The notes beneath the pieces were generated by a model. That model searched no databases. It was not told the origin of the DNA and worked only from the letters and a program-made list of their open reading frames with translations. Below are positions 1 to 64,000 of a stretch of 64,000 nt of DNA, piece by piece. Where the stretch lies: assembly GCF_006517175.1 (NCBI RefSeq), contig NZ_CP041186.1, forward strand, positions 1,453,001 through 1,517,000. Reading direction: 5' to 3'. The translations under genes and the position numbers were made by a program. Numbering within the stretch: the stretch's first letter is position 1; every line of letters begins with the position of its first letter. The DNA comes from Persicimonas caeni. GTDB taxonomy: Bacteria; Myxococcota_A; Bradymonadia; Bradymonadales; Bradymonadaceae.

Positions 1-2
1 TG

Positions 3-806
3 CCCTCGGAGACGCAGCAAGAGTTGGCGGTGCGCTACATGGAGAACGACGACGAGGAGGCGGCCAAGCTGCTGGTGCTGACGAACCTGCGCCTGGTGGT
101 CAAGCTGGCCAAGGAGTACCAGCGGCGCAAGACCGACCTGCTCGAGTTGATCCAGCAGGGCAACCTGGGGCTGAGCGAGGCCCTGACACGCTACGATCCG
201 TATCGTGGGGTCAAGTTCACCAGTTATGCGCAGTACTGGATCCGCGCGATGATCCTCAACTACCTGATGAACTACACCCATCCGGTGCGTATCGGTGGGT
301 CGAGGGCGGGACGTAAGCTGTTCTACAACCTCAAGAAGGCTCGCCGCGCGCTGATGCAAAACGGCCACAAGCCGACCGCCTCGCGGGTGGCTCAATACCT
401 CGACGTCAAAGAGGAAGAGGTCGTACGTGTGGCCGCCCAGCTCGACGCGCCGCCGGTGTATCTGGACGCCGAGGCGCCCGGCCACGAGGACACCACCGTG
501 GGCGAGTTGATGGAGTCGGAGACGGTCAGCCCGGAGTCGGCGGCGGCCGAGTACGACCTGGCCAGCCAGATCCGCGCGGTGATCGACGAGTTCGGCGACG
601 GGATCTCCGATGAGCGTAAGCAGGCCATCTGGACCGAGCGAATGATCGCCGACGACTCCAAGACGCTCGCCGAGTTGGGTGACGACTGGGGCGTCTCCAA
701 GGAGCGTATCCGCCAGATCGAGGTGGGCATGCGCGAAGACTTCCGCGCCTTCTTGGTCGAGCGGCTCGGCGACGACGTCAAGCTCGAGTGGCTCAAGTCA
801 CCGTAA
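3..806 (+). CDS. rpoH: RpoH-like RNA polymerase sigma factor, 5' end outside the window
   Basis: Sigma-70 family factor of the heat-shock (sigma-32) class, which directs core RNA polymerase to stress promoters. The frame is open from the first bases, so the start lies upstream; the first visible residues (PSETQQELAVRYM) match residues from about 68 of the paralogue that follows. Region 2 is seen as NLRLVVKLAKEYQRR, IQQGNLGLSEALTRYDP and SYAQYWIRAMI. An RpoH-box-like stretch, GRKLFYNLKKARR, comes next, and region 4 ends with VSKERIRQIEVGMREDF. A strong hairpin follows the stop. The family call is firm; that it responds to heat is inferred from the RpoH box only. Confidence 0.85.
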   Translation, partial: PSETQQELAVRYMENDDEEAAKLLVLTNLRLVVKLAKEYQRRKTDLLELIQQGNLGLSEALTRYDPYRGVKFTSYAQYWIRAMILNYLMNYTHPVRIGGSRAGRKLFYNLKKARRALMQNGHKPTASRVAQYLDVKEEEVVRVAAQLDAPPVYLDAEAPGHEDTTVGELMESETVSPESAAAEYDLASQIRAVIDEFGDGISDERKQAIWTERMIADDSKTLAELGDDWGVSKERIRQIEVGMREDFRAFLVERLGDDVKLEWLKSP

Positions 807-817
807 CGCCGAATACA

Positions 818-854
818 GCCTCGCCGGGCGCATAAACCCGGCGAGGCTCCTTTT
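818..854 (+). terminator. Rho-independent terminator
   Basis: An 11-bp GC-rich stem (GCCTCGCCGGG / CCCGGCGAGGC) with an 8-nt loop is followed by TCCTTTT. It lies 12 bases after the stop of the first sigma gene and separates its transcript from the second copy. Confidence 0.85.
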
Positions 855-941
855 CGGATGGGATATTTTATTTGACGCTCGTTTGTGGATGCCTAGCCAT
901 TGGTGTCGGGCGGTATACACGTCTAATCACCAGGGGAGACC

Positions 942-1940
942 ATGAGTCGAGCAACAGAATCGTCGACCAATTCCGATCCGACGTATCTTCAAGCCATGCC
1001 CGAGCACGAGGGGGTCGCCGACGACGGCGACTGCCGGGCAGCGCTACTCGAGGCCAAAAAGTTGTGGTCCTCGGTCAGCCTGACGGCCGAGACCGATCCG
1101 CTGACGGCCTACCTGAACCGGCTGAACCATCTCGAGCCGCTTCCTTCCGACGCCCAGCAAGAGCTGGCCGTGCGGTATATTGAAGAGGAGGACATCGAGG
1201 CGGCCAAGCTGCTCATCCTGACCAACCTGCGCCTGGTCGTGAAGCTCGCCAAGGAGTACCAGCGCCGACGCACCAACCTTCTCGACCTGATCCAACAGGG
1301 CAACGTGGGCTTGAGTGAAGCCCTGACGCGCTACGATCCCTATCGGGGCGTCAAATTTACGAGCTACGCCCAGTATTGGATCCGGGCGATGATCCTGAAT
1401 TACTTGATGAACCAGACCCATCCGGTGCGCATCGGGGGATCGCGCGCCGGGCGAAAGCTGTTCTACAACCTCAAAAAGGCGCGCCGCGCGCTGATCCAAG
1501 GGGGCCAAAAGCCCACCGCCGCCTCCGTGGCCGAGTACCTCGACGTCAAAGAGGAGGAGGTCGTGCGCATCGCCGCGCAGCTCGACGCGCCGCCGGTTTA
1601 CCTGGACGCCCAGGCGCCGGGCCACGAAGACACCACCGTAGGCGAGTTGATGGAGTCCGATTCGGTCAATCCGGAAACGGCCGCCGCCGAGTACGACATT
1701 CAAAGCCAGATTCGCCGCTGCATCGACCAGTTCGGCGAAGGCATCGACGACGAGCGACGCCAGTCGATCTGGTTCGACCGCATGATCGCCGACGAGGCGA
1801 AGACCTTGGCCGAGCTGGGCGATGACTGGGGAGTCTCCAAGGAGCGCATCCGCCAGATCGAGGTGGGCATGCGCGAGGATTTCCGCAAGTTCCTGATGGA
1901 GAATCTGGGCGACGATGTGCAGCTGGAGTGGTTGCAGTAG
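942..1940 (+). CDS. rpoH: RpoH-like RNA polymerase sigma factor, tandem paralogue
   Basis: Full-length sigma factor of 332 residues, very similar to the truncated copy just upstream. The first 45 or so residues are a variable acidic leader. A region 1.2-like helix (DPLTAYLNRLNHLEPLPS, residues 52-69) follows, then region 2 (LVVKLAKEYQRR; FTSYAQYWIRAMI), the RpoH-box-like GRKLFYNLKKARR, region 3, and a region 4 helix-turn-helix (VSKERIRQIEVGMREDF). ATG at 942 is supported by AGGGGAG at 932-938. The terminator upstream implies its own promoter in 855-930; I see TTGACG at 872 but no convincing -10 at normal spacing. Tandem copies suggest split stress regulons. Confidence 0.88.
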   Translation: MSRATESSTNSDPTYLQAMPEHEGVADDGDCRAALLEAKKLWSSVSLTAETDPLTAYLNRLNHLEPLPSDAQQELAVRYIEEEDIEAAKLLILTNLRLVVKLAKEYQRRRTNLLDLIQQGNVGLSEALTRYDPYRGVKFTSYAQYWIRAMILNYLMNQTHPVRIGGSRAGRKLFYNLKKARRALIQGGQKPTAASVAEYLDVKEEEVVRIAAQLDAPPVYLDAQAPGHEDTTVGELMESDSVNPETAAAEYDIQSQIRRCIDQFGEGIDDERRQSIWFDRMIADEAKTLAELGDDWGVSKERIRQIEVGMREDFRKFLMENLGDDVQLEWLQ

Positions 1941-1989
1941 GACGGCTTCAGTACGATGGCGGCCTTGCACAAACGGAGGCGCTCTCTAT

Positions 1990-2016
1990 GTTAGGCGCAT
2001 CGCAGATGTGCCTAAC
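1990..2016 (+). promoter_or_regulatory. Palindrome / hairpin just before moeA
   Basis: GTTAGGCGCATC and GATGTGCCTAAC form a 12-bp stem (one G-T pair) around a GCA centre. It ends four bases before the GGAG ribosome binding site (2021-2024) of moeA and 50 bases after the sigma gene stop. There is no T-run, so it is a poor terminator. A repressor operator with TTAGGC/GCCTAA half-sites, or an RNA hairpin controlling translation, fits better. The regulator is unknown. Confidence 0.5.
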
Positions 2017-2030
2017 GTCAGGAGCCCCAC

Positions 2031-3236
2031 ATGATTGACGTCGACGAAGCGCTGTCCCTCTTTGCCGAACATATCGACCCGCTCGAGTCCGAGCGCTTAG
2101 CCGTGACCCACGCGCTCGGACGCGTGTCGGCCACCGAAGCCCGGGCGAAGATCGCCCTGCCGCCCTTCGCCCAAAGCGCGATGGATGGCTACGCCGTGCG
2201 CGCCGAGGACCTCGCCGAGGCCTCCGACAAGGAGCCGGTCGAGCTTCGACAAGTCGGCGAGGTCGCCGCCGGCGACACCGGCCGCCTGCCGCGGGTCAAC
2301 AAGGGGACGACGGTGCGCGTGTTCACCGGCGGTCGCATCCCGCCGGGCGCCGACGCGGTGGTCCGCCAGGAGTTGGTCACCGCCGACAAGAGCCGCATCT
2401 CATTCGAGGCACCTGTACGCGAGGGCAAAGATCTGCGCGAGGTCGGCGAGGCCTTGGCCAAGGACACCGTGCTCGTCGAGCCCGGCGAGCGCCTCGACGA
2501 GCGCCATATCGCCGCGCTGGCGATGTGCGGACACGCCGAAATCGACGTGATCCGCCAGCCGGCGATCACCCTGCTCGTCAGCGGCGACGAGGTCATCTCG
2601 CCGGGCATCGAGCTTCGCCCCGGCGAAATCTACGACGCCAACACCCCGCTCTTGTCGAGCTGGCTGGGCATGCGCCGGTACCGAAACATCGAGATCGTGC
2701 AGCTCGAAGACGACCGGCGCACCGTCGAAAAGGCGCTGCGCAAGGCGCTCGATCAGTCCGATCTCGTGGTCAGCACCGGAGGCGTCTCCGTGGGCGACTA
2801 CGACTTCTTCACCGACGCGGCGGACACGCTGGGGCTCGAGACGATCTTCTGGAAGGTGCGCCAGCGTCCGGGCAAGCCACTCCTCTTCGCCAAGGGCGAG
2901 CAGACGATCTTCCTGGGCATTCCGGGCAACCCGGGAGCGGTCTTCATCTCCGCCTACGTCTACTTGCGGCGGGTGCTCGACCTCCTCGAGGGGACGTCCG
3001 AGCCGGGACCGGCGATGCACCGCGGCGTCTTGGCCGGGCCCGTCGGGCGCAGCGCCAAGCGCGTCTCCTGGACGGGCGCCAACATTCGCTATGGCGAGGA
3101 TGGCAAGGTGCACCTCGAGCCCATTTCCGGCCATCGGTTGAGTCAGGTGTATCGGGCCGACGCGATCGTGCGCGTTCCGGCACGTGAGGGGGAGATGGAA
3201 GAAGGGGACGTCGTGGAATGGTTGGCGATCAAATAG
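2031..3236 (+). CDS. moeA: Molybdopterin molybdenumtransferase MoeA
   Basis: Inserts molybdate into adenylylated molybdopterin in the last common step of Mo-cofactor synthesis, in the cytosol. The 401-residue length is normal for MoeA. Visible family blocks are PPFAQSAMDGYAVRAEDL near the N-terminus, GRIPPGADAVVRQE, SGDEVISPG, the MoCF-binding STGGVSVGDYDF, RPGKPLLFAKG and GIPGNPGAVFISAYVYLRR, then the C-terminal beta domain. ATG at 2031 follows GGAG by six bases. It lies beside a MoaC-MoaB fusion, a NapA operon and mobA, so its main client here is probably the periplasmic nitrate reductase. Confidence 0.95.
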   Translation: MIDVDEALSLFAEHIDPLESERLAVTHALGRVSATEARAKIALPPFAQSAMDGYAVRAEDLAEASDKEPVELRQVGEVAAGDTGRLPRVNKGTTVRVFTGGRIPPGADAVVRQELVTADKSRISFEAPVREGKDLREVGEALAKDTVLVEPGERLDERHIAALAMCGHAEIDVIRQPAITLLVSGDEVISPGIELRPGEIYDANTPLLSSWLGMRRYRNIEIVQLEDDRRTVEKALRKALDQSDLVVSTGGVSVGDYDFFTDAADTLGLETIFWKVRQRPGKPLLFAKGEQTIFLGIPGNPGAVFISAYVYLRRVLDLLEGTSEPGPAMHRGVLAGPVGRSAKRVSWTGANIRYGEDGKVHLEPISGHRLSQVYRADAIVRVPAREGEMEEGDVVEWLAIK

Positions 3237-3258
3237 TGAAGTCTGGGTAATTGAGGGT

Positions 3259-3382
3259 CTATTTGAGCGGACAAACTACAATTTGAGGGTCGAGGTATCC
3301 AAAGTGGTCGGTTCTTGAAGATCCAAATACCGACCACGTTTCAAACGAACGACCCTCAAATTGTAGTTTGTCCGCCTAATAG
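3259..3382. repeat. Palindromic repeat family A, copy 1 (124 bp)
   Basis: Perfect 26-bp terminal arms (3267-3292 and 3350-3375; they start GCGGACAAACTAC and end GTAGTTTGTCCGC) enclose a second inverted pair, GTGGTCGGT (3304-3312) and ACCGACCAC (3329-3337). The outermost bases are CTATT and AATAG. It lies between the convergent ends of moeA and the MoaC-MoaB gene. Copies 2 and 3 are at 4345 and 13585. Confidence 0.9.
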
Positions 3383-3402
3383 CGCCCCGCTCTCTGCAAG
3401 GC

Positions 3403-4305
3403 CTACTCTCCGAGCAACTCCCGCGACTTCCGCAGCGTCTTGAACACGTGCAGAATCGCCGGAAAGAGCGCCTCGGCGCTCTCTCTGGCCCCGCCGCGAC
3501 TGCCGGGAAGCGTCACCACCAAGGTGTCGTCCACAATCCCGGCGACTCCACGCGACATAAACGCCACTGGCGTGAGCTCTTGGCCGTAGGAGCGCGCCGC
3601 CTCCATGAGGCCGGGCACGGGGCGCTCGATGAGCGCCTCGACCGTCTCGACGGTCACATCCGTGTGCGCCAGGCCGGTGCCGCCGACGGTGAGCACGAGC
3701 TCGGAGCGCCCGGCGACGAGTTGGCGGATCTTGGCCTCGATGGCCTCGGCGTCGTCGCCGATGACCTCGTAGCCCACGAGGCGCACGCCGTGCGGGGTGA
3801 GGTCTTCGACCGCGCTCCGGACCACGCTGCCGGCGCGGTCGTCCTTCTGGCCCGACGCCACCGCGTCGGAGATGACCACGATCGACGCCTCGACGGGCGG
3901 GTCGAAGCTGTACGAAAGCCCCTCCAGACCGCCCTTCTGGGCGACGATACGCGCCTCACCGAGCTCGATGTCGAGCGCATGGTCGGGCAGCGAGTCGACG
4001 ATGGTCACCGCGCAGATCTGGGCCGCAAGAAGTGCGCGGCTGCCCAATTGCGCCCGCGAGAAGCCCTCGCAGCGCGCCACCAACCTCAACCCGTCGTCCT
4101 CCCACTCGAAGGTGATGAAGACGCCGGTCACCTCGACGTGGTCGGCGTACGGAAGCAGGTCCGCCGCTCGCCGCGCGGCCATGACGCCGGCGACGCGGGC
4201 GGTCTGCAAGACCGGCGAGTTGTCGAGTTCGTCGCGCACGCCGGCGCCGAAGCGCAGTTTTGCTTCGGCGCGGGCCGTGTGGTGGTGTTTGGGGGAATTG
4301 GGCAT
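3403..4305 (-). CDS. MoaC-MoaB fusion, molybdenum cofactor biosynthesis
   Basis: Two-domain Mo-cofactor protein of 300 residues. Residues 1-130 resemble MoaC (VARVAGVMAARRAADLLPYADHVEVTGV matches the MoaC AGI-AAK-LIP block in pattern), the enzyme that makes cyclic pyranopterin monophosphate. Residues 137-300 are a MoaB/MogA domain: ASIVVISDAVASG, VLTVGGTGLAHTDVTVE, PGLMEAARSYG and TLPGSRGGARE, the fold that adenylylates molybdopterin. The MoaC part lacks the usual LCHPL histidine and the DMCKA lysine (here VDSLPDHAL), so it may be non-catalytic. Such fusions are known. It is bounded on both sides by family A repeats. Confidence 0.85.
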   Translation of the reverse strand: MPNSPKHHHTARAEAKLRFGAGVRDELDNSPVLQTARVAGVMAARRAADLLPYADHVEVTGVFITFEWEDDGLRLVARCEGFSRAQLGSRALLAAQICAVTIVDSLPDHALDIELGEARIVAQKGGLEGLSYSFDPPVEASIVVISDAVASGQKDDRAGSVVRSAVEDLTPHGVRLVGYEVIGDDAEAIEAKIRQLVAGRSELVLTVGGTGLAHTDVTVETVEALIERPVPGLMEAARSYGQELTPVAFMSRGVAGIVDDTLVVTLPGSRGGARESAEALFPAILHVFKTLRKSRELLGE

Positions 4306-4344
4306 GGGTCTCTCTGGAGAGTAGATCTTGCAGAGGTTGGGGCG

Positions 4345-4468
4345 CTATTTAGGCGGACAAACTACAATTTGGGGGTCGACTTTTGGAACGTGGTCAATTT
4401 TCGAACTTTCGAGAACCGACCACCTTGGATACCTCGACCCTCAAATTGTAGTTTGTCCGCGCTAATAG
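4345..4468. repeat. Palindromic repeat family A, copy 2 (124 bp)
   Basis: Same length as copy 1, same CTATT...AATAG ends and same outer arms (4353-4378 and 4435-4460), with a more diverged centre that keeps a GTGGTC / GACCAC pair. It lies 40 bases upstream of the MoaC-MoaB start and 21 bases beyond the stop of the NrfD-type gene. Confidence 0.9.
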
Positions 4469-4488
4469 ACTCTCAGCAACCCATACGC

Positions 4489-5751
4489 TCAATCAACCTT
4501 CTCGAGTGTGCCGTCTTTGATCGTCACCTTACCGGTAAAGACCGGGATCGCAATCTTGAGGGCGACCGTGTAGACGAGCAAGCCCAGCGCCCAGATGCCG
4601 GCGGTGACCTTCCACTCGACGAGGCTCGGGGAGTACTCGACGATCTCGTGCAGCGTGCTCGGGATGAAGCCGGGGACGATGAGGCCCATCCCCTTTTCGA
4701 TCCACACGCCGATGAACGTGAGCACGCAGGCGACGTCCAAAAACCACAGCTTGGTCTTCGAGTACGGGTGCAAGAGCATCAGCGCGGCGGTGACGTTGAG
4801 CGCGAGCGCCGACCAGGTCCAGGGCACCAGGGCGTCGTGGCCGTGCAACCCGAAGAACATGTAGTAGGCCACCGCCGTGTGCGAGCCGCCGGTGTAGAAC
4901 TCGGTGAAGATCTCGGCGCCGAAGAGGAACAGGTTCGCCAAGATCGTCACCCGCAGGATGCCGGTGAGCGTGCGAATGGGTCCGTCGCCGATCTTGAAGT
5001 CGGTGAACCGACGCACGACCTGCAGGGTCAAGATGATGAACGCCGGACCGGTCACGAAGGCCGAGACGATAAAGCGCGGCGCGAGGATTGCGCTGTTCCA
5101 GAAGGGGCGTCCGCCCAGGCCCTGGTACAAGAACGCGGTGACCGTGTGGATCGAAATCGCCCAGACGATGGAGAGGAAGACGAACGGGATATACCAGCGC
5201 TTGTCGGGCTTCTCGCCCAGAAACTTCTTGTAGAGCAGATACCCGCAGATATGCAGGTTGATGAGCAGGTAGCCGTTCAGGACGATGACGTCCCAGGTGA
5301 GCATGGAGATGGGCCAGTTGAACCGCCCCAGCCCCGGCATCATATGCCAGAAGCGGTCGGGCCGGCCCAGGTCGGCGACCACGAAGGCCAGACACATCAC
5401 GATGGAGGCGATGGCCAAGAGCTCACCGATGATGACGACGTCGTGCATCTTGTCGTCGTCGTAGACGTAGGCCGGGATCACCATCATCACCGCTCCGGCG
5501 GCCAGGCCGACCATGAACGTGAAGTTGGCGATGTAGAGGCCCCACGAGACGTGGTCGCTCATGCCGGTGACGGCCATGCCGCTGGCGACCTGGTGCGACC
5601 AGGCGTTCAGGCCGACCAGCGTGACCGCGGTCAAGAAGGTCATCCAGGCGTAGAACGCCAGACTGCCGTCGGTCGCCAGGACTAACGAGCGCCACAGGAA
5701 CTTGGGATAGCCGATCCAGTGGCTCGGTTTTTCGATTTGCTTTGCGCTCAT
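4489..5751 (-). CDS. NrfD/PsrC-family quinol-binding membrane subunit
   Basis: Integral membrane subunit of about 420 residues with roughly eight to ten hydrophobic helices (for example LAFYAWMTFLTAVTLVGL, GLYIANFTFMVGLAAGAVM). The NrfD/PsrC family passes electrons between the quinone pool and a periplasmic iron-sulfur subunit. ATG at 5751 (MSAKQIEKPSHW) has GGAG five bases before it. A longer in-frame extension upstream runs through a 63-bp repeat array and is not credible coding. It is last in a three-gene operon after a cytochrome c and a ferredoxin, divergent from nap. The likely role is oxidising menaquinol for nitrate reduction, by context. Confidence 0.85.
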   Translation of the reverse strand: MSAKQIEKPSHWIGYPKFLWRSLVLATDGSLAFYAWMTFLTAVTLVGLNAWSHQVASGMAVTGMSDHVSWGLYIANFTFMVGLAAGAVMMVIPAYVYDDDKMHDVVIIGELLAIASIVMCLAFVVADLGRPDRFWHMMPGLGRFNWPISMLTWDVIVLNGYLLINLHICGYLLYKKFLGEKPDKRWYIPFVFLSIVWAISIHTVTAFLYQGLGGRPFWNSAILAPRFIVSAFVTGPAFIILTLQVVRRFTDFKIGDGPIRTLTGILRVTILANLFLFGAEIFTEFYTGGSHTAVAYYMFFGLHGHDALVPWTWSALALNVTAALMLLHPYSKTKLWFLDVACVLTFIGVWIEKGMGLIVPGFIPSTLHEIVEYSPSLVEWKVTAGIWALGLLVYTVALKIAIPVFTGKVTIKDGTLEKVD

Positions 5752-5780
5752 GATTGCTCCAAACCTACGAAATTTCGCGA

Positions 5781-6051
5781 GCCTTGCTGATTCGCTGCGC
5801 CCTCTACATGGGCAATTAAGGACATAGGGGCTGCGTTTTGCCGGCCTTGCTGATTCGCTGCGCCCTCTACATGGGCAATTAAGGATTTGCGGGCTGCGTT
5901 TTGCTGGCCTTGCTGATTCGCTGCGCCCTCTACATGAGCAATTAAGGACATAGGGGCTGCGTTTTGCTACGCCTTCGAACCTCGAGATACCGAATCTGAA
6001 CCACCGGGCGACTCGCAACCCTTATGTCCTTAGATGCCTATGTAGATGGCG
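5781..6051. repeat. Family C repeat: three 63-bp direct units plus inverted partner
   Basis: Three near-identical units start at 5781, 5844 and 5907 (exact 63-bp spacing), each containing CTACATGGGCAATTAAGGA and GGGCTGCGTTTTG. An inverted end follows at about 6011-6051 (CGCAACCCTTATGTCCTTAG then GCCTATGTAGATGGCG). This fills the gap between the ferredoxin and NrfD genes, so it must be transcribed within that operon. Other family members are at 12949 and 63172. Confidence 0.85.
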
Positions 6052-6084
6052 TACCAATCCCGCAAGGCCTCCGCCTCTCCGAGC

Positions 6085-7011
6085 CTAGTGGTCAAAGAAA
6101 TAGAAGAAACTCGGCACCGTCCCCAGTTCCTCTTTGAGGACGAAGACCCTCTTGTTCTCCAAGATCCAACGGATCTCGCTATTCGGATCGAGCATGTTGC
6201 CGAACACGCGCGCGCCGGTCGGGCACGCCTCCAGGCACGCCGGCAGCTTGCCCTTGCGGGTGCGATGCAGGCAGAAGGTGCACTTCTCCATGGTGCCCTG
6301 GGGGCGAATCCGGTTGGACAGGTAGGCCTGCACCGGGTTGACCTCGTCGGCGGGGATCTCGGGCTTTTTCCAGTTGAAGCGTCGGGCGTGGTACGGGCAG
6401 GCGGCCTCGCAGTAGCGACAGCCGATGCACCAGTTGTAGTCGATGACGACCACGCCGTCCTTCTCCTTCCAGGTCGCCTCGACTGGGCAGACCTTCACAC
6501 AGGGCGGGTTGTCGCACTGCTGGCACTGCACCGGCAGGTAGTACTTGCCGTCGGCGGGCACCGGGTGGTCGTAGTTGGCGTTGCCCTTCTCGAAGTCGAT
6601 GGAGCCCTTCTCCATCTCGAAGACGCGGATGTACGAGTTGTTCGTGGCCCGGTCGTGGTTGTTCTCTTCGTGGCACGCCTCGGCGCATTTGCGACAGCCG
6701 ATGCAGATGCTCAGGTTCAGCGCGTAGCCGAACTTGACGCCCTCCTGGGGGCGGACGTCCTCGATCTGGACGCGCGCGCCGTACTCCTCGGCGGTCTCCT
6801 CTTCGAGGCGGCGCAAGATGGCGTCCATCTCGGCGCGGTCGAGCTCCTTGTAGTGCTTCTGCAGGAACTCATCGACCGAGGTCTCTTTGGACAGCGCGGT
6901 CAGCGGGGCGACGGCCTTGGCGAAGGCGGCCGCGCCGAGCGTGGCCCCCACGGCTTTGAGCGCGGTGCGCCGGCTGACGCCGTCGTTGGTCTTCGGGGTC
7001 GTCTCACTCAT
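6085..7011 (-). CDS. Tat-exported 4Fe-4S ferredoxin subunit (PsrB/NrfC/DmsB type)
   Basis: Electron-transfer subunit of 308 residues, predicted to carry four 4Fe-4S clusters. The N-terminus has a twin-arginine signal (SRRTALKAVGATLG), so it works in the periplasm. Cysteine groups are CIGCRKCAEACHEE, CQQCDNPPCVKVCPVEA, CIGCRYCEAACPYHA and CTFCLHRTRKG...CLEACPTGA, the dicluster pattern of PsrB/NrfC proteins. The start ATG overlaps the stop of the upstream cytochrome gene (ATGA), so the two are translationally coupled. It should link the downstream NrfD-type subunit with the tetraheme cytochrome. Confidence 0.92.
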   Translation of the reverse strand: MSETTPKTNDGVSRRTALKAVGATLGAAAFAKAVAPLTALSKETSVDEFLQKHYKELDRAEMDAILRRLEEETAEEYGARVQIEDVRPQEGVKFGYALNLSICIGCRKCAEACHEENNHDRATNNSYIRVFEMEKGSIDFEKGNANYDHPVPADGKYYLPVQCQQCDNPPCVKVCPVEATWKEKDGVVVIDYNWCIGCRYCEAACPYHARRFNWKKPEIPADEVNPVQAYLSNRIRPQGTMEKCTFCLHRTRKGKLPACLEACPTGARVFGNMLDPNSEIRWILENKRVFVLKEELGTVPSFFYFFDH

Positions 7012-7694
7012 CGGTGGTCACCTTTGGCCTCGGTATGCTTCGAATGCTCGTCGCCGTGCGAACCGCCCGGCTCGCCCAAAAAGCGGTCGCGCGGCGGCGG
7101 CGCGGGCATCATCGTGGGGAACGCCGGGTCGTGCGGGTCGTGGCAGTTCACGCAGTTGTTGCGTGTGCGCGGCCCCTGATTCAGGTCCCAATGCCCGTTC
7201 ATGCCCCCGTGCGCGCCGTTGTTGTAGTCACGCTGCTGCGGTCCGTGACACTGCCCGCACAGGTCCATGGTGTCCTCGAAGGCGATCGCCTTGCCGTTGG
7301 CCAGGCGCAACGTGTTGCGGTCGTCCGGGTTGTGGCACGAGTTGCACGACAGGTCGCCGTGGGTGAACTTCATCGAGGTGTGGAACTCCTCGAGCTCGGT
7401 GGGCCGCTCGGCCGCGGGCTTGTCGCCCGGGATCGAGTGACACGTCGAGCACATCACCCCGGCGTACTCCTCTTCGCCCACGCGCGTTTTGAGCGTGCCC
7501 AGCTCGCGCGACGACTCGATATGCACCTCGTAGCGTTTGGCCTCTTGCTTGTCTTTCGAGGCCTCGGTCTTCGAGGCCGACATCTCCGACGCCGGGACCG
7601 GCTCGGCGCTGGTGGAGTTGTTGCAGGCGACCAGCAAGGCCGCGAGCAACAGCCCGCCCAGGGCGTACAAGATTTGGGATCTTATGGGGGTCAT
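7008..7694 (-). CDS. Tetraheme cytochrome c lipoprotein
   Basis: 228-residue c-type cytochrome. The N-terminal helix ends in LLVACN, a lipobox, so it is probably anchored in a membrane facing the periplasm. Four heme sites are visible: CSTCH (82-86), CNSCH (117-121), CGQCH (146-150) and CVNCH (181-185), with several other histidines that could be distal ligands. It is the first gene of the minus-strand operon with the ferredoxin and NrfD subunit. It may pass electrons to NapB/NapA, in the place that NapC or NapM holds in other nap operons; that is inference. An FNR-like site lies about 110 bases upstream. Confidence 0.88.
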   Translation of the reverse strand: MTPIRSQILYALGGLLLAALLVACNNSTSAEPVPASEMSASKTEASKDKQEAKRYEVHIESSRELGTLKTRVGEEEYAGVMCSTCHSIPGDKPAAERPTELEEFHTSMKFTHGDLSCNSCHNPDDRNTLRLANGKAIAFEDTMDLCGQCHGPQQRDYNNGAHGGMNGHWDLNQGPRTRNNCVNCHDPHDPAFPTMMPAPPPRDRFLGEPGGSHGDEHSKHTEAKGDHR

Positions 7695-7799
7695 TGTGCT
7701 TTACCTCTTGGGGCTGCTCTGCACTTTGGCACAGTCCACGGAGCGCGAGGGCGCCACGCGAGTCGCAGAGTCTGACAGCAATGCACGTGCCAACCGATG

Positions 7800-7811
7800 T
7801 GATCGAGATCA
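7800..7811. promoter_or_regulatory. FNR/CRP-type site facing the cytochrome operon
   Basis: TGATCGAGATCA keeps both FNR half-site cores (TGAT, ATCA) with the standard 4-bp spacer; the outer bases are G and T instead of T and A. It is centred about 111 bases before the start of the tetraheme cytochrome gene, within the 467-bp divergent gap 7695-8161 that otherwise holds no gene. Confidence 0.5.
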
Positions 7812-8033
7812 TTGTCGGCCCGCTGCACCCGTCCAGACGCCGATATTTGTTTCGATTTGTGACGCTAAAAACAAAAGCGCCCCGAGCGGGTGCAAAATTC
7901 GCCGCCGATTCCACAAATACGCAAATTCTGCACCTGGACTGAATCTACTAAGCCTCCCCAAGGTACTCCAGGAGTGTTCTCACGGTGCCCCAACCCTCCC
8001 TCAGCACATTTTGCGCGGGCATTTCGGCGATTT

Positions 8034-8047
8034 ATGATGTGGATCAT
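8034..8047. promoter_or_regulatory. FNR/CRP-type site facing napD-napA
   Basis: ATGATGTGGATCAT, extended by T and A to a 16-bp palindrome (8033-8048), keeps TGAT-N4-ATCA. It is centred about 121 bases before napD. FNR-family control of nap genes by low oxygen or nitrogen oxides is well known; the specific regulator here is not visible. Confidence 0.55.
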
Positions 8048-8161
8048 ATGCAATTAAATCGTAGTGGAACGGAAATTGTAACACCCCACCACGTACGCTG
8101 CCCCGCCCCTCGCCATTTGCGAGAAGGCCGGGACCAACAAATCGGCACTCAGGACGCGAAC

Positions 8162-8455
8162 ATGCCAGTCAGCGCAATTGTCATCAGCCTGAAGAACGAC
8201 GCCTCCCGGCGCGAGCGGGCCCTCGAGATGCTCGAGGCGCACCCTCACCTGGAGTTGGGGGAGCTGCAAAACACCCAGCTCCCGGTGGTCGTCGAGACCG
8301 ACACGATCGCCGAAGGGGTACGCATCGTGCGCGAGGAATTGCCCGCCCTGGACGGGGTGGAATTCGTGCACGTGGTTAGTGTGGATTTTTCGGACGTGGA
8401 TGCCTTCGACGAGAAGCTTCCGCCGAGACGACGACGCGCACAGAACGCGAGGTAA
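8162..8455 (+). CDS. napD: NapD chaperone for periplasmic nitrate reductase
   Basis: 97-residue cytosolic chaperone. NapD binds the Tat signal of NapA and delays export until the Mo cofactor is inserted. The MPVSAIVISLKND start, the EAHPHLELGELQ middle and GVEFVHVVSVDFSDVD end fit the ferredoxin-like NapD fold. The ATG at 8162 is chosen because family similarity starts there; the frame is open further upstream but that part looks non-coding. The ribosome binding site (AGGA near 8153) is weak. It lies 4 bases before napA and overlaps nothing. Confidence 0.85.
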   Translation: MPVSAIVISLKNDASRRERALEMLEAHPHLELGELQNTQLPVVVETDTIAEGVRIVREELPALDGVEFVHVVSVDFSDVDAFDEKLPPRRRRAQNAR

Positions 8456-8459
8456 ATAG

Positions 8460-10895
8460 ATGGACCGCCGAACATTTCTGAAAATGACCGCCATGGCCTC
8501 TGCGACCGCTGCAGCCAGCCGCTTGGCCTACGGCAAGAGCGCCGTGGCCGCCGAGCAGCCGCCCAGCACGGCCAAAGACGTCGTGTGGGACAAGGCGCCG
8601 TGCCGTTTCTGCGGCACCGGCTGTCACCTGCAGGTGGGCGTCGACAAGAAGAAGGGCAAGGTCGTGGCCATTGCCGGCGACAAGAAGGCCGAGGTCAACA
8701 AGGGCCTGGCCTGCGTCAAAGGCTACCACGTGGGCATGATCCTGTACGGGCCCGACCGGCTGACCAAGCCGCTGCTCAAAAAGGGCGACAAGCACGTGCC
8801 CATCAGTTGGGACAAGGCGCTCGAGATCGTAGCCCAGCGGGTCGAGAAGGACCCCAAGGGGTTTGCGTTCTACGGCAGCGGCCAGTGGACGATTCCGGAG
8901 GGCTACGCCGCCCAGAAGTTCATGAAGGGCGGGCTGAGCTGCAACCACATCGACCCGAACGCTCGCCTGTGCATGGCGAGCGCGGTGACCGGGTTTATCA
9001 GCACCTACGGGGTCGACGAGCCGGCGGGCACCTACACCGACCTGGACAAGGCCGACGTGATCATCTGCTGGGGCAACAACCCCGCCGAGATGCACCCAGT
9101 GCTGTTCAGCCGCATCATCGACCGGCGCAGCAAGGGCGAGAAGGTCACGCTCATCGACATCGGCACGCGCAGAACGCGCACCACCGACCATGCCGATCAC
9201 TACCTCGAGTTCAACCCGCAGAGCGACCTGGCGATCGCCAACGGCATCGCCCACCTGCTCATCAAAAACGGGACCTACGATAAGGACTTCGTCGAGAAGT
9301 ACTGCAACTTCCGCAAGGACAAGGACCCGTCGAAGCCCACGCTCAAGGGTGAGGCGACGACCTTCGAGGACTACAAAAAGCTGCTCGAGCCGTACACGCC
9401 CGAAAAGGTCGAGGAGATCTCGGGGGTGCCGGCCGACCAGATTCGCATGCTGGGCAAGCTCTTCGGCGACCCGAAGACCAAGATCACCAGCCTGTGGTGC
9501 ATGGGCATGAACCAGCACACCCGCGGCACCGACATCAACCGGCTGGTCCACGGCATCCACCTGCTGTCGGGCAAGTTCGGCGTGCCCGGCAACGCCCCCA
9601 CCAGCCTGACCGGCCAGCCGTCGGCCTGTGGCACCGCCCGCGAGGTGGGCACCCTGGCCCACGCGCTTCCCGGCGGGCGCATCGTCGCCAAGGACAAGCA
9701 CCGCGAGCAGTCCGAGGACTTCTGGAACGTGCCGCGCGGGCGCATCGACAAAAAGCCCGGCTATCACACCGTCAAGATGTGGGAGCAATTCTCCACGCCC
9801 ACCGACAAGGGCGGCGACGTGCACACCATCTGGGTGCAGGTGACCAACCCGGGCCAGTCGCTTCCGAACCTCGAGAAGCTCTTCTACCCGAGCCGCAAAG
9901 AGAAGGACAAATTCCTCATCGTCTCGGACTGCTACCCCACCGCCACGACCAAGCACGCCGACCTGATTCTGCCCAGCGCCATGTGGGTCGAGAAGAACGG
10001 TATGTTCGGCAACTCCGAGCGGCGCACCCAGCAGTGGTTCAAGATGGTCGAGCCGCCCAAGGGCGCGCGCGACGACTGCTGGCAGACCATCGCGGTCGCC
10101 CGCAAGCTGTACGAGCGCGGCTTCGAGGGGATGAAGGACAGGGACGGCAACTTCATGTTCCGCTTCACCGACGCCGAAGGCAACGAGGTGCCGGTGTGGG
10201 ACTGGGACCGCTACTACGACATCAACGTCGACAAGCAGTTGTTCGAGGAGTACCGCAAGTTCACCACGCTCAAGCACAAAAACCTGGCCCCGTACGACGA
10301 GTACGTCAAAGCGAGGGGGCTTCGCTGGCCGGTGGTCCAGGAGAAGAACGGCAACTGGCGCGAAGTCGAGTTTCGCTTCGCCGCCTTCGACGACCCCTTC
10401 GTCAAGAAGGGCCAGAAATTCGACTTCTACCACTCGACGACCGGCGACGGAAAAGCCCAGATCTGGTTTGCGCCCTACACCCCCGCGCCCGAGGAGCCCG
10501 ACGAGGAGTATCCGTTCTGGCTGTGCACGGGGCGTGTGCTCGAGCACTGGCACTCCGGGTCGATGACCATGCGCGTGCCCCAGCTTCGCCGGGCGATGCC
10601 GCAGGCCTATATCGAGCTGCACCCCGAGGACGCCAAGGCGCACAAGATCGCCAACGGCGACATGGTGCGCGTGCAGTCGCGACGCGGCCACACCGACCTG
10701 CCCGCCTGGATCAACGGGCGCGGCAAGCCGCCCAAAGGCACCGTGTTCGTGCCCTGGTTCGACGAGCGTCTGCTCATCAACGAGGTCACCCTCGACGCGC
10801 ACTGCCCGATTTCGAAAGAGCCCGATTACAAGAAGTGCGCCGTCAAGATCGGTCCTGTACCGACCGCTAAGACTGCGCGGGCCAAGGAGGAGTAA
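8460..10895 (+). CDS. napA: Periplasmic nitrate reductase catalytic subunit NapA
   Basis: Molybdoenzyme that reduces nitrate to nitrite in the periplasm. The 811-residue length is normal. A Tat signal ([14 protein letters not shown]) is followed by the 4Fe-4S ligands C48, C51, C55 and C85 ([13 protein letters not shown] ... GLACVKGY) and the Mo-ligating cysteine at 171 in [15 protein letters not shown], which marks Nap/Nas rather than Nar or formate dehydrogenase. Pterin-binding blocks such as [19 protein letters not shown] and the C-terminal [16 protein letters not shown] are present. napD precedes it and the NapB-like gene overlaps its last base, so it is coupled. Confidence 0.96.
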
Positions 10896-11710
10896 TGTCC
10901 ACCCCGAACGAGACCCCCGAGCCGACTGGGGAGCCGTCGGCGTCTCACAAGCCCATCCAGCTCTTTTTGGTGGTGGCGATCGCCGTGGCGTTCATCGGGT
11001 TCTTCGTGGGCACGCGCTCCTCGGAGTACGACCCGAACGATCCCACAGCCGTCGAGCGCGCGCCCGGCGAGGCAAAGCCGGCGCGCACCTACACCCAGAT
11101 CTTGGACGATCCTCTGGAGTCGAACGAGCACTGGGAGGACAGCATCGCCGAGCTCGCCAAGGAGCGCCCGGACCTGTACGCCGAGGTCAAGAACTCGCCC
11201 GAGAAGCTCGAGCAGGCGCTGCGCGAGCGCGCCCAGAACCGCGCCTTCGCCGGCGCGCCGCCCACGGTGCCCCACCCGGTCAAGCAGACCGGTGATTTGG
11301 CCTGCGCCTCGTGCCACACCGACGGGCTGAAGGTCCGCGGCCGCACCGCTTCGCCGATGAGCCACGAGTTCTTGACCAACTGCACCCAGTGCCACGTCCC
11401 GTCGACGTCCCCCGGCCCGAACGACCCGTCGATCACCGGAACAATGACCAAGGAGAACACGTTTGCCGGACTCCAAGAGCCCCGCGGCGGCGACGTCGCC
11501 TGGGAGGGCGCGCCCCCGCAGACCCCGCACAGCACTTGGATGCGCAGCGACTGCACCAGCTGCCACGGCCCGATGAGCAAAGAGGGCATGAAGTCGACGC
11601 ACCCTTGGCGGCAAAACTGCCAGCAGTGTCACGCGCCTTCGTCGCAGCTCAATCAGGAGATGCCGCCGGCGATGCTCGATCAACCGATGCCTCTGGCGCG
11701 GCCTCAGTGA
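10895..11710 (+). CDS. NapB-like cytochrome c with duplicated diheme unit
   Basis: 271 residues with a single N-terminal membrane helix (22-40), not a cleaved signal, so it is anchored with its C-terminus in the periplasm. Heme sites are CASCH (137-141), CTQCH (163-167), CTSCH (220-224) and CQQCH (242-246). Both pairs have the same layout, PHP/PHS then CxxCH, then SH/TH, then NCxQCHxP, which is the NapB pattern. Ordinary NapB is soluble and diheme, so this looks like an internal duplication giving four hemes. It starts on the last base of napA. It should feed electrons to NapA. Confidence 0.85.
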   Translation: MSTPNETPEPTGEPSASHKPIQLFLVVAIAVAFIGFFVGTRSSEYDPNDPTAVERAPGEAKPARTYTQILDDPLESNEHWEDSIAELAKERPDLYAEVKNSPEKLEQALRERAQNRAFAGAPPTVPHPVKQTGDLACASCHTDGLKVRGRTASPMSHEFLTNCTQCHVPSTSPGPNDPSITGTMTKENTFAGLQEPRGGDVAWEGAPPQTPHSTWMRSDCTSCHGPMSKEGMKSTHPWRQNCQQCHAPSSQLNQEMPPAMLDQPMPLARPQ

Positions 11711-11762
11711 GGGGTTGATAGCTCCGGTGAGCTCGTCAAACCCTCAACCACAGGAAAAGCGA

Positions 11763-12527
11763 ATGTTCGGATGGTTCAAAAAGAAGACCGACGACGCCGA
11801 AGAGGAGTCCGGCTACGACCGCCGGCAATTCTTGCGCGGCAGCTTCATCCGCGAAGCCCTCACCCCCGAGGGCCTCGACGACGAACCAGCCGAACAAGCC
11901 GAACAAACCGAGGCGTCCGACCAACCCCAGCCCGCCCACCAGTCCGCCCACCAGCCCGTCGACCTGCTCGCGCTGTTGAGCCAGCTCGACCCGCACAGCT
12001 CCGACCGGCAGTTGCCGCCGGGCGTCGACAAGCTGCGCTCGCGCCGGCGCGGCTCCATTCCGGTGCTGCGCCCGCCGGGCGCCGTGGCCGAGCAAGACTT
12101 CTTGCAGCTGTGCACCCTGTGCGGCGCCTGCGCCGAGGCCTGCCCGCACGACTCCATCGTGGGCGCCCCGTCTCGCTTCCGCGAGGCCGCGGGCTCGCCG
12201 ATGATCGACGCGTTCAACACCCCGTGCCACATGTGCGACGACGCCCCGTGCATCGCCGCCTGCGAGCCGGGTGCCCTGCGCGACGACCTGCCCAAGAAGC
12301 TCGGCCTGGCAATGCTCCAGCAGCATAGCTGCCTGGCCTACAACAACAGCTTCTGCTCGGTCTGCGCCGAGCGCTGCCCCGAAGAGGGCGCCATCGAGGT
12401 CGAGCGCGGCAAGCCGCGCATCGTCGCCGAAAACTGCACCGGCTGCGGCATCTGCCACAGCGTGTGCCCGGCGCCTGTGAACGCGATCATGATCATGCCG
12501 AACCCGAATCGCCCAGCATCTGATTAA
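11763..12527 (+). CDS. NapF/NapG/MauM-type ferredoxin, four 4Fe-4S clusters
   Basis: 254-residue iron-sulfur protein. An N-terminal YDRRQFLRGSF resembles a twin-arginine motif, but no clear hydrophobic core follows, so export is uncertain. A Gln/Pro/Glu-rich linker (about 45-85) leads to cysteine groups CTLCGACAEACPHDSI, CHMCDDAPCIAACEPGAL, CLAYNNSFCSVCAERCP and CTGCGICHSVCPAPVNAI. NapF assists NapA maturation in the cytosol and NapG works in the quinol dehydrogenase; the sequence does not decide which. ATG 11763 is preferred because AGGAAA precedes it. It follows the NapB-like gene by 52 bases. Confidence 0.82.
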   Translation: MFGWFKKKTDDAEEESGYDRRQFLRGSFIREALTPEGLDDEPAEQAEQTEASDQPQPAHQSAHQPVDLLALLSQLDPHSSDRQLPPGVDKLRSRRRGSIPVLRPPGAVAEQDFLQLCTLCGACAEACPHDSIVGAPSRFREAAGSPMIDAFNTPCHMCDDAPCIAACEPGALRDDLPKKLGLAMLQQHSCLAYNNSFCSVCAERCPEEGAIEVERGKPRIVAENCTGCGICHSVCPAPVNAIMIMPNPNRPASD

Positions 12528-12530
12528 TCG

Positions 12531-12604
12531 ACCACGGAGCTCACGGGGACCACGGAGAAAAACACTACTAGACTCCCCCGTGCCCCCGTGCTCCCCGTGG
12601 TAAA
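12531..12604. repeat. Imperfect inverted repeat between ferredoxin and small unknown gene
   Basis: ACCACGGAG...CACGGGGACCACGG is mirrored by CCCCGTGCCCCCGTGCTCCCCGTGGT. The RNA would fold into a long hairpin within the nap transcript. It lacks a T-run and is followed at once by the next gene, so it may stabilise or partly terminate the upstream message. Confidence 0.5.
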
Positions 12605-12620
12605 CCACCGGTGGTAAGAG

Positions 12621-12926
12621 ATGACCCAAGAAATCGAATTCCCCGACGTCAACCAGGGTACCCTCGACGAGGCGACGCTCGCCCAGTATTTCCGGGACCT
12701 CGAGCACGCCGAGGTCTTCGCCGTGATGGTCAAAGGCGGCCCGGAGCGCTACGCCAACGCGCGCAGCCTGGAGTTGTCGGTGGGTAAGCAGCTCTTCGAC
12801 AAAGGCCTGTGCCACGGCGTGCAGGTGCGCTACTTGTGGCAGGGCGAGGAGTGGTGGGACACGCTGTTTCGCACGCCGCGCGAGATCAAGCTCGTGCGTA
12901 TCAAGCAGGAGTGGCCCGACGAATAG
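12621..12926 (+). CDS. Small protein of unknown function in the nap operon
   Basis: 101 residues, acidic, no signal peptide, no membrane helix and no cysteine pairs; it starts MTQEIEFPDVNQGTLDEATL and ends KLVRIKQEWPDE. I do not recognise the family. GGTAAGAG lies just before the ATG. Position between the nap ferredoxin and mobA suggests a link with nitrate reductase or cofactor handling, but nothing in the sequence shows it. Codon use matches its neighbours and there is no overlapping alternative, so it is probably real. Confidence 0.7.
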   Translation: MTQEIEFPDVNQGTLDEATLAQYFRDLEHAEVFAVMVKGGPERYANARSLELSVGKQLFDKGLCHGVQVRYLWQGEEWWDTLFRTPREIKLVRIKQEWPDE

Positions 12927-12948
12927 CGGACCGGAACCACCTTGCAAC

Positions 12949-12980
12949 ACGCAGTCCTTAATTGCTTATGTAGCAGGCGT
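12949..12980. repeat. Family C repeat, solo right end
   Basis: CGCAGTCCTTAATTGC then TTATGTAGCAGGCG matches the right end of the family C element at 63231-63270 without an inverted partner nearby. It lies directly before mobA and explains why the reading frame upstream of the mobA start is not reliable coding. Confidence 0.75.
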
Positions 12981-13001
12981 TTCTCATATCGAGATTCCCC
13001 A

Positions 13002-13577
13002 GTGAAAGAATCCACGCCAAGCCAACCCGCCGTCGCCATCATGGCCGGAGGCCGGAGCCGACGCATGGGCCGCGACAAAGCCGAGCTCGAGCTCGACGGC
13101 CAGACGCTGCTCGAACGCGCGATCGACGCGGCGCACACGGTGTCTGACACCGTGTTGGTCATCGGCCGCACAGGTTCGCGCGACGACGTCCGATGGCTCG
13201 AGGACGACGAGCCCGGCCTCGGCCCCATCGGCGGGCTGAAGACCGCGCTCGGCCACCTCGACCTCCCTGTCGTGCTCGTCGCGTGCGATATGCCCCTGCT
13301 CGACGCCGACGCGTTGCGTTGGCTCATCGGCGAGTTCGAACGAGGCGCTGGAGAGCACGGACTCGCCGCGACCCGCGACGGCCAGCTCGAGCCGCTCTTT
13401 TCGGTCTATACGCCCGCCGTGCTCCCGCTCGTCGACGCCCAGATCGACAAAAGCCGGCGCTCACTGCGCCGGCTCATCGAAGCGGGGGATTTTGGGAGGG
13501 TCGAGGCTCCCGCGGACGTGGCGGGCAAGTTGGTGAATGTGAATACGCCCGAGGATTTCGATCGCCTCGATTTCTGA
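13002..13577 (+). CDS. mobA: Molybdenum cofactor guanylyltransferase MobA
   Basis: Attaches GMP to Mo-molybdopterin to make the MGD cofactor needed by NapA. The nucleotide-binding signature IMAGGRSRRMGRDKAEL is near the N-terminus; DDEPGLGPIGGLKTAL and VVLVACDMPLLDADAL are the other MobA blocks, and the C-terminal NVNTPEDFDRL is typical. About 190 residues, normal length. GTG at 13002 is chosen because upstream in-frame sequence belongs to a family C repeat; ATG 13041 would cut into the conserved motif. It completes the cofactor set with moeA and the MoaC-MoaB gene. Confidence 0.93.
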   Translation: MKESTPSQPAVAIMAGGRSRRMGRDKAELELDGQTLLERAIDAAHTVSDTVLVIGRTGSRDDVRWLEDDEPGLGPIGGLKTALGHLDLPVVLVACDMPLLDADALRWLIGEFERGAGEHGLAATRDGQLEPLFSVYTPAVLPLVDAQIDKSRRSLRRLIEAGDFGRVEAPADVAGKLVNVNTPEDFDRLDF

Positions 13578-13584
13578 CGGCTTT

Positions 13585-13737
13585 CTATTAGGGGCGAGGG
13601 CTGAAAGGCGCCCTCTTCAAACTACAATTTGGGGGTCGTGTCGTCGGAAGTGGTCGATTCTTGTAGATTCAGAAACCGACCATTCTCAATCACACGACCC
13701 TCAAATTGTAGTTTGGAGCTGAAAGCGCCCTTAATAG
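13585..13737. repeat. Palindromic repeat family A, copy 3 (153 bp)
   Basis: Core arms CAAACTACAATTTGGGGGTC and the mirrored CGACCCTCAAATTGTAGTTTG flank a TGGTCG / CGACCA pair as in copies 1 and 2. The outer part is longer and different (GGGCGAGGGCTGAAAGGCGCCC / GAGCTGAAAGCGCCC), yet the ends are again CTATT and AATAG. It lies between the convergent mobA and M14 peptidase genes. Confidence 0.88.
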
Positions 13738-13749
13738 CCCTACGAAACA

Positions 13750-15444
13750 TCAACCAAGCTCCACCCTCTCCACACCCCGCCCTCCCCTGCCCGCCTGCCA
13801 CACAATCTCGACCTCGCCCGACCCATGCACCGTCCACTCCGCAAACTGCCGGTGGCCGCGGCCTGGCAGGCCGGCGTACACCGGGTTCTTGCCCGCGCTC
13901 GTGCGCAGGTTGCCCCACCCGTCGAGGTGGTCGAGCTTTTGCTCGGAGCTGTCGTGGGTGGTCATGCCGTCGCCGAGGTCTAAGCGCGTCGAGACCGACG
14001 GGCTCGAGCCGACCTTGCGGCCGTGCTCGAGGCCGCTGGTGGGCAAAAAGCCCAGGTTTTCGAGGATCAGACGCACCTTGTGGGTCTCGGGGCCGAGCTC
14101 GGTCACCTCGACCTGAGCGCGAACCTCAGGCAAGGCGCGGCGGGCGCGCTCGGCCATCTTGAAGGCCTTCATGCACTCGTCGGACAAGCACGCCGCCGGC
14201 GGGTTTCGGATGGTGCGCAGGTACTCGATGCCGCCGATCTCGACCTGGCCGAGCTGCGGGTGCTCGTGGGTGCGCCACGGCTCGATATTCTGCTCGTCCT
14301 CGGCGAATTTGGCCAACAATTGCTGCAGCTTGGCGGGCTCGGGCTTCATCAAAAAGTCGATGGGCTTGTCGACGTCGAGGTCGGCGTGGCCCAGCGGGTC
14401 CCACAGCTCGACGGTGTAGCCGGGCACGCCGAACACGCTGCTGATGGTGTCCGCCCACACGCCCACGATGGCCTGGTCGGGGTCGTACATGAAGTCGGGG
14501 TAGACCTTGAACACCTTGTAGTCGGTCCCCTCGACGACGTCCTTGGCGAGCTGCTCCATCAGGTCGATGTCGCCTTTGGTCAGCGGGGTGTCCTTGCGAT
14601 ACGGCTGGGTGAGGATGCAGCCCGTGTAGGTGTGCATCGTGAGCGCGCAGCCAAGGTGCGGGTGGGCGGCGAACGCGTCGACCACCGCCCGCGACTCGGG
14701 CTCGCTCAACGGGAAATTGCCCGCGTCCATGCCGAACATCGAGAACGGCTTCCACTCACCGGGGAAGTTGCGGTTCAGGTCGATGCCGAACTCACGCGGC
14801 GCGCTCGTCCACTTGACGCCGTCCCAGTTGATGAACTCGCCCTCGTCGCACAGGAAATAGGCGTCCTCGGGCTCGTCGTCCAGCGTCCGCGGGCGCATGA
14901 ACGGCGCCCACTCGGGGTCCTCGACGAACGTGCCGGCCGGGTGCTTCCAGCGCATCATGCGCACCGCCCCGTCGCCGTCGATATCGCACGGGTCGAGCCC
15001 CGAGCGCACCTCACCCTCGCGCGGCGGACGCAGGCTCGAGCGGATAAACGGCGAGCCGTCGAACATCGCCTGCACGCCGTCGGGCGAGATGCACGGCATG
15101 ATGACGACCTCGTGGGTGGCGAACCACCCCTGCAGCATCTCGTCGCCGGCGAGCAGGCGCTCCATCCAGCGCGACACCGTGAACAGGACCGCGCTGACGC
15201 CGGTCCACTCGCTGGCGTGGGTGCCCGCGTCGAGCCACAGCGCCGGGCGCCCGCCGCGCTCGGAGCCGTCGGGGCCGGTCTCCTTGGCGCTCAGGGTCAA
15301 CAGCAAGAGCGGGCGCCCGCGGCGCGACTCGCCCATGACCTCGAGCTCGACCCACTCGGGGTGCTCGTCGGCCAGCGTGCGGCAGAATTGCTCGACGTAG
15401 TTGAAGTCGACGTAGTCGTCGGCGGCGTAGGGTGTGAACGGCAT
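13750..15444 (-). CDS. M14-family zinc carboxypeptidase
   Basis: 564-residue metallopeptidase. The M14 zinc site is visible as HASEW (His and Glu ligands) with the third ligand in LTMHTYTG; the substrate-carboxylate block FGIDLNRNFPGEW and the catalytic glutamate in YTVELWDPLG are also present. No clear signal peptide follows MPFTPYAADDY, so location is uncertain. The C-terminal 150 residues (after about 410) form an extra domain with beta-rich sequence and an alternating pattern, perhaps a sandwich. The family removes C-terminal residues from peptides or modifies peptidoglycan. It stands alone, convergent with mobA. Confidence 0.9.
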   Translation of the reverse strand: MPFTPYAADDYVDFNYVEQFCRTLADEHPEWVELEVMGESRRGRPLLLLTLSAKETGPDGSERGGRPALWLDAGTHASEWTGVSAVLFTVSRWMERLLAGDEMLQGWFATHEVVIMPCISPDGVQAMFDGSPFIRSSLRPPREGEVRSGLDPCDIDGDGAVRMMRWKHPAGTFVEDPEWAPFMRPRTLDDEPEDAYFLCDEGEFINWDGVKWTSAPREFGIDLNRNFPGEWKPFSMFGMDAGNFPLSEPESRAVVDAFAAHPHLGCALTMHTYTGCILTQPYRKDTPLTKGDIDLMEQLAKDVVEGTDYKVFKVYPDFMYDPDQAIVGVWADTISSVFGVPGYTVELWDPLGHADLDVDKPIDFLMKPEPAKLQQLLAKFAEDEQNIEPWRTHEHPQLGQVEIGGIEYLRTIRNPPAACLSDECMKAFKMAERARRALPEVRAQVEVTELGPETHKVRLILENLGFLPTSGLEHGRKVGSSPSVSTRLDLGDGMTTHDSSEQKLDHLDGWGNLRTSAGKNPVYAGLPGRGHRQFAEWTVHGSGEVEIVWQAGRGGRGVERVELG

Positions 15445-15603
15445 GGCGGTGTCTTGTTAGGGTTGATGATGGGTGGCGTTGGGTATTAGCGACACCGCCG
15501 GATTGTAGGGGAGTGTGTGGGTTTGTCGAGGGTGGTGGGTTGGCGTGGGGCCCCTCCGGCGGCCTTCGCCGAGGCGGAGGGGCCGCCACAACAACCACAA
15601 GAT

Positions 15604-16662
15604 CTACTTCAAAGTCACCTCCACACCCTCCTCAAACCCAAACTCGTCGAGCATCAAAAACCCGTCGTCGTTCTTATCCCACACGCCGGCGAGCCCTTCG
15701 CCGTACTCGTTGTAATCGACGGTGTCGTTGTCGTTGGCGTCGAAGGCGTCGAAGATGTCCGCGTCGTCGAATTGCGCGGCGAACTCTTCGTTGTCGAGCC
15801 AGTTGTTGTCGTTGTCGTCCCACTCGTCGAATTCGGCGTCTTCGACAGCGTCGATGTTATTGGTCAGGACGTTAAACTCCTTCTCTTCGATGCGGTCGTT
15901 TTGGTCGGCGTCGAAGACCGTATACATGTTGTTGGTGAACTCTTTTTGGTCGAGCTTCGAGTCGTTGTTCTTGTCCCACTCTTTGAAGTACTCGCGGTCC
16001 TCGAGGCCGCGGGTCAGCTCGCGGGTGGTCAGCAAGTTGTTCTTGTCGGCGTCATAGTCGGCAAACGAGCCATACTCCTCGCCGCCCACCTTCAACATCT
16101 TCTTGTCGGCGCCCGCCTTGGGCTCGCTGACCACCTCGACATTGCCCTTGTCGGCGACCACCAAGACGTTGTCCTGCTCGGTGAGCGCGGCGCGGGTCTT
16201 GGCGTCGAGCTCGCCTTTGACGGCGTTCATGGCGTCGTCCTTGGTGTGCAGCGTGGCGGTCACGTTGACGACCGAGCCGGGGTTGACTTCGACCATCTCA
16301 TCTTTGGAGACGTCGGGGGCGACCACCGTAAAGAGCTTGTTGTCCTTGTGTCCCACCCAGAAGCCGCGCTCGGAGACGACCTCGGTGACCGGCGCCTGTC
16401 CGGTGATCTGCTTTTCGAGGTTCTCTTTGGGCTCGGTGAAGGCCTTCTCGATCTCGACCTCTTCGGCGGCGGCGACCTCAGCCTCTTCGGCCTCGGGCTC
16501 GACGGTCTCAGCCTCGACGGGCTCTTCGTCTTCGACCTGCTCGCGCTGACAACCGACGGTCATCGCCGTCACCGCCAACAGGGCCAAGACCAGGCCGACG
16601 CGCCACAACCATCGCGCGCTGCGAACTACGCCGGGCAATTGGGGTTGGTTCGAAGTCTCCAT
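15604..16662 (-). CDS. EF-hand lipoprotein
   Basis: 352-residue lipoprotein. A positively charged start and helix end in AMTVGCQRE, a lipobox. A Glu/Ala-rich acidic linker (about 35-75) precedes a small beta domain (TEVVSERGFWVGHKDNKLFT...) and then six EF-hand calcium loops: DADKNNLLTTRE, DKNNDSKLDQKE, DADQNDRIEEKE, DDNDNNWLDNEE, DANDNDTVDYNE and DKNDDGFLMLDE. A strong AGGAGG site decides ATG 16662. The beta domain is shared with the next lipoprotein gene upstream. Calcium sensing or surface stabilisation is likely; no function is known to me. Confidence 0.85.
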   Translation of the reverse strand: METSNQPQLPGVVRSARWLWRVGLVLALLAVTAMTVGCQREQVEDEEPVEAETVEPEAEEAEVAAAEEVEIEKAFTEPKENLEKQITGQAPVTEVVSERGFWVGHKDNKLFTVVAPDVSKDEMVEVNPGSVVNVTATLHTKDDAMNAVKGELDAKTRAALTEQDNVLVVADKGNVEVVSEPKAGADKKMLKVGGEEYGSFADYDADKNNLLTTRELTRGLEDREYFKEWDKNNDSKLDQKEFTNNMYTVFDADQNDRIEEKEFNVLTNNIDAVEDAEFDEWDDNDNNWLDNEEFAAQFDDADIFDAFDANDNDTVDYNEYGEGLAGVWDKNDDGFLMLDEFGFEEGVEVTLK

Positions 16663-16812
16663 GACTACCTCCTCTGGTATGCTGAGCTGCCCGGAAGGTG
16701 CCTCCAGCCTCAGAGGTCCCCCGCAGCAGGTTGGTTTCGGGAGCCAGGCGACCGACACACGGCCGCATAACTCACTGACTTTCCCCCAAAAATCGGCCGC
16801 GAGGGGTTGATG

Positions 16813-17355
16813 TCAATTGGAGGACGTGCGTTGTGCCACGCCGCGGGTGACGATCTGGAGGGTGTTGGCCGAGACGACGAGGTAGAACTCCTGGCGCTCC
16901 AGGACCCGGGCGGCGTACGGGTCGAGCTCGCCTTCGAGCGCGCTCAGGTCGTCGGTCTCGTGGAGTTCGCCGCTGAGCTGCAGGATGTGGCCGGCCTTGA
17001 GGGCGACCTGTTCGTACTCGCGCTCGCGAATGACCGTGAAGATGAATTGGCCCTCGCTCTCGAGCCAGAAGCCGCGCTCGGAGACGACCTCGGCGACGGT
17101 GCCCTGCCCGTAGACCGTATCGCCGTTGTAGACCGCCGGGCGGGCCACGGCGTCCTCGAGATTGGCCATGTCGTCGGTCGGCCCACCACCGTAGGGAACG
17201 CCGGTGACGACGGGCTCGCGCACGATGATGTCTTCGTCCTCGACCTCGGGGCCGCCGCAGCCGGCGCCGAAGAGCAAGAGTGCGCCGAAGGCGGCGAGCC
17301 ACCGGGTGGCCGCCTGCCCCAAATACGTGCGTCCGTCGCCTGTTCGCTGCGCCAT
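16813..17355 (-). CDS. Lipoprotein sharing a beta domain with the EF-hand neighbour
   Basis: 180 residues. A signal ending LLLFGAGCGG is a lipobox. After a short acidic linker comes VAEVVSERGFWLESEGQF, which aligns with VTEVVSERGFWVGHKDNK of the EF-hand lipoprotein; both continue with a hydrophobic beta strand, a GHILQLSGELH / GSVVNVTATLH strand and a LEGELD / VKGELD segment. The two genes are therefore paralogous over about 90 residues. The fold may be OB-like, which is a guess. They are co-oriented, 150 bases apart, and may form an operon. Confidence 0.8.
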   Translation of the reverse strand: MAQRTGDGRTYLGQAATRWLAAFGALLLFGAGCGGPEVEDEDIIVREPVVTGVPYGGGPTDDMANLEDAVARPAVYNGDTVYGQGTVAEVVSERGFWLESEGQFIFTVIREREYEQVALKAGHILQLSGELHETDDLSALEGELDPYAARVLERQEFYLVVSANTLQIVTRGVAQRTSSN

Positions 17356-17458
17356 CGTCGTCCCCCTGCTTGGTGATATGGGTTGGTGGAATGGACCCCA
17401 CCCCGCACCCTTGACGCTAGGTACGGCCGCAGATGCGTCAACGGTGACCCAAACGACA

Positions 17459-17658
17459 GCCCTGCAGGGCCTACACGCCCGCTATTGACGTGGAACTAAC
17501 ATTGACGGGCGGACGATTCGCTCCGTTTGCGCGAGACGGTGGCCCTGCAGATAATCCACGTGGCTATGGCCCAGCCGCACCGCCTCGCGCAAACGCCACG
17601 AGTCGTCCGCCCTTCAATCATAACTACTTCAATAGCGGGCGTGGGGCTTCTGCAGGGC
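17459..17658. repeat. Palindromic repeat family B, copy 1
   Basis: A 200-bp imperfect palindrome. The 154-bp core runs from CTATT (17482) to AATAG (17635), with CACGCCCGCTATTGA mirrored by TCAATAGCGGGCGTG; inside are GGGCGGACGA / TCGTCCGCCC and TTTGCGCGAG / CTCGCGCAAA arms. Outer GCCCTGCAG / CTGCAGGGC extend it. With the short direct repeats at 17692 it fills the gap 17356-17828, which has no gene. Confidence 0.88.
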
Positions 17659-17691
17659 GTACGTCTCGAGTCGACCCGTAGCGGGGGTCTG

Positions 17692-17749
17692 CTTCGGTGC
17701 GGGGGCATCTTGCCCTCGCCTCCTTCGGTGCGGGGGCATCTTGCCCTCG
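17692..17749. repeat. Two 27-bp direct repeats
   Basis: CTTCGGTGCGGGGGCATC followed by TTGCCCTCG occurs at 17692-17718 and again at 17723-17749, spaced 31 bases. It lies between the family B palindrome and the DUF4846 lipoprotein gene. Confidence 0.8.
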
Positions 17750-17828
17750 TGAATGTATTTAAATCGTTTTGCCCCTCGCCCCGTTTATCTCCACTGAGCA
17801 AGCCCGACCCCATCGACCGAAGGCCATC

Positions 17829-18797
17829 ATGCGCCCGCCCAGCTTTGCCACCATCTTCGCCCTCACCGCCCTGGCCCTCGGCGCGTGCGACGCCAACGCC
17901 GAGCCCCCCGTTGCCGCGGAGCCTGCGAGAGCCTCGGCCGACGAGCCGCGACAGACCGAAGGCCCGAGCGACTCGGTCGACGAGCCCGACCCGAAGCCGG
18001 TCACCGCAGCCAGCCTGCGCGACGCCTACCCGTGGCTCTCCGGGATGGACGCCGACCTGCAGGTCGTCCCGCTCTCGCAGCGCTTCAACCCGCCTGCAGG
18101 CTACAGTCGCGTGTCGGTCGGCGAGGGATCCTTCGCCCAGTTTTTGCGCGGCCTGCCCGTGCGCGTCGACCGCACCGGCGTCCTGTCATACCGCGGCCGG
18201 CGCCTGTCGAGCCCGTCGGCGGCCATCGTCGCCATCGACGTCGGCGAGCGAAACCTGCAGCAATGCGCCGACAGCGCCATTCGGCTGCACGCCGAGTACC
18301 TGTGGAGCCGCGGCGAGGCGCAGCGCCTGGGCTATCACTTCACCAGCGGCGACGAGACGCGCTGGGAGGACTGGCAAAAGGGGGAGCGCTACGTGATCTC
18401 GGGCTCGAAGGTCGAGCGGGTGCGCCGCGGCGCGGTGGCCAACTCGCACGCCCAGTTTCGCCGCTGGCTCGACACCGTCTTCATGTACGCCGGCACCCGC
18501 TCGCTGCGCTTCGACAGCCAGCCGGTCGCAGGCCCCATCGCCCCGGGCGACTTCTTCGTCGCCCCCGGCTCGCCGGGCCACGCGGTGATCGTGCTCGACG
18601 TCGCCCGCAACGAAGACGGACACCGCGTCGCCCTGCTCGGCCAGGGCTTTATGCCCGCGCAGGACCTGCACGTCATCCGCAGCCGCGGAGACCACGTCGA
18701 AGACCGCGTCTGGTTCGTGCTCCCCAAGGAGGGCGAAAAGCTCGCCACACCGTCGTGGCGGCCGTTCTCGCGGGGTCAGGCGAGGCGTTTCGAGTAG
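17829..18797 (+). CDS. DUF4846-type lipoprotein
   Basis: 322 residues. The signal ends ALGACDAN, a lipobox, followed by a Pro/Glu/Ala-rich linker. The rest (about 65-320) matches my memory of the DUF4846 family: YPWLSGMDADLQ start, FAQFLRGLPVR, AEYLWSRGEAQRLGYHF, and a C-terminal PGDFFVAPGSPGHAVIVLDV block with Cys-free catalytic-looking His. The PGHAVIVLD segment resembles papain-like NlpC/CHAP proteins, but I see no catalytic cysteine in the usual place. The function is unknown. It is flanked by family B palindromes on both sides. Confidence 0.75.
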   Translation: MRPPSFATIFALTALALGACDANAEPPVAAEPARASADEPRQTEGPSDSVDEPDPKPVTAASLRDAYPWLSGMDADLQVVPLSQRFNPPAGYSRVSVGEGSFAQFLRGLPVRVDRTGVLSYRGRRLSSPSAAIVAIDVGERNLQQCADSAIRLHAEYLWSRGEAQRLGYHFTSGDETRWEDWQKGERYVISGSKVERVRRGAVANSHAQFRRWLDTVFMYAGTRSLRFDSQPVAGPIAPGDFFVAPGSPGHAVIVLDVARNEDGHRVALLGQGFMPAQDLHVIRSRGDHVEDRVWFVLPKEGEKLATPSWRPFSRGQARRFE

Positions 18798-18801
18798 CGT
18801 G

Positions 18802-19064
18802 CAAGGCGTACGTCTCGATTCGACGGCCTTGCGGGGCCCACACGCCTGCTATTGACGTGGAACTATCATTGAAGGGCGGACGATTCGCTCCGTTTGCGCG
18901 AGACGGTGGTCCGGCCGACAAGCCACGTGGCTACGGCCCTTCCGCATCGCCTCGCGCAAACGCTACGAGTCGTCCGCCCTTCAATCATAACTACTTCAAT
19001 AGCGGACGTGGGCCTTCTGCAAGGCGTACGTCTCGAATCGACATCCTTGCGGGGCCCACACGCC
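18802..19064. repeat. Palindromic repeat family B, copy 2, flanked by 45-bp direct repeats
   Basis: The 154-bp core (CTATT 18849 to AATAG 19002) is the same length as copy 1 and nearly identical in its arms. It is bracketed by near-identical direct repeats starting CAAGGCGTACGTCTCGA and ending GGGGCCCACACGCC, at 18802-18846 and 19020-19064. The gap 18798-19307 holds no gene I can support. Confidence 0.88.
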
Positions 19065-19307
19065 CGCCTCCCCCCATTGACGCCCACCCCCCACCCAAAT
19101 ACACTCCTTTCATTCGCATCACACTTTGCCCCGGGAGGACCAAACGCGGCCGTCCTCCCCTCGAGGGGCAGTCGACGCCAGCAAGACGTACGTCCTCGGC
19201 AGTAGAGCAACGGGTTTAGCCAGTACCGTGCTTACGAGACGATTTGGGGGGCGCTCGACGCACTTACTGTATGCGCCGCGATACCTGTTTTCCGAATGGA
19301 GGACGTC

Positions 19308-20138
19308 ATGTTCGACAAGCTCTACCCGCACCTGGAACTCTATCAGTACGGCGTCGGCAACCTCGACTATTGCCACAAGACGCTCACCCCCATCCTCGAG
19401 GGCGTCGGCGACGAGAAGATCCTCGCGCAGAACCAGCGCTTCGGCGACGCGCTCGGCGAGGCGCGTGAAGTCAAATACAACTACGAGAACCAGAAGCAGG
19501 CCGGTCCCCTGGCGCGCAAGAAGGCCGCCGCGCGCGACGTCCAGGTCGACCGCAACCTCGGCCTGGTCTACCGCAACGTCGACGGCTTCGCCCAGATGGA
19601 GGGCGACTCCGAGCACAAGACGGCCGCCCGCGAGATGCTCGAAGACCTGCTTCCCAACGGCGTGCACGGCATCATCACCCAGACCTTCGACGAGCAGCAC
19701 GTCACCGTCGACGAGTTCCTCACCCGCGTGCGCCAAGACTACGCCGACACCCTCCAACTGCTGGGCACCACGCCCATGATCGACAACCTCGAGCGCCTCA
19801 ACACCCGCTTCGGCGAGGAGCTCAAGGCGACCGACATGAAGAAGGTCCCCTTCTCCGACTTCAAGGCCGCCCTCGCGGTCGCCCAGGAGGAGTTCGCCAA
19901 GCTCATCTTCGTTGTCTGCGCCCACTTCCTCCACGAGCCCGACGAGCGCAACCGGGTCCTCGCCCCGGTCATCGAGCAGAACGAGCGCGTGGCCGCCTAC
20001 ATCAAGCGCCGCGGCACCAACCCCGAGATCGACCCGAACACCGGCGAAGTCATCGAAGACCAGGACGACGACGCCGACGACGAGCCGGTCGACACCGACG
20101 TCACCCCCGACGCCGACCCGGTGCCGGTGACCGAATAA
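19308..20138 (+). CDS. Uncharacterised cytosolic protein
   Basis: 276 residues, mostly alpha-helical by pattern, no signal or membrane helix; C-terminal 40 residues are strongly acidic (DQDDDADDEPVDTDVTPDAD). GGAGG five bases before ATG 19308 decides the start (an in-frame ATG at 19296 overlaps that site). I do not recognise the family. Repeated helical phrases such as NLDYCHKTLTPILEGVGDE and FAKLIFVVCAHFLHEPDERN suggest a helical bundle. A strong palindromic terminator follows the stop. Nothing nearby hints at a pathway. Confidence 0.8.
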   Translation: MFDKLYPHLELYQYGVGNLDYCHKTLTPILEGVGDEKILAQNQRFGDALGEAREVKYNYENQKQAGPLARKKAAARDVQVDRNLGLVYRNVDGFAQMEGDSEHKTAAREMLEDLLPNGVHGIITQTFDEQHVTVDEFLTRVRQDYADTLQLLGTTPMIDNLERLNTRFGEELKATDMKKVPFSDFKAALAVAQEEFAKLIFVVCAHFLHEPDERNRVLAPVIEQNERVAAYIKRRGTNPEIDPNTGEVIEDQDDDADDEPVDTDVTPDADPVPVTE

Positions 20139-20163
20139 CACCCCCTCCAACGCCTCCCAGGCA

Positions 20164-20216
20164 GACCCGAGGCCGGAAAAAAGGGGCTCGAGCCCCTTCC
20201 TTTCCGGCCTCGGGTC
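20164..20216. terminator. 53-bp nested palindrome, likely bidirectional terminator
   Basis: GACCCGAGGCCGGAAA is mirrored exactly by TTTCCGGCCTCGGGTC, and inside is AAGGGGCTCGAGCCCCTT. It lies 26 bases after the preceding stop. The inner stem ends in short A and T runs, so it could stop transcription from either side. It also starts an array of related motifs that runs to about 20600. Confidence 0.7.
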
Positions 20217-20224
20217 GGACGCAA

Positions 20225-20600
20225 AGCACCCCAAGTCTCTTTTTGTCCGGCCTCAGCTCGCGCAAAGAGCGGCCCAAGTCCCTTCCAACGTGACCCTTGG
20301 TCATGATCAATCGCGCAAAATCGCTCCAAGCGTGACCCGTGGTCATGTAAGCGTCGCAAAAAATTGCTCGAAGGTGTGACCCGAGGCCGGAAAGTTTGGG
20401 CCCGAGCCCGAACTTTTCCGACCCGAGGCCGAAAAAAGTCGGGCTCGGGCCCCTCGGATCCCGACCGAACGTCATAATTTTTGCGACCTCTGCCGCGCGA
20501 ATCATGACCCAAGGCCGGAAATTCTGTCGCCGAGCGCCGCGCCGCGGCACCCAAGGCCACACTTTTTGCGACCTCTGCCGCTCCAAACATGACCCCAGCC
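20225..20600. repeat. Array of GTGACCC-GGCCGGAAA-type motifs
   Basis: Irregular repeats of TGACCC(G/T/A)(A/T)GG(C/T)C(G/A) recur at about 20300, 20330, 20376, 20420 and 20505, several followed by GGAAA or by TTTTTGCGACC. Two further palindromes (GTTTGGGCCCGAGCCCGAAC near 20395; GTCGGGCTCGGGCCC near 20438) share the CGAGCC core. The gap has no credible gene on either strand. Confidence 0.6.
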
Positions 20601-20665
20601 CGTCGCTACGGCCTTCTGGCCGGGTTTGACCCCAGAAACCCACGCCTTGCTCTCCGCAAGGACAA

Positions 20666-20735
20666 CCCTTCCCCCACGGGGAAGGTGCCTCGCGCGCCTT
20701 ACAGCGCGAGGCGGATGGGGGGCCTCAAGAAGCTA
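20666..20735. repeat. Family F repeat, copy 1
   Basis: CCCTTCCCCCACGGGGAAGG, then CGCGC...CAGCGCGAGGCGG, then ATGGGGGGCCTCAA. The same order of blocks recurs at 62073-62142. Both copies lie just beyond the stop of a minus-strand gene. Confidence 0.75.
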
Positions 20736-20756
20736 CGCCGACGCCCAAAAGAAACC

Positions 20757-21704
20757 TCACACCTCGAACTCCACCCACAACGGATAATGATCCGACACGC
20801 GCCACGACATCGACGTGCGCGACAGCTTCTCGGTCACATACGGCACAAAGTCGAACATGCCCCCGGTGCGATAGCGCATGCTCAGCGCCGGCGCCTTCGA
20901 CTTCTTCTCGGTGAACCAGGCGATCTGGTCGTAGAAGTGCTCCTCGTCGGGGTCCTGGAAGATCGTGCGCGGCGGCCCCACGAGCTCGTCGGGCACGGCG
21001 AGCCCGCTCGAGGTGAACGCGTTGTGCAGGTCGCCGTGCTGCTTGTCGATATTGAAGTCGCCCAGCGCGATGAGGTTATGGCCCCAGGTGTTGATCTCGC
21101 GCGCCCACCCGCCCATCCAGTCCGCAAACGCCTGCAGCTCGCCGACGCGGTCGGCGGCCTTGTCGCCGTAAATCACGTGCGTGGTCACCAGGATGAACGT
21201 CTCCCCGCACGACCGAAAGCTCACCGCATACGGCGGCCGCACGAACTGCTCGCGCATCGCAAACTCCCCGTCATTGGGCATGACCACCTCGCAGGCGAGC
21301 CCCGAGATATGGACGCGCCGCGTGTCGAACACAAAGGCGAGCCGCTCGTGATTGCCCGCCGAGGTGGCGTTGACGTCGGTCAGGATAAAGCTCCAATGCG
21401 GCCCCAGAAGCTTGAGCAGGTGCCTGAGCGCCTTCAGGTCGCTGCGCACCTCCTGCACCGCGATCACATCGAAGCGCCGCACCACCTCCCCGATAAACCG
21501 AAGCGCCCGCAGGTCCCGCTTCGGGCTATCATCCTCGTCGGCGTTCCACTTCTCCGTGAGCCCCCCAAAGGAACGAATATTCCACGTCGCGATCAACAGG
21601 TTCTCGTCGAGCTTCCGCGCCGGAATCTGCGCATCGAGCGCCTCACTCAGGCCGTCGAGCTCGCGGCGAATATCGGCAGGCGGTGCATCGGTAATATGCG
21701 GCAT
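20757..21704 (-). CDS. Endonuclease/exonuclease/phosphatase-family (DNase I-like) enzyme
   Basis: 315 residues with the EEP fold motifs in order: LLIATWNIRSFGG (Asn), FDVIAVQEVRSD (metal-binding Glu), LVTTHVIYG (His), LIALGDFNID (Asp/Asn) and WRVSDHYPLWVEF (catalytic Asp-His). It hydrolyses phosphodiester or phosphate bonds; the substrate cannot be read from the sequence, and no signal peptide is seen, so a nucleic-acid substrate in the cytosol is plausible. ATG 21704 is chosen because AGGGGGA precedes it; the longer frame upstream is not supported. It lies next to the type I restriction locus but divergent from it. Confidence 0.88.
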   Translation of the reverse strand: MPHITDAPPADIRRELDGLSEALDAQIPARKLDENLLIATWNIRSFGGLTEKWNADEDDSPKRDLRALRFIGEVVRRFDVIAVQEVRSDLKALRHLLKLLGPHWSFILTDVNATSAGNHERLAFVFDTRRVHISGLACEVVMPNDGEFAMREQFVRPPYAVSFRSCGETFILVTTHVIYGDKAADRVGELQAFADWMGGWAREINTWGHNLIALGDFNIDKQHGDLHNAFTSSGLAVPDELVGPPRTIFQDPDEEHFYDQIAWFTEKKSKAPALSMRYRTGGMFDFVPYVTEKLSRTSMSWRVSDHYPLWVEFEV

Positions 21705-21944
21705 CGGGTCCCCCTGTGGGAGCGTAGGGTTACAAGTGATGTGCGGCTTTGGCTTTGGCTGTCCGCGTATCGTGCGCGGAGGGGAGGGTGGCGTCAATGG
21801 GGAATGAGGCCGCCCCTCGGCGAGTCCAAATCCCAGCCTTGCCATTTACACCCAACACGCCCTAAACTCACCGACAACTGACAACTCCAGCAAATTTGGG
21901 CGGGGCCCACCCACCTGTAGCTCCAACGAAGTAGGCAGTAACGC

Positions 21945-23956
21945 ATGGACAATTTTCAGGAGAAGGTCTCCTTCATCTGGTCGGTCGCCGACCTCCTGCG
22001 CGGCGATTATAAGCAATCCCAATACGGTCGCGTCATCCTCCCCTTCACGGTCTTGCGCCGTCTCGACTGCGTGCTCGAAGCCACGAAAGACGCGGTCCTC
22101 GAGGCCAACGACAAGTACGCCGACTCGCCGGAGGCCGTGCGCCACAAGATGCTCGAGAAGGCCGCCGAGCACTCGTTCTACAACACGAGCGCGATGGACT
22201 TCGGCAAGCTCCTGGGCGACCCGAACCACACATCGAGGCGAACCTGACGAAGTATATCGCCTCGTTCTCGAAGAACGCGCGCGACATCCTCGACCACTTC
22301 CGCTTCGAGCAGCAGATCGAGTACCTCGAGCGAAACGACCTGCTGTACCTGATCGTGCAGAAATTCGCCGAGATCGACCTGCCCCCCGACGTCGTGCCCA
22401 ACATGGAGATGGGCTACATCTTCGAGGAGCTGATCCGCAAATTCTCGGAGCAATCGAACGAGACCGCCGGTGAGCACTTCACCCCGCGTGAGGTCATCCG
22501 GCTGATGGTCAATCTCTTGTTCAACGCCGACGGCGACGTCCTCACCCAGGCAGGCACGGTGCGCACGCTCTACGACCCGGCCTGCGGAACGGGCGGCATG
22601 TTGGCGGTGGCCGAAGAATATCTCGAGGAGCTCAACCCCGACGCCGACCTCGAGGTCTTCGGCCAGGAGCTCAACGGCGAGTCCTACGCCATCTGCAAGT
22701 CGGACATGCTCATCAAGGGGCACGAGGCCGACAACATCAAATACGGCAACTCCTTCTCCCAGGATGGTCTGCCCGACAAGTCCTTCGACTACATGCTGTC
22801 GAACCCGCCGTTCGGCGTCTCCTGGAAGAAGGTGCGCAAGCAGATCGAGGACGAGCACGAAACGCTCGGCTTCGACGGCCGCTTCGGCGCCGGCACCCCG
22901 CGCGTCAACGACGGTTCGCTGCTCTTCCTGCAGCATATGATCTCGAAGATGAAGCGTCCGGAAGACGGCGGCTCCCGGCTGGCGATCGTCTTCAACGCCT
23001 CGCCGCTCTTCACCGGCTCGGCCGGCTCCGGCGAGTCGGAGATCCGCAAGTGGATCATCGAGAACGACTGGCTCGAGGCGGTCATCGGCCTCCCCGAGCA
23101 GCTCTTCTACAACACCGGCATCAACACCTACGTCTGGATCGTTACCAACCGAAAGGCGCCCGCCCGGAAGGGCAAGATCCAGCTCATCGACGGCACCGGC
23201 TTCTTCCAGAAGATGCGCAAGTCCCTCGGCGACAAGCGCCACGAGCTCGCCCCCGAGCATATCCGCGAGATCACCAAGCTCTACGCCGAGTTCGAGGAGG
23301 GCGACCACTCCAAAATCTTCGACAACGAGGATTTTGGTTATTACCGCATCAAGGTCGAACGCCCCCTGCGCGAGAACTTCGAGGCCACCCCCGAGCGCAT
23401 CGAGCGCCTCTGGGAAGAGACCAAGTTCAAGAACCTCGCAAAGTCCCGCAAGAAGGACCCCGAGGAGCGCCAAAAGGCCATCGAGGAGGGCAAGGCGCGC
23501 CAGCAGGAGATTGTCCAGATCTTGGAGGCGATGACCGGCCGTCGCTTCAAGAACAAAAAGGCCTTCACCGAGGCCCTCGAAGAGACCCGCGAGGACCTCG
23601 GTATCTCCAAGTTCTACGTCAAGGAGAAGCGCGCCATCTGGTCCGCGCTCGCCGAAAAAGACGAAGACGGCGACATCGTCCACGACACCCAGGGCCGCCC
23701 CAAGGCCGACAGCGACCTCCGCGACTACGAGAATATCCCGCTCAAAGAGGACATCGAGGAGTACTTCGAACGCGAGGTGCTTCCGTACGTTCCCGACGCC
23801 TGGATCGACGAGGACTATACGCGGGTGGGCTACGAGATTCCGTTCACGCGGTACTTCTACGAGTACGAGCCGCCCAGGCCGTTGGAGGAGATCGAGGCGG
23901 AGATTCTGGAGTTGGAGGGGGAGATTCAGGGGATGTTGAAGGAGGTGTTGGCATGA
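21945..23956 (+). pseudogene. hsdM: hsdM, type I DNA methyltransferase, frameshifted
   Basis: N6-adenine methyltransferase subunit of a type I restriction-modification system. Residues [20 protein letters not shown] open the HsdM N-terminal domain in one frame up to GDPNH; at a CACACA run (22227-22232) two extra bases shift the frame, which stops at 22247. Dropping two bases restores [19 protein letters not shown] and the rest (669 residues). The catalytic half is intact: DPACGTGGML (SAM binding) and LSNPPFGVSW. Internal re-initiation at GTG 22355 would give a protein without the N-terminal domain. Sequencing error or dinucleotide slippage are both possible. Confidence 0.88.
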
Positions 23957-25299
23957 GTGAAGTTGCCGAAGCCAGTCGCACTCCCGAAACTGTCGACCAA
24001 AGTCGAAGACACACTGGTATTCCTTGGATCGGAGAGATTCCAGAACACTGGCAGCTCCGAAGGCTGCGTTACCTTTGCAGGATCACCACGGGCGATGGCG
24101 ACACGCAAGATGCTGAGGAGGAGGGGCGTTACCCATTTTTCGTGCGGTCGGACACTGTCGAGCGCTCCAATCGATACATATTTGACGGTGAAGGTGTTCT
24201 CACCTCGGGGGACGGCGCTGGTGTTGGCGAAATCTATCACCACTACAGCGGGAAGATGGCGGTGCATCAGCGCGTGTATCTTCTTCACTCGTTTGATTCA
24301 GTAGTGGGCCGCTACCTCTACTACTACATGAAGGCCAACTTCATGAAACGGGTGCAGGAGGGAACGGCGAAATCCACTGTCGACTCCTTACGCCTCCCCA
24401 TGCTGCAAGACTTTCCGGTCGTGTTTCCGCCCGAACACGAACAAGAGCAACTTATCAACTTCCTCGACCAAAAGACCGCCGCCGTCGACGAGCTTATCGC
24501 CAAGAAGGAACGGCTCATCGAGCTGCTCGAGGAGAAGCGGGCCGCGCTCATCAACCGGGCGGTGACCCGGGGGCTCGACCCCGATGTGCCGATGAAGGAT
24601 TCGGGCGTGCCTTGGATTGGGGAGATTCCGGCGCATTGGGATGTAGTGCAACTCCGCCGCGTAGTTGCCAACTTCGTGGACTACCGAGGAAAGACGCCGC
24701 CGAAAACAAAAAGCGGAATTCCGCTGATTACGGCTGGCGCCATCAAAGACGGTCGGATTCAGCACGAGAACGCCCCCGATTACATCTCGGAAGAAACCTA
24801 CGATGAATGGATGGTCCGAGGTTTTCCTGCTGAAGGGGATGTGCTTCTTACAACAGAAGCACCTCTGGGCGAGACAGCCAGAGTAGAAGACCCGGCAATT
24901 GCTTTGGCTCAACGAATAATCCTGCTTAAGGCCAACCGCCAGTTGGCGGTGAGTGATTGGCTCTACTTCTACTTCCTTTCGGAGTTTGGCCAGGCAGAGC
25001 TCTGGAGTCGGGCTAGCGGCTCTACAGCACTCGGGATTAAGGGCGAAAGGCTTCGCCATGCATTGGTTCTTCTGCCGCCGAAAGAAGAGCAGGAGCAAAT
25101 TTTCGAGCAGGTTGAAGCAGAGCTTTCTGAGTTTCACAACGTCAGGAAAAAAATCACTGAGCAACTGAAGATGCTCCACGAGTACCGCCAATCGCTCATC
25201 ACCAGCGCCGTCACCGGCCAGGTCGAAATCCAAATCGAGTCTGGCGCGGCGGAAGTTTACGGAGTTGGTGAGCGAAGTTTGGTGCCGGCTAGCGAATGA
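23953..25299 (+). CDS. hsdS: hsdS, type I specificity subunit
   Basis: 448 residues; decides which DNA sequence the HsdM/HsdR complex recognises. It has the circular repeat layout: two target recognition domains, each opened by the same phrase (TGIPWIGEIPEHW near residue 20 and SGVPWIGEIPAHW near 217), and two conserved helices (EQEQLINFLDQKTAAVDELI; EQEQIFEQVEAELSEF). The ATG overlaps the hsdM stop (ATGA), so it is coupled to hsdM. The second recognition domain has noticeably more AT-rich codons than the rest, as expected for an exchanged domain. Confidence 0.93.
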   Translation: MSEVAEASRTPETVDQSRRHTGIPWIGEIPEHWQLRRLRYLCRITTGDGDTQDAEEEGRYPFFVRSDTVERSNRYIFDGEGVLTSGDGAGVGEIYHHYSGKMAVHQRVYLLHSFDSVVGRYLYYYMKANFMKRVQEGTAKSTVDSLRLPMLQDFPVVFPPEHEQEQLINFLDQKTAAVDELIAKKERLIELLEEKRAALINRAVTRGLDPDVPMKDSGVPWIGEIPAHWDVVQLRRVVANFVDYRGKTPPKTKSGIPLITAGAIKDGRIQHENAPDYISEETYDEWMVRGFPAEGDVLLTTEAPLGETARVEDPAIALAQRIILLKANRQLAVSDWLYFYFLSEFGQAELWSRASGSTALGIKGERLRHALVLLPPKEEQEQIFEQVEAELSEFHNVRKKITEQLKMLHEYRQSLITSAVTGQVEIQIESGAAEVYGVGERSLVPASE

Positions 25300-25397
25300 T
25301 TGCTGTAGATGGAGTAGCTGTCTTGATGTGACTTTGGTCGAGCACGCGCGGATTCGGGAGGGATGCTGCATGCCCGAGAATGCCGCAGGAGGGATGC

Positions 25398-25769
25398 ATG
25401 AAGAAGAATGAACGACTGCTTCGCCTTTACGAGCTATTGTCTGAGGCGGCGGCACAAGAGCGTGAGTTCACAATTCATGAGGCGATTAAACGCATCGGCT
25501 ATAAGAAGTCGACTATCAAGACCTACCTGAGCAAGAAGCTGCATTCCTACGTTAACCAATCGGCTTCGAACTCGGACTCTTACCGCATCGCAGCTCCGCT
25601 TCCGAAGTCCGAAGAGGCATTCTTGAGCCTCATGACTCAGCGTGCCAAAGCTCCTCCAACGAAGGAAGAGAACCTTGCCGCAAGTCTACTGGAACGCAGC
25701 CGTGATGCTTTCACCGGTAACCGACCGGCAGACCTCGTTCTTGAGCACCTGAGCCCCTCCCCAGCATAA
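25398..25769 (+). pseudogene. 5' part of a DUF3644/HEPN-like gene, cut by the IS66-led insertion
   Basis: A helix-turn-helix-like N-terminus (EREFTIHEAIKRIGYKKSTI and KTYLSKKLHSYV, residues 21-52) is followed by a linker and LLERSRDAFT (97-106), the usual entry into the DUF3644 domain. There the native gene ends: bases from 25717 on are the IS66 end, which adds 17 foreign residues before the stop at 25769. AGGAGGG precedes ATG 25398. The missing part continues in frame at 34813 (VAIESYNRPS). The truncated 123-residue product might still bind DNA. Confidence 0.82.
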
Positions 25770-25801
25770 TCTGTGCGTCACTCACGCTAAAGGAGTCACG
25801 C

Positions 25802-26134
25802 ATGGCATCCCCGAAGAGACGCGGCCGCCCATTCTGGTCGTCCCTCGTTCAGAAGTACGAGCAGTCCAGCGACATCACCCAGAAGGAATTCGCCCAGAAG
25901 TACGGTGTACGCACCGACACCTTCCGAAGCTGGCTGTACCGGCTGCGCCGCGAAGAAGCATCCACAGCCGGCCCATCCGCACCTCGATTTATCGAAGTCG
26001 ACACCAGCCAGGTCGACCCATCGCCCCAGCAGGTCACGCTCGAGCTCGGAGAGTTGCGTTTGCATTTGACCGCGCTGCCCGACCCGGGATGGCTGGCTGA
26101 GCTCGCTGCACTCAAGGAGGCGAGCTCATGCTGA
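25802..26134 (+). CDS. tnpA: IS66 TnpA, helix-turn-helix accessory protein
   Basis: 110 residues, the small DNA-binding protein needed for IS66 transposition. The N-terminal helix-turn-helix reads SDITQKEFAQKYGVRTDTF RSWLYRL, typical of the IS66 OrfA / transposase_8-like group. GGAG precedes the ATG. The end overlaps the start of tnpB by seven bases, so translation is coupled. It appears intact. Confidence 0.9.
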   Translation: MASPKRRGRPFWSSLVQKYEQSSDITQKEFAQKYGVRTDTFRSWLYRLRREEASTAGPSAPRFIEVDTSQVDPSPQQVTLELGELRLHLTALPDPGWLAELAALKEASSC

Positions 26135-26493
26135 CCTTACCCAGAGGAGTGCGCATCTATCTCGCCCGCGAGCCGGTCGACATGCGCAAGGGCATCGACG
26201 GTCTGAGCGCTTTGGTTCGCCAGTTCGGCGAAGACGTCTTTTCCGGCCACCTTTTCGTGTTCATCTCCAAGCGAGGCGACAGACTCAAGATTCTGACCTG
26301 GGACACCGGCGGCTTCGTCGTCTTCTACAAGCGTCTGGAGAAGGGCACCTTCAAGCGACCCAAAATCGCTGCGGCCGACGCGACCCTTCGACTCGACGCA
26401 GCCCAGCTCACACTTCTTTTGGAGGGCATCGACTTTAGCCGACTTCGACGCCCGAAATTGTGGCAGCCGCCGGAAACCAGAAATGCGAGCTAA
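26128..26493 (+). CDS. tnpB: IS66 Orf2 accessory protein TnpB
   Basis: 121 residues. The IS66 Orf2 signature is complete: GVRIYLAREPVDMRKGIDGL, FVFISKRGDRLKILTWDTGG and FVVFYKRLEKGTFKRP. Its biochemical role is not settled, but it is required for IS66 transposition. It overlaps tnpA at its start and is followed closely by the transposase gene. Confidence 0.93.
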   Translation: MLTLPRGVRIYLAREPVDMRKGIDGLSALVRQFGEDVFSGHLFVFISKRGDRLKILTWDTGGFVVFYKRLEKGTFKRPKIAAADATLRLDAAQLTLLLEGIDFSRLRRPKLWQPPETRNAS

Positions 26494-26533
26494 GGGATCG
26501 ACATCCGATCACTTCTGTGATCTAACCTGCTCT

Positions 26534-28066
26534 ATGGCCGAGCGGATCGACATCCCGACCCCAGAAGACATCCAGAAGCTCGATGGTGCGAGCGCTCGGG
26601 GTCTTCTGCGTCAGCTCGCCGCGCTCATTGCCACGCTCTACGCGCTCATCGACGACTTGCGCGAGACGATCGCTCGCCAGAGCCATCAGCTCGAGCAGTT
26701 TCAACGGGCGATGTTTGGAAGCTCGTCGGAGCGACTGCCGTCGCTGAAGACCCAGCTTCGAAAGAAGCAAGCGCGCCGGGAGACTGCCGAGCAGAAAAAG
26801 GAGCGGCTGCACAGGGCGCAAAAGCGGCGCGAGAAAAACGCCGAGAAGAAGCGAAAGGCCGCGCGCAAAGAGGTGGTCGAGCATCCCATCGTCGAGCCCA
26901 ATTGCCACGGCTGCGGCCGACACTCCCACCAAGCAAGCCCGCTGGCCGATGCGGTCAGCTACGAATACGAGTACGTGCCGGCGCATTTCGTGCGCCGTGA
27001 GCACCGCCAGCATCGCGCGGTGTGCGAGTGCGGCGAGTTTCTGTACGGCCAAACGCCTCAGCGGGTCTGCGAGGGCGGGATGTACGGGCCGGGGCTGCAC
27101 GCCAACGTGGTGGTGTCCAAGTGTGCCGACAGCCTGCCCATCGAGCGGCAGGCAAAGCGGCTTCGCCGCGTCGGTATCCCGATGAACAAGAGCACGCTTT
27201 TGGACCTGTACCACCGCACCGCCTGGCTGTTGCGGCCGCTGTGGGCCTACTTGGTCGGCGACGTCGCCCAGAGCGCGGACGTCTCGGCCGACGAGACCCC
27301 GATTCGGGTGCAGGCCAAGGGAAAATGCCGGCGCGGATGGATGTGGACGTTTATCGCGGGCAAAAAGATAAGCTACGTTTACAGCCCGTCTCGCGGCGGC
27401 GAAACCCCGGTGCAGGTGCTCGGCGGGACCACCGGCACCCTGCAGGTCGACGGCTACACCGGCTATAACAAGGTGACCTGTCCGAGCGGCCGCGAGCGCG
27501 CCGGCTGCTGGGCACACGTGCGCCGCAAATTCTTCGAAGCGCGCTCCACGGCCCCTGTGGAGGCCGACCACATGATGTCTCAGATTTTGGAGCTCTATGG
27601 GGTGGAGTATCTTGCGGCAGACGAGCCAGTTATCGGAAGTAAGCCACATTTGCTGCTTACGCTGCGCCAGACGAAGAGCACAAAGATAATCGGCGGTATT
27701 TTTGAGTGGCTCGATGTCCAAAAGCCGCTGCATCCGCCCAAGAGCCCGCTGGGCCGCGCCATCAACTACACGCTCAAGCAGCGCGAGGCGCTCAGCGTCT
27801 TTCTGAACAATGCGCAGGTCAGCCTCGACAACAACCTGAGCGAGCGAAACCTGCGGCTCATCGCGCTGGGCCGAAAGAACTTTCTCTTCGTCGGAAATGA
27901 TCAGGCCGGCGAGAACTTGGCCATCCTGCAATCGCTCGTGGCGACCTGCATCGCCAACGACGTCAACCCCCAGGACTACCTGGCCGACGTCTTGATGCGC
28001 ATCCAAGACCATCCTCAGTCAGCCATTTCGGAGCTGATGCCGTACAACTGGGAGCCTCAGGATTGA
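26534..28066 (+). CDS. tnpC: IS66 transposase TnpC
   Basis: DDE transposase of about 510 residues. An N-terminal leucine-rich coiled coil (LIDDLRETIARQSHQLEQF), a basic Lys/Arg linker, and a zinc-binding CHGCG...CECGE pair precede the catalytic core. Candidate acidic residues are D in VSADETPIRV, D in LQVDGYTGY and E in LDNNLSERNLR. The IS66 C-terminal tail (NDVNPQDYLADVL) is present, so the enzyme looks functional. ATG 26534 starts the family similarity; an in-frame ATG at 26483 overlaps the end of tnpB and is possible. Confidence 0.93.
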   Translation: MAERIDIPTPEDIQKLDGASARGLLRQLAALIATLYALIDDLRETIARQSHQLEQFQRAMFGSSSERLPSLKTQLRKKQARRETAEQKKERLHRAQKRREKNAEKKRKAARKEVVEHPIVEPNCHGCGRHSHQASPLADAVSYEYEYVPAHFVRREHRQHRAVCECGEFLYGQTPQRVCEGGMYGPGLHANVVVSKCADSLPIERQAKRLRRVGIPMNKSTLLDLYHRTAWLLRPLWAYLVGDVAQSADVSADETPIRVQAKGKCRRGWMWTFIAGKKISYVYSPSRGGETPVQVLGGTTGTLQVDGYTGYNKVTCPSGRERAGCWAHVRRKFFEARSTAPVEADHMMSQILELYGVEYLAADEPVIGSKPHLLLTLRQTKSTKIIGGIFEWLDVQKPLHPPKSPLGRAINYTLKQREALSVFLNNAQVSLDNNLSERNLRLIALGRKNFLFVGNDQAGENLAILQSLVATCIANDVNPQDYLADVLMRIQDHPQSAISELMPYNWEPQD

Positions 28067-28180
28067 GATGCGGGGCGGGTTTGCGGTAGGGTTGAGCTAT
28101 GCAACGATGTCTGCCAGTCGGTTACCTTGCGACTATGGTTGCATCATCCCGAACTTCTCCGGTGAAAATGAGGATGGGTA

Positions 28181-29230
28181 ATGATTGGAAAGCACTTCAG
28201 TGAGACAGGTCTGCTGCGCGTGCGAATGGGGACGCGCCTCTGGATTCTCCTGATTCTACTGGCGCCTCTCACCGGTGGATGTGGACCAGATGATCCCGAG
28301 ACCTGGGTGACGTACCTGAGTTCCGGCTCGTTCGAACGGTATGACGAGGTTGAGATCCTGCCCATCGGCAGTCAAATTGAGCTGCAGTATTTTCGAGAAG
28401 GTTCCGAAGGGAAGGGGTTTCCTCTGAGACTCGAATGGGTGCGATCGAGTGCACCACACGTGATACGGGTCGTCGAGTATTCTCGCGCGGAACCGCCTTA
28501 CACGCCGACTTTGGGACAAGGAATCATTGTTCTCGAGGCTGTTTCACCTGGAAAGGCGACGATCGAGATGAAAGGGTCCTCCCACTCCGATATTTTTTCG
28601 GGAGGTACATTGTCGATCGAAATAGAGGTCGCCAAACCAGCAAAGCTGACCTTCGTAAAGGGTCGCTGCTTGCAAGGAGATGCCATCCTCCCAGGGCAGC
28701 CCCTGCGTATCGCGTATGACTTGTTCGACGGGCGGGATCGAGCCCTCTACGAGCACGATACTGGACGTTTTTATCGTTTCGAACCGGAAGATGCCGTTGG
28801 AACTGGCGGTTTTGGCTATATGGCTATACGCCCTGCCCACGTCACGGTACGATCTCGCGTAGATGACTCAACCATCGGATTCCAAATTCACCCCGAATCC
28901 AGCATCACCAGCGCATCGCTCGCTGCCACTCGCGATACTGACCGCTTCTTGATTGGCAACTCGAATTATTTAGCCATTACGGCAAACGTATTGGGAAAGA
29001 GTGCGTGCTCCCACATCAATACGAACGTTGTCTCCAACACAGTCACAAACCTAACACCCACCGTCTGCGCGCATGTGAAGGCGTCGGGCAGTCAATTCCG
29101 AGTAGACTTCCAGCAGCCGGGGCAGTGCAAGATCGACTTCGCCTTGCCGAATGCACGGGGTGGTGAGGGGATTACGCTCCGATATGAGGCCGAAGTAGAA
29201 AGCACACACCACGATGGAAATACAAACTGA
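28181..29230 (+). CDS. Lipoprotein of unknown function, first of three
   Basis: 349 residues. The N-terminus has a hydrophobic helix ending LLAPLTGGCGPDD, a lipobox; ATG 28226 (MGTRLWILL) is as likely a start as 28181. The rest is beta-rich with no family I recognise: strands such as LRLEWVRSSAPHVIRVVEYS and ATIEMKGSSHSDIFSGG look like Ig-like repeats, and four later cysteines could form disulfides. Codons are clearly more AT-rich than in the flanking chromosome. It precedes two further lipoprotein genes in the same direction inside the inserted segment. Confidence 0.75.
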   Translation: MIGKHFSETGLLRVRMGTRLWILLILLAPLTGGCGPDDPETWVTYLSSGSFERYDEVEILPIGSQIELQYFREGSEGKGFPLRLEWVRSSAPHVIRVVEYSRAEPPYTPTLGQGIIVLEAVSPGKATIEMKGSSHSDIFSGGTLSIEIEVAKPAKLTFVKGRCLQGDAILPGQPLRIAYDLFDGRDRALYEHDTGRFYRFEPEDAVGTGGFGYMAIRPAHVTVRSRVDDSTIGFQIHPESSITSASLAATRDTDRFLIGNSNYLAITANVLGKSACSHINTNVVSNTVTNLTPTVCAHVKASGSQFRVDFQQPGQCKIDFALPNARGGEGITLRYEAEVESTHHDGNTN

Positions 29231-29257
29231 GACAAGAAATAGGATGCGAGGAACGTA

Positions 29258-30481
29258 ATGACGGAAAACACGAGAAGAGCAATCGCTGTACTATTTCTTG
29301 TCTTTGCAAGTGCGTCCTGCTCGAATTCAGACGGAGAACACCTAAACGTACCTTCTGACGATGATCTCCGTGATTTCGCCGCAACGCGCACCTCTAAGCT
29401 TACGGGATCGGAAGCGCTGGACGACGACGACAATGATGGGGTTAAGAATGAATTCGATGAATGCGCGACCCCTATATTAATCGACGGTCCTTGGGGAGTA
29501 ATCATGCCAAGGGTCGGAGCCAATGGCTGTGAAGAAGCAGCTATGCCACACGTTTGCCGTGGTGACACAGCACCTCCGCGCCATGTATTAGGAAGTCAAG
29601 AGGAAGGCAATTTTATTATGGGCGCGAAGGTTCGACGACGCACTCTAGAAGGTCATACTGTTTTTGAGGTTCGCCTCCCAGGCGGAATGGACGTCGACCT
29701 AGAAGAAAAATGCCCACGATTCACGGGTGGCGTTGTCGGTGTGTTTTCAATTGGGAAGAAGTTTCCAATTTGGACTTGCAAGACGCGAGAGGTCCCACAG
29801 CAGTGGCCGAACGATCCTGGGACTGGCTCATATAATCGACAAGCTCGGATAGACGATCTCAACCCATGTTATTTTGATCCGGCAGCGTTTGGAATTAGTG
29901 AGAGTGAGGTCCAAGATGCTCTGAAGAGCGGGATTCGCGTGTTTCTGAACTTCGTCGCGGAGGATGCTGCGGGGAATACTCTCAGAACTCACATCGGAGA
30001 GGGTACATTGGATTCCAAGACATGTCAGTTGTCGCTCTTGCGAGATAAATATGGAGAGCTAGCAACTACTTCGACCGAATCGTGCTCGTCCTATTGTGAT
30101 AGTCCAGCAGAGATTAAGGTAGCCACCGTCAGCACAGAAGGACCAGATATTGAATCAACAACGGCAGTTCTTCCTCGTCCAACCTTTTCCGTCGTGGTGT
30201 TGGGAGAAATTGCTTATGATTCGGGCTGCGGCTCACCTCAGATGGGGGGGTTCTTGAAAAATCTGACTGTCGCTGGACGAACAGAGGTCTCCCCTGATGA
30301 GCAAGTGTACTGCAAGAGCGAAATCAACGGAACAAAATTTGAGGTGCGCTGTGACGTGAGGGTGCGCAACCTCGTTGTTAAGCACGATGTCCAAGAGCGG
30401 ATTCTTGGAGATTTAAATGTCTATCTCCGAGTTGGAGACACGGCCAGAACAGTGCCACTTTCTTTTGATCAGGTTCTGTAA
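29258..30481 (+). CDS. Cysteine-rich lipoprotein with a calcium-type Asp loop
   Basis: 407 residues. The signal ends LVFASASCSN, a lipobox. Residues around 55-68 (LDDDDNDGVKNEFDEC) form a thrombospondin type-3-like calcium loop, common in myxobacterial and bradymonad surface lipoproteins. About fourteen cysteines in the rest suggest several disulfides, so it is extracellular. I do not recognise the remaining domain. Its stop overlaps the next gene by one base (TAATG), so the two are coupled. AT-rich codons indicate transfer. Confidence 0.75.
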   Translation: MTENTRRAIAVLFLVFASASCSNSDGEHLNVPSDDDLRDFAATRTSKLTGSEALDDDDNDGVKNEFDECATPILIDGPWGVIMPRVGANGCEEAAMPHVCRGDTAPPRHVLGSQEEGNFIMGAKVRRRTLEGHTVFEVRLPGGMDVDLEEKCPRFTGGVVGVFSIGKKFPIWTCKTREVPQQWPNDPGTGSYNRQARIDDLNPCYFDPAAFGISESEVQDALKSGIRVFLNFVAEDAAGNTLRTHIGEGTLDSKTCQLSLLRDKYGELATTSTESCSSYCDSPAEIKVATVSTEGPDIESTTAVLPRPTFSVVVLGEIAYDSGCGSPQMGGFLKNLTVAGRTEVSPDEQVYCKSEINGTKFEVRCDVRVRNLVVKHDVQERILGDLNVYLRVGDTARTVPLSFDQVL

Positions 30482-31773
30482 TGCATCGAACTAAGAGCAG
30501 GATGTCGTACACTTCGACACTCGGGCAGTGGGGAGTGGCCTTCTTCTCTCTGATTCAAGTGGTAATTGCCTTAACTACAAGCGTTGGCTGCAGTGACGCC
30601 AATAGCCCGATGTCGCGCGATGGTGGATTCGAGACCGATGCGAAGGCCCAACCGGATGATACGTGGCAAATTCCGGATCCTTTTGCCGAAGTAGACAGAG
30701 CCCCACTTGACGAGGACTTACATGAACGAAAGCGTTTTCTGGGGGCTGTAGCCTCTTCCGGGAGTCACGCATTTGCTGTCTCTGTTTCGCTGGAAGACCG
30801 GGTAGACTATCGGCTACTGGTCTATGACATTGACGGCGATTCTCCTAGACTTGTTGGCAAGGCGCTCACCTCCAATCAACCCACAGACATCGTGGTTGCT
30901 GATGGCCTCGCATATCTTGTGACCAATGCCACAGGGATAGATGAACCCTCGCTCATCATTTACGATGTTACAAACCCTGCGGAGCCTCGCTGGTATGGAA
31001 AAGCTAGTCTATCGGGTATTGACCCATCGGGTAACGACTGCTTAGACGAACGTTCGTCACCCGAACTGCACCTCCAGGTGCTTGAAGAGCATGCTTACAT
31101 CGGGTGTAGTTTCGGAATTGCTGTGGTTGACATCTCTGAGCCGAGCGAGCCCGAAGTTTCCGACGTGGTGTCAATGCCAGCACACGTGCTTCGGCTTGGC
31201 GCCTTTTTGCGCGAGTGGGATGGCAGAGCACAACACTTGGTGTTACCGCTGTTGAATGGCAATAGCGAGGTGCCGGTTTATCTTGTGAATGATGGGGAGT
31301 TGCGCGAGATGGCCCCTCCGCTCACGTTGGATTTCGAGCTGTCATCAGGTACTCGGCTGGCCACACACATACCACCTACGCTAGGACAGATAGACTATAG
31401 CCACGTCAATGTAGCCTTTTCGGGCCGAGGAGGTGCACTGGCGTTGAGTGAAGTGGTGGCGTACTCAAGCGACGACAAATACACCCCAGAATCTTATACC
31501 GCGACCGATTTGTCGTTTACGGGACTGCTGAGTGCAGTAGCTGTCGAAGAGGACCAAGTTTACGTTGCCACAGAACCTGGCGGTACCCTCACGGTGCCGA
31601 CCGTACACCGAGTGTCTTTCTCGGCATTGCGAGATCCGACGGTTGAGGGAGAGGTTGAGCTGGAGCAGTTAAAGACGATCTACGATCTTGTCGTTTCCGC
31701 GGATCGAATAATTATCGCCGCCGAAGCTCAGAGCGGGGATGGACTTTCCTTGATTCCCGTGGATGCGTTGTAA
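30481..31773 (+). CDS. Beta-propeller-like (LVIVD-type) lipoprotein
   Basis: 430 residues. A hydrophobic signal ends LTTSVGCSDA, a lipobox. The mature part contains phrases of the LVIVD repeat kind, each ending in a strand such as LLVYDIDGDSPRLVGKA, LIIYDVTNPAEPRWYGKA and IAVVDISEPSEPEVSDV, then weaker ones further on; this predicts a surface beta-propeller. Family members occur in bacterial surface proteins of unknown role. It ends the three-gene lipoprotein set carried by the inserted segment, perhaps for adhesion or predation, which is guesswork. Confidence 0.78.
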   Translation: MHRTKSRMSYTSTLGQWGVAFFSLIQVVIALTTSVGCSDANSPMSRDGGFETDAKAQPDDTWQIPDPFAEVDRAPLDEDLHERKRFLGAVASSGSHAFAVSVSLEDRVDYRLLVYDIDGDSPRLVGKALTSNQPTDIVVADGLAYLVTNATGIDEPSLIIYDVTNPAEPRWYGKASLSGIDPSGNDCLDERSSPELHLQVLEEHAYIGCSFGIAVVDISEPSEPEVSDVVSMPAHVLRLGAFLREWDGRAQHLVLPLLNGNSEVPVYLVNDGELREMAPPLTLDFELSSGTRLATHIPPTLGQIDYSHVNVAFSGRGGALALSEVVAYSSDDKYTPESYTATDLSFTGLLSAVAVEEDQVYVATEPGGTLTVPTVHRVSFSALRDPTVEGEVELEQLKTIYDLVVSADRIIIAAEAQSGDGLSLIPVDAL

Positions 31774-31904
31774 TCTCTCAGCGCATTTCGGTGTATTGGG
31801 CAGTATAGGTTTGTGAGTTTGTGGCGAAGCCTCAATCTTGGTGTTGTCACAGCGAACAAGCCGCTAGAGAAGCCGGGGTTTGTTCGGCCCCGGCTTCGCT
31901 GCAT

Positions 31905-32291
31905 CTAGAACGGAATGTCGTCGCCATCGAACTCCGGTACATCGTCGGAGTCGACGGCCGGGGCGTCGTCCTTCTTGTCGAGAAACTCGACCGACTTTGC
32001 GAGGACCTGGACGTCACGACGGTTGTTGCCGTCCTCATCTTGCCAGGAATTCGTTTGAAGCTCGCCTTGGATCGCTACATGCGAGCCTTTGGAAAGATAC
32101 TCGAGGCAGTTTTCGGCGAGGGGACCGAAAGCTACAACGCGGTGCCAGTCAGTTCGCTCCTTTCGTTCGCCGTCTTTGTCAGACCAACGCTTGTTCGTGG
32201 CGACGGACAGTCGGCACAACAGGGTGCCGCTATCGAGCTTCTTCGCTTCAGGGTTGGCTCCGAGATGACCAGTCAACATCGCTACATTCAT
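31905..32291 (-). CDS. ssb: Single-stranded DNA-binding protein
   Basis: 128 residues; coats single-stranded DNA. The OB fold is seen as MLTGHLGANPEAKKLDSGTL, DWHRVVAFGPLAENCLEYL and KGSHVAIQGELQTNSW. The C-terminus keeps the acidic tip DDIPF that docks SSB partner proteins. ATG 32291 has GGAG seven bases before it. Within the inserted segment it precedes nothing else on this strand; with ardC and trbB it points to a conjugative plasmid, where SSB protects the transferred strand. Confidence 0.93.
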   Translation of the reverse strand: MNVAMLTGHLGANPEAKKLDSGTLLCRLSVATNKRWSDKDGERKERTDWHRVVAFGPLAENCLEYLSKGSHVAIQGELQTNSWQDEDGNNRRDVQVLAKSVEFLDKKDDAPAVDSDDVPEFDGDDIPF

Positions 32292-32357
32292 CGTTCTGCT
32301 CCATAGGCAGAGGGTTGTGGTGAATGCCCGCCGGCCCATGCCGGCGGGCGGTTTGGC

Positions 32358-33230
32358 TCACGCTGCGTCCTGCTCCTGAGCAGGTTGCAGGTCCGAGAGA
32401 AACTCGGCCGCGTCCTGAGCCTTGCGAGACGCGGTGAAAATCGCGTGTTTGTCTTCTTTGAGAATCCGAATCCAGCTTTTGAGGTAGCGCGCGGGGTCTT
32501 TGAGGTCGGCTTCCAGGCCGAGCTCCGCCGAGAGGAACGCGCTTGTCAGTTCAGCCACGAGCTCCTCGGCGGCGTACTTGTCGTCACCGAAGCGACCGGA
32601 CATGTCGCGGTCGAGGCGGGTGGGGTGACCCGTCCAGTGACCGAGCTCGTGAAGCAGGGTGGTGTAGTAGGCTTCGGGCGACTCGAAGTGGCCGAAATCA
32701 GGCATGGTCACTCGGTCTTTCGCGGGGGAGTAAGCCGCGTGTGGCGAACCTTCTTCGATGCGTGCGCCGGTGTTTTTCACGAAGGCTTCCGCCTGCCCAA
32801 TCCTTTCTTCTTCGCTCAACTGGTGAGCCGGGATGTCCAGCGGCTCGAGGCCGTCAATCTGGTCGCGGTTAAAGACAGTCGAAGTTTTGAGGAAACGGAT
32901 CGTTCGCTCTTCTTCTTCGCCGTCGTCGGTCTCGATGGTCTTCTTGAACTTGCCCAGGTAGCAGATTTTGACTCCGGACTCGCCTTTGCGGACCTGGCCA
33001 CCTTCTTTCTGCGCCTGGCGGTAGGTGTACCACTCGTTGGTCGAGTAACCGTTTACGAGTGCGGTGCCCCAGAGCGTCAGGACATTGACGCCGCGGTAGT
33101 TGTTGCCGGTGCGGCCGTTTCGAGGAATGCCAGCCGAGGTGGACCAGGGTTGGTGCCAGTCGCCCGCGTCGACTTTCTCGAAGAGGTCGACGATTTGGTC
33201 AGTAATAAGTTGGTGTTTGTCCTGTGCCAT
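32358..33230 (-). CDS. ArdC-like antirestriction protein, zincin domain
   Basis: 290 residues. N-terminal ArdC ssDNA-binding domain (QPWSTSAGIPRNGRTGNNYRG, split by one residue from VNVLTLWGTA), then a metallopeptidase domain with HELGHWTGH (194-202) and a downstream glutamate in AAEELVAEL. ArdC proteins protect incoming plasmid DNA from restriction on entry. ATG 33230 (MAQDKHQLITDQIVDLF) is chosen; sequence further upstream is not conserved. It sits beside ssb and trbB. It is notable that an antirestriction gene has landed inside a restriction locus. Confidence 0.88.
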   Translation of the reverse strand: MAQDKHQLITDQIVDLFEKVDAGDWHQPWSTSAGIPRNGRTGNNYRGVNVLTLWGTALVNGYSTNEWYTYRQAQKEGGQVRKGESGVKICYLGKFKKTIETDDGEEEERTIRFLKTSTVFNRDQIDGLEPLDIPAHQLSEEERIGQAEAFVKNTGARIEEGSPHAAYSPAKDRVTMPDFGHFESPEAYYTTLLHELGHWTGHPTRLDRDMSGRFGDDKYAAEELVAELTSAFLSAELGLEADLKDPARYLKSWIRILKEDKHAIFTASRKAQDAAEFLSDLQPAQEQDAA

Positions 33231-33447
33231 CGGTGTGTTCCTTGCGCCAAATGAAAAGCTGGCTCGTTGAGACCAGCCGGATGTAAGCGTGTCTGCTCGC
33301 CCTTGAGCTGCCTTGTGGGCGGGCCCTTCACCCTTGCGAGGGCCGCACGCGAGGGAGCGGGGGCGATGCAGACGAAAAGCGTGTCCGGCGATGGTCGTGC
33401 GATGCCAATCAGCTCTGGCGCTGGAACGGTGTGCGATGGAGGACAAC

Positions 33448-34386
33448 TCACACCTCCTGAAGCTGATACTCTTGACCGTCATGGCACATGACGCGGGCGA
33501 CGGTCTTCACCTCCCGGCCGGTAGCGGTGCCCTCGATGTAGACAACGAGGTTGACTGCCTCGGCGATCAGTTGCACAGGAGCCCTGGGGATAGCTTCCTC
33601 GATGAGACTCTCGAGCCGAGTGAGCCCCCTCAACGCGCTGTTGGCGTGGATGGTGGCACAGCCCCCATTGTGTCCGGTGTTCCATGCCTTCAAGAGATCG
33701 AGAGCCGACGCGTCGCGCACCTCACCGACGACGATCCGATCCGGCCTGCTACGAAGACTGTCTTTGACCGCCTTTTGCCAGGTAAAGCCGCTGTCCCGGT
33801 CGATGTAAAACGCGATGTGATTGGGCGCGGTGCACTGAAGTTCCGGCGTATCCTCAATGGTGAGCACGCGGTCTTCGGTCCCCGAAATGACCTGCAGAAT
33901 AGCGTTCGCCAGCGTCGTCTTTCCCGAGCCGGTGCCCCCAACGATGAGGACGTTCTGACGGTCGACCACCGCTTCATAGATGGCCTTGGCCTGCTCGTAA
34001 GACATGTAGCCGTCGTCTACGTAGTCCTGCAGGCTGAACACGCGGGTTGCGCGCTGGCGGATGACAAACATGGGTGCCGGCACCACGGGAGGCACAAACC
34101 CCTGGAAGCGCGCGCCGGATTCGGGGAGCACAGCAGCAAGGGAGGGCTTTTGTCGGTTGCACACCTCGTCGGCCGACGATGCGACGATGTTGATGATGGA
34201 TTCGACTTCCGCAGAGCGGACGCGAACGCCCGAGTCAACCATGCCGACGCTAAACTTCTCGACCCAGACCCTGCCGTCTGGATTCGCCATAACCTCGGTG
34301 ATGAGCTCGTCGTTGAGCAGTTGCCACAGCTCGGGTCCGCAACTGTGCTCGAGCATGTTCATGAGGCGGTCTTGTTTTTCCGACAT
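33448..34386 (-). CDS. trbB: TrbB/VirB11-family conjugation ATPase
   Basis: About 312-residue hexameric ATPase that powers a type IV secretion pump at the inner membrane. Motifs in order: Walker A GGTGSGKTT, Asp box LTIEDTPEL, Walker B RIVVGEVRD, and the His box CATIHANSA. The N-terminal domain (ELWQLLNDELITEVMANPDG) and the length fit TrbB. ATG 34386 follows GGAG; an in-frame ATG at 34404 is less likely. No other trb genes are present, so this is a lone survivor of a transfer operon within the inserted segment. Confidence 0.92.
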   Translation of the reverse strand: MSEKQDRLMNMLEHSCGPELWQLLNDELITEVMANPDGRVWVEKFSVGMVDSGVRVRSAEVESIINIVASSADEVCNRQKPSLAAVLPESGARFQGFVPPVVPAPMFVIRQRATRVFSLQDYVDDGYMSYEQAKAIYEAVVDRQNVLIVGGTGSGKTTLANAILQVISGTEDRVLTIEDTPELQCTAPNHIAFYIDRDSGFTWQKAVKDSLRSRPDRIVVGEVRDASALDLLKAWNTGHNGGCATIHANSALRGLTRLESLIEEAIPRAPVQLIAEAVNLVVYIEGTATGREVKTVARVMCHDGQEYQLQEV

Positions 34387-34442
34387 CAGAAGCTCCGTGA
34401 TCACAAATCGAAAAATAGATAAGTATACAAATAGCCAAATAG

Positions 34443-34811
34443 TCAGTCGTCGAAGACGAACTTGACCTTGCCCTCGTCGCCAAGCGTCAGCCTGGTGGAG
34501 AAGGACTTTCCGGCCTTGGACTTAAAGCCTTTGAGTTTGCGGGTGGTTTTCCCCTCGAGGAGCTGAGTGGCGACCGACGTCGTGATGCGCTTTCCGGCAA
34601 TCTTCTTGAAGATGACGAAAGCGCAGTCGCGCCCCGTTCTGCAGTAGTACGCCTTCTTACCCTCGAGGACGTCGGCACCACACAGCGGGCAGGTGCCCAG
34701 GGTCTCAGGCCCAGCGGACGGCAAGTCGACCGAGCGAGTGATGATGTTTCCAACGACCTCGCGGGTGAGCTTGCGCACCTGCCCCATGAAGGCGCCGCGC
34801 TCAAGCTTCAC
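34443..34811 (-). pseudogene. topB: topB 3' fragment (type IA topoisomerase III C-terminus)
   Basis: About 120 residues corresponding to the C-terminus of plasmid-type TopB: FMGQVRKLTREVV, a zinc-finger-like CPLCGADVLEGKKAYYC, then FVIFKKIAGKRITTS, LLEGKTTRKLKGFKSKAGK and the last strand GKVKFVF. All catalytic domains are missing because the reading frame runs into DUF3644 sequence at about 34806, the right end of the inserted segment. The first residues (VKLERG) may come from the junction. It shows the donor was broken inside topB. Confidence 0.82.
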
Positions 34812-34812
34812 C

Positions 34813-35703
34813 GTGGCAATTGAGTCCTACAACCGGCCCTCACTCCATAACCGCGTCGAAGTTTTCACGATCCTCATCACGAACGCTTGGGAGTTACTGC
34901 TAAAGGCGGAAATCATCAAAGCGTCCGACAACATAGACGCCATTTTTTACAAGGACTCAGACCGGTCGCTTGCAATTCGAGATGCGCTGAAGCAACGAAT
35001 TCCCAAGGAAAATGATCCGGTGCGGAAAAACCTCGAAAAGGTGTGTGACCTGCGCGATAATGCAGTGCATCTGCTGATTCCAGAGCTTCAGGCGCATTGG
35101 TCACGTCTGTTTCAGGCCAATGTTCTCAACTTCATTACACGCTACGAAGATGCCACCGGAGAGAATCTCTTCAACAGCGGTCGTGGCATGCTCAGCCTCA
35201 TCGTGGACCGAGAAGCAGCCGAGCTAGCCACGATCAAGCTGAAGTTTGGAGAAGCATCTGCCGAAACAGTTGAATTATTCTTGCAGCGGTTTCTCGCAGA
35301 CGAGGAAGAACTTGATACGCCGAACTTTGCGATTCCGGTCGACTATCGGCTGGTGCTCACGAAGGCCAATCAGCAGGGAGATATAGTGCTGTCGCACGGT
35401 GAGGGTGGCCGACGTGCGATAAAGGTTGTCCAATCGAGAAACATCGATAAGACGCACCCGCATCTGATGATGGAAGCAGTCGAATTGATCGGTGAGCGTC
35501 TGCCCGAGCACCACGTTACCAGACCTCGTGTGACGGCAATTTGCGAGAAGCATCACATCTATAACTCACCGGGTTCGAAATACTACGACGAGATTCAAAA
35601 GCCGTTCACAAGACGCTTCTCTGACACATTTGTTGATTGGGTTGTGGAGAAGGCGAGTGAGGATACTGAGTGGATTGAGCGTGCGTGGGACTGGTACTCG
35701 TGA
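34813..35703 (+). pseudogene. 3' part of the DUF3644/HEPN-like gene, severed from its 5' end
   Basis: 296 residues starting VAIESYNRPSLHNRVEVF and ITNAWELLLKAEII, the hallmark of DUF3644. An R-x4-H motif, RDNAVH (residues 81-86 of this part), matches the HEPN RNase active site pattern. GTG 34813 or ATG 34786 (inside topB antisense sequence) could start translation, so a truncated protein without the N-terminal helix-turn-helix may still be made. Its 5' part is at 25398-25715. The reverse transcriptase gene follows after 172 bases on the same strand, so the two were probably one operon. Confidence 0.82.
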
Positions 35704-35875
35704 AATCGGACGTCTTTTGGCTGAACGACAATGCGATACCGCGGGAACAGTGAGGCCTTCTCGGACGAAAATAGCGTCTGTCAGGTCGCCAACGGCTACC
35801 AAAAGCCGCATATGGCTGGCTACGAGCGAGAGTTTCTATCATCAAATCATGCTCTTTCGAGCAAGGGAGTCTTGA
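35704..35875 (+). other. Gap between DUF3644 and reverse transcriptase genes, possible ncRNA
   Basis: 172 bases with no open frame of note on the plus strand. A small hairpin, CGGCTACCAAAAGCCG (about 35799-35814), and several short self-complementary stretches are visible. Several defence RTs (for example DRT2 and DRT9) use a structured RNA encoded beside the RT as template, so this is the first place to look; nothing in the sequence proves it. A ribosome binding site (AAGGGA) lies at its end. Confidence 0.35.
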
Positions 35876-37525
35876 GTGTCGAGACGCGCTCCAACATTAG
35901 ATTCATTGCTTCGTTCGGGGTACTTTCCAAAAGAACTTCCTCCTGCGTTTACGACCGCCCCCTTCGCGAATGCTTTTGCTGAGAAAGACATCGACGAAGA
36001 GTTCTTTGGCATTACGAACGCCAGTGACCCAAATGCGGTCGCCAATCGTTTCAAAGGAGCTTCTGCGACCCGTCCCGCACAGCACTTTTTGGCGCTGCGG
36101 AACGGTGGCCGACGACGACTTGAAGTTCCGAACCCCGCAAGCTTCTATTGGCTTGCGAAAGAAATAAGTGCAGGATGGCACGAGCTATGGGCGAAGATCG
36201 GTCGATCTCAACTGTCGATTTCTGCGCCGCAAGTAAACGATGATTCTAGCCGTGCGGTTACCCCACAGTCTCCTGGTAATAAGCGTCCAGAAATTCGCGC
36301 GCAGCGTTTTTGCTACGGGACAATACTGTTTGAGTGCGACATAGCGTCCTACTACCCGTCGATCTATACCCATTCCATTCCTTGGGTTCTACATGGGAAA
36401 GAAAAGGCGAAGTCCAACAAGAATGGGCTGAAACTGTTGGGTAATCGGCTGGACAAGTTGTGCCAGAACTGTCAGCGCCGGCAAACTCGGGGGATTCCAG
36501 TCGGGCCAGACACCTCACTAATTATCAGCGAGTTGCTTCTTTCAGAAGTGGACGTGCGACTGTCTGAATTAGACGAATTACGGGGAGGAATGCGCTTTTA
36601 TGATGACTTCGAGTTGGTGTGCGAGACTGACGATGATGCTAACTTACTTAGGAGTTCGATTGAAGATGCACTGGAGTGGCTAGAGCTTGAGGTGAACAAT
36701 CGGAAGTGCCGGATTGAACGTCTTCCTGTTGAGTTGGATCCTCCCTGGCGGCGAGAGCTACGACGGTGGGAAGCAAAAAAACGTTCTGGACCCTCGATTC
36801 GAGGAGTAAACAAGCTGAACCCGCAAGAGTTACTAGATTTTTGGGATACCACAACAGCTCTTCAGGGCGACGCCCCGCATGATCCAGTGATTAAAGAAGC
36901 GATCGTAAGGCTCAGTCTGCGCGACGGATTGGCAGTACGACCGAGCCGAAGATATCAAAAGTTTTTGGCGTCGGCGCTCCGGCTTCAACCGGCCTTGGCT
37001 AGACCTGCGTTCACGGAATTGCTGCGGATCAAGAAACATGGGTGCCTCGACGCCGATCTCCTCAACGACGTGCTCTCACATCGAGTAAAGCGATTCGCAC
37101 AAACGCGGGCAACGAATGAGGTGGCTTGGAGTGTATGGGGCGCACTCGCGTTGGATGTCTCACTTGGAGAAGAATGTGGCCAGATTCTTGCGGATGTAGA
37201 TGATGCTTTTGTTGCTCTCTTGTCGTTGATAGCTCGGGAAAAAGGGCTGATTACGGGGCTTGGACGCATCGAGCGATGGAAGTCGTGGTGCACGGCGGAA
37301 TCGCTCAAGGATGAAAATTGGCTTGGATGCTATCAAATTGCTAAGAGTGGCCTTATTGATGGGGTCGACAACAGTATTCTTGAATCTCAACACTATTCGT
37401 CTCAGCTGAGAGCCGCCGATGTGGATTTTGTTGATATTGACGACTTCGACGACATAGATGCGCTGATTGCGAAACTGAATTTGAAAAGATTGGCTCGAGA
37501 GCTCGATGGCGGAGGGCAGTCCTGA
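35876..37525 (+). CDS. Reverse transcriptase of the UG/Abi/DRT defence type
   Basis: 549 residues. N-terminal LLRSGYFPKELPPAF phrase, then RT fingers and palm: motif A FECDIASYYPSIYTHSI (catalytic D155), motif B RQTRGIPVGPDTSLIISE (203-219), motif C RFYDDF (D243, D244) and a motif D-like LELEVNNRKCRIERLP. The YYPSIYTHS and GIPVGPDTS forms are typical of Abi-like and UG reverse transcriptases, not of group II introns. Residues about 290-549 form a helical C-terminal domain, as in that clade. The start is GTG 35876 with AAGGGA before it. Codons are AT-rich. The exact class cannot be assigned by eye. Confidence 0.9.
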   Translation: MSRRAPTLDSLLRSGYFPKELPPAFTTAPFANAFAEKDIDEEFFGITNASDPNAVANRFKGASATRPAQHFLALRNGGRRRLEVPNPASFYWLAKEISAGWHELWAKIGRSQLSISAPQVNDDSSRAVTPQSPGNKRPEIRAQRFCYGTILFECDIASYYPSIYTHSIPWVLHGKEKAKSNKNGLKLLGNRLDKLCQNCQRRQTRGIPVGPDTSLIISELLLSEVDVRLSELDELRGGMRFYDDFELVCETDDDANLLRSSIEDALEWLELEVNNRKCRIERLPVELDPPWRRELRRWEAKKRSGPSIRGVNKLNPQELLDFWDTTTALQGDAPHDPVIKEAIVRLSLRDGLAVRPSRRYQKFLASALRLQPALARPAFTELLRIKKHGCLDADLLNDVLSHRVKRFAQTRATNEVAWSVWGALALDVSLGEECGQILADVDDAFVALLSLIAREKGLITGLGRIERWKSWCTAESLKDENWLGCYQIAKSGLIDGVDNSILESQHYSSQLRAADVDFVDIDDFDDIDALIAKLNLKRLARELDGGGQS

Positions 37526-37606
37526 GGGGAAAGGCGCGGACCGGTCAAACTTCCACGCATCTGATGTCGTCGAGGTTTCGACTTCGCCGAAGAAACTCGA
37601 ACTAGC

Positions 37607-37660
37607 GCTCGCTCGCCCCCTATGTACGGCGAGAGTAAGTTAGGCCGCACAGAGCAACTC
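37607..37660. repeat. 54-bp direct repeat, left copy
   Basis: Starts GCTCGCTCGCCCC and ends CAGAGCAACTC, with GGCGAGAGTAAGTTAGGCCG inside. It matches 39397-39450 at about 51 of 54 positions. The two copies bracket the membrane protein gene. The surrounding gap 37526-37850 also holds the hairpin GAACGGTG-TCACA-CACCGTTC (37675-37695) and a degenerate second copy near 37714, and no gene. Confidence 0.85.
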
Positions 37661-37850
37661 TTTTGCGCGCAGCTGAACGGTGTCACACACCGTTCGGCGG
37701 CGCTCTATCAGATGAACGGTGCCACACACCGCTTGGCGGTGCACATGCGTCGACGTAGAGGGCTGGTTGCCGTTCTGGACCCGGCCTGAGAACACAAGAA
37801 TAGTTTCGAGCTGCTTTGTTGATTGTGATTTCGAGGTTGTTTTGGCTGAG

Positions 37851-39038
37851 ATGGATGATGGTAAGGGGTTGATACGGAAGGTGTTTCGGCAACGTGCCGA
37901 GGTTGTGAAGATTGTGCTGGTCGCAGTGTTGCTGAGTATCGGCGTGAATTTGATTGCTCAATTTACTTGGGATTGGGCAAAACCTCACAAACAAGCGATG
38001 TTAGTGGTGGGGCTGTTTCTTTGCGTTTTGGCTGTCGCGATTCTTGCCGTGAACCTTTTTTCGAAGATTACAAAGGTAAGGAGCGTCTTCGAAGGCATTT
38101 TCGTTTACGATGAGAAGTCCGACGCTTTCGTGAGTGTTGACCGATACTGGTTTTCTCACGAGATTTGCCGCTATTATGATGCGGCAATTGCCGAGGATTT
38201 AGCGCTAAAAGCTCGCTGGGAAAATTGCCGCTTTGAGTTATTTGGCAAGCGCAATGACATGTTTGTGGAATTGGCGACTTACGCTCTTCTTAACCAACTG
38301 TCGGTGCATCTTTCTGACTACTTTAATGATACGAGCTTTGAGGATGAGTCGCTCGAGGTTTTTCAGCGCGACGATCTCACCAAGGACGTTTTGAAGAATG
38401 AATTTCTAGCGCTATTCTCGAAGCCGATGGAGAAGCGAGCACCGTTTGTTAAACAGACCCTTGCTGAGAAAGATACGGGTCCGGGAGAGGTTATTGCGTC
38501 ATTTAGTGACGGCGCAATTTATGAAAAATTTAGGTTGGTTCTGCCAAAGGGAAGTCGTCTCACACTGCGGGATGACGGTGCGATTTGTGTCAAAACAAGA
38601 CGATTAGATTTGGTTTTAGGGGTCCGGTTTATTGGCACCCAGTCGTTGTTGCCAAGTGAATTTCAAAGGCTCTATCTTGGTGTGGAGCAACCTATTCACC
38701 ACAGCGTTTACGAGGTAGACGTGTCAATCGAAGCCTCTTTTCGTTTATTGCCGCTACTCGCGAAGAAGGGCTGGCGTTACTACTTCTGGTTAGAGTCATT
38801 TTTTGAGGATATTAGGTCGAAGGTGTCACGAGAACACTTTCTGAAGTCTATCGGCTGGCAGACAGCGTATACCACCTACCGACTCATGAACCCAGAGACA
38901 AGAAACGACCAGCGGGAGTCTTGTACTAGTGACCAAGAGGAAAAGCCGGGCAAGGCCGAGACTGACACTAGCACGGGATCTGACATAGACTCCGCTGAGC
39001 GAAAAAGGTCGCCCGACTCAAATGACGGCTGCGAATAA
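37851..39038 (+). CDS. Two-helix membrane protein of unknown function in the defence island
   Basis: 395 residues from ATG 37851. Two transmembrane helices near the N-terminus (VVKIVLVAVLLSIGVNLIAQ, about 19-38; AMLVVGLFLCVLAVAILAV, about 49-67) are followed by a cytosolic domain of about 240 residues and a disordered, Glu/Ser-rich tail. I do not recognise the family. The layout (two helices plus a globular domain) recalls membrane effectors of abortive systems, but no motif proves this. Strongly AT-rich codons. It stands alone between two 54-bp direct repeats, downstream of the RT. Confidence 0.7.
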   Translation: MDDGKGLIRKVFRQRAEVVKIVLVAVLLSIGVNLIAQFTWDWAKPHKQAMLVVGLFLCVLAVAILAVNLFSKITKVRSVFEGIFVYDEKSDAFVSVDRYWFSHEICRYYDAAIAEDLALKARWENCRFELFGKRNDMFVELATYALLNQLSVHLSDYFNDTSFEDESLEVFQRDDLTKDVLKNEFLALFSKPMEKRAPFVKQTLAEKDTGPGEVIASFSDGAIYEKFRLVLPKGSRLTLRDDGAICVKTRRLDLVLGVRFIGTQSLLPSEFQRLYLGVEQPIHHSVYEVDVSIEASFRLLPLLAKKGWRYYFWLESFFEDIRSKVSREHFLKSIGWQTAYTTYRLMNPETRNDQRESCTSDQEEKPGKAETDTSTGSDIDSAERKRSPDSNDGCE

Positions 39039-39205
39039 GGCGCGCGGCCCGAATGGCACCTGACACCATTCGGATACGTGCCGCTCTCTCGTTCGAACCG
39101 GATGGAGCCAGCCTCGTCGAACTCTCAACATTTCCTCAGTGTCGGGCCGCCCGGTACTTCGGGAGATGGGCCCGAACGGGGTCTGGCACAATTCGGGCGC
39201 ACGCT

Positions 39206-39288
39206 ATTTAGGTGGAATTATTATTGAGAGGCGAATGGTCCGCGCAGGTGAACGATGCCACACACCATTCAGCCGTGCGGACTGAGTG
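39206..39288. repeat. Partial palindromic repeat, one end of the A/B type
   Basis: CTATTTAGGTGGAATTATTATTGA-like start (GCTATTTAGGTGGAATTA, then TTATTGAGAGGCG) resembles the left ends of families A and B. It continues into GAACGATG-CCACA-CACCATTC, a hairpin like that at 37675. No matching right end is seen. It lies in the gap 39039-39472, which has no gene. Confidence 0.6.
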
Positions 39289-39396
39289 CGCTCACGCTAA
39301 GACCGAACGCCGGACAAGGTTTCGGCTTCAGCGAATACGGGCGAGGCCGCCCGCGCTCCAGAAACGAGACGACGGCCCACAGAGACTCGGACCAGG

Positions 39397-39450
39397 GCTC
39401 GCTCGCCCCTTAGGTACGGCGAGAGTAAGTTAGGCCGCAGAGAGCAACTC
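39397..39450. repeat. 54-bp direct repeat, right copy
   Basis: Second copy of the repeat at 37607-37660. It ends 22 bases before the start codon of the AlbA_2 ATPase gene, so it probably is the native leader of that gene, and the left copy a duplication made when the membrane-protein cassette entered. Confidence 0.85.
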
Positions 39451-39472
39451 GTCTGCGAGCCGGAGAACAAAC

Positions 39473-41365
39473 ATGACCGCTTTCGACCCCACACCCTACC
39501 TGACCCAAGACGAGGGGCAGCATTACGAGCGCAAACCGCTCTTCGAGGGGCGTCCCGGGGCGAAGAAGGCGCGTGACCGCCGGGAGGTGCGCGACCAGGT
39601 CGCGGAGTACGTCGCGGCGTTTGCCAACGCGGAGGGCGGCATCTTGCTGCTCGGAGTCGAGGACGACTGTGTGGTCACGGGCCACGACTACAGCGAGCGT
39701 CCGCTCGAGCATGTGCTCAACGTGCCGCAGGCGCGGTTGGAGCCGCCGCAGGCGCCGGGGTTTGTGGTGGAGCACGATGGCCATGAAGTGATCGTCTTCG
39801 ACGTGCAGGCGTCGGACGTGCCGGTGCAGGTGACCGGTGATGGGTTTCCGCTGCGCATGGGCGATCGGACGGTGCAGGCGAGCGAGTCGCAGATTCGCAG
39901 CCTCAAGTTTCATGGCATGGCGGAGAGCTGGGAGAGCAGGCCCTCCCCGTTGACCTTGGATGACCTGGACGGGGAGTTGCTCGCGCGAGCGAAGGCCGGG
40001 TCGGGGCTGCAGTCGGCGTCGGACGTCGACTATCTGTTGCGGCGCAAGTTGGCCGATCGGCGCGGGGCTGGGATTCAGTTGCGGCGGGCGGCGGAGCTCG
40101 TCTTCGCTCAATACGGACCGGACCATCCGAATGCGGGCGTTCGCTTGTTTCGGGTCATCGGCACCGAGCGGCGCCTGGGGCCCGAACATAACGTCGAAGA
40201 ACGGCCGCGCATCGAGGGCAATCTGCCCGCGGTGTTGGACGAGGCGATGACGCTTATAAATGGGCTGTTGCGGCGTCCATCGCGGCTGGTCGGCTCCAAG
40301 TTCAAGGCCATGCCGGAGTACCCCGACTTTGCGTGGAAGGAAGCGTTGCTCAACGCGGTCGCTCACCGCGACTACGCGGCGCAGGGCCGCTGTACGGAAG
40401 TGTGGCTGTATGATGACCGCATGGAGGTGCGCAATCCGGGTGCGCTGATGGAGACCGTGTCGCTCGAAGGCCTGCGACGCCAGGAGCGGTTTCACGCCAG
40501 CCGAAATCCTCGCTTGGTTCGGGTGCTCGTCGACCTCGGGTATATGCGCGACCACGGGGAGGGCATCCCGCGGATGTTCTACGAGATGGAAGGGAGCTTT
40601 TTGCCCGAGCCGGAGCTCGACGAGACGACCCACTCCTTTGCAGTCACGCTGCGCAACACGCCGGAGTTGAGCGAGGCTGACCGCCGTTTTATCGCGCGAG
40701 TCGATAGCGACGAATTGTCGAAGGAGGAGTTTCGCGCTCTGTTGGAGGCACACCGGCATGGGCGGGTTGATAACGCGCGGATGCGACGCCTTGTCGGCTT
40801 AGATACGCTGAAGGCGAGCCAGCTGTTGAGGCGGCTTCGCGATCAGGGATTGCTCGAGCTTCATGCAGCCGGATCTGCAAGTTATTACACGCTCGGTGAG
40901 TCTCTTTCGGTCGAACGAGAGACTTCGGAGGCCGAACAGAAGACTTCGGAGGTCGAACGAGAGACTTCGGAGGTCGAACGAGAGACTTCGGAGGCTGAAC
41001 AGAAGACTTCGGAGGCCGAACAGAAGACTTCGGAGGCCGAACAGAAGACTTCGGAGGCCGAACAGAAGACTTTGCTCCGCGAGCAACTCTTGCGCATGCT
41101 TCCAGAAGAGTTACGAGTTCAGGTCGAGTCTGTGCGGTCACGCGCCCCGGTTGAGCAGATGCAATCGCTGGTCAGAGATCTGTGTGAGTTGCGGGCGCTG
41201 CGTCCGTTGGAGCTCGCGGCCCTCCTAGATCGCGGCACGAGTCGGGTAACCTCCGCATATTTGAGGCCTCTCGTTGACGCCGGCAAACTCGAACGCACGC
41301 ATCCGGAAACACCGCACCACCCTGATCAAGCTTATGTCGCTGTAAATGAGAACTCTGGGGGATAG
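39473..41365 (+). CDS. AlbA_2 (Schlafen-like) ATP-binding protein with heptad repeat tract
   Basis: 630 residues. The N-terminal AlbA_2 / AAA_4 domain reads YVAAFANAEGGILLLGVEDD (residues about 42-61). A C-terminal ATP-binding module has FAWKEALLNAVAHRDYAAQG and DHGEGIPRMFYEME. Winged-helix-like segments follow, one interrupted by seven tandem copies of a seven-residue unit (ERETSEA / EQKTSEA; DNA 40913-41059). Such proteins are common between hsdS and hsdR and are thought to act with the restriction system, though their function is not settled. The hsdR start lies two bases after its stop. Confidence 0.88.
   Translation: MTAFDPTPYLTQDEGQHYERKPLFEGRPGAKKARDRREVRDQVAEYVAAFANAEGGILLLGVEDDCVVTGHDYSERPLEHVLNVPQARLEPPQAPGFVVEHDGHEVIVFDVQASDVPVQVTGDGFPLRMGDRTVQASESQIRSLKFHGMAESWESRPSPLTLDDLDGELLARAKAGSGLQSASDVDYLLRRKLADRRGAGIQLRRAAELVFAQYGPDHPNAGVRLFRVIGTERRLGPEHNVEERPRIEGNLPAVLDEAMTLINGLLRRPSRLVGSKFKAMPEYPDFAWKEALLNAVAHRDYAAQGRCTEVWLYDDRMEVRNPGALMETVSLEGLRRQERFHASRNPRLVRVLVDLGYMRDHGEGIPRMFYEMEGSFLPEPELDETTHSFAVTLRNTPELSEADRRFIARVDSDELSKEEFRALLEAHRHGRVDNARMRRLVGLDTLKASQLLRRLRDQGLLELHAAGSASYYTLGESLSVERETSEAEQKTSEVERETSEVERETSEAEQKTSEAEQKTSEAEQKTSEAEQKTLLREQLLRMLPEELRVQVESVRSRAPVEQMQSLVRDLCELRALRPLELAALLDRGTSRVTSAYLRPLVDAGKLERTHPETPHHPDQAYVAVNENSGG
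40913..41071 (+). repeat. 21-bp in-frame tandem repeat, seven units plus a partial
   Basis: Units begin GAACGAGAGACTTCGGAGG or GAACAGAAGACTTCGGAGG and run at exact 21-bp spacing from 40913 to 41059, then a partial unit. They encode ERETSEA/V and EQKTSEA/V. Near-identity of the last four units suggests recent expansion; copy number changes would leave the frame open and alter a linker length. Confidence 0.95.
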
Positions 41366-41367
41366 AA

Positions 41368-44334
41368 GTGAGTAAGGCCCACCTCGAAAAGAACTTCGAA
41401 GACGAAATCGAAGCGCATCTGCTCGCCCACGGCTATCGGTCGGGCAGCGCGACCGACTACGACCGCGAGCGGGCATTGATGCCCGATGAGGTCATCGCGT
41501 TCGTCGAGGCGACGCAACCCAAGCGGTGGGCGAAGCTCGGCCGGATGCTCGGCGAGGGCAAGCGGCGGAAGGTCTTCCTCGATGGATTGACGCGGGCGAT
41601 GTCGAAGAAGGGGAGCCTCGAGGTGTTGCGGCATGGTTGTCGGGTGCGGGGCGTGCCGTTCAAGCTCGCCTACTTTCGGCCGGCGCACGGGCTCAATCCG
41701 GAGGTGCTCGAGCTGTACGAGAAGAACCGGCTGACGGTGGTGCGCCAGCTCTACTACGACCCGAAGAACAAGAATAGCATCGACCTGGTGCTCTTCTTGA
41801 ACGGCGTGCCGGTGGTGACGGCCGAGCTCAAGATGGAGACGGCCGGGCAGAACTACAAGAACGCGATTGGGCAGTACAAGCACGACCGTGACGCGAAGGC
41901 GCCCATCTTCCGGTTCAAGGAGCGCGCGCTGGTGCACTTCGCCATCGACTCCGACGAAGCCCACATGACCACCCGGCTCGCCGGGCAGAGCACCTACTTC
42001 CTTCCGTTCAACAAGGGGTTTCGCAAGGGCGCGGGCAATCCGCCCGTGGATGGCAAGCACCGTACGCATTACGTGTGGGAGGAGGTCTGGCAGCGAGACA
42101 GCCTGCTGCAGATCATCGGCCGGTTCATGAACCTGCAGGTCGACCCGGAGAGCGGCAAAGAGACGATGATTTTCCCGCGCTACCACCAGCTCGATTGTGT
42201 GCGGAAGCTCGTCGCGGCGACGAAAGGCAATGGGCCTGGCAAGAACTACCTGGTGCAGCACTCGACCGGGTCGGGCAAGTCGATGTCCATCGCCTGGCTC
42301 ACCCACCAGTTGCAGTCGCTGCACGACGACGCCGATAACAAGGTATTCGACTCGGTGGTGGTCGTGACCGACCGGCTGGTCTTGGACAAGCAGCTCCAGG
42401 AGACGATCTACCAGCTCGAGCACAAGTCGGGCGTGGTCGAGCAAATAGACCAAGACTCTACGCAGCTCGCGGAGGCGCTGGAAGCCGGCGCGCCAATCAT
42501 TATTACGACGCTGCACAAGTTTCCCTACGTGACCGAGAAGATCGGCGAACTCCCCGGCAATAACTACGCGGTCGTGGTCGACGAGGCGCACAGCTCTCAG
42601 TCAGGCGAGATGGCCGCGGAGATGAAGAAAATCCTGTCGGGGAAGATCGACGACGACGTGCTCCGGGAGTTCGAAGATATTGAAGGAGATGCGAGCAACG
42701 CCGATGTCTACGCGGCCGCCTTCAAGGCCGCGCTGTACCGCGGGCCGCGGCCGAACCTGAGCTTCTATGCGTTCACGGCTACGCCCAAGTACAAGACTCT
42801 CAAGATGTTCGACCACAAACGTGAAGGGGCGCCGGAGCCGTTTCACCTGTACTCGATGAAGCAGGCCATCGAGGAGGGCTTCATCCTCGACACGCTGGAG
42901 AAGTACGTCACATACAAGACCTACTTCGGGCTGGTGAAGAAGATCGAGGACGACAAGCGCCTCGACAAACGGAAGGGCTCGAAGGCGTTGGCGCGCTTCT
43001 TGAGCCTGCACCCGCACAACGTCTCGCAGAAGACCGAGATCATCGTCGAGCACTTCCAGCGAAACACGCGCAAGAAGATCGACGGCCGCGCCAAGGCGAT
43101 GGTCGTCTGCGGCTCGCGTCTGCACGCCGTACGCTACAAGCTCGCCTTCGACGCCTACATCAAAGAGCACGGCTACAAGGACCTGGGCGTGCTCGTCGCC
43201 TTCTCCGGCACCGTCGAAGACCCCGACACGGGTCAAAGCTACACCGAAGAGGGGATGAACGGCGGTATCAAAGAGGGCGAGCTCCCGCGCAAGTTCGACA
43301 CCGACCGCTACCGCTTCCTCATCGTCGCCAACAAGTACCAGACCGGCTTCGACCAGCCGAAGCTGCACACGATGTACGTCGACAAGCGGCTCGCCCACAT
43401 CCAGGCCGTCCAGACGCTGTCGCGCCTCAACCGCACCACGAGCGGCAAGGACGACACCTTCGTGCTCGACTTCGTCAACAAGCGCGAGGAGATCCTCGAG
43501 GCGTTCAAGCCGTTTTACGAGCGCACCACCATCGACGAGGACATCGACCCGCAGAAGCTCTACGACCTGCAACACGACCTGCAGGAGTTTCGCATCTTCG
43601 AGCAACAGGAGGTCGAGGCGTTCGCCAAGATCTTCTTCAAGGAGAAGGTCTCGAAGGCCGACAACGGCCGTCTCAACTCGAAGCTCGACCCGGCGGTCAC
43701 GCGCTTCAAAAACCGCGAGGAAGAAGAGCAAGACGACTTCCGCGCCATGCTCAACAACTATCTGCGCCTCTACTCGTTCATGGCCCAGGTCGAAGAGTGG
43801 TCAGACGCCCAGCTCGAGATGCTGTACGTGTACGGGCGGTTGCTCGCGCGGAAGCTGCCCAGGCGCAACGAGCAGACCGAGGACGTCGATATCTCGGACG
43901 ATGTGGCGCTCAAGTACTACCGGATTCAGCAGACCGGGGAGGGCGCTATCGCTTTGGAAGGCGGTGGGACGGTGTCAGGGCCGCTCGAGGTTGGGACCGG
44001 GGCGAAGACCGAAGAGGATGAGATCGAGCTGAGTCGGTTGATTGATGTGCTGAACGAGCGGTTCGGCACTGACTTCAGTGATTCCGACGAAGTTATCGGT
44101 GAACAATGGGCAGCTGCTCTTGCGAACCGCGAAAACGTACGTCGAGCGGCTCAGGCCAATACCAAAGAGAACTTCAAGTACCCCGCGTCTAAGGAACTCG
44201 ACGATGTAGCGCTCGAGAGCCACGGCAACTACACCGAATTCGTCGACAAGTTCTTTTCGGAAGATGAGTTTCGTAAGGTGGTCCAAGAGTGGGTGTTGGA
44301 CCGAGCGTTTGATATTGCTCGTGAGTCGGCGTGA
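41368..44334 (+). CDS. hsdR: hsdR, type I restriction endonuclease subunit
   Basis: 988 residues; translocates and cuts DNA. The N-terminal nuclease has the PD-(D/E)XK pattern SIDLVLFLNGVPVVTAELK (Asp and Glu-x-Lys, about 137-155). The superfamily 2 motor has Walker A HSTGSGKSMSIAW, motif II VVDEAHSSQSGEM, motif III YAFTATPKYKTL and motif VI QTLSRLNRT. Start is GTG 41368, two bases after the AlbA_2 gene. It looks intact. It is separated from hsdM and hsdS by 16 kb, only part of which (about 9.1 kb) is the recent insertion. Confidence 0.95.
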   Translation: MSKAHLEKNFEDEIEAHLLAHGYRSGSATDYDRERALMPDEVIAFVEATQPKRWAKLGRMLGEGKRRKVFLDGLTRAMSKKGSLEVLRHGCRVRGVPFKLAYFRPAHGLNPEVLELYEKNRLTVVRQLYYDPKNKNSIDLVLFLNGVPVVTAELKMETAGQNYKNAIGQYKHDRDAKAPIFRFKERALVHFAIDSDEAHMTTRLAGQSTYFLPFNKGFRKGAGNPPVDGKHRTHYVWEEVWQRDSLLQIIGRFMNLQVDPESGKETMIFPRYHQLDCVRKLVAATKGNGPGKNYLVQHSTGSGKSMSIAWLTHQLQSLHDDADNKVFDSVVVVTDRLVLDKQLQETIYQLEHKSGVVEQIDQDSTQLAEALEAGAPIIITTLHKFPYVTEKIGELPGNNYAVVVDEAHSSQSGEMAAEMKKILSGKIDDDVLREFEDIEGDASNADVYAAAFKAALYRGPRPNLSFYAFTATPKYKTLKMFDHKREGAPEPFHLYSMKQAIEEGFILDTLEKYVTYKTYFGLVKKIEDDKRLDKRKGSKALARFLSLHPHNVSQKTEIIVEHFQRNTRKKIDGRAKAMVVCGSRLHAVRYKLAFDAYIKEHGYKDLGVLVAFSGTVEDPDTGQSYTEEGMNGGIKEGELPRKFDTDRYRFLIVANKYQTGFDQPKLHTMYVDKRLAHIQAVQTLSRLNRTTSGKDDTFVLDFVNKREEILEAFKPFYERTTIDEDIDPQKLYDLQHDLQEFRIFEQQEVEAFAKIFFKEKVSKADNGRLNSKLDPAVTRFKNREEEEQDDFRAMLNNYLRLYSFMAQVEEWSDAQLEMLYVYGRLLARKLPRRNEQTEDVDISDDVALKYYRIQQTGEGAIALEGGGTVSGPLEVGTGAKTEEDEIELSRLIDVLNERFGTDFSDSDEVIGEQWAAALANRENVRRAAQANTKENFKYPASKELDDVALESHGNYTEFVDKFFSEDEFRKVVQEWVLDRAFDIARESA

Positions 44335-44368
44335 CTCCACCGGTCGCAAGGTGGCATGCGCGGCGATT

Positions 44369-45520
44369 CTACTCTTCGGGACTCAACTCGAAGTGCCGTG
44401 GACTGTTGAGCTGAAATCCTCTTCCGCTTCGGTCGAGTTCTCCCAGTACTCGGACTGGCGTGCGATGTTCAAATGCGCGAATCGCGGCTGCAAAGTCGTC
44501 TTCGGAGAGGGCTACTGCAACCTTACGTGACTTACCTTCGACAGCGCCCATGACGGTAACTGTACCCGGTCCAGAGCTTTGCTCGCGGTGAAGACGAATA
44601 ACAACTCCTTCCAGTTCGAACTCTTCGCGTGGGCTTTTCTCTTTGAAGACCCGTGACACTTCCTCGAAGACGGGCAAGACATCGGGCGACATCGATACAG
44701 TCGTCGGGACACCCTGCGGGGCCTTGCGATTCGATGCCCAGGTTAGACGAACTTCAAATGGAGCGTCTGCGTCCGTGCCTGCGAGTCCTAGAAGCGCATC
44801 ACATAAGTTTGCGCTTACTCCTGACGATACAGCACGATTGAAGGGGTCGATATCGCCTGTGGCCATGGCACGTTGAGCTGCAGAACGTGCTGACTGGAGT
44901 CCTGACATCAGCGTGCGAGTAACCTGTCGCTCGAAAGGCTCTTCGGTGGTGGCACCGTCTTCGAACAAGGCTGGCTGAGTGCGCAGGACCGGAGGAACTC
45001 GTGAGAGTACAGTGAGAATAAAACTGCCGGGCTCGGTCTGCCCCATCTTCAGACGGCGCACATACTCGATGGACTGATCGAATTTTCGTGCGTGATAGTA
45101 CTCGCGAGGCTCGACCGCCGAGCAAGCTGCCGCCAGCATCATGGCTCGTGTGTTTGCGACGGCCGCGACGGCATCGTCGAAGCGAATCGAATCAGTTGAC
45201 CCATTGTCGGTAAACAGACGGACGCGCACGGTATCGACGGCCGACGATTGCACATCTCGTAGCAGAGCTAGTTGGGAGCGCCCTTCGGCTCGAGCAAGGC
45301 TTTGAAAGAGATCAGCAGTCCGCAAGGCATAGTCACGAAGATTGCGATCAAGCGGAACAAGCAGCTCGACCTCTTGCCCGGAGTCGAGAGCGCTCGTCCA
45401 GATTGCGGCTTGTTCTCCTATTGTTTCCACTTGAGTCCAACCGCTGGCACGCAGATAGGACACTACTTCCAGCGGAGTGAGGGACTGAAATGTCTCTTTA
45501 TCTCGGATGTCGACTTTCAT
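44369..45520 (-). CDS. Conserved protein of unknown function, partner of DUF4365 protein
   Basis: 383 residues, no signal or membrane helix. The N-terminus (LTPLEVVSYLRASGWTQVE) and a central RTADLFQSLARAEGRSQLAL plus AAACSAVEPREYYHARK form blocks that I recall from other bacterial hypothetical proteins, without known function. The C-terminal third is beta-rich and contains GVVIRLHREQSSGPGTVTV. Its start overlaps the stop of the DUF4365 gene by four bases, so both are co-translated. The pair is convergent with hsdR at the edge of the defence island; a sensor or regulator role for the nuclease is a guess. Confidence 0.8.
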   Translation of the reverse strand: MKVDIRDKETFQSLTPLEVVSYLRASGWTQVETIGEQAAIWTSALDSGQEVELLVPLDRNLRDYALRTADLFQSLARAEGRSQLALLRDVQSSAVDTVRVRLFTDNGSTDSIRFDDAVAAVANTRAMMLAAACSAVEPREYYHARKFDQSIEYVRRLKMGQTEPGSFILTVLSRVPPVLRTQPALFEDGATTEEPFERQVTRTLMSGLQSARSAAQRAMATGDIDPFNRAVSSGVSANLCDALLGLAGTDADAPFEVRLTWASNRKAPQGVPTTVSMSPDVLPVFEEVSRVFKEKSPREEFELEGVVIRLHREQSSGPGTVTVMGAVEGKSRKVAVALSEDDFAAAIRAFEHRTPVRVLGELDRSGRGFQLNSPRHFELSPEE

Positions 45521-46014
45521 GGGCGCTCTCCTTTGGAAATCAACTCCATTATAGTCGACAAGCTTTGGGTATCGAATTTTTGCTCGATCGGGACGTGCAC
45601 CGTAACGCGTGATTCGTTTTCAACTTCCTCCATACCGCACAGCGACATCCAATAGGCGCAGTGTCGCATCACCAATTGCTCATCAGAAAGGTCGAGCCAG
45701 TCATTCACTTCTTCGGGAAGCAGCACGACGACAAGAATTCTGGGCACAAGGCAATTAGTGGCCCGCAAATCCTCGTAGTTCTTGAGCTTCAGCGGGAACG
45801 GGATGACCTCGTCCCGAATTTGGACACTCGAGCTGCTCTTCAACTGCAGGTCTAGGCGCGGAGATCGCACCGTTCCACCTCCCCCAGCTTGCGCGATAGT
45901 CCAGTCGACGCTGTCATCGTCCACCCACGGCTTGGCTAGCCCAAAGCCAGATGTAGCTGCAACGGCTTGTACGAATGCGTTGCTGAATTCCTCTTTTCGA
46001 CGGTTAAGGTCCAT
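45517..46014 (-). CDS. DUF4365 protein, candidate D-QxK nuclease
   Basis: 165 residues matching DUF4365: RRKEEFSNAFVQAVAATSGF start, then SVDWTIAQ (D37), RLDLQLKSS (QLK, 57-59), KLKNYEDLR and ILVVVLLPEEVNDWLDL. The spaced Asp and Gln-x-Lys match the Mrr-like branch of the PD-(D/E)XK nuclease fold, so DNA cleavage is possible; family membership is from memory and the nuclease idea is inference. It is the first gene of a two-gene operon with the 383-residue partner. Confidence 0.78.
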   Translation of the reverse strand: MDLNRRKEEFSNAFVQAVAATSGFGLAKPWVDDDSVDWTIAQAGGGGTVRSPRLDLQLKSSSSVQIRDEVIPFPLKLKNYEDLRATNCLVPRILVVVLLPEEVNDWLDLSDEQLVMRHCAYWMSLCGMEEVENESRVTVHVPIEQKFDTQSLSTIMELISKGERP

Positions 46015-46120
46015 CTCTGTAGCACGCGGCGCTTTGGTGTGGTGACAGGCAATGAAAAGCCATCACTTTTGGCTCAGAGAATAACTCGCCTTGAAGACGA
46101 GGCAAAGGGACGCGTTGAAT

Positions 46121-46327
46121 TCACCCCAACCGCAACAAATTCAACTCATCCTTCTCCACCCCGAGCCCATGCTCCACAAGCAACTTCACCAGCTGCTCGC
46201 CGTCCATCAGACCCACCGGCACCGCATCAGGCCGCTCGACCTCCTTGCGGGCTCCTGCGCTGAAATCGCTCGTCGTGATGATCAGGCCCTGCTCGTGTGA
46301 GCCGAGGCTTCCGCGGACCTGTCGAAC
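46121..46327 (-). pseudogene. Remnant of an Mrr-type restriction endonuclease (C-terminus only)
   Basis: About 68 residues, VRQVRGSLGSHEQGLIITTS then DFSAGARKEVER and LMDGEQLVKLLVEHGLGV, match the C-terminal end of the Mrr_cat nuclease domain. The catalytic Asp and Gln-x-Lys part is missing. Upstream (to its 5' side) the sequence turns at 46343 into a repeat also present at 61965, so a repeat insertion or deletion seems to have cut the gene. It is 107 bases upstream of the DUF4365 gene in the same direction. Confidence 0.65.
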
Positions 46328-46342
46328 CCCGCTACGGGCAAC

Positions 46343-46380
46343 ACCCCAAGGGTACTCGGTCGCTGCGCTCCCAGCGCGCA
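46343..46380. repeat. 38-bp dispersed repeat, copy 1
   Basis: CACCCCAAGGGTACTCGGTC then GCT-CGCTCCCAGCGCGC. The same sequence with one change is at 61965-62002. It marks the broken edge of the Mrr remnant. Confidence 0.75.
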
Positions 46381-46399
46381 TGTCGGCTCCGCCTCCATG

Positions 46400-46579
46400 C
46401 TCGCCCGCAGCTACAAGCTCTCTTTCACCCACAAGGGGTTCCTAGGTCGTGGGTCCCGCCCAGACGGACGCTTCGAGTTGTTGTGGGTGTGGCTTCGAGT
46501 GGCTCGAGAGGTGGCTTTGTGCGGGGTCGACGGCCTCGAACCCCTTGCGGGTGTTACGGAACTTGTAGCTGCGGGCGAG
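46400..46579. repeat. 180-bp imperfect palindrome
   Basis: Left arm CTCGCCCGCAGCTACAAG...CACAAGGGGTTC (46400-46442) is mirrored by GAACCCCTTGCGGG...CTTGTAGCTGCGGGCGAG (46538-46579). The centre has two GGCTTCGAG-like phrases. A further A/B-type right end (TCATAATTTCGCCTCTATC) is at about 46725-46743. The whole gap 46015-46820 has only these repeats and the Mrr remnant. Confidence 0.75.
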
Positions 46580-46820
46580 GGAGGGGACCGGAGGGAGCCG
46601 GACGTTGCCCGTAGCGGGGGTCGATTGCGTAGCTGAGGTTGATCGTCGTGTGGTCCGGCCTCCTCGGCGGGCGATGCCCGCGCTCGTCGACCGAATGCGG
46701 CCAGGCTGGCCGCGCTCCTCGATCATAATTTCGCCTCTATCGCAGGCCGCGCGCTTGCCAAACGCGCCTTCGGTGTAAGTATCACGGTAGTTAGCCAGTA
46801 CCTGCGCCTAGGGAGAGCCT

Positions 46821-47678
46821 TTGGATTACGGCGATTTGAAGTCAGTCTGCTACGAAGCAGACAAGTACGAGGGGAGTTTTCATTGTCGGGTGGGAGGTCC
46901 GGAAGACGCGCCCGCGTTGGTGATGCTGCACGGGCATATGGCGCACTCGATTGCGTACCGGCGGGTCTGGAGGCGGCTGGCGAAGTCGTTTCGGGTGATC
47001 GTGCCGGACCTGCCCGGCCACGGCTATGACGAGACCTTCCGCGGCCTGCAGATGCAGCCGCGTATCGAGACGTTGGCCGATTGGCTCTTCGACCTGATTG
47101 ACAGGAGCGCCGAGGCGCCGGTCCACTTGGTGGGTCACTCGCTCGGGGCGAGCATCGCGTATGAGGCGGGCAAGGAGTCGCCGTCGCGGTTCTGCTCGCT
47201 GACGTTGGTCAGCCCCGGGTTTTGTATCAGCGTGCCGCCGGGGGCGGCGACCTTCTTCGACTATCTGCCTCCCAGCCTGGCGCGCATGGCGATGAACCGC
47301 ACCGGCATGCGTATCATCGAGCCGTTTCGCTGGCAGGGGGAGCCGCTCGACGCCGAGGAGCGCGAGGCGTACGTCGAGCCGCTCAAAAACCTCGACCGCC
47401 TCGAGTTCACGCTGCGCCTGGGCGCCGAGATCGTGCGCGGGGCGTGCGACCTCGACGAGCTCGAGCCGCTGGGTGTGCCCACGCAGGTCATTTTTGGGGA
47501 GGGGGACGACTTCGTGCGCGTCGACGCCGCCGACGAGATCGGACAGCGCCTCCACGCGAGCAAGGTCGAGGTGTTTTCGGACTCGGGCCACTCTCCGCCC
47601 GAGGACTCGCCGCTGCAATTCGGCGACGCCCTGCTCGACTTCATCGAGACCGGGGCGCGCTGCGGCCAGCCGGCCTAA
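46821..47678 (+). CDS. Alpha/beta hydrolase
   Basis: 285 residues of the alpha/beta hydrolase fold. The oxyanion block VMLHGHMAHS, the nucleophile elbow LVGHSLGASI (Ser), the acid in VIFGEGDDFVRVD and the base in DSGHSPPEDSP are all in place. No signal peptide, so cytosolic. The start is TTG 46821, supported by GGGAG five bases before and by family length; ATG alternatives would cut the first strand. The substrate cannot be read. It converges with the flavoprotein gene, overlapping it by four bases at the stop. Confidence 0.88.
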   Translation: MDYGDLKSVCYEADKYEGSFHCRVGGPEDAPALVMLHGHMAHSIAYRRVWRRLAKSFRVIVPDLPGHGYDETFRGLQMQPRIETLADWLFDLIDRSAEAPVHLVGHSLGASIAYEAGKESPSRFCSLTLVSPGFCISVPPGAATFFDYLPPSLARMAMNRTGMRIIEPFRWQGEPLDAEEREAYVEPLKNLDRLEFTLRLGAEIVRGACDLDELEPLGVPTQVIFGEGDDFVRVDAADEIGQRLHASKVEVFSDSGHSPPEDSPLQFGDALLDFIETGARCGQPA

Positions 47679-48664
47679 GCTGCCTCTTCGCGTGCCGCCG
47701 CGGCGAAGCGTCGGATGATGTCGCCGGCGGGCTCGATGCGGTCGATGCCCGCGACGCTGCGGCCTGCCTGGAAGTAGTCCTTGTAGTTCATGCCCTGCAG
47801 CGAGGCGTTCTTGAGCTGGAATAGCGACTTGAGCGAGTAGTAGGTGCGCATCAAGTGCTTGCCCTTGGGGTGCTTGAGCAGCTTCTTGGCGATGAAGCCC
47901 GCCTTGGTTCCCACTTTCTCGACGTACGGCGTCTTGATGACGGCCACGGGCACGCCCGAGATCTTCTCGGTGAGCACGATGTCCCTGGCGTCGGCCTCCA
48001 AGATGGCCTGCTTGTAGTCGTCGTGGGCCTGGCACTCGGTGGTGGCGATGAATCGCGTGCCCATCTGCACGCCGTCGAAGCCCATGTCGAGCGCTTCGAT
48101 GAACTTGTCTTCGCTGCCGATGCCGCCGGCGCAGATCAAGGGCACGCCCAGGTCGCCGAGCTCGTCGTACAGCTCCTGGGGCGACTTCTTGCCGGCGTGG
48201 CCGCCCGCGCGATTGTTGACGCTGATGAGCCCGTCGACGCCCGCCTCGAGGGCGCGCTCGGCGTATTTGCGCTCGGTGACGTCGTGGTAGACGATGCCGC
48301 CGTAGGCGTGGACCTTCTCGACGACCCAGTCGGGCGCGCCCAGCGCGGAGATGAAGAAGCGCACGCCCTCTTCCAGCGCGATGTCGACCCAGTTCTTCAT
48401 CCGGTTCATGTAGATCTCGGACGAGGCCTCGACCAGGGCGTTGAAGCCGATGGGCTTGTCGGTCAGCGTCTTGATGTAGCGGATGCCCTCGCGAAGCTTG
48501 TGGTCGTGCACGAACATCATCGAGATGGGCTGGATGATGCCGATGCCGCCGGCCTCGGAGGCCGCCGCGATCAGCTCGGGGTTCGAGCACGGGTACATCG
48601 CCCCGCAGATAAGAGGAACTTCGATTCCGACCTGCTCGGTAAACCGGGTCTGTAGCTTCGACAT
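47675..48664 (-). CDS. Nitronate monooxygenase-family flavoprotein
   Basis: 329-residue FMN-binding TIM barrel of the 2-nitropropane dioxygenase / NAD(P)H-dependent oxidoreductase family. Signature parts: LICGAMYPCSNPELIAAAS at the N-terminus, GIVYHDVTERKYAERALEAG, SVNNRAGGHAGKK (catalytic-region GGH), LICAGGIGSEDKFIEALDMG and VQMGTRFIATTECQAHDDYK. Members oxidise nitronates or reduce quinones and enoyl substrates; the catalytic His is compatible but the substrate is unknown. A monocistronic unit next to a hydrolase. Confidence 0.88.
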   Translation of the reverse strand: MSKLQTRFTEQVGIEVPLICGAMYPCSNPELIAAASEAGGIGIIQPISMMFVHDHKLREGIRYIKTLTDKPIGFNALVEASSEIYMNRMKNWVDIALEEGVRFFISALGAPDWVVEKVHAYGGIVYHDVTERKYAERALEAGVDGLISVNNRAGGHAGKKSPQELYDELGDLGVPLICAGGIGSEDKFIEALDMGFDGVQMGTRFIATTECQAHDDYKQAILEADARDIVLTEKISGVPVAVIKTPYVEKVGTKAGFIAKKLLKHPKGKHLMRTYYSLKSLFQLKNASLQGMNYKDYFQAGRSVAGIDRIEPAGDIIRRFAAAAREEAA

Positions 48665-48753
48665 CGCTCGTCTCCTGAGGGCTGATTGAACGGGAATTCA
48701 GTTGCCTGAATACCACGGTATGACGCGTCGCGTCGAGACGCGCAAGCGTGTGC

Positions 48754-51700
48754 TCAACTGCCCTCGACGTGATGTGCGCGGGCGAGGCGGCGCATCTGGT
48801 CTGCGCGGTGCGGCCAGCCGGCTCTCTCGCAGGCGTCTGCAGCTCGGTTGGCGAGCCAGCCGATATCTTTGTCGGTGGCGTTGAGGTTGTCGACGAGCTT
48901 CGAGGCTCGCTGCCAAGCCGCGTCGAACGCGTCGGGGTCGCCCAAGCCGGCGGCGCTGGTGACCAACGCCACTTCGATGACGGGCAGCGCGAAGTGCATG
49001 TCGCGCTGCTCGAAGATCTGGCGCAACCCGAGCAGCTCGGCGTAGCTGTGGGCGAAGCGGCCGGTGGCGATGGCCACCAACACCAGGTTGAGCCGGTCCA
49101 GATGCTCGTTGCGCGCCCCGCGGGATCGCTCGATGCCCATCGCTCGCTCGTAATGCTCGCGCGCCTCGTCCCAGTTGCCCTCGAAGCGGGCAATCTCGCC
49201 CAGATGACGTGAGCACGACGAGATCGAGACCAGCGAACCGAGCCGCTCGGCGACCTCGAGCGCGTCGGCGAGCACCTGGCGGGCGCGCTCGTAGTTGTTC
49301 TCGGCGAACCACGAGTAGCCGACCTGACTCAAGATCTCGGCCACCCGCGGCTGGTCCTCGAGTTCGCGGGCGTAGGCCAGCGCCTCGTCGAAGAAGCTAC
49401 GGGCGACGGCCAATTTGCCACGCCGCATGTGGATAAAGCCCTTGGCGAAGCAGACGAACAACAGCCCGATGGCGTCGTCGACGCGGGCCAACTCCTCGCC
49501 CGCCCGCTCCAACACGGCGAGCGCCGTGTCGTACTCGGCGCGGTCGCGCAGCACCCTGGCCTTGACGACCAGCGCGTGCCCCAGGTCGACATGCCAGCCG
49601 TGGCGCTCGGCGATCTCGGCGGCGCGCTCGGCGTATGCGAATGCTTTGGTCGAGTCTCCCATGGGGATTTCAATCTGAGCGCGCACCCACATACTCTCGA
49701 CCCGACACCGATCCTCGTCGCCGAGCCCCAGCCGATCGGCCAACTCCTCGCGCTTTTCGAGCAACATCAAGGAGGCGCGGTAGTCACCGCGGTCGTTGCC
49801 GTAGTGAATCGCGTCTTTGAGCGGGTCGAGCGCCTCGTGGAGCCGTCCGGCGCCGATGAGATGCAACGCGCGACGCCGCGCGGTCTCCAGCGGGCTGTTC
49901 GGGTGCAGCGCCTCGATAGCCCGCACACACGCCAAGTGGTACTCCTCGGCGCGCCCGACGCGCTGTGCGGCTTCGCGCAGGCTCTCGGCGAGCATGCTGT
50001 GGACGAACGACGCCCCCGAGCGCTCCCGGCGGACCAAGCCCTGTTCGACCATGCGGCGCGCCAGCTCTTCGGAGGCCTCGACGCCTTGCTGACGACACAC
50101 CTCACGCCATTCGGCCTCGTCGACGTATCGGCCGAGCATGGCCGCGAGCTCGAGGGCCACGCGCAGGTCGTGTCGGCGCTCGGGCTCGAAGTCATCCAAC
50201 AACTTCTCGACGCGCTGAATCCACAAGTCGTGGATATCGCGCGGCAGGGTGCTCGCAGCGCCCTGGCGAAGCGAAAACCCGTCGCGGCCGACCTCCAAGA
50301 TGCCCCGGCTCACCCAGTCGCCGATGAGCTGGACCGCAAAGAGAGGATTGCCGGCCGTGCGCTCTTTGACCTGCCGGCTGAGGGCGGCGTCGAGCCGAAG
50401 AGTGCGTCGAATCAACTCGGCGTGGTCGTCTTCGGCGAGGGGGTCGACGCGGACCACCTGGGCGCGCTCGTGCGCCTCGAGCCGGGTGATGTGTGCGGCG
50501 ACCTCCTCACGCGCGTCGAGCATATCGTCGCGCGAGGTCAGCAACACCAGGACGGGCAGCGGCGTGTCGACGTCCAACAGGTGCGTCACCCAACTGAGCG
50601 TCTCGTCGCCCCAGGGGACATCGTCGGCCCACAAAATGACGGGTCGCTCCGAGGCGAGCACTTCCAGGAAGCGGGTCAGCCAGACGTGTCGCTCGCCGGG
50701 GCTCGTGAAAAGAAAGCGGGGCCCCTCTTCGCGGCTGCGCGCTTTGGATGACGGGCGCATCAGCTCGGTGAGTCCGCGCGCCTGATTCTCGAGCTCTTGC
50801 GCGTCGAGCGAGCTTCGTGAGTTGCCCCGCCGGCGCAGCACCGAGTAGACGCGCTCGTAGGTCTCGCTGCGACCGAGCGACCAGGCGGCGAAGAAGTTCT
50901 CGAGCATGCGCGGGATGCCCTCCAAGGGCCCGCCCTGGCGGCTGTGAGTCGCCTTGAGGACGGTGGCCACGCCCAGCTCGTGGGCGCGGCGCGACAACCA
51001 CTCGGCCAACCGGCTCTTGCCGGTGCCCAGGCCGCCGCGAAGGCTGACCACGCGCAGCTTCGCGTCGTCGAATACCTCGCCGAGCGCACGCCAGATGGTG
51101 TCGCGCGGCGCGTCGCGGTCGACAAAGGGGATCGTTCGCAGCCCGAAGAGCCCCAGCCCCACGCCGACGAGTTGGTCCGACTGGGCTTCGTCGACGCCCG
51201 GCCGCCAACTGTCGGGGAACGGCGGGGGCGGGTCGAAGTCGACGGGCGCGAGCTCGATGGTCTCCGAGCCCACCTCACGCGGCACTTGTAGGCCTGAAGC
51301 CTCGGTCTGCGGGAGCGTCACCAGAGTGCGCGTGACGAAGGTCTCGGTCTGCAGGCTGCTGAGATCTTCCTGCTCAGCGAACGAAGAGGGGTCGTCGAAT
51401 GAAGACGGGTCGAGCAGCGTCGGAGCCTGGTCGAGGTCGACGTCGCCAAGGGAGTTGGCCTGCGTGGGCGTGAGCGTCTCGGCGCCCACGTCGATGTCGT
51501 CGGGCAGCGGGGCCATGCCCACGCCGGTCGTCTCCTCGGGCACCGGCAACATGCCCAACGCACAGGCGGCGTCGGCCGCGCGTCCGAAGCGCTGGTGGGG
51601 CTTCTTGGCGACCAGCTTTCGAATGAAGCCGTCGAGCTCGTCGGGGACCACGAAGCGCGGCTCGAGCTCGGGGAACGGCATGTTCAGGTGCATGTTGGCC

Positions 51701-52410
51701 AAGCGGATGAAGTTGCTCTCCTCGTAGGGAGGGCGCCCGCAGACAAGCTCGTAGACGAGGCATCCCAGAGCATAGAGGTCGGTCCACGGGCCGAAATCTC
51801 GCCACTCCCCGGTGAGCTGCTCGGGGGGCATGTAGTACGGCGTGCCGGCCGAGGCTCCGTCATAGCTCTGGGTGTCGGTGTTCAGGCCGGTGTCGGCGGC
51901 GTGGGCGATGCCGAAGTCGCTGAGCTTGAAACGCAACTGGGCGCCGTCGATCTGACACAAGATATTCTCGGGCTTGATGTCGCGATGGATCACGTCGCGG
52001 GCGTGGGCGTAGGCCAACGCGTCGAGGATATCGAGGATGAAGAGGCGAAGAGACGGCCAATCGCGGATCAATGGACGCTCGCGCAGCGTGCCGCCGCGGG
52101 CGAACTCCATGGCCAGATAGGGGCTGTGGGCGGTCAGCTGCGGGTCGGCCTGGGCGGCCAACTCGCTGACGCGACCGTAGTCGAAGACGGTCACGATGCC
52201 GGGATGATCGAGGGCGGCCACCGCCTGGACCTCGCGCTCGAAGCGCTCGACGTATGCAGGATCGGTGGCCTTAGCGCCGGTGATGACCTTGACGGCGACC
52301 GGGACTTGCTGGCCTCGGTGGATCCCCCGCCACACCTGAGCCATCCCGCCGCGACCGATCGTCTCGATGAGGTCGAAGGGGCCACAGCTTACGGCAGAAT
52401 TAGAACGCAT
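48754..52410 (-). CDS. Ser/Thr protein kinase fused to an AAA ATPase and TPR repeats
   Basis: 1218 residues. Kinase domain 1-285: GRGGMAQVWRG loop, Lys41, HRDIKPEN (Asp144) and DFGIA (Asp165), PPEQLTG activation segment. A 150-residue acidic linker leads to an AAA_16-type ATPase near 450-700 (RGGLGTGKSRLAEWL Walker A; RPVILWADDVPWGDETLSW Walker B). The last 400 residues are helical TPR-like repeats. Kinase-ATPase-TPR proteins are abundant in myxobacteria-like bacteria and act as signalling hubs; the partner is unknown. No membrane helix. It is divergent from nothing close. Confidence 0.92.
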   Translation of the reverse strand: MRSNSAVSCGPFDLIETIGRGGMAQVWRGIHRGQQVPVAVKVITGAKATDPAYVERFEREVQAVAALDHPGIVTVFDYGRVSELAAQADPQLTAHSPYLAMEFARGGTLRERPLIRDWPSLRLFILDILDALAYAHARDVIHRDIKPENILCQIDGAQLRFKLSDFGIAHAADTGLNTDTQSYDGASAGTPYYMPPEQLTGEWRDFGPWTDLYALGCLVYELVCGRPPYEESNFIRLANMHLNMPFPELEPRFVVPDELDGFIRKLVAKKPHQRFGRAADAACALGMLPVPEETTGVGMAPLPDDIDVGAETLTPTQANSLGDVDLDQAPTLLDPSSFDDPSSFAEQEDLSSLQTETFVTRTLVTLPQTEASGLQVPREVGSETIELAPVDFDPPPPFPDSWRPGVDEAQSDQLVGVGLGLFGLRTIPFVDRDAPRDTIWRALGEVFDDAKLRVVSLRGGLGTGKSRLAEWLSRRAHELGVATVLKATHSRQGGPLEGIPRMLENFFAAWSLGRSETYERVYSVLRRRGNSRSSLDAQELENQARGLTELMRPSSKARSREEGPRFLFTSPGERHVWLTRFLEVLASERPVILWADDVPWGDETLSWVTHLLDVDTPLPVLVLLTSRDDMLDAREEVAAHITRLEAHERAQVVRVDPLAEDDHAELIRRTLRLDAALSRQVKERTAGNPLFAVQLIGDWVSRGILEVGRDGFSLRQGAASTLPRDIHDLWIQRVEKLLDDFEPERRHDLRVALELAAMLGRYVDEAEWREVCRQQGVEASEELARRMVEQGLVRRERSGASFVHSMLAESLREAAQRVGRAEEYHLACVRAIEALHPNSPLETARRRALHLIGAGRLHEALDPLKDAIHYGNDRGDYRASLMLLEKREELADRLGLGDEDRCRVESMWVRAQIEIPMGDSTKAFAYAERAAEIAERHGWHVDLGHALVVKARVLRDRAEYDTALAVLERAGEELARVDDAIGLLFVCFAKGFIHMRRGKLAVARSFFDEALAYARELEDQPRVAEILSQVGYSWFAENNYERARQVLADALEVAERLGSLVSISSCSRHLGEIARFEGNWDEAREHYERAMGIERSRGARNEHLDRLNLVLVAIATGRFAHSYAELLGLRQIFEQRDMHFALPVIEVALVTSAAGLGDPDAFDAAWQRASKLVDNLNATDKDIGWLANRAADACERAGWPHRADQMRRLARAHHVEGS

Positions 52411-52517
52411 GAACTCGGGCTCGAGGAAAAAGCTTTCGCGCCCTCTGTATTTACACGTTTTTCGCCGCTACATAAACCCTGTAGCCCCCGCAAAACCATC
52501 ACCTTACGAGCCGGCGC

Positions 52518-53186
52518 TCAACGCTCACCTTGACAGTACTTCGATGACCCGTTGTTCGACTCGACGCAACTCCAGCCGAAGGGACACTCGTTTTCGGTGG
52601 TGCAATCCGCCGAGCAGAAGCCGGTCACGTCATCTTGGCTGTAGACCATGCAGCGGCCGTACAAGCAGGCGTCTGCGCCGTCGCAAGAATCGCCGAAGTC
52701 ATTCTGGGCGCACTGGCCTTCGATGGCCTCGCCTGTGCGGCGGCAGTAGTTGCTGTTGCACTCCTCGTCGATGGCGCAGGTCGAGCCGATCTCGCCGTCG
52801 TTTCCGTTCGAGTTGTTGTTGCCGCCTCCGCCACCATCACCGCAGGCGTTGATCGCGGCGCAGCTCGAGGCAGTCGACATGCAGTTGAGCTCCGATTGGC
52901 TCAGTTGGGAGCATGCAGCTTCACAATCCGACTGCGTGCCGATCTGCGAGCAGACGCCGACGGCGTTGCTGCAGGCTTGTGAGCAAGTAGCGTCGGACGA
53001 GCTGTTGTTGGTGTTGTCGTTATTCGTGTTGTCGTTGTTCGAGTCGGTGCTCGCCCCATCCGAGCCACCATCGTCGGTGTCGCCGCATCCGACGGCGCCG
53101 AGCCCGGCGAAAACGGCGAGCAAGAGGGTCAAGAGGAAGATGCGTACAGCGGGCTTCGAGGGGGTCAATTGTTTCAGATTTGCCAT
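52518..53186 (-). CDS. Cysteine-rich lipoprotein
   Basis: 222 residues. The signal ends AGLGAVGCGDT, a lipobox, followed by an Asn/Asp/Ser-rich linker. Eighteen or so cysteines fall in two groups: a helical CSQACSNAVGVC...CEAACSQLS segment and a later group including CAIDEECNSNYCRRTGE, CDGADACLYGRC and CSADCTTENECPFGWSC, typical of disulfide-rich domains in bradymonad and myxobacterial surface lipoproteins. Function unknown. It stands between the kinase and the STAND ATPase genes. Confidence 0.82.
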   Translation of the reverse strand: MANLKQLTPSKPAVRIFLLTLLLAVFAGLGAVGCGDTDDGGSDGASTDSNNDNTNNDNTNNSSSDATCSQACSNAVGVCSQIGTQSDCEAACSQLSQSELNCMSTASSCAAINACGDGGGGGNNNSNGNDGEIGSTCAIDEECNSNYCRRTGEAIEGQCAQNDFGDSCDGADACLYGRCMVYSQDDVTGFCSADCTTENECPFGWSCVESNNGSSKYCQGER

Positions 53187-53378
53187 GGTGATACCTTTTT
53201 GCGTTGTCGCCTTTGAAAAACGGTTCGTAGCGGCCCTACCGTGTCTTTTGGCATGGCGGGCGCCGGTATTTGCGTCGTTAAAGAGACAACTAACTAAGGC
53301 TTGCTCCCTTTGACACTTAATCCGAATTAATTCGAATTAGGCCCGCTTAACCGGCGGGCTTTCGCGCTCATCCAGCAG

Positions 53379-56252
53379 ATGGAAAAACCAATCTCAAAGC
53401 ATCAATCCAAGTGCGCCCCAGAGGCCCTCATTGGGCGCACAGAGGACCTGTGGAAGCTCGAACAACTCATCGACGCCCATCGACTTGTCAGTGTGCTCGG
53501 ACCGCCGGGCGTGGGGAAATCTCGGTTGGTCGCGTCATTTGTGGAGAGCAGGTCGTCGGAGCCCCTGGAGACGGTCCACACGGATCTTGCCGGAGCGTCG
53601 AGCCTGGTCGACATGTGCGCCGAGATTGCGCGGCAGTTGCGTCTCGAGCAGCGCCCCGGCGAGCAGTTCGAGTCGACGCGCGACCAGCTCGGCCGAGCGC
53701 TGGCGGCCTTCGACGAGTTGCTGTTGGTGATCGACAACGCAGACCGGCTCGTCGAGCCGCTCGCTGCCGTGCTGCAACACTGGACGAGGCAGGCGCCCGA
53801 CCTCAACATCGTAGTGACCTCGCGCCAGCCGCTGAGGATCGACGCCGAAGCGAGGCTGGAGTTGGCGCCGCTGCAGCCGCCTTCGCCGGACGCACCGGCA
53901 GCGGAGATAGCGAATAACGCGGCAGTTAGACTCTTCGCCGAGCGAGCCCGGCGCGTGTGCGGCTCGCTGGACCTCGACGAGGAAAACCTCGCCGTGATCG
54001 GCGAGCTGGTTCGCCGCCTCGACGGGCTGCCTCTGGCCATCGAGTTGGTGGCGCGGTGGAAGAGTCTGTTGTCGATCGAAGAGATTGTCGAGCGGTTGCG
54101 ATTATCGCCCCAAGATCTCGCGCTCGCCGATTCGCGACAGACACGCTTTTCGACGCTGGAGGCGGCCATTGCCTGGTCGTGGGAATTGCTCGACGACGCC
54201 GAGCAAGCCGGGCTGGCGCAGTGCGCGGTATTCGCAGGCCCCTTCGATGTATCCATGGCCGAAGCCGTCCTCGATGTGGGCGAGAGCTCGGTGCTCGGCG
54301 TGCTCCTAGGCCTTCGGGAGCAAAGCCTTTTGGGGGTCGAGGGGTCCGGCGCCCCGCGGATGCGCCTTTTGACCAGCGTGCGTCGCTTCGCCCGCCGGCG
54401 TCTCGACGACATGGGCGGCGTCGAATCGCTGTGGGGCCGTTTGGTGGCCTACCTGGGACAAGAGAGTCGGCGTTGCCTTGTCGAGGCCGAACGCATGGGC
54501 CGTATCGGCGCGCTCGAGCGGCTGCAAGCTCTGCACTTGCAGCTTCGCGCCGTCGTCGAACGCTACGAGCGAACTCCCGACCTGGAGCAGAAGGAGGAGT
54601 TTCCGGCGTTTGTCGACTGCGCGTTGGCGCTGGCGTATATCGCCAGTCATATCGGCCAGATCGCCGGGCTTCGCGAGCTGCTCGAGCCGCTCGCTGCCAG
54701 TGCCGCCGCGGCCGGGTTGCCTACGCGCCACGTGCTGCTGCTCAACGCAATTGCCGTTGTCGATACGCTGGCCGGACGTCAACCCGACCTGGTCGAACGA
54801 CTGGAGGATATTGCGCCGTTGGCAGCCGAGAGCGACCGGGACGGCGACTGGCTCTGGATCGAGCTTCGCCTCGCCTCCGAGTTGATCTGGACGGGGCGTC
54901 TCGACGAGGCGCGCCGCCACCTCGATGCGGTCGCCCCACGTTTCGCCCAGACGACCTGGTGCGAGAGTTGGTATTGGTATTTCCACGCTCAATGGTTGGC
55001 AGCGACGGGGGAGAACTCCGAGTCGATTGACGCATACGAACGTGCGCTCGAAGCGGCCGGGCGGACAGGGAACGAAGGCGTCGAGGTCCACGTCCTGTCG
55101 GGGTTGGCTATCGCACATATCAAGGACGGCTCGTCGGTGACCGCGCGGCAGCGCGTCTTGGAGCGGCTCGACAGCGGGTCCGCTTGGCTGGGGTCATATG
55201 GCGAAGCACATCTCTTGCAGACATTGGCCGTGAGCGCGTTCCTGGACGAATGCTACGACAAGGCGATCGAGCTGGGAGAAGCGTGCGTAACTCAATTTCG
55301 GCGCAGCGGCGCCCCGGCAGACTTGGCGCTCGGGCTCGCCAACCTGGCGTGGTACCACTTTGTGGTCGACCACCGAGACCAAGCGGCCCACTTCGCTCGT
55401 CAGGCAGAGAACCTGGTCGAGGCGGCTGACGCGGTCAGTGAATTCGTGGCGAGCGCGGCGCTCGTGTCGGCCTGCTCGCTTCGCTGGAAAATGGGAGACG
55501 AGGAGACAGCCGTCGCCGTCATCGAGCGCTCCGGGCGTGTTTCTCCGAGCGCCACGGCATCTGCCCACTGGAATACCGTCGTCAGCTTCTACGCAGGCCT
55601 GCTCGCCGCGCTCGGACGACTCGAGCGTGCCGAGGAGGTGCTCGAGGAACTCGAAAGTGCCGGCGGTGAGCTCGTCGAGCCGCTCTTGATCGAATTGGCG
55701 CGGGCGCAGCTCGATATTGGACATTGGCGTCGAGCCGGTGACGGGGAGCGGACGAGCGACCGGTTCGAAAACCTCTTCGCCAACCTCTCCAACAAGATCG
55801 ATCACTGGGCCGAGCGGATCGCCACGACCGACTTTCCGTCGTGGACCCTCGAAGATCTGGTCGAGTTGACCATCGCCCAGATGCCCCAGCCCGAGGCGAC
55901 CTTCGCCAATCTGCAATACGCGGCCGGCACACAGCCGGCGCTGCTGCTCGCCACACAGCATAAGGCGTTTCGGGCGCCCGAGGCGACGTGGGGCGATTTG
56001 AGTCGAAGTGAGATTCGCTGGCAACTGCTCGACCTACTGGCCCAGCGTCGCCTCGACGCTCCTGGCGAAGTTGTGCATATCGACGAGATCGCCGAGCGAC
56101 TGTGGCCCGACGAGGTCCTGACCCCCTCGTCGCTCAAAAACCGGCTGTACGTCAACCTCTCGAAGCTTCGCGAGGCCAACCTCGACGGCCTGCTGCTGCG
56201 CGGCGAGGACGGCTATTTGCTCGATCCGGATGTGCGAGTGCTCCGTCAGTGA
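53379..56252 (+). CDS. STAND-type ATPase regulator with C-terminal winged helix
   Basis: 957 residues. An NB-ARC/STAND ATPase is at the N-terminus: VLGPPGVGKSRL (Walker A, 41-48), FDELLLVIDNAD (Walker B), NIVVTSRQPL (sensor) and LDGLPLAIELVA (GLPL motif). A long helical TPR-like region (350-850) follows. The last 75 residues (IDEIAERLWPDEVLTPSSLK and a final GEDGYLLDPDVRV hairpin) form an OmpR/BTAD-type winged helix. In AfsR-like regulators the DNA-binding domain comes first, so this order is reversed. The ligand and target genes are unknown. The start ATG at 53379 has a poor ribosome binding site. Confidence 0.88.
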   Translation: MEKPISKHQSKCAPEALIGRTEDLWKLEQLIDAHRLVSVLGPPGVGKSRLVASFVESRSSEPLETVHTDLAGASSLVDMCAEIARQLRLEQRPGEQFESTRDQLGRALAAFDELLLVIDNADRLVEPLAAVLQHWTRQAPDLNIVVTSRQPLRIDAEARLELAPLQPPSPDAPAAEIANNAAVRLFAERARRVCGSLDLDEENLAVIGELVRRLDGLPLAIELVARWKSLLSIEEIVERLRLSPQDLALADSRQTRFSTLEAAIAWSWELLDDAEQAGLAQCAVFAGPFDVSMAEAVLDVGESSVLGVLLGLREQSLLGVEGSGAPRMRLLTSVRRFARRRLDDMGGVESLWGRLVAYLGQESRRCLVEAERMGRIGALERLQALHLQLRAVVERYERTPDLEQKEEFPAFVDCALALAYIASHIGQIAGLRELLEPLAASAAAAGLPTRHVLLLNAIAVVDTLAGRQPDLVERLEDIAPLAAESDRDGDWLWIELRLASELIWTGRLDEARRHLDAVAPRFAQTTWCESWYWYFHAQWLAATGENSESIDAYERALEAAGRTGNEGVEVHVLSGLAIAHIKDGSSVTARQRVLERLDSGSAWLGSYGEAHLLQTLAVSAFLDECYDKAIELGEACVTQFRRSGAPADLALGLANLAWYHFVVDHRDQAAHFARQAENLVEAADAVSEFVASAALVSACSLRWKMGDEETAVAVIERSGRVSPSATASAHWNTVVSFYAGLLAALGRLERAEEVLEELESAGGELVEPLLIELARAQLDIGHWRRAGDGERTSDRFENLFANLSNKIDHWAERIATTDFPSWTLEDLVELTIAQMPQPEATFANLQYAAGTQPALLLATQHKAFRAPEATWGDLSRSEIRWQLLDLLAQRRLDAPGEVVHIDEIAERLWPDEVLTPSSLKNRLYVNLSKLREANLDGLLLRGEDGYLLDPDVRVLRQ

Positions 56253-56283
56253 CCTGTCTTCGTGTCTCAACTGACTCGCGCTC

Positions 56284-57309
56284 TCACTGATCGGCTTCGG
56301 CGAGAATCTCGACGCTTATGGTCTTTTCGAGGACCGTCTCCGTTTGCGGGTCCCGGAGCGACACGTCGAACTCGCAGCTTCCCGCCTCGTCGGCGACGAC
56401 GAGCACGATATTAGTCGAAGACTCGTAGCGCTCGGTGATTTCCTCGCCGACTTCGTTGCCCAGCGTGCAGATCTCGGGGGTCTTCGGCTCGATGACCATC
56501 GGCACGCCGTAGCCACAAATCGGGGTCCCCTCGACGGAGGGGTGGATGCCGAGGCCGTCGACCGAGCCCACCCGGAACGGCTCGCCGTCTTCGACGGTGC
56601 CGAGGACGAGCGACCCGGTGGTCACCCCGTCGGCCTCGGCCATAGCGCGCACGCCCACCGTCAACTCGCTGCCGTTGACCGTCGAGCGCAACGTGGAGGT
56701 CGCGCCGGCGTCCTTGCTGCGCACCACCAATTCCCGGGTGGTCGAGCGCTCGGCGTCGACCTCCACCGCGTCGCCCTGCGCCTCGACGAGCGTCACCCGC
56801 TCGCCGGCCAGGCGCTTGTCTTGCGGGCCGAAGACTTTGACAGGCAACTCGTAGGTGCGATTCGGAAGGTAGTAGGCCATCGGCTCGCCGGTGCACTCGT
56901 GGGAGAGTTCATGGCGCGCCGGCTCGCGCACGTCGATGGTGAGGGTGTCGCCGATGGGAGCGCCGCCGAAGTCCTCAGCCTCGACCTCGAGCTCGGCTTG
57001 GCCTACGCCCGTGCCGCGCACGGTGATGTCGCTGTCGTCGATGGCGAGCACTTCGACCACCGAAGGGTCGGTCGAGGTGGCGGTGACGACCGAGACGCCG
57101 AAGTCGTTGTCGGGATCGGTCGCATCCAGCACCAACTCGCCGCCCAAGACGAGCCTGGGAGTGCTGAACGCGGTGCCCGTCTCGTGCTCGAAGTTGATGT
57201 CGCCGTTCTCCCCTTCGTAGGCCCCCGGCCCTTCGCAGCCGCTGGCGGCGGCGAGGGCGAGACATCCGGCGACGGCGAGCGAGGTGGCGTGCTTCATCGA
57301 GCGATTCAT
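56284..57309 (-). CDS. Lipoprotein of unknown function, beta-rich
   Basis: 341 residues; MKHATSLAVAGCL at residue 5 offers an alternative start. The signal ends LAAASGCEGP, a lipobox. The mature part is beta-rich: a first Ig/cadherin-like segment with DPDNDFGVSVVTATSTDPSV, a second segment, and a last one ending in VLVVADEAGSCEFDVS. I do not recognise a family; bacterial Ig-like (BIG2) domains are the closest in feel. It converges with the STAND ATPase gene. Confidence 0.78.
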   Translation of the reverse strand: MNRSMKHATSLAVAGCLALAAASGCEGPGAYEGENGDINFEHETGTAFSTPRLVLGGELVLDATDPDNDFGVSVVTATSTDPSVVEVLAIDDSDITVRGTGVGQAELEVEAEDFGGAPIGDTLTIDVREPARHELSHECTGEPMAYYLPNRTYELPVKVFGPQDKRLAGERVTLVEAQGDAVEVDAERSTTRELVVRSKDAGATSTLRSTVNGSELTVGVRAMAEADGVTTGSLVLGTVEDGEPFRVGSVDGLGIHPSVEGTPICGYGVPMVIEPKTPEICTLGNEVGEEITERYESSTNIVLVVADEAGSCEFDVSLRDPQTETVLEKTISVEILAEADQ

Positions 57310-57517
57310 GGGTGCCTCCGATTCAGTTATCGATAGTCAAACGCATCCCGGCGCTGTGTCCGAGTGCGCTGGACCCGGATGCATCTGCAGACCCCATGCC
57401 AGCCTGTTCAGGTTGTCGAGGAAGGCGTTCGAAGTCGTCTGTTTGGAGGGCGCGTGCTCCGGAAGGCGGGTCGATTGGGAAGGGGCTTGCTCCAACTACA
57501 GCCTGCAGGTGAACAGA

Positions 57518-58726
57518 TCACCGACCAAAGTCGAGTTCGCCCAGCCAGTCGACCACGGGATTCATGAAGTCGAGCATGTCGCTGCCCACGGCGCTGCCGG
57601 CGAGCCAGCGGAAGTGGCCCAGGTGGCTGCCGGCGAACCAGCGTAGCTCCGGCTCGCCCCAGTGGCTCCACAGCGACAGGCTCTGGGCGGGGCGCACGAC
57701 CGCGTCGCCCGCGCCGGCGACGATGAGGACGCGCTCGGCCGGGATCTTCAGCTCGTAGCTCAGCGGGCAGTGGACCGCCCAGATGGCGCGCAGCATCTCG
57801 CGGTCGACGCCGGCGTCTTCGAACATCGCGCGCGCTTTGCGCTCTGTGCCGTGCCACCACAAGATGTCGGCGAACGAGGCGGGCGCGATGATCGGCGCGG
57901 CGAAGTCGTAGGTGTCGAAGAGGCTGATCATCAGCGAGGTGATATAGCCGCCAAGGCTGATGCCGAGCAGGCCCATGGGGCCATCGAAGCCCTCCTCTTT
58001 GAGCCAGCGGGTCAGCAGGCGCACGTCGCTGACGGCTTGACCGAACGCCTCGTTGGTGCGCCGCAGGTCGGGACTCGGAAAGAATTGGCCGGAGAAGATG
58101 GCGTCGGTCGGGGTCCGCTCGCCGTGAAACGGCAGCGTGACGACGACCACGTTGTAGCCCTCCTCGTAGAGGCGCTTGGCCGCGAAGACGCGCTCTTCGA
58201 GGCGCAGGTAGCCGCCACACCAGCAGTGCAGACACACCGCGGTGGGCCGACTGAGGTCGTGATGACGCCAGATTCTGGCGGTCACCTTCTCGTTGGACGA
58301 GTGGCACCCGAACTCGTCGCAGAACGTGTCGTCCCAGGTCTGATAGGTGCTGTCGAATTTGAGCTGGAAGCGCTCGCCGCCGTCGGGCAAGTCGTCGAGC
58401 TTGGTGAGCCGGAACCGGTTCGGGTCGGCCGGCTCGACGTAGTAGGCGTCGGGCTCGTCGAGCAGACTGTCGCCGCCGTAGAGCTCGCGCAGCCCGTCCA
58501 CACCGCCGGGCACGGCGGCGTCCCAGTCGAGCGACTCGCCGAACAAGAACGCCTTCTCCATCACGTCGAGGGCGAACTGGTCGACGAATTTGCTGTGCCA
58601 GGCGAATAGCCGACGCGACCAGCTTGGCTTGTAGTCGTCGTGGCCGTCGAATGCGGGCGCGTGGGAGCCGTAGTCGTCGTCGAGCAGGCGGTAGGGTTGG
58701 TGGGGTTCGGTAGTGTCGGTTGCCAT
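57518..58726 (-). CDS. Alpha/beta hydrolase family protein
   Basis: 402 residues. After an N-terminal extension of about 150 residues come VCLHCWCGGYLRLEERVFA (strand and oxyanion region), NVVVVTLPFHGERTP, the nucleophile elbow LLGISLGGYITS (Ser), VLIVAGAGDAVVRPAQS (acid) and SHLGHFRW (His). The LPFHGERTP phrase resembles Abhydrolase_18 / DUF2048-like proteins. No signal peptide. The substrate is unknown. The upstream gap to the thiolase gene holds a perfect 36-bp palindrome. Confidence 0.85.
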   Translation of the reverse strand: MATDTTEPHQPYRLLDDDYGSHAPAFDGHDDYKPSWSRRLFAWHSKFVDQFALDVMEKAFLFGESLDWDAAVPGGVDGLRELYGGDSLLDEPDAYYVEPADPNRFRLTKLDDLPDGGERFQLKFDSTYQTWDDTFCDEFGCHSSNEKVTARIWRHHDLSRPTAVCLHCWCGGYLRLEERVFAAKRLYEEGYNVVVVTLPFHGERTPTDAIFSGQFFPSPDLRRTNEAFGQAVSDVRLLTRWLKEEGFDGPMGLLGISLGGYITSLMISLFDTYDFAAPIIAPASFADILWWHGTERKARAMFEDAGVDREMLRAIWAVHCPLSYELKIPAERVLIVAGAGDAVVRPAQSLSLWSHWGEPELRWFAGSHLGHFRWLAGSAVGSDMLDFMNPVVDWLGELDFGR

Positions 58727-58832
58727 GGTGTGACCTCCTGCAACTTATAGTAAACACCACAAGCAGGGGCCGCCAATCGGTGGGAACCGCGAAGGACGCC
58801 GAGGCTCGAAGGCAGCGCATGGCGTGTTGTTC

Positions 58833-58868
58833 GGAGGCAGGGCTTCCAGCGCTGGAAGCCCTGCCTCC
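58833..58868. repeat. Perfect 36-bp palindrome
   Basis: GGAGGCAGGGCTTCCAGC joined directly to its exact complement, 18 + 18 bases. It lies 14 bases beyond the thiolase stop. No T-run follows in either direction. The CAGCGCTTGAAGCGCTGCCTCC phrase at the window's right end (63970-64000) looks like a relative, so this is probably a dispersed element. Confidence 0.85.
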
Positions 58869-58882
58869 TAAGGCTATCGCGG

Positions 58883-60193
58883 TTAGACGCGCTCCATCAC
58901 CGCGCCCACGCCAAGCCCACCGGCCGCGCAGATGCCCAAAAGCGCGGTCTCCTTGTCGGCTTTGTGCAGCTCGTTGGCCATCGTGGTGACCATGCGCGCG
59001 CCGGTGGCGGCGAACGGGTGGCCGATGGCGACCGAGCCGCCGTGGACGTTGAGCTTGGCGTCGTCGATCGACCCGGGGGCCTTCGTGCGGCCAAGGCGCG
59101 CCTCGGCGAAGGCGTCGCTCTCCATCATCTTGAGCACGGCCAAGACCTGGGCGGCGAAGGCCTCGTGCAGGTCGACAAGGTCGGCATCTGCCAGCTCCAT
59201 GCCGGCGAGCTCGAGGGCCTGTGGCATGGCGATGGCGGGCGCCATCAAGAGCTGGTCGGCCGGGTCGACGCCGACGTATTTCCAGCTTCGGAAGGCGGCC
59301 AACGGCTTGTAGCCGAGCGCCTTGGCCTTCTCTTCGCTCATCAACAACACCGAGGCGGCGCCGTCGGTCAGCGGCGTGGAGTTGGCCGCGGTCAGCGTGC
59401 CGTCGCGCTTGAAGACGGGGCGCAAGCCCGAGATCTTGTCGACGCTGGTATCGCCACGCACGATGCCGTCGGTGTGCACCCACTTGCCCGAGGGCGTCTG
59501 CACCGGCACGACCTCCTCGTCGAAGCGCCCGCTGGCGATCGCCTCGGCGGCGCGGTGGTGCGAGCGCACCGCGAACTCGTCTTGCGCCTGGCGCGAGATG
59601 CCATTGCGGCCGGCCATCTCCTCGGCCGCCTCGCCCATGACTTGGCCGGTAGTGCGCTCGGCGATCTTGGGCCGGCGCGGCAGAATCTCGGTGATGGGGG
59701 TGAGCTGCGACAAAATCGCAAGCACGTCGGTCGGGTCGGCCTTGCCGAAGGCGAGCGGCGCGAGCGCGTGGACGAGCTTCTGGGGCATATTGATGGGCGC
59801 GTTGCTCGTAGAGTCCGAGCCGCCCGCGATCACCACGTCGGCCTCGCCGCGCTCGATGGCCGCGGCGGCGAGCGTCACTGCCTGCAGGCCGGTCGCGCAG
59901 GCCCGCGTGCAGGTCATCGCCTCGACCGAGGCGGGCAGGTTCAGGTCGAGCGCGATCTCACGGCCCACATTCGGCGCCACGCTCGGCAAGATCACCCCGC
60001 CCCAGATGATGCTGTCGACCTCGTTTCGAGGAAGCTCGGTGCGCTTCAAGAGTCCTTCGACCGCGGCGTCGCCCAGGTCGATGGTGTCCATTTTCATGAA
60101 GTCACCGAAGGCTTTGACGAACGGGGTTCGGCAGCCGGCGACGATGACGGCGCGTCGTTTTTTGGAGGATGATTTCTTTTTGCCTTTAGCCAT
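58883..60193 (-). CDS. fadI: Acetyl-CoA C-acyltransferase (thiolase, FadI-like)
   Basis: 436 residues; splits 3-ketoacyl-CoA in fatty-acid beta-oxidation. Active-site parts: nucleophile Cys99 in CTRACATGLQA, NVHGGSVAIGHPFAATGAR (His) and ALLGICAAGGLGVGAV (second Cys). A Lys/Ser-rich N-terminal tail (MAKGKKKSSSKKRR) precedes AVIVAGCRTPF. The length and the tail fit the FadI side of the family. Downstream genes on the same strand encode a ketoacyl reductase and a MaoC hydratase in the order hydratase, reductase, thiolase, so the three may form one pathway. Confidence 0.92.
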   Translation of the reverse strand: MAKGKKKSSSKKRRAVIVAGCRTPFVKAFGDFMKMDTIDLGDAAVEGLLKRTELPRNEVDSIIWGGVILPSVAPNVGREIALDLNLPASVEAMTCTRACATGLQAVTLAAAAIERGEADVVIAGGSDSTSNAPINMPQKLVHALAPLAFGKADPTDVLAILSQLTPITEILPRRPKIAERTTGQVMGEAAEEMAGRNGISRQAQDEFAVRSHHRAAEAIASGRFDEEVVPVQTPSGKWVHTDGIVRGDTSVDKISGLRPVFKRDGTLTAANSTPLTDGAASVLLMSEEKAKALGYKPLAAFRSWKYVGVDPADQLLMAPAIAMPQALELAGMELADADLVDLHEAFAAQVLAVLKMMESDAFAEARLGRTKAPGSIDDAKLNVHGGSVAIGHPFAATGARMVTTMANELHKADKETALLGICAAGGLGVGAVMERV

Positions 60194-60209
60194 TTGCTAT
60201 TCCTTACGT

Positions 60210-60455
60210 AAGAGCAACATCTTCCTCCCCCGCGAAGCGAGGGGAGGACTGAGGAGGGGCGCCCTCCTCCGCGAGCGAAGCGAAGTGGAGGAGGATCCAG
60301 GAGGAGGAAAGTGGTTCAGGTGCGAATGGCCTCTCCCTCGGTCCCTTTTATGCCGCTTGACGGTGCTCCACTACGCTACGCTTCGTGGAAAGGGAGGCCT
60401 CTCCTTGGTCCTCTCCTTCCCTTCGCTTTGCTACGGGTGGAGAGGAAAATGTCGA
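60210..60455. repeat. Gap with several imperfect inverted repeats
   Basis: CTCCCCCGCGAAGCGAGGGGAG, CTCCTCCGCGAGCGAAGCGAAGTGGAGGAG and GGCCTCTCCC...GGGAGGCC are inverted repeats with GAAGCGA-type loops. The 286-bp gap 60194-60479 between thiolase and reductase has no gene. Strong hairpins here would separate or attenuate the two transcripts. Confidence 0.6.
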
Positions 60456-60479
60456 GTATCGACAGTTGTTCCGGTGTCG

Positions 60480-61907
60480 TCACCGCCCCACCAAAGCCCC
60501 ACCACACACACGCAGCACCTGGCCGGTCACGCCCTGGGCCTGCGGGGTGGCGAGGAAGGTGATCGCCTGGCCGACGTCGACCGGGCGGCCGCCCTGGCTC
60601 AGGTTGTTGAGCCGGCGGGCCGCCTCGCGGATGGCCACGGGCATCGCGTCGGTCAGACGCGTTTCGATGAAGCCGGGGGCGATGGCGTTGGCGGTGATGC
60701 CGCGGTCGGCGAGCGCCTTCGACCAGTGCTCGACGATGCCGATGATGCCGGCCTTGGAGGCGGCGTAGTTCGTCTGGCCCATATTGCCGGCGACGCCGGC
60801 GATGGACGACAGGCAGATGAGCCGGCCGCCGTCGTGGAGCACGTTGTCGTCGATGAGCTTGCCGGTGATGCGGGCGACCGCGGCCAGGTTGATGTCGACG
60901 GCGGAGTCCCACCAGTCGGATTTCATGCGCTTGATCGTCTTGTCGCGGGTGATGCCGGCGTTGTGGACGACGATGTCGACGCCGCCGTACTCCTCTTGGA
61001 GTTGCTCGGCGATGCGCGCGGGGGCGTCGTCGGCGCTGACGTCCTGGAGCAACACGCCGCCGTCGATCTCGCGGGCGAGCTTGGCGGTCGGGCCGTCGTC
61101 TTTGGGCAGGTCGAGGCAGACCACCTTGGCGCCCTCGCCGGCGAGCAGCTCGGCGGTCGCCCGGCCGATGCCGCGCGCCGCGCCGGTGACCATGGCGACC
61201 TTGCCGTCGAGCGGGCGGAGCCAATTGGCCTCGGGCACCGCGCCGGCGGTCTTGGTGACGTCGAGCGACTGGCCGTCGACGTAGGTCGAGCGGGCCGACA
61301 AGAAGAAGCGCAGCGGGCCGGCGACAGCTTCGTCGGCGCCCTCTTCGACGTAGAGCAGGTTGGCGGTGGCGCCCTTCTTTCCGATCTCTTTGGCGAGGCT
61401 TCGCATGAAGCCCTCGAGCGCGCCTTGAGCAGCGGCTGCTTCGGGAGTCTTTTGCGCCTCGTGGGGACGGCCGAGCACGACGATGCGCGCGTTGCGCGCC
61501 AGGCGGCCGATCTGCGGGTGGAAGAAGTCGTACAGCGCGCGCAGGCTCGCCGGGCTGTCGAGCGTGGTCGCGTCGAAGACGAACCCGTCGAGGCGCGCGT
61601 CGCCCTCGTCGAGCGTCGTCGCGGGGCGCCCGTAAGCCTCGCCCGGCCCTTCGAAGACTTCGCGAACGCCGGCGTCGTCGGGCACGTGCGGGTTGGCGCC
61701 GGCCTCGGCCAGCGTCTTGGCGAGCACGGGCGCCAGAGTGCTGTCGCTGCTCGTCCACACCGCGACGTCGCGGTTGGCGAGCGGGCGCTCCTCGCGCGGC
61801 ATGGCGTTGCGCGCGAGGTCCTGGGGCATCGGGATGGGCAGCCCCAGAGTCTTGATGATGTTACGGGCGTTCGGGTTTTTGCTCAGTTCTAGTAGGAAGT
61901 CAGTCAT
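60480..61907 (-). CDS. 3-ketoacyl-ACP/CoA reductase, high-molecular-weight FabG type
   Basis: 475 residues. The C-terminal half is a short-chain dehydrogenase: cofactor motif MVTGAARGIGRATAELL, VVHNAGITRDKTI, active-site Ser in CLSSIAGVAGNMGQTNYAAS with Tyr-x3-Lys (YAASK), and the C-terminal PGFIETRLTDAMP. The N-terminal 210 residues form a second, cofactor-less Rossmann-like domain, as in mycobacterial FabG4. It reduces 3-ketoacyl to 3-hydroxyacyl thioesters. ATG 61907 follows GGAG. Confidence 0.9.
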   Translation of the reverse strand: MTDFLLELSKNPNARNIIKTLGLPIPMPQDLARNAMPREERPLANRDVAVWTSSDSTLAPVLAKTLAEAGANPHVPDDAGVREVFEGPGEAYGRPATTLDEGDARLDGFVFDATTLDSPASLRALYDFFHPQIGRLARNARIVVLGRPHEAQKTPEAAAAQGALEGFMRSLAKEIGKKGATANLLYVEEGADEAVAGPLRFFLSARSTYVDGQSLDVTKTAGAVPEANWLRPLDGKVAMVTGAARGIGRATAELLAGEGAKVVCLDLPKDDGPTAKLAREIDGGVLLQDVSADDAPARIAEQLQEEYGGVDIVVHNAGITRDKTIKRMKSDWWDSAVDINLAAVARITGKLIDDNVLHDGGRLICLSSIAGVAGNMGQTNYAASKAGIIGIVEHWSKALADRGITANAIAPGFIETRLTDAMPVAIREAARRLNNLSQGGRPVDVGQAITFLATPQAQGVTGQVLRVCGGALVGR

Positions 61908-61964
61908 AGAATTTTCTCCTTTGTAACTCCGTGATTTTCGTGGCCCCCCATCCGCCCTTCGCTT

Positions 61965-62142
61965 CACCCCAAGGGTACTCGGTCGCTTCGCTCCCAGCGC
62001 GCTTCGGGCACCTTCCCCACGGGGAAGGGATGACCCTGCGAAAAGCTACTCCTGTGGTGCTCGCAACAGCATCCCTTCCCCCGCGGGGAAGGTGCCGAGC
62101 GTGCCGTTTAGCGCGAGGCGGATGGGGGTCCTCAACTTGCTA
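61965..62142. repeat. 38-bp dispersed repeat and family F repeat, copy 2
   Basis: 61965-62002 repeats the sequence seen at 46343. At 62073-62142 CCCTTCCCCCGCGGGGAAGG, then CGTTTAGCGCGAGGCGG, then ATGGGGGTCCTCAA repeats the family F order at 20666. A second CCTTCCCC-CGGGGAAGG palindrome is at about 62010. The gap 61908-62139 has no gene. Confidence 0.75.
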
Positions 62143-63054
62143 CGCCTTCAACTCATACCCACCGACCATATACGCCGGGCCGCCCGGCGCGTCGCCGACG
62201 TACACGCCGTTGTCATCGTCGACGTACAGGCCGACCTCGGCGGGGAGCACCAGCGGGCGGGTGAACTTGACCTCGAAGACTCGAATCTCTTCGAGTCCTT
62301 TGTAGAGTTCGCGGTTGATGCCCTCGAAGGCGCGGGCCATCGTCGAGAAGCCGTGCAAAATGACGTTCTTGAAGCCCATGGCGCGCGCATGCGGCGGAAC
62401 CCAGTGCACCGGGTTGAAGTCGCCGGTGAGCTTGGCAAAGTCGAGCCCCGCGTCGGCCGGAATCCACCAGCGGGTCACTTCGCGCACGTCGTCGGGCACG
62501 CGTGGCTTTTCCTTCTTTTTCTTTGGCTTTTCGCTCTTTTGCGTCTTCGCTGCTTTGCCCCCACCGAGCGGTACGAAGGCGTAGAAGTAGCCCACAAGCG
62601 CCTCGGGATTGGAGGCGGTGCCGGTCACAATCTTCTGCTCGAGCACCGCGCGCCGGCCGTTGTCGTCGACGTCGGTGAGCTGAGCGCTGACCTCGAGCGG
62701 CTCGTTCGTGGGGAGCGGAGCGTTCACCTCCATGCGACACCCGCCGTTCATCACGCGCATGAGGGGGTAAGGCACGCCCTCGAGGGTGCGCGTCGACAGG
62801 GCGAAGCCCCACTGCGGAAAGAGATGCGGCGGCAAGTGGTCACGATACTCGCTCGTGCTGCCGCCGACGTGGCGCACGTAGTCGCGCACCAGGTCGCGCG
62901 GGCGCGGGTCGATGGTCTTGCGAAAGACCGGCCCGGGCGCGTGCGCCGTCCCCTTCGACTCGGAGAACTGCTGCTTGATCGCCGCCACGGCCGTCTTCGC
63001 CAGGCCGGCGATCACCGGCCCCTGCTGCAGAATATGCTTGCTCGATACCGCCAT
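62140..63054 (-). CDS. MaoC-like (R)-specific enoyl hydratase
   Basis: 304 residues with a double hot-dog layout. The hydratase 2 motif is in LDFAKLTGDFNPVHWVPPHA (catalytic Asp and His). The N-terminal half (PLMRVMNGGCRMEVNAPLP) is the degenerate first hot-dog domain; a Lys-rich linker (KTQKSEKPKKKKEKPR) joins the halves. It hydrates trans-2-enoyl thioesters to (R)-3-hydroxyacyl thioesters. It is upstream of the reductase and thiolase genes on the same strand. Confidence 0.88.
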   Translation of the reverse strand: MAVSSKHILQQGPVIAGLAKTAVAAIKQQFSESKGTAHAPGPVFRKTIDPRPRDLVRDYVRHVGGSTSEYRDHLPPHLFPQWGFALSTRTLEGVPYPLMRVMNGGCRMEVNAPLPTNEPLEVSAQLTDVDDNGRRAVLEQKIVTGTASNPEALVGYFYAFVPLGGGKAAKTQKSEKPKKKKEKPRVPDDVREVTRWWIPADAGLDFAKLTGDFNPVHWVPPHARAMGFKNVILHGFSTMARAFEGINRELYKGLEEIRVFEVKFTRPLVLPAEVGLYVDDDNGVYVGDAPGGPAYMVGGYELKA

Positions 63055-63171
63055 CGATCCACCTGCTGTGAAGGTGCCACGTCTAATTTCAACCGTTTGT
63101 TAGGCGGAAACCTACCATTCGGTAGGGAGTGGGAGCAAGTATGTCGAACGAGAAGGCCCTGCAGAGCAGAA

Positions 63172-63270
63172 GCGCCCGCTACATAAGCAATTAAGGACAT
63201 AAGGGCTGCGAACCGGCGACCAACACCAACTCGCAACCCTTATGTCCTTAATTGCCTATCTAGCAGGCGT
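63172..63270. repeat. Palindromic repeat family C, complete copy
   Basis: Arms of about 40 bases: GCGCCCGCTACATAAGCAAT then TAAGGACATAAGGGCTGCGA (63172-63211), mirrored by TCGCAACCCTTATGTCC then TTAATTGCC-TATCTAGCAGGCGT (63231-63270). It is the best preserved family C member. The gap 63055-63336 between two minus-strand genes holds no gene. Confidence 0.85.
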
Positions 63271-63336
63271 CACAACCCTGCAAGGCCAAGCTTTTCGCTC
63301 TTTTACTCCTTTACTCTTTTTTACTCCTTTACTCTT

Positions 63337-63939
63337 TCACTCTTCTCCCTGACTCAACCGACGCGTCACCTTCACCGGGATATCCATCTCGACGTTTCGC
63401 TTGGCGGTCACGTTGCCCTCGAGGGTGTCCTCGCTCGTCTTGGTCGCCTGCAACGTGAGGACTTCTTCCTGGTCGTTGGTCGGATTCCATTTGAGGGTCA
63501 GGGTGTTGCCGTCGAAGCTGCCCTCCTGGATATCACCCGACTCGCCGTCGAGGCGCTCGTAGATGCCGAGAGCCATGAGGTACTGTCCGGTGACGGTGGT
63601 GTCGCCTTTGTCCTGGAAGGTGTCGAAGTAGACCGCCGGGGTGTCTTGGTCGGTGGTGGCGACTCGCCACGAGCCGTTCATAAAGCCCGGCTCGACGAGC
63701 TCTTCCTCTTCGGGGCTGGTGCCGTGGCCTTCTTCGTCGACGCTGGGAGTGACTTCGGTGTTCTCGTTTTCCTCTTCTTCTTTTTGCGTCTGGTCGTTGT
63801 TCATGCCTCGAAGCTTGCTCTGCTGGCAGCCCGAGAGGACCAGGCCGAAGACGAGCACGACGAGGGCGAGCGGGAGGACGAGCCGGCGAGTCGACGGAGT
63901 ATACATGGTTTCGCCTCTGAGATTCGTAGAATGCTTCAT
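63337..63939 (-). CDS. Lipoprotein of unknown function
   Basis: 200 residues from 63939, or 189 from the internal ATG at 63906 (MYTPSTRRLVLPL), which gives a better signal peptide. The signal ends LVLSGCQQS, a lipobox. A Glu/Asn-rich linker (KEEEENENTEVTPSVDEEG) is followed by a beta-rich domain with NGSWRVATTDQDTPAVYFD and NTLTLKWNPTNDQEEVLTL, perhaps a lipocalin-like barrel. I do not recognise the family. Confidence 0.78.
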   Translation of the reverse strand: MKHSTNLRGETMYTPSTRRLVLPLALVVLVFGLVLSGCQQSKLRGMNNDQTQKEEEENENTEVTPSVDEEGHGTSPEEEELVEPGFMNGSWRVATTDQDTPAVYFDTFQDKGDTTVTGQYLMALGIYERLDGESGDIQEGSFDGNTLTLKWNPTNDQEEVLTLQATKTSEDTLEGNVTAKRNVEMDIPVKVTRRLSQGEE

Positions 63940-64000
63940 GAGTCTTTACCTTTGCTGAACCAGCGCTTGAAGCGCTGCCTCCAAAACCAGCGCTTGAAGC

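Follow-up and report, generated by a model that had tools for sequence, protein, structure and literature searches.

A gene of the DUF3644 family, lying in a type I restriction-modification (hsd) operon of Persicimonas caeni, is split at 25715/34813 by an insert of 9,097 bp and was almost certainly once an intact gene, which IS66 and plasmid DNA have interrupted. It is an anti-phage gene for what is probably an RNA-cutting enzyme. The protein family and the kind of mobile element are both known, and it is the composite junction that is unusual. The locus provides a clear and recent example of how a probable suicide nuclease in a decaying restriction operon can be disabled by mobile DNA.

The features found in the window (the whole 64,000 nt stretch of DNA that was analysed) are listed in Table 1. 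The initial annotation had proposed that the two parts of the gene can be restored in frame, and its coordinates were correct: translation of 25398-25715 (106 codons) joined to 34813-35700 (296 codons) gives a stop-free protein of 402 aa, with the R-x4-H motif (RDNAVH) encoded at 35053-35070. Neither half carries an internal stop codon, and the left and right halves agree in GC (0.516 and 0.515) and GC3 (0.60 in both). The genes of the insert range from 0.50 to 0.62 in GC and from 0.46 to 0.84 in GC3; the composition of the DUF3644 halves differs from that of the IS66 and plasmid genes, the lipoprotein-like cargo being closer.

Table 1. Features of the interrupted DUF3644 gene, its insert and the surrounding hsd operon (positions are those of the window).
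Feature	Position	Strand	Remarks
hsdM	21945..23956	+	2-bp frameshift in CCACACATCG near 22226-22235
hsdS	23953..25299	+	sole hsdS of the genome
DUF3644 gene, 5′ part	25398..25715	+	106 aa, ending LLERSRDAFT; winged helix and start of HEPN helix 1
Left target octamer of IS66	25709..25716	.	TTTCACCG
Complete IS66-family element	25717..28125	+	2409 bp; ends GTAACC...GGTTAC
IS66 terminal inverted repeats	25717-25739 and 28103-28125		~23 bp, 92% complementary
tnpA	25802-26134	+	identified by position only
tnpB	26128-26493	+	profile match
tnpC	26483-28066	+	profile match
Right flank of IS66	28126..28133	.	CTTGCGAC; unlike left target copy
Lipoprotein-like cargo gene 1	28181-29230	+	
Lipoprotein-like cargo gene 2	29258-30481	+	
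Lipoprotein-like cargo gene 3	30481-31773	+	LVIVD repeat
ssb, single-strand binding protein	31905..32339	-	plasmid remnant
ardC, ArdC-type antirestriction/zincin protein	32358..33398	-	plasmid remnant
trbB, P-type conjugative transfer ATPase	33448..34404	-	plasmid remnant; TIGR02782 3.7e-110, above cut-off
topB, DNA topoisomerase III, truncated	34443..34811	-	last 122 codons; 5′ end lost at junction
Far target octamer	34806..34813	.	CTTCACCG; 7/8 match to TTTCACCG; gene resumes here
DUF3644 gene, 3′ part	34813..35703	+	296 aa and stop; remaining HEPN domain with RDNAVH, and C-terminal domain
DRT6/DRT4-like defence reverse transcriptase (RT)	35876..37525	+	YDD motif present
hsdR	41368..44334	+	

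The joined protein matches the Pfam DUF3644 profile (PF12358) with 148.7 bits (E = 1.9e-43), exceeding the curated cut-off of 27.6 bits and starting at profile position 2, and it matches the PADLOC profile PDC-S19 at 8.7e-74, so that the DUF3644/HEPN identity first assigned to it is borne out. The right part alone scores 135.0 bits (2.9e-39) and starts at profile position 12, while the left part alone had no significant match in Pfam, nor any match when searched against plasmids. Pfam matched nothing C-terminal of residue 266 in the joined protein and found no ATPase domain in it. By BLASTP, at least 16 uncut homologues, each encoded by a gene of its own in another genome or in a viral contig, cross the 106/107 boundary without a gap at the break (for example, SRDAFT/VAIESYNRP aligned with SRDNML/LALELYNRP), and seven of these 16 align over approximately the whole length of the joined protein. 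Homologue L080 aligns over residues 1-402 (4e-50), and L008, L009 and L031 likewise cross the junction. No genome was found to encode the two parts as distinct genes. Since homologues span the junction and the compositions of the two halves agree, the gene was originally whole. A close relative with an uncut gene between hsdS and the RT, which the initial annotation had suggested looking for, was not present in the set searched; the 379 genomes searched included no congener of the source genome, so that no empty site could be observed directly.

The arginine and histidine of RDNAVH, read from the outset as an R-x4-H motif, do not vary among nine homologues, and in an alignment of 21 rows their conservation is at least 90%; the motif is absent from four divergent homologues (L030, L032, L033 and L034). 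The family profile matches the solved HEPN toxins 5yep and 6m6u (E 0.003) across the R-x4-H segment. The left part holds a winged-helix motif, IGYKKSTIKTYLSK, which takes forms such as TGWKNATFKTYLGK in homologues, and the pattern [GN]-[WY]-[KG]-x-[SA]-[TS]-x-K-[TS]-Y is common to the left part and L080, L082, L089, L090 and L097. Structure prediction with AlphaFold was carried out on L080, an uncut relative encoded on a viral contig, instead of on the right fragment, whose predicted fold on its own had a pLDDT of 45. In the L080 model (pLDDT 78), the N-terminus shows the order helix-strand-helix-helix-strand-strand, which is the secondary structure of a winged helix and, together with the conserved motif, supports the helix-turn-helix-like N-terminus suggested earlier. 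Four long helices follow (94-115, 122-146, 179-193 and 200-225), and then a C-terminal domain modelled as helices and two short strands, with no obvious restriction-endonuclease fold. According to the model, the break falls within the first of the four HEPN-like helices. In Foldseek searches, neither PDB nor BFVD yielded a match with E below 0.001; the weak PDB matches had a best E of 0.3, with the HEPN toxin 7bxo at E 1.3.

The heptamer TTCACCG is present on both sides of the insert (25710-25716 and 34807-34813), as the initial annotation had recorded, and the boundary of the mobile element lies one base further in than this repeat implies. The IS66-family element is one of three copies in the genome, which show no mismatches over 2409 bp, and the other two are flanked by perfect 8 bp duplications (GTGAGATC and CGCGCAAT). 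The copy in the DUF3644 gene cannot be explained as a clean insertion of IS66 alone, as it has TTTCACCG on the left and CTTGCGAC on the right, with no direct duplication. Because CTTGCGAC does not match the left copy, the DNA beyond IS66 either came with the element or was joined to it. The near-copy of the target, CTTCACCG, is found at the far junction instead. On the + strand of the 64-kb window there are 20 sequences matching TTTCACCG at 7/8 positions, or about one per 3,200 bp, and the occurrence of one exactly at the far junction is therefore not due to chance. No second IS66 remnant or inverted repeat was found at the right end of the insert, where the best inverted-repeat-like sequence matches at 9/23 positions, a level common in the background. 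The 9.1-kb insertion first described is correct in its length, but it is not a single clean element: it consists of IS66 joined to a truncated piece of plasmid. Three identical IS66 copies and two stop-free DUF3644 halves indicate a recent event, in agreement with the proposal that an intact gene existed here not long ago.

The right part of the insert is the remnant of a conjugative plasmid (trbB, ardC, ssb and topB). In other genomes, topB homologues are open over about 700-1040 codons, and they can be aligned with the fragment almost up to the junction, stopping a few residues short of it. The junction is therefore internal to topB, and the donor DNA originally extended further. No donor was found: the 8.05-Mb single-contig genome contains the plasmid fragment only once, and when the plasmid part was searched as DNA against 379 genomes of the phylum, all matches other than the locus itself were short.

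IS66 attacked the octamer TTTCACCG within the codons of HEPN helix 1, as its exact end, the exact continuity of the DUF3644 gene and the target bases at both ends show. The junctions are consistent with a route in which a plasmid became fused into the gene via IS66, whether as a cointegrate, as a composite transposon or by recombination between IS copies. Such a fusion would have left two IS66 copies flanking the plasmid, the second at its far side. A later deletion may then have removed the second IS66 and most of the plasmid, with one end point within topB and the other one base into the outer target copy. The right half of the gene would resume with seven of the eight target bases because the deletion ended at the outer target duplication. 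Plasmid capture mediated by IS66 followed by deletion is the likely and preferred route, the order of events being reconstructed from the junctions, which show that IS66 can leave the scar of a conjugative plasmid in a chromosome.

The gene order of the surrounding operon is hsdM-hsdS-DUF3644-RT-orfX-AlbA_2/HATPase gene-hsdR. When referred to the intact hsdM of L031, the frameshift in hsdM is seen to be two extra bases in CCACACATCG. With the DUF3644 gene split and hsdM frameshifted, the only type I system of the genome is doubly damaged, neither its presumed effector nor its methyltransferase being intact. DUF3644, RT and orfX have GC values of 0.49-0.52, against about 0.6 for hsdM and hsdR, which suggests that these three genes were imported together. 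The RT scores best with the Drt6 profile (1.3e-129) and reaches 211 bits with NCBIfam Drt4, for which the cut-off is 450; nothing direct was found in the literature searched for DRT6 in association with type I restriction. An obligate DUF3644-RT pair was rejected, since DUF3644 is missing from the flanks of all four RT relatives examined.

PrrC is a HEPN anticodon nuclease with an ABC-ATPase, encoded inside the EcoprrI type I restriction-modification operon. By analogy, the ancestral DUF3644 protein may have been a PrrC-like HEPN endoribonuclease effector of the hsd operon, a proposal that we favour at roughly even odds. The intact protein would have been held in check by the host restriction-modification system, or would have sensed it, and a disturbance of that system might have led the HEPN protein to kill or arrest the cell, as PrrC does for EcoprrI. 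Intact DUF3644 genes occur within the type I hsd clusters of L031 and L025, and neighbours of other homologues include hsdS (L019), type ISP systems (L028 and L035), a type III-like methyltransferase (L027) and DISARM drmC (L029). Most of the closer homologues adjoin methyltransferase-based systems in this uncontrolled tally. The effector of the present genome is probably dead, because HEPN helix 1 has lost its beginning in the right fragment, which has no obvious expression signal either.

If the two parts were unrelated genes that can be joined by chance, then a left part without a significant Pfam match of its own might be expected, as was found; this reading has a negligible probability, being already refuted by the 16 homologues that run gap-free across the junction (seven of them nearly full-length), and it is opposed by the matching composition of the halves and the target-site bases on both sides of the insert. 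It is very improbable, too, that the fragments still function separately, the left as a short protein that binds DNA (25380-25769) and the right as a truncated HEPN protein with a new start codon at GTG 34693, ATG 34786 or GTG 34813. The right-hand reading frame is open for 336 codons and continues through the junction, and homologues L079, L084 and L085 are natural forms without the winged helix that start near residue 88. These short forms retain the entire first HEPN helix (LLEKSQEAFILAIE), however, which the right fragment does not; no promoter-like site exceeded shuffled expectation, and the plasmid genes upstream of the right part are antisense. As to how the insert arose, one-ended transposition of IS66, with a true left end and an arbitrary right end inside topB, would explain by a single event why the left end is exact, why topB is truncated and why a 7/8 target copy stands at the far end. 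The 6.7 kb of plasmid would have been carried along at the same time, with the octamer duplicated and one base since mutated, or with a 7-bp duplication. There is precedent in IS801 (IS91 family), for which the pick-up of adjacent DNA by one-ended transfer is documented (PMC3189936). The right end has only a background-like resemblance to an inverted repeat and the duplication is inexact, both of which speak against this route. In addition, one-ended transfer of the IS91 type is a rolling-circle process while IS66 is DDE-type, and to our knowledge such transfer is not known for the IS66 family, on which the literature searched gave nothing direct. We consider one-ended transposition unlikely.

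A different role for the intact protein, as a stand-alone abortive-infection factor or as part of an RT module, and not as a restriction-linked suicide RNase, is a possibility of some substance, though short of probable. PDC-S19 is, judged by its name only, a single-gene candidate system in PADLOC (the literature searched on PDC-S19 gave nothing direct), some DUF3644 homologues are in viral contigs, and the low GC common to DUF3644, RT and orfX points to joint import. The RT relatives without a DUF3644 neighbour argue against the RT module, and the mostly methyltransferase-based surroundings of the closer DUF3644 homologues argue for the restriction-linked role. A broader version of that role, which we regard as doubtful, is that winged-helix-HEPN proteins of the DUF3644 family are general guards of methyltransferase-based defence (type I, ISP, III-like and DISARM), lethal when the partner fails; IS66 would then have struck the guard first, and this loss would be what made the frameshift in hsdM tolerable. 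If true, the locus would be a record of a guard lost before the system it guarded, and if DUF3644 guards methyltransferase systems, such loci would provide a testable order of events.

The element itself resembles other members of the IS66 family in its tnpA-tnpB-tnpC genes, its inverted repeats and the 8 bp duplications at the other two copies, but differs in that a plasmid fragment separates it from the second target copy, which lies 6.7 kb off at the far end of that fragment. The downstream RT resembles DRT4/DRT6 systems in scoring best with Drt6, but it is below the cut-off for Drt4, lies inside an hsd operon and is outside the disruption. DUF3644/EC042_2821 was already described as a HEPN family with a wHTH domain, found in restriction-modification operons, in the 2013 HEPN survey of Anantharaman et al. 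(PMC3710099). The present protein shares with EC042_2821/DUF3644 HEPN, PDC-S19 and PHROG 9605 the winged helix, the R-x4-H HEPN domain and the operon context, with profile matches covering the entire domain; here, the gene is split, and the survey assigns EC042_2821 a REase-type C-terminus, whereas no such fold is obvious in the L080 model. The arrangement shares with PrrC/EcoprrI the location of the HEPN gene, flanked by hsdS and hsdR, and a likely metal-independent RNase active site. It differs in having a winged helix in place of the ABC-ATPase domain of PrrC, and in the additional RT, orfX and AlbA_2 genes of the cluster. As the ABC-ATPase is absent, the protein is not a PrrC, but is possibly PrrC-like in function.

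A reverse transcriptase (RT) gene lies within the hsd operon; its top PADLOC match is Drt6, and the YDD motif is present. In the short flanks surrounding three relatives of this RT (L076, L037 and L077), hsd and DUF3644 genes were not detected. The orfX product gave no significant match to Pfam, PADLOC, NCBIfam or PHROGs, and the GC content of the gene (0.485) is low, like that of the RT and DUF3644 genes. The AlbA_2 + HATPase_c_4 protein, which we take to be RloA-like, contains an internal tandem repeat of the type EVERETSEAEQKTSE.

The hsdM gene carries a 2 bp frameshift within CCACACATCG, near 22226–22235. Frame 0 terminates at ...GDPNH and the coding sequence carries on in frame +2, in agreement with the intact hsdM of the related locus L031. 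The sole hsdS of the genome adjoins this frameshifted gene. The restriction operon now also contains an ArdC-type antirestriction gene, which arrived with the plasmid fragment.

Features of the operon and of related loci (nt)
Locus	Feature	Position	Length
Window	hsdM	21945–23956	
Window	ArdC-type gene	32358–33398	
Window	Drt6-like RT	35876–37525	
Window	orfX	37719–39038	439 aa
Window	AlbA_2 + HATPase_c_4	39473–41365	
L031	type I cluster	3934–6261	
L032	DUF3644-like fusion	7717–10509	~900 aa
L033	DUF3644-like fusion	7357–10101	~900 aa

The intact type I cluster of L031 is a further multi-layer hsd operon: a GmrSD/DUF4268 gene separates hsdS from hsdR, and DUF3644 immediately follows hsdR. In two other loci (L032, L033) the DUF3644-like region is part of a fusion protein and has lost the R-x4-H motif, and is possibly a non-catalytic derivative.

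What the first reader, a model, noticed from the sequence alone, without database searches (positions are those of the whole stretch)
34813..37525. Candidate defence system: HEPN-like DUF3644 protein with a UG/Abi-type reverse transcriptase
The RT (35876-37525) has Abi/UG motifs (YYPSIYTHS, GIPVGPDTS, FYDDF) and a helical C-terminal domain. It follows the DUF3644 gene on the same strand and sits inside a type I restriction locus. I do not know a described system that pairs a helix-turn-helix/DUF3644 protein with such an RT. A plausible scheme is RT-made cDNA controlling a HEPN RNase toxin. In this strain the toxin gene is broken while the RT is whole.
Basis: partly seen in the sequence, partly recalled or inferred. 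Interest (0 to 1): 0.9.

Follow-up and report, generated by a model that had tools for sequence, protein, structure and literature searches.

The report
Two separate defence genes, chance neighbours
An intact, rather divergent antiviral reverse transcriptase (DRT6 type) sits next to the tail half of a separate defence gene (DUF3644) that a jumping element has cut in two; both are cargo of a decaying type I restriction locus, and across other genomes they are almost never found together, so this is not a new paired system.

Summary
Window 35876-37525 encodes an intact 549-aa reverse transcriptase, and DUF3644 lies just upstream on the same strand inside a type I restriction locus. The RT is a divergent member of the known single-gene system DRT6: best PADLOC model Drt6 (1.3e-129), and its predicted structure best matches the DRT6 cryo-EM hexamer (9wy8, TM 0.91). 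DUF3644 has the HEPN motifs Rx4H and Ex3K. It is not merely truncated: its missing N-terminal HTH half lies 9 kb upstream (25398-25715), split off by a 9.1-kb insert carrying IS66 and a conjugative-element fragment. The proposed RT-HEPN system is not supported. Only 1 of 87 related RT loci (Arsukibacterium MJ3) has an adjacent DUF3644, in reversed order. None of 42 DUF3644 loci sampled without regard to RT has an RT. Each gene occurs alone as cargo in type I RM loci: a relative with closely similar hsd genes carries intact DUF3644 without RT, and Thalassotalea carries hsdM-hsdS-RT-x-AlbA-hsdR without DUF3644. Best explanation: two autonomous defence modules sharing a cargo site. The locus is decaying (hsdM frameshifted, DUF3644 interrupted). 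Ordinary, apart from a divergent DRT6 and a clear case of RM-embedded cargo.

The parts
35876..37525 (+). Intact DRT6-like (UG/Abi) reverse transcriptase, 549 aa; palm motifs with D155 and YDD 242-244; helical C-terminal domain
   Evidence: PADLOC Drt6 1.3e-129; AF2 model pLDDT 89.6; Foldseek best hit 9wy8 hexameric DRT6, E 1.7e-27, TMt 0.91
34806..35703 (+). 3' part of the DUF3644 gene: HEPN domain with E-x3-K and R-x4-H motifs, and the C-terminal domain
   Evidence: PF12358 1.2e-40; PDC-S19 8.1e-70; E27, K31, R81, H86 of P0002 invariant in 15 homologs
25398..25715 (+). 5' part of the same DUF3644 gene: N-terminal HTH-like region, separated by the insert
   Evidence: matches own DUF3644 HMM positions 7-111, 1.5e-12; blastp to N-termini of intact homologs
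25717..34805 (.). 9.1-kb insert interrupting DUF3644, with a 7-of-8 base target duplication
   Evidence: TTTCACCG at 25709-25716 and CTTCACCG at 34806-34813
25717..28125 (+). IS66-family element, 2409 bp, at the left end of the insert
   Evidence: inverted repeats; IS66 Orf2 and transposase domains; two further identical copies in the genome with perfect 8-bp duplications
32358..33482 (-). ArdC-type anti-restriction protein, on the insert
   Evidence: PF08401 1.2e-34, PF18818 1.7e-49
33448..34404 (-). Type II/IV secretion ATPase (VirB11/TrbB-like), on the insert
   Evidence: PF00437 1e-38
34443..34805 (-). Truncated topoisomerase C-terminal fragment at the right end of the insert
   Evidence: PF13342 1.1e-19; only copy in the genome
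21930..23956 (+). hsdM, type I methyltransferase; frameshifted (reads in two frames, switch near 22230)
   Evidence: N6_Mtase 2.5e-61; intact 685-aa homolog from a related genome aligns in two frames
24000..25299 (+). hsdS, type I specificity subunit (start approximate)
   Evidence: PF01420 5.4e-19
37854..39038 (+). Uncharacterised protein with a hydrophobic N-terminal region (probably two membrane helices, by inspection); further cargo gene
   Evidence: no Pfam or PADLOC family; 31% identical homolog in L051 7239-8354 near an RT
39473..41365 (+). Schlafen/AlbA_2 plus HATPase_c_4 protein, a recurrent companion of type I RM
   Evidence: PF04326, PF13749; also present in L059 and L054
41368..44334 (+). 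hsdR, type I restriction subunit
   Evidence: HSDR_N, SWI2_SNF2, ResIII

Best explanation
Two autonomous defence genes happen to be neighbours because both use the same cargo site inside a type I restriction-modification operon. The RT is a divergent, probably functional DRT6-type enzyme. By analogy with DRT4 and DRT6 it would form a hexamer and make DNA without an RNA partner gene, causing abortive infection when a phage DNA-binding protein stabilises the product. DUF3644 is an independent HTH-HEPN protein, probably an abortive-infection RNase. In this genome it is a pseudogene, cut by a 9.1-kb insert led by IS66, and hsdM is frameshifted, so the locus is decaying and the RT is a surviving piece. 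Shown here: gene identities, the split, the frameshift, and the lack of conserved pairing. Inferred: biochemical activities and independence of function.
For: RT class: Drt6 model 1.3e-129 over residues 7-523, Drt4 next; closest solved structure DRT6 9wy8 by sequence (1.2e-40) and fold (E 1.7e-27, TMt 0.91). DRT6 is described as single-gene and DRT4-related, activated by phage ORF55 (PMC13213688, PMC13314766). No conserved pairing: 1 of 87 RT loci has DUF3644 (L049), 0 of 42 DUF3644 loci have an RT. L049's sister RT locus L037 shares the upstream hsd genes but has another gene in place of DUF3644. Separate carriage in type I RM loci: L118, whose HsdM (6.5e-240) and HsdR (E 0) are close to the window's, has intact DUF3644 right after hsdR and no RT; L116 and L125 have DUF3644 between hsdM and hsdR without RT; L059 has hsdM-hsdS-RT-x-AlbA-hsdR without DUF3644. 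L049's closest DUF3644 (64% identical) lies beside a retron in another genome, and others stand alone next to valS or near an integrase. Split gene and hsdM frameshift.
Against: The two genes do sit next to each other twice, here and 20 bp apart in L049, which a functional link would also explain. DUF3644 also lies beside a retron RT in L151. Sampling was limited: many flanks are cut by contig ends, and the RT scan kept only the best 80 of 214 loci. Independence of function was not tested biochemically.
Confidence: 0.88

Rival explanations
1. A true two-gene system: the RT product (cDNA or template-free DNA) holds the HEPN RNase in check or activates it, as in retron toxin-antitoxin systems.
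For: Adjacent on the same strand here and in L049, 20 bp apart there. DUF3644 also lies beside a retron in L151. HEPN catalytic motifs are intact in the surviving part.
Against: 1 of 87 RT loci and 0 of 42 DUF3644 loci are paired. Gene order is reversed between the two cases, and the two RTs are on distant branches. In the window the RT stays intact while DUF3644 is disrupted. DRT6 is described as single-gene.
Confidence: 0.05
2. A facultative add-on: DUF3644 works alone but is now and then recruited next to RTs (DRT6, retrons) as an extra abortive-infection layer, with selection for the combination though no molecular coupling.
For: Three RT-DUF3644 adjacencies with different RT types or orders (window, L049, L151).
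Against: No RT in 42 DUF3644 loci sampled without regard to RT. The adjacencies came from genomes chosen because they hold an RT, and general clustering of defence genes explains them equally well.
Confidence: 0.07

Closest known systems
DRT6 (UG12 from memory; PADLOC PDLC03748; PDB 9wy8)
   Same: Full-length match over residues 7-523; same RT plus C-terminal helical domain fold (TMt 0.91); catalytic Asp residues kept; no second gene needed.
   Different: Long branch in the RT tree (1.41 changes per site), 24% identical to 9wy8 in the structural alignment and at most about 34-37% to other relatives; embedded in a type I RM operon.
DRT4 (UG15; PDB 9vdo, 9l9s)
   Same: Second-best family (3.7e-110) and fold (TMt 0.77-0.83); single-gene system.
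   Different: Scores 211 bits against NCBIfam's Drt4 cut-off of 450, so not filed there.
DUF3644 / PADLOC PDC-S19 (HEPN superfamily)
   Same: PF12358 well above cut-off; Rx4H and Ex3K motifs; HTH-like N-terminus as in intact relatives; occurrence in R-M loci, as noted by Anantharaman 2013 (PMC3710099) for an overlapping family.
   Different: Interrupted in this genome, so not functional as it stands.
Retrons and AbiA (RT with HEPN or toxin partner)
   Same: They combine an RT with a toxin or HEPN part.
   Different: Here HEPN is a separate gene with no conserved linkage, and the RT is neither a retron RT nor AbiA (best fold DRT6; AbiA is far behind at TM about 0.4).

Membership tests
DRT6 reverse transcriptase | Full-length match to the DRT6 profile, better than to other UG/DRT classes | tested here: met
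   Drt6 431 bits vs Drt4 367, UG30 154, AbiK 135
DRT6 reverse transcriptase | RT catalytic residues present | tested here: met
   D155 and D243 invariant, D244 at least 90% in 32 sequences
DRT6 reverse transcriptase | RT domain plus C-terminal helical-repeat domain, fold of DRT6 | tested here: met
   Model pLDDT 89.6; best match 9wy8 hexameric DRT6, TMq 0.82, TMt 0.91
DRT6 reverse transcriptase | Single-gene system without partner gene or ncRNA | tested here: inconclusive
   No conserved DUF3644 partner; no Rfam hit in the window, but an undescribed ncRNA cannot be excluded
DRT6 reverse transcriptase | Hexamer, DNA synthesis, phage defence | not testable with these tools
   needs experiment
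DRT4 | NCBIfam equivalog score above cut-off | tested here: not met
   211 bits vs cut-off 450
DUF3644 (PF12358) HEPN protein | Pfam gathering score | tested here: met
   139.5 vs 27.6 bits
DUF3644 (PF12358) HEPN protein | HEPN Rx4-6H motif and upstream Ex3[KR] | tested here: met
   R81-x4-H86 and E27-x3-K31 invariant in 15 sequences; motif definition from PMC3710099
DUF3644 (PF12358) HEPN protein | HEPN fold | tested here: inconclusive
   Model pLDDT 69; only weak matches, among them the HEPN/HepT-type chains 5yep and 7bxo, all E above 1
DUF3644 (PF12358) HEPN protein | Intact gene in this genome | tested here: not met
   split by 9.1-kb insert
Type I restriction-modification locus | hsdM, hsdS and hsdR present and intact | tested here: not met
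   all three present, but hsdM is frameshifted
Proposed RT-DUF3644 two-gene system | Conserved adjacency across relatives | tested here: not met
   1 of 87 RT loci; 0 of 42 DUF3644 loci

The most novel reading that the evidence does not exclude
A DRT6-type RT and an HTH-HEPN (DUF3644) RNase are functionally coupled in at least some genomes (here before the insertion, and in Arsukibacterium MJ3), the RT's DNA product regulating the RNase, giving a retron-like toxin control built on a DRT.
Probability: 0.05. Interest if true: 0.65.

Novelty: new member of a known kind. Interest (0 to 1): 0.2.

Why it matters
It removes a tempting but unsupported candidate for a new RT-toxin system, and it shows why such candidates arise: type I restriction operons have cargo sites that collect unrelated defence genes (DRT6, DUF3644, GmrSD, AlbA), so adjacency there is weak evidence of joint function. 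The RT itself is a divergent DRT6 that could widen the known sequence range of that class.

Tried and rejected
RT-DUF3644 as a conserved module: rejected by counts in both directions. A merely truncated DUF3644: rejected, since the N-terminal half was found 9 kb upstream. A plain IS66 insertion: rejected, because the IS lacks its right-hand target duplication and 6.7 kb of conjugative-element DNA follows it; the near-duplicate lies at 34806-34813. DRT4 membership: rejected on score. An Rfam-described ncRNA partner: no hit. Phages and plasmids: only distant RT hits (best about 29% identity in rhizobial plasmids, beside an AAA ATPase and a helicase, no DUF3644). HEPN fold by structure: model too weak to decide. 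The DRT4 paper of Wang et al. and the UG/Abi survey of Mestre et al. are not in the library, so their content is cited only through reviews.

Full report
Observation. The ORF at 35876-37525 (+) is open and encodes 549 residues with the quoted motifs. DUF3644 ends at 35703 on the same strand, 172 bp upstream. Pfam identifies DUF3644 (1.2e-40) and PADLOC its candidate family PDC-S19 (8.1e-70). The surroundings are a type I restriction locus: hsdM (to 23956), hsdS (to 25299), then after the genes in question an uncharacterised protein, an AlbA/HATPase protein and hsdR (41368-44334).

The broken gene. A profile built from DUF3644 proteins matched not only 34806-35703 (profile positions 108-411) but also a small ORF 9 kb upstream, 25398-25715 (positions 7-111, E=1.5e-12). 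This is the N-terminal HTH-like half. So the gene is split rather than truncated. The insert, 25717-34805, begins with a 2409-bp IS66 element. The genome holds two more identical copies of it, each with perfect 8-bp duplications. The window copy has TTTCACCG on its left, no duplicate directly on its right, and CTTCACCG (7 of 8 bases) where DUF3644 resumes at 34806-34813. The other 6.7 kb carries ArdC, a VirB11/TrbB-like ATPase and a cut topoisomerase end, that is, part of a conjugative element. hsdM is also broken: an intact 685-residue relative aligns to the window in two frames, switching near 22230.

What the RT is. The best PADLOC family is Drt6 (1.3e-129, 431 bits), then Drt4 (367 bits). 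The NCBIfam Drt4 cut-off is not reached. A model from 32 aligned sequences has pLDDT 89.6, and its best match in the PDB is the hexameric DRT6 structure 9wy8 (E 1.7e-27, TMt 0.91), followed by DRT4/UG15 and AbiK. Catalytic Asp residues are conserved. In a tree of 83 homologs the window RT is a long branch, not close to any single relative. [quoted passage not shown]).

What DUF3644 is. The family was placed in the HEPN superfamily by Anantharaman and colleagues, who noted R-M operon contexts for an overlapping family (PMC3710099). In 15 homologs E27-x3-K31 and R81-x4-H86 are invariant, the motifs they define. The structural model was too weak to confirm the fold.

Is the pair a system? Of 87 loci encoding RT relatives in genome and viral collections, one (L049, Arsukibacterium sp. 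MJ3) has DUF3644 beside the RT, 20 bp downstream, the reverse of the window's order. Its RT is far from the window's in the tree, and its sister locus L037 keeps the same upstream hsdR-hsdM-hsdS genes but has another gene in place of DUF3644. In the other direction, 42 DUF3644 loci found without regard to RTs (16 from the window's phylum, 16 viral contigs, 10 from Pseudomonadota and cyanobacterial sets) contain no RT. The DUF3644 closest to the L049 copy lies next to a retron at glmS in another genome, and further ones stand alone.

Why they meet here. Each gene is found on its own in type I restriction operons. L118, from the window's phylum and with very close HsdM and HsdR, carries an intact DUF3644 directly after hsdR, plus GmrSD, and no RT. 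L116 and L125 have DUF3644 between hsdM and hsdR. L059 (Thalassotalea) has hsdM-hsdS-RT-DUF4268 protein-AlbA-hsdR, the RT in the window's position, and no DUF3644. About 8 of 87 RT loci and 5 to 6 of 42 DUF3644 loci have hsd genes nearby. Shared use of such cargo sites explains the adjacency without functional coupling.

Limits. Flanks are often cut by contig ends; the RT scan returned the best 80 of 214 loci; genome sampling covered four sets. A rare, local coupling cannot be excluded (about 5%). Biochemical statements about the RT and DUF3644 are inferences from relatives. UG12 as the older name of DRT6 is from memory.

Verdict. Observation confirmed; identity of both genes as defence genes supported; new paired system not supported. 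A divergent DRT6 in a decaying restriction locus: a new member of a known kind, interest 0.2.

Noticed in passing
window 25717-34805: The insert has IS66 at one end only, yet a 7-of-8 base target duplication flanks the whole 9.1 kb; it looks like a one-ended transposition that took along part of a conjugative element (ArdC, VirB11/TrbB-like ATPase, cut topoisomerase).
   Followed up: partly
window 21930-23956: hsdM is frameshifted near 22230; an intact homolog (about 65% identical) exists in a related genome (L179), so the restriction system is probably inactive here (or the assembly has an error).
   Followed up: yes
window 37854-39038: Uncharacterised protein with a hydrophobic N-terminal region between the RT and the AlbA gene, with a 31% identical homolog three genes upstream of an RT in Neptuniibacter (L051 7239-8354); no family in Pfam or PADLOC.
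   Followed up: partly
L151 8923-12261: A DUF3644 gene directly downstream of a retron RT (type I-A/II-A-like) and its NDT_II-A-like effector gene, next to glmS and glmU.
   Followed up: partly
window 28181-31773: Three consecutive hypothetical genes on the insert (349, 407 and 430 aa; the last with one LVIVD repeat) without PADLOC or PHROG families.
   Followed up: no
L009 / L011 / L067: Rhizobial DRT6 homologs follow an AAA ATPase and a helicase gene, 16 bp before the RT, nearly identical in plasmids and a chromosome; this gene trio may be worth a separate look.
   Followed up: no

What the first reader, a model, noticed from the sequence alone, without database searches (positions are those of the whole stretch)
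44369..46014. Two-gene module: DUF4365 D-QxK nuclease candidate with a widespread unknown partner
The genes overlap by four bases and sit at the edge of the island next to hsdR and an Mrr remnant. The DUF4365 protein keeps D37 and QLK 57-59, a pattern of Mrr-like nucleases. The 383-residue partner has conserved blocks (EGRSQLALLRD; AAACSAVEPREYYHA) but no known function. A nuclease with a dedicated sensor is a reasonable reading.
Basis: partly seen in the sequence, partly recalled or inferred. Interest (0 to 1): 0.7.

Follow-up and report, generated by a model that had tools for sequence, protein, structure and literature searches.

The report
Nuclease-plus-OB-fold candidate phage-defence gene pair
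Two overlapping bacterial genes encode a DNA-cutting enzyme, with the same active site as a proven anti-phage nuclease, and a partner ending in a single-strand-DNA-binding-type domain; the pair is already listed as an untested phage-defence candidate, and its parts now suggest how it could work.

Summary
In detail: B (45520-44369, 383 aa) and A (46014-45517, 165 aa) lie on the minus strand and overlap by 4 bp (ATGA). The pair is not new. It matches PADLOC-DB's 'PDC-M02' candidate over full length (A = M02A, B = M02B); no paper in the library mentions PDC-M02.

A is a DUF4365 PD-(D/E)XK nuclease. Its model's best PDB matches are the DREN nuclease of SPARDA, a short-Argonaute defence system. D37, Q57 and K59 line up in motif and spacing with DREN's catalytic D41, Q60 and K62 and are invariant in about 97 homologues. 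B has three parts: a constant N-domain, a middle domain of unassigned fold, and an SSB/PriB-like OB-fold. Shorter partners (N+OB, about 180 aa) follow A in cyanobacteria, so N looks like the fixed adaptor and OB the common sensor.

In 80 of 81 sampled loci the partner is directly encoded with A. Eight of these pairs sit inside type I R-M operons, between hsdS/hsdM and hsdR.

Best reading: B senses ssDNA or replicating foreign DNA through its OB-fold and assembles or activates A for DNA degradation. The identity is secure. The sensing step, A-B contact and defence itself are inferred.

The parts
45517..46014 (-). Gene A: DUF4365 / PADLOC PDC-M02A, 165-aa PD-(D/E)XK (DREN-type) nuclease
   Evidence: AF2 pLDDT 90; SPARDA DREN Z 12.3
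45904..45906 (-). Codon of catalytic-type Asp37 (equivalent of DREN D41)
   Evidence: sequence; invariant; DREN D41A abolishes activity (PMC12205087)
45838..45846 (-). Codons of Gln57-Leu58-Lys59, the QxK half of the site (equivalent of DREN Q60/K62)
   Evidence: sequence; invariant; paper
44369..45520 (-). Gene B: PADLOC PDC-M02B, 383 aa, dedicated partner
   Evidence: E 1.2e-137, residues 1-382 on profile 1-376 of 380
45245..45520 (-). B N-domain, residues about 1-92; the constant module found in every partner of A
   Evidence: HMM searches; alignment A6
44636..45244 (-). B middle domain, residues about 93-295; present in long partners, absent from N+OB partners; fold unassigned
44381..44635 (-). 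B C-terminal OB-fold, residues about 296-380 (SSB/PriB/DnaE-OB-like)
45517..45520 (-). ATGA overlap of A stop and B start

Best explanation
The pair is a two-component nuclease defence module of the catalogued PDC-M02 kind. A is a small, non-specific DNA nuclease of the DREN/DUF4365 type, expected to be idle alone. B is its dedicated partner. Its N-domain is the constant adaptor that holds A. Its C-terminal OB-fold binds nucleic acid, most likely single-stranded DNA exposed by replicating phage or plasmid DNA. The middle domain adds a further input or an oligomerisation surface. On binding, B brings several A subunits together, as the Argonaute filament does to DREN in SPARDA, so that A cuts DNA and stops the invader or the infected cell. 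SHOWN here: genes, families, predicted fold, conserved site, near-obligatory adjacency, modular architecture, and embedding in R-M operons. INFERRED: A-B contact, ssDNA as the trigger, activation by assembly, DNA degradation, and anti-phage effect.
For: Family: PDC-M02A/B full-length matches. Fold of A: the only PDB Foldseek hits with E below 1e-3 are SPARDA DREN chains; VIA Z 12.3 over 138 residues for 9qbq, 9.6 for archaeal Hjc. Active site: D37/Q57/K59 invariant = DREN D41/Q60/K62, where D41A abolishes activity and isolated DREN is monomeric and inactive until tetramerised (PMC12205087); Q62A/K64A was the inactive mutant in TmuRE (PMC10810196). OB-fold of B: top Foldseek hits are OB-folds incl. 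SSB and PriB; VIA Z 10.5 (SilF), 9.8-8 for SSB and PriB; M02B profiles also hit the OB region of a DnaE-like polymerase. Modular partner: N+OB about 180 aa in about 55 loci, N+M+OB about 380 aa in about 25; Azospirillum N without M or OB. Adjacency: 80/81 loci, mostly the same 4-bp overlap. Defence context: type I R-M embedding in 8 of 81 named loci; 298 vs 57 PADLOC families in neighbours vs control regions of the same genomes. Carriers include phage LE1, M. abscessus prophages and plasmids.
Against: No A-B complex could be modelled. OB-folds also bind proteins, and the top VIA hit, SilF, is not a DNA-binding protein, so ssDNA binding is not shown. The middle domain's fold is unassigned. Many copies lie on plasmids or next to ordinary genes (e.g. 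L032, L034, L038), so not every locus is a defence island. No published activity test of PDC-M02 was found.
Confidence: 0.5

Rival explanations
1. Toxin-antitoxin / plasmid-addiction module: A is a self-toxic DNase held inactive by B, stabilising the mobile element that carries it; any phage effect is secondary.
For: Tight two-gene unit with overlap, carried on plasmids beside ParA and integrase genes and in phage/prophage genomes. In 4 of 22 phylum copies A carries an in-frame TAG while no B place in the phylum search does, as if A were costly.
Against: Recurrent embedding inside chromosomal type I R-M operons between hsdS/hsdM and hsdR. The nearest characterised nuclease (DREN) is inactive alone rather than toxic. 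B carries an OB-fold that an antitoxin would not need.
Confidence: 0.17
2. DNA recombination/replication accessory of mobile elements: a Hjc-like junction nuclease with its SSB/PriB-like partner.
For: The second-best fold family for A is archaeal Hjc (Z 9.6). B's C-terminus resembles SSB and PriB. Frequent on plasmids and present in phages.
Against: A's D-QxK site and best fold match are those of the collateral nuclease DREN. Patchy distribution (22 of 377 phylum genomes), and placement inside R-M operons is not typical of recombination genes.
Confidence: 0.12
3. Restriction-type system in which B is the specificity part: B recognises a modified or unmodified sequence in dsDNA and A cuts there.
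For: Association with R-M and Mrr genes; the middle domain is of unknown role.
Against: The N+OB partners lack the middle domain altogether yet keep A. No methylase or known reader domain is present in B.
Confidence: 0.12

Closest known systems
PADLOC-DB PDC-M02 (phage defence candidate, multi-gene 02)
   Same: Both proteins match the M02A and M02B models over their whole length, in the same order and adjacency; embedding in R-M operons is the kind of evidence by which PDCs were proposed (guilt by embedding, PMC12988326).
   Different: Nothing in the window pair falls outside it. What is added here is the fold, active site and domain reading, and the short N+OB and N-only partners (two-stretch or N-only matches to M02B models).
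SPARDA (short Argonaute with DREN/DUF4365-APAZ)
   Same: Nuclease domain: same fold, same D-QxK active site, similar spacing (41/60/62 vs 37/57/59).
   Different: A has no APAZ domain and B is not an Argonaute; no guide-based recognition part is present.
SSB / PriB / DnaE OB-fold proteins
   Same: B's last 85 residues adopt the OB-fold with those as main structural neighbours.
   Different: B adds an N-domain and a middle domain; nucleic-acid binding is not shown.
Mrr-type type IV restriction nucleases
   Same: D-QxK variant of the PD-(D/E)XK site; one lies next to the second copy in this genome.
   Different: A matches DUF4365, not Mrr_cat, in Pfam.

Membership tests
PDC-M02 | A matches M02A model full length | tested here: met
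   PDLC04278 E 5.1e-64, residues 2-164 on 4-166 of 167
PDC-M02 | B matches M02B model full length | tested here: met
   PDLC04298 E 1.2e-137, 1-382 on 1-376 of 380
PDC-M02 | The two genes adjacent and co-directional | tested here: met
   4-bp overlap; same in 80 of 81 loci
PDC-M02 | Protects against phage | not testable with these tools
   PDC-M02 in 0 papers of the library; most PDCs unvalidated (PMC12988326)
DUF4365 / DREN nuclease | Pfam DUF4365 match | tested here: met
   E 5.1e-25, 88.6 bits vs cutoff 24.3
DUF4365 / DREN nuclease | PD-(D/E)XK fold like SPARDA DREN | tested here: met
   Model pLDDT 90; VIA Z 12.3, 138 residues, rmsd 3.6
DUF4365 / DREN nuclease | Catalytic D...QxK | tested here: met
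   D37/Q57/K59 invariant; DREN D41/Q60/K62
DUF4365 / DREN nuclease | Degrades DNA | not testable with these tools
   needs purified protein
SPARDA | DUF4365 fused to APAZ | tested here: not met
   A is 165 aa, DUF4365 fills 8-158
SPARDA | Short Argonaute (MID-PIWI) partner | tested here: not met
   B has no PIWI match at E<=1 in Pfam; of its PADLOC matches the 25 shown are all M02B
OB-fold ssDNA-binding proteins | OB-fold present | tested here: met
   Residues 296-383: VIA Z 9.8 with 4dam SSB over 86 residues, 8-9 with many SSB and PriB; Foldseek
OB-fold ssDNA-binding proteins | Binds single-stranded nucleic acid | not testable with these tools
   needs binding assay
Mrr (PF04471) nucleases | Mrr_cat sequence match of A | tested here: inconclusive
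   Not listed for A at E<=1, but HMMER filters drop weak matches
Toxin-antitoxin modules | A toxic alone, B neutralises it | not testable with these tools
   needs expression test

The most novel reading that the evidence does not exclude
DUF4365/DREN nucleases act as a general effector outside Argonaute systems. In PDC-M02 they are controlled by an SSB-mimicking partner that detects exposed single-stranded DNA of replicating invaders and assembles the nuclease. The partner is modular: a constant adaptor (N) with exchangeable sensors, OB alone in cyanobacteria, middle domain plus OB elsewhere, and a helical tail in Azospirillum.
Probability: 0.3. Interest if true: 0.65.

Novelty: new member of a known kind. 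Interest (0 to 1): 0.43.

Why it matters
PDC-M02 is a database entry without a published mechanism in the library searched. The nuclease is now tied to a structurally understood effector (DREN), with named residues to mutate. The partner is split into an adaptor and an OB-fold sensor, with natural 180-aa minimal partners that make a reduced system easy to build and test. If the ssDNA-sensing reading holds, it would show how bacteria detect replicating foreign DNA without a guide or sequence code.

Tried and rejected
Direct search of genome contigs with B alone found nothing, and the divergent alignment A2 had no scannable stretch; a closer A-set alignment worked. PDB sequence search with either alignment gave no relative of A or B. 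Pfam for B: only noise (Trypco1 E 0.32; scattered E about 0.02-0.1 hits). The 'class I adenylate cyclase' NCBIfam hit (E 0.0085, far below its cut-off) was rejected as noise. Large ORFs L023/L024 that matched B's C-terminal part proved by their sequence to be DnaE-like polymerases whose OB domain is matched. TAG as a recoded sense codon, to explain stops inside A, was rejected: rpoB of the three genomes has no in-frame stop. Literature searches for an OB-fold sensor plus nuclease defence system gave nothing relevant. The fold library list for B was filled by the OB domain, so no known fold was assigned to the middle domain; that is not evidence of a new fold. The control set for the neighbourhood comparison is small (20 regions), and the local hsd/Mrr scan of the phylum loci (second block) used queries drawn from those loci, so it was not counted as independent.

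Full report
WHAT IS THERE. On the minus strand, gene A (46014-45517, 165 aa) is followed by gene B (45520-44369, 383 aa); A's stop and B's start share ATGA. G+C is 53-56 % against 65 % in the flanking core parts of the window, so the pair lies in the low-G+C island. The window is part of an 8.05-Mb single contig. The genome is probably myxococcotal: a 'same family' genome's contig (G062:C350, 15971 bp) has the same length as a matching record titled Myxococcales bacterium.

FAMILY. A is DUF4365. PADLOC-DB names A PDC-M02A (E 5e-64) and B PDC-M02B (E 1e-137) over full length. PDCs are candidates found by 'guilt by embedding' (Payne et al., doi 10.1101/2024.01.29.577857, cited in PMC12255303 and PMC12988326), most of them not tested. 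No paper in the library names PDC-M02.

THE NUCLEASE. With 18 sequences, AlphaFold2 gives A a pLDDT of 90. Foldseek finds only SPARDA DREN-APAZ chains below E 1e-3; VIA-align gives Z 12.3 for SPARDA 9qbq and 9.6 for archaeal Hjc. In NbaSPARDA, DREN's catalytic residues are D41, Q60 and K62, D41A abolishes activity, and isolated DREN is an inactive monomer that is switched on by tetramerisation on the Argonaute filament (PMC12205087). A's D37, Q57 and K59 have the same motif and nearly the same spacing, and are invariant in every aligned row with a letter there (98 rows). This equivalence rests on motif, spacing and overall superposition; a residue-level structural alignment was not produced. 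That A is a competent nuclease is therefore a strong inference, not a measurement.

THE PARTNER. B's model (pLDDT 89) ends in a five-stranded OB-fold (296-380) with SSB, PriB and RPA-type domains as neighbours; M02B profiles also touch the OB region of DnaE-like polymerases. I cut the family alignment into N (1-93), M (93-295) and OB (296-383) and searched each separately. Plasmid partners of A in Nostoc and Calothrix have N (E 1e-16 to 1e-20) and OB (E 1e-10 to 1e-12) but no M, in about 180 aa; Azospirillum lipoferum has N (E 4e-16) with neither M nor OB. In 81 further loci fetched through A (80 named genome records plus one viral contig), about 55 partners are N+OB (cyanobacteria) and about 25 are N+M+OB (cyanobacteria, Myxococcota, Magnetococcales, Planctomycetota, Chloroflexota and others); only one locus, with a broken A, shows no partner. 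On a tree of A the short/long label needs about three changes. So N is what always goes with the nuclease, and the rest varies. A Scytonema MAG has A and N+OB in one 343-aa frame, weak support for contact since it comes from one MAG.

CONTEXT. In the own phylum, M02B occurs in 22 of 377 genomes, a count that includes two DnaE cross-hits, and DUF4365 lies directly before it wherever the gene is complete, with the single exception of a hybrid N-domain protein at a contig end (L022). About 20 of 34 DUF4365 matches in the same sample have M02B beside them (comparing). Neighbours within 4.5 kb match 298 PADLOC families at E<=1e-10, against 57, led by Ser/Thr kinases, for random regions of the same genomes. 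Individual neighbours include type I HsdR/HsdM/HsdS, type III Res, a Mrr-type type IV enzyme, SNF2 helicases like DrmD/DruE, and HEC-06/Orf5-like proteins. In eight of 81 loci (L168, L169, L173, L193, L194, L206, L216, L220), and also in L052, the pair sits inside a type I R-M operon, all genes on one strand, between hsdS/hsdM and hsdR; this is the site used by DarTG2 in EPEC (PMC12255303). Carriers also include Leptospira phage LE1, M. abscessus prophages, and plasmids of several phyla. Many of these have ordinary neighbours, so the association is enrichment, not a rule.

HOW IT MAY WORK. The most economical model is that N binds A, OB binds single-stranded or otherwise exposed DNA of a replicating invader, and clustering of B assembles A into an active form, as Argonaute filaments do for DREN. 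M would add a second input in long partners. Shown: everything up to architecture and context. Inferred: each binding and activation step. Toxin-antitoxin, recombination and restriction readings are kept as rivals.

VERDICT. A correct observation of a real, recurrent and already catalogued candidate. The value added is a testable anatomy.

Noticed in passing
own genome C1:447182-448901 (L041 9682-11401): A second, diverged copy of the same two-gene pair in this genome, beside an intact 523-aa Mrr/PDC-S02 type IV-like enzyme (L041 11775-13343 +); the window copy has only an Mrr remnant beside it.
   Followed up: partly
L064, L069, L078, L028 (G062, G168 twice, G372): Four of 22 M02A nuclease genes in the phylum sample carry one in-frame TAG at different positions, while no M02B place there has a stop; rpoB of these genomes has none. 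Nuclease inactivation or assembly error.
   Followed up: partly
window 34693-37525: DUF3644 protein (PDC-S19) followed by a DRT4/DRT6-like reverse transcriptase (E 1e-129): further defence genes of the island.
   Followed up: no
window 39473-44334: AlbA_2/HATPase_c_4 protein with short TSEVERE-type repeats, three bases before an HsdR-like gene; no hsdM or hsdS was found among the scanned neighbours.
   Followed up: no
L116 6478-7032: Azospirillum lipoferum plasmid: DUF4365 followed by a partner with only the N-domain and a helical-looking tail, no OB-fold.
   Followed up: partly
L022 679-1797 (G061:C555): N-domain joined to a different C-terminal part, next to the start of an hsdR-like gene; the contig ends just upstream, so its partner is unknown.
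   Followed up: partly
L193 8001-9032: Scytonema hyalinum MAG with nuclease and N+OB partner in one 343-aa reading frame inside a type I R-M operon; a natural fusion or a one-base assembly error.
   Followed up: partly
L035 398-2160; L109 4432-6107: The pair is carried at one end of M. abscessus prophage genomes and in Leptospira phage LE1, as if it were prophage-borne defence.
   Followed up: no
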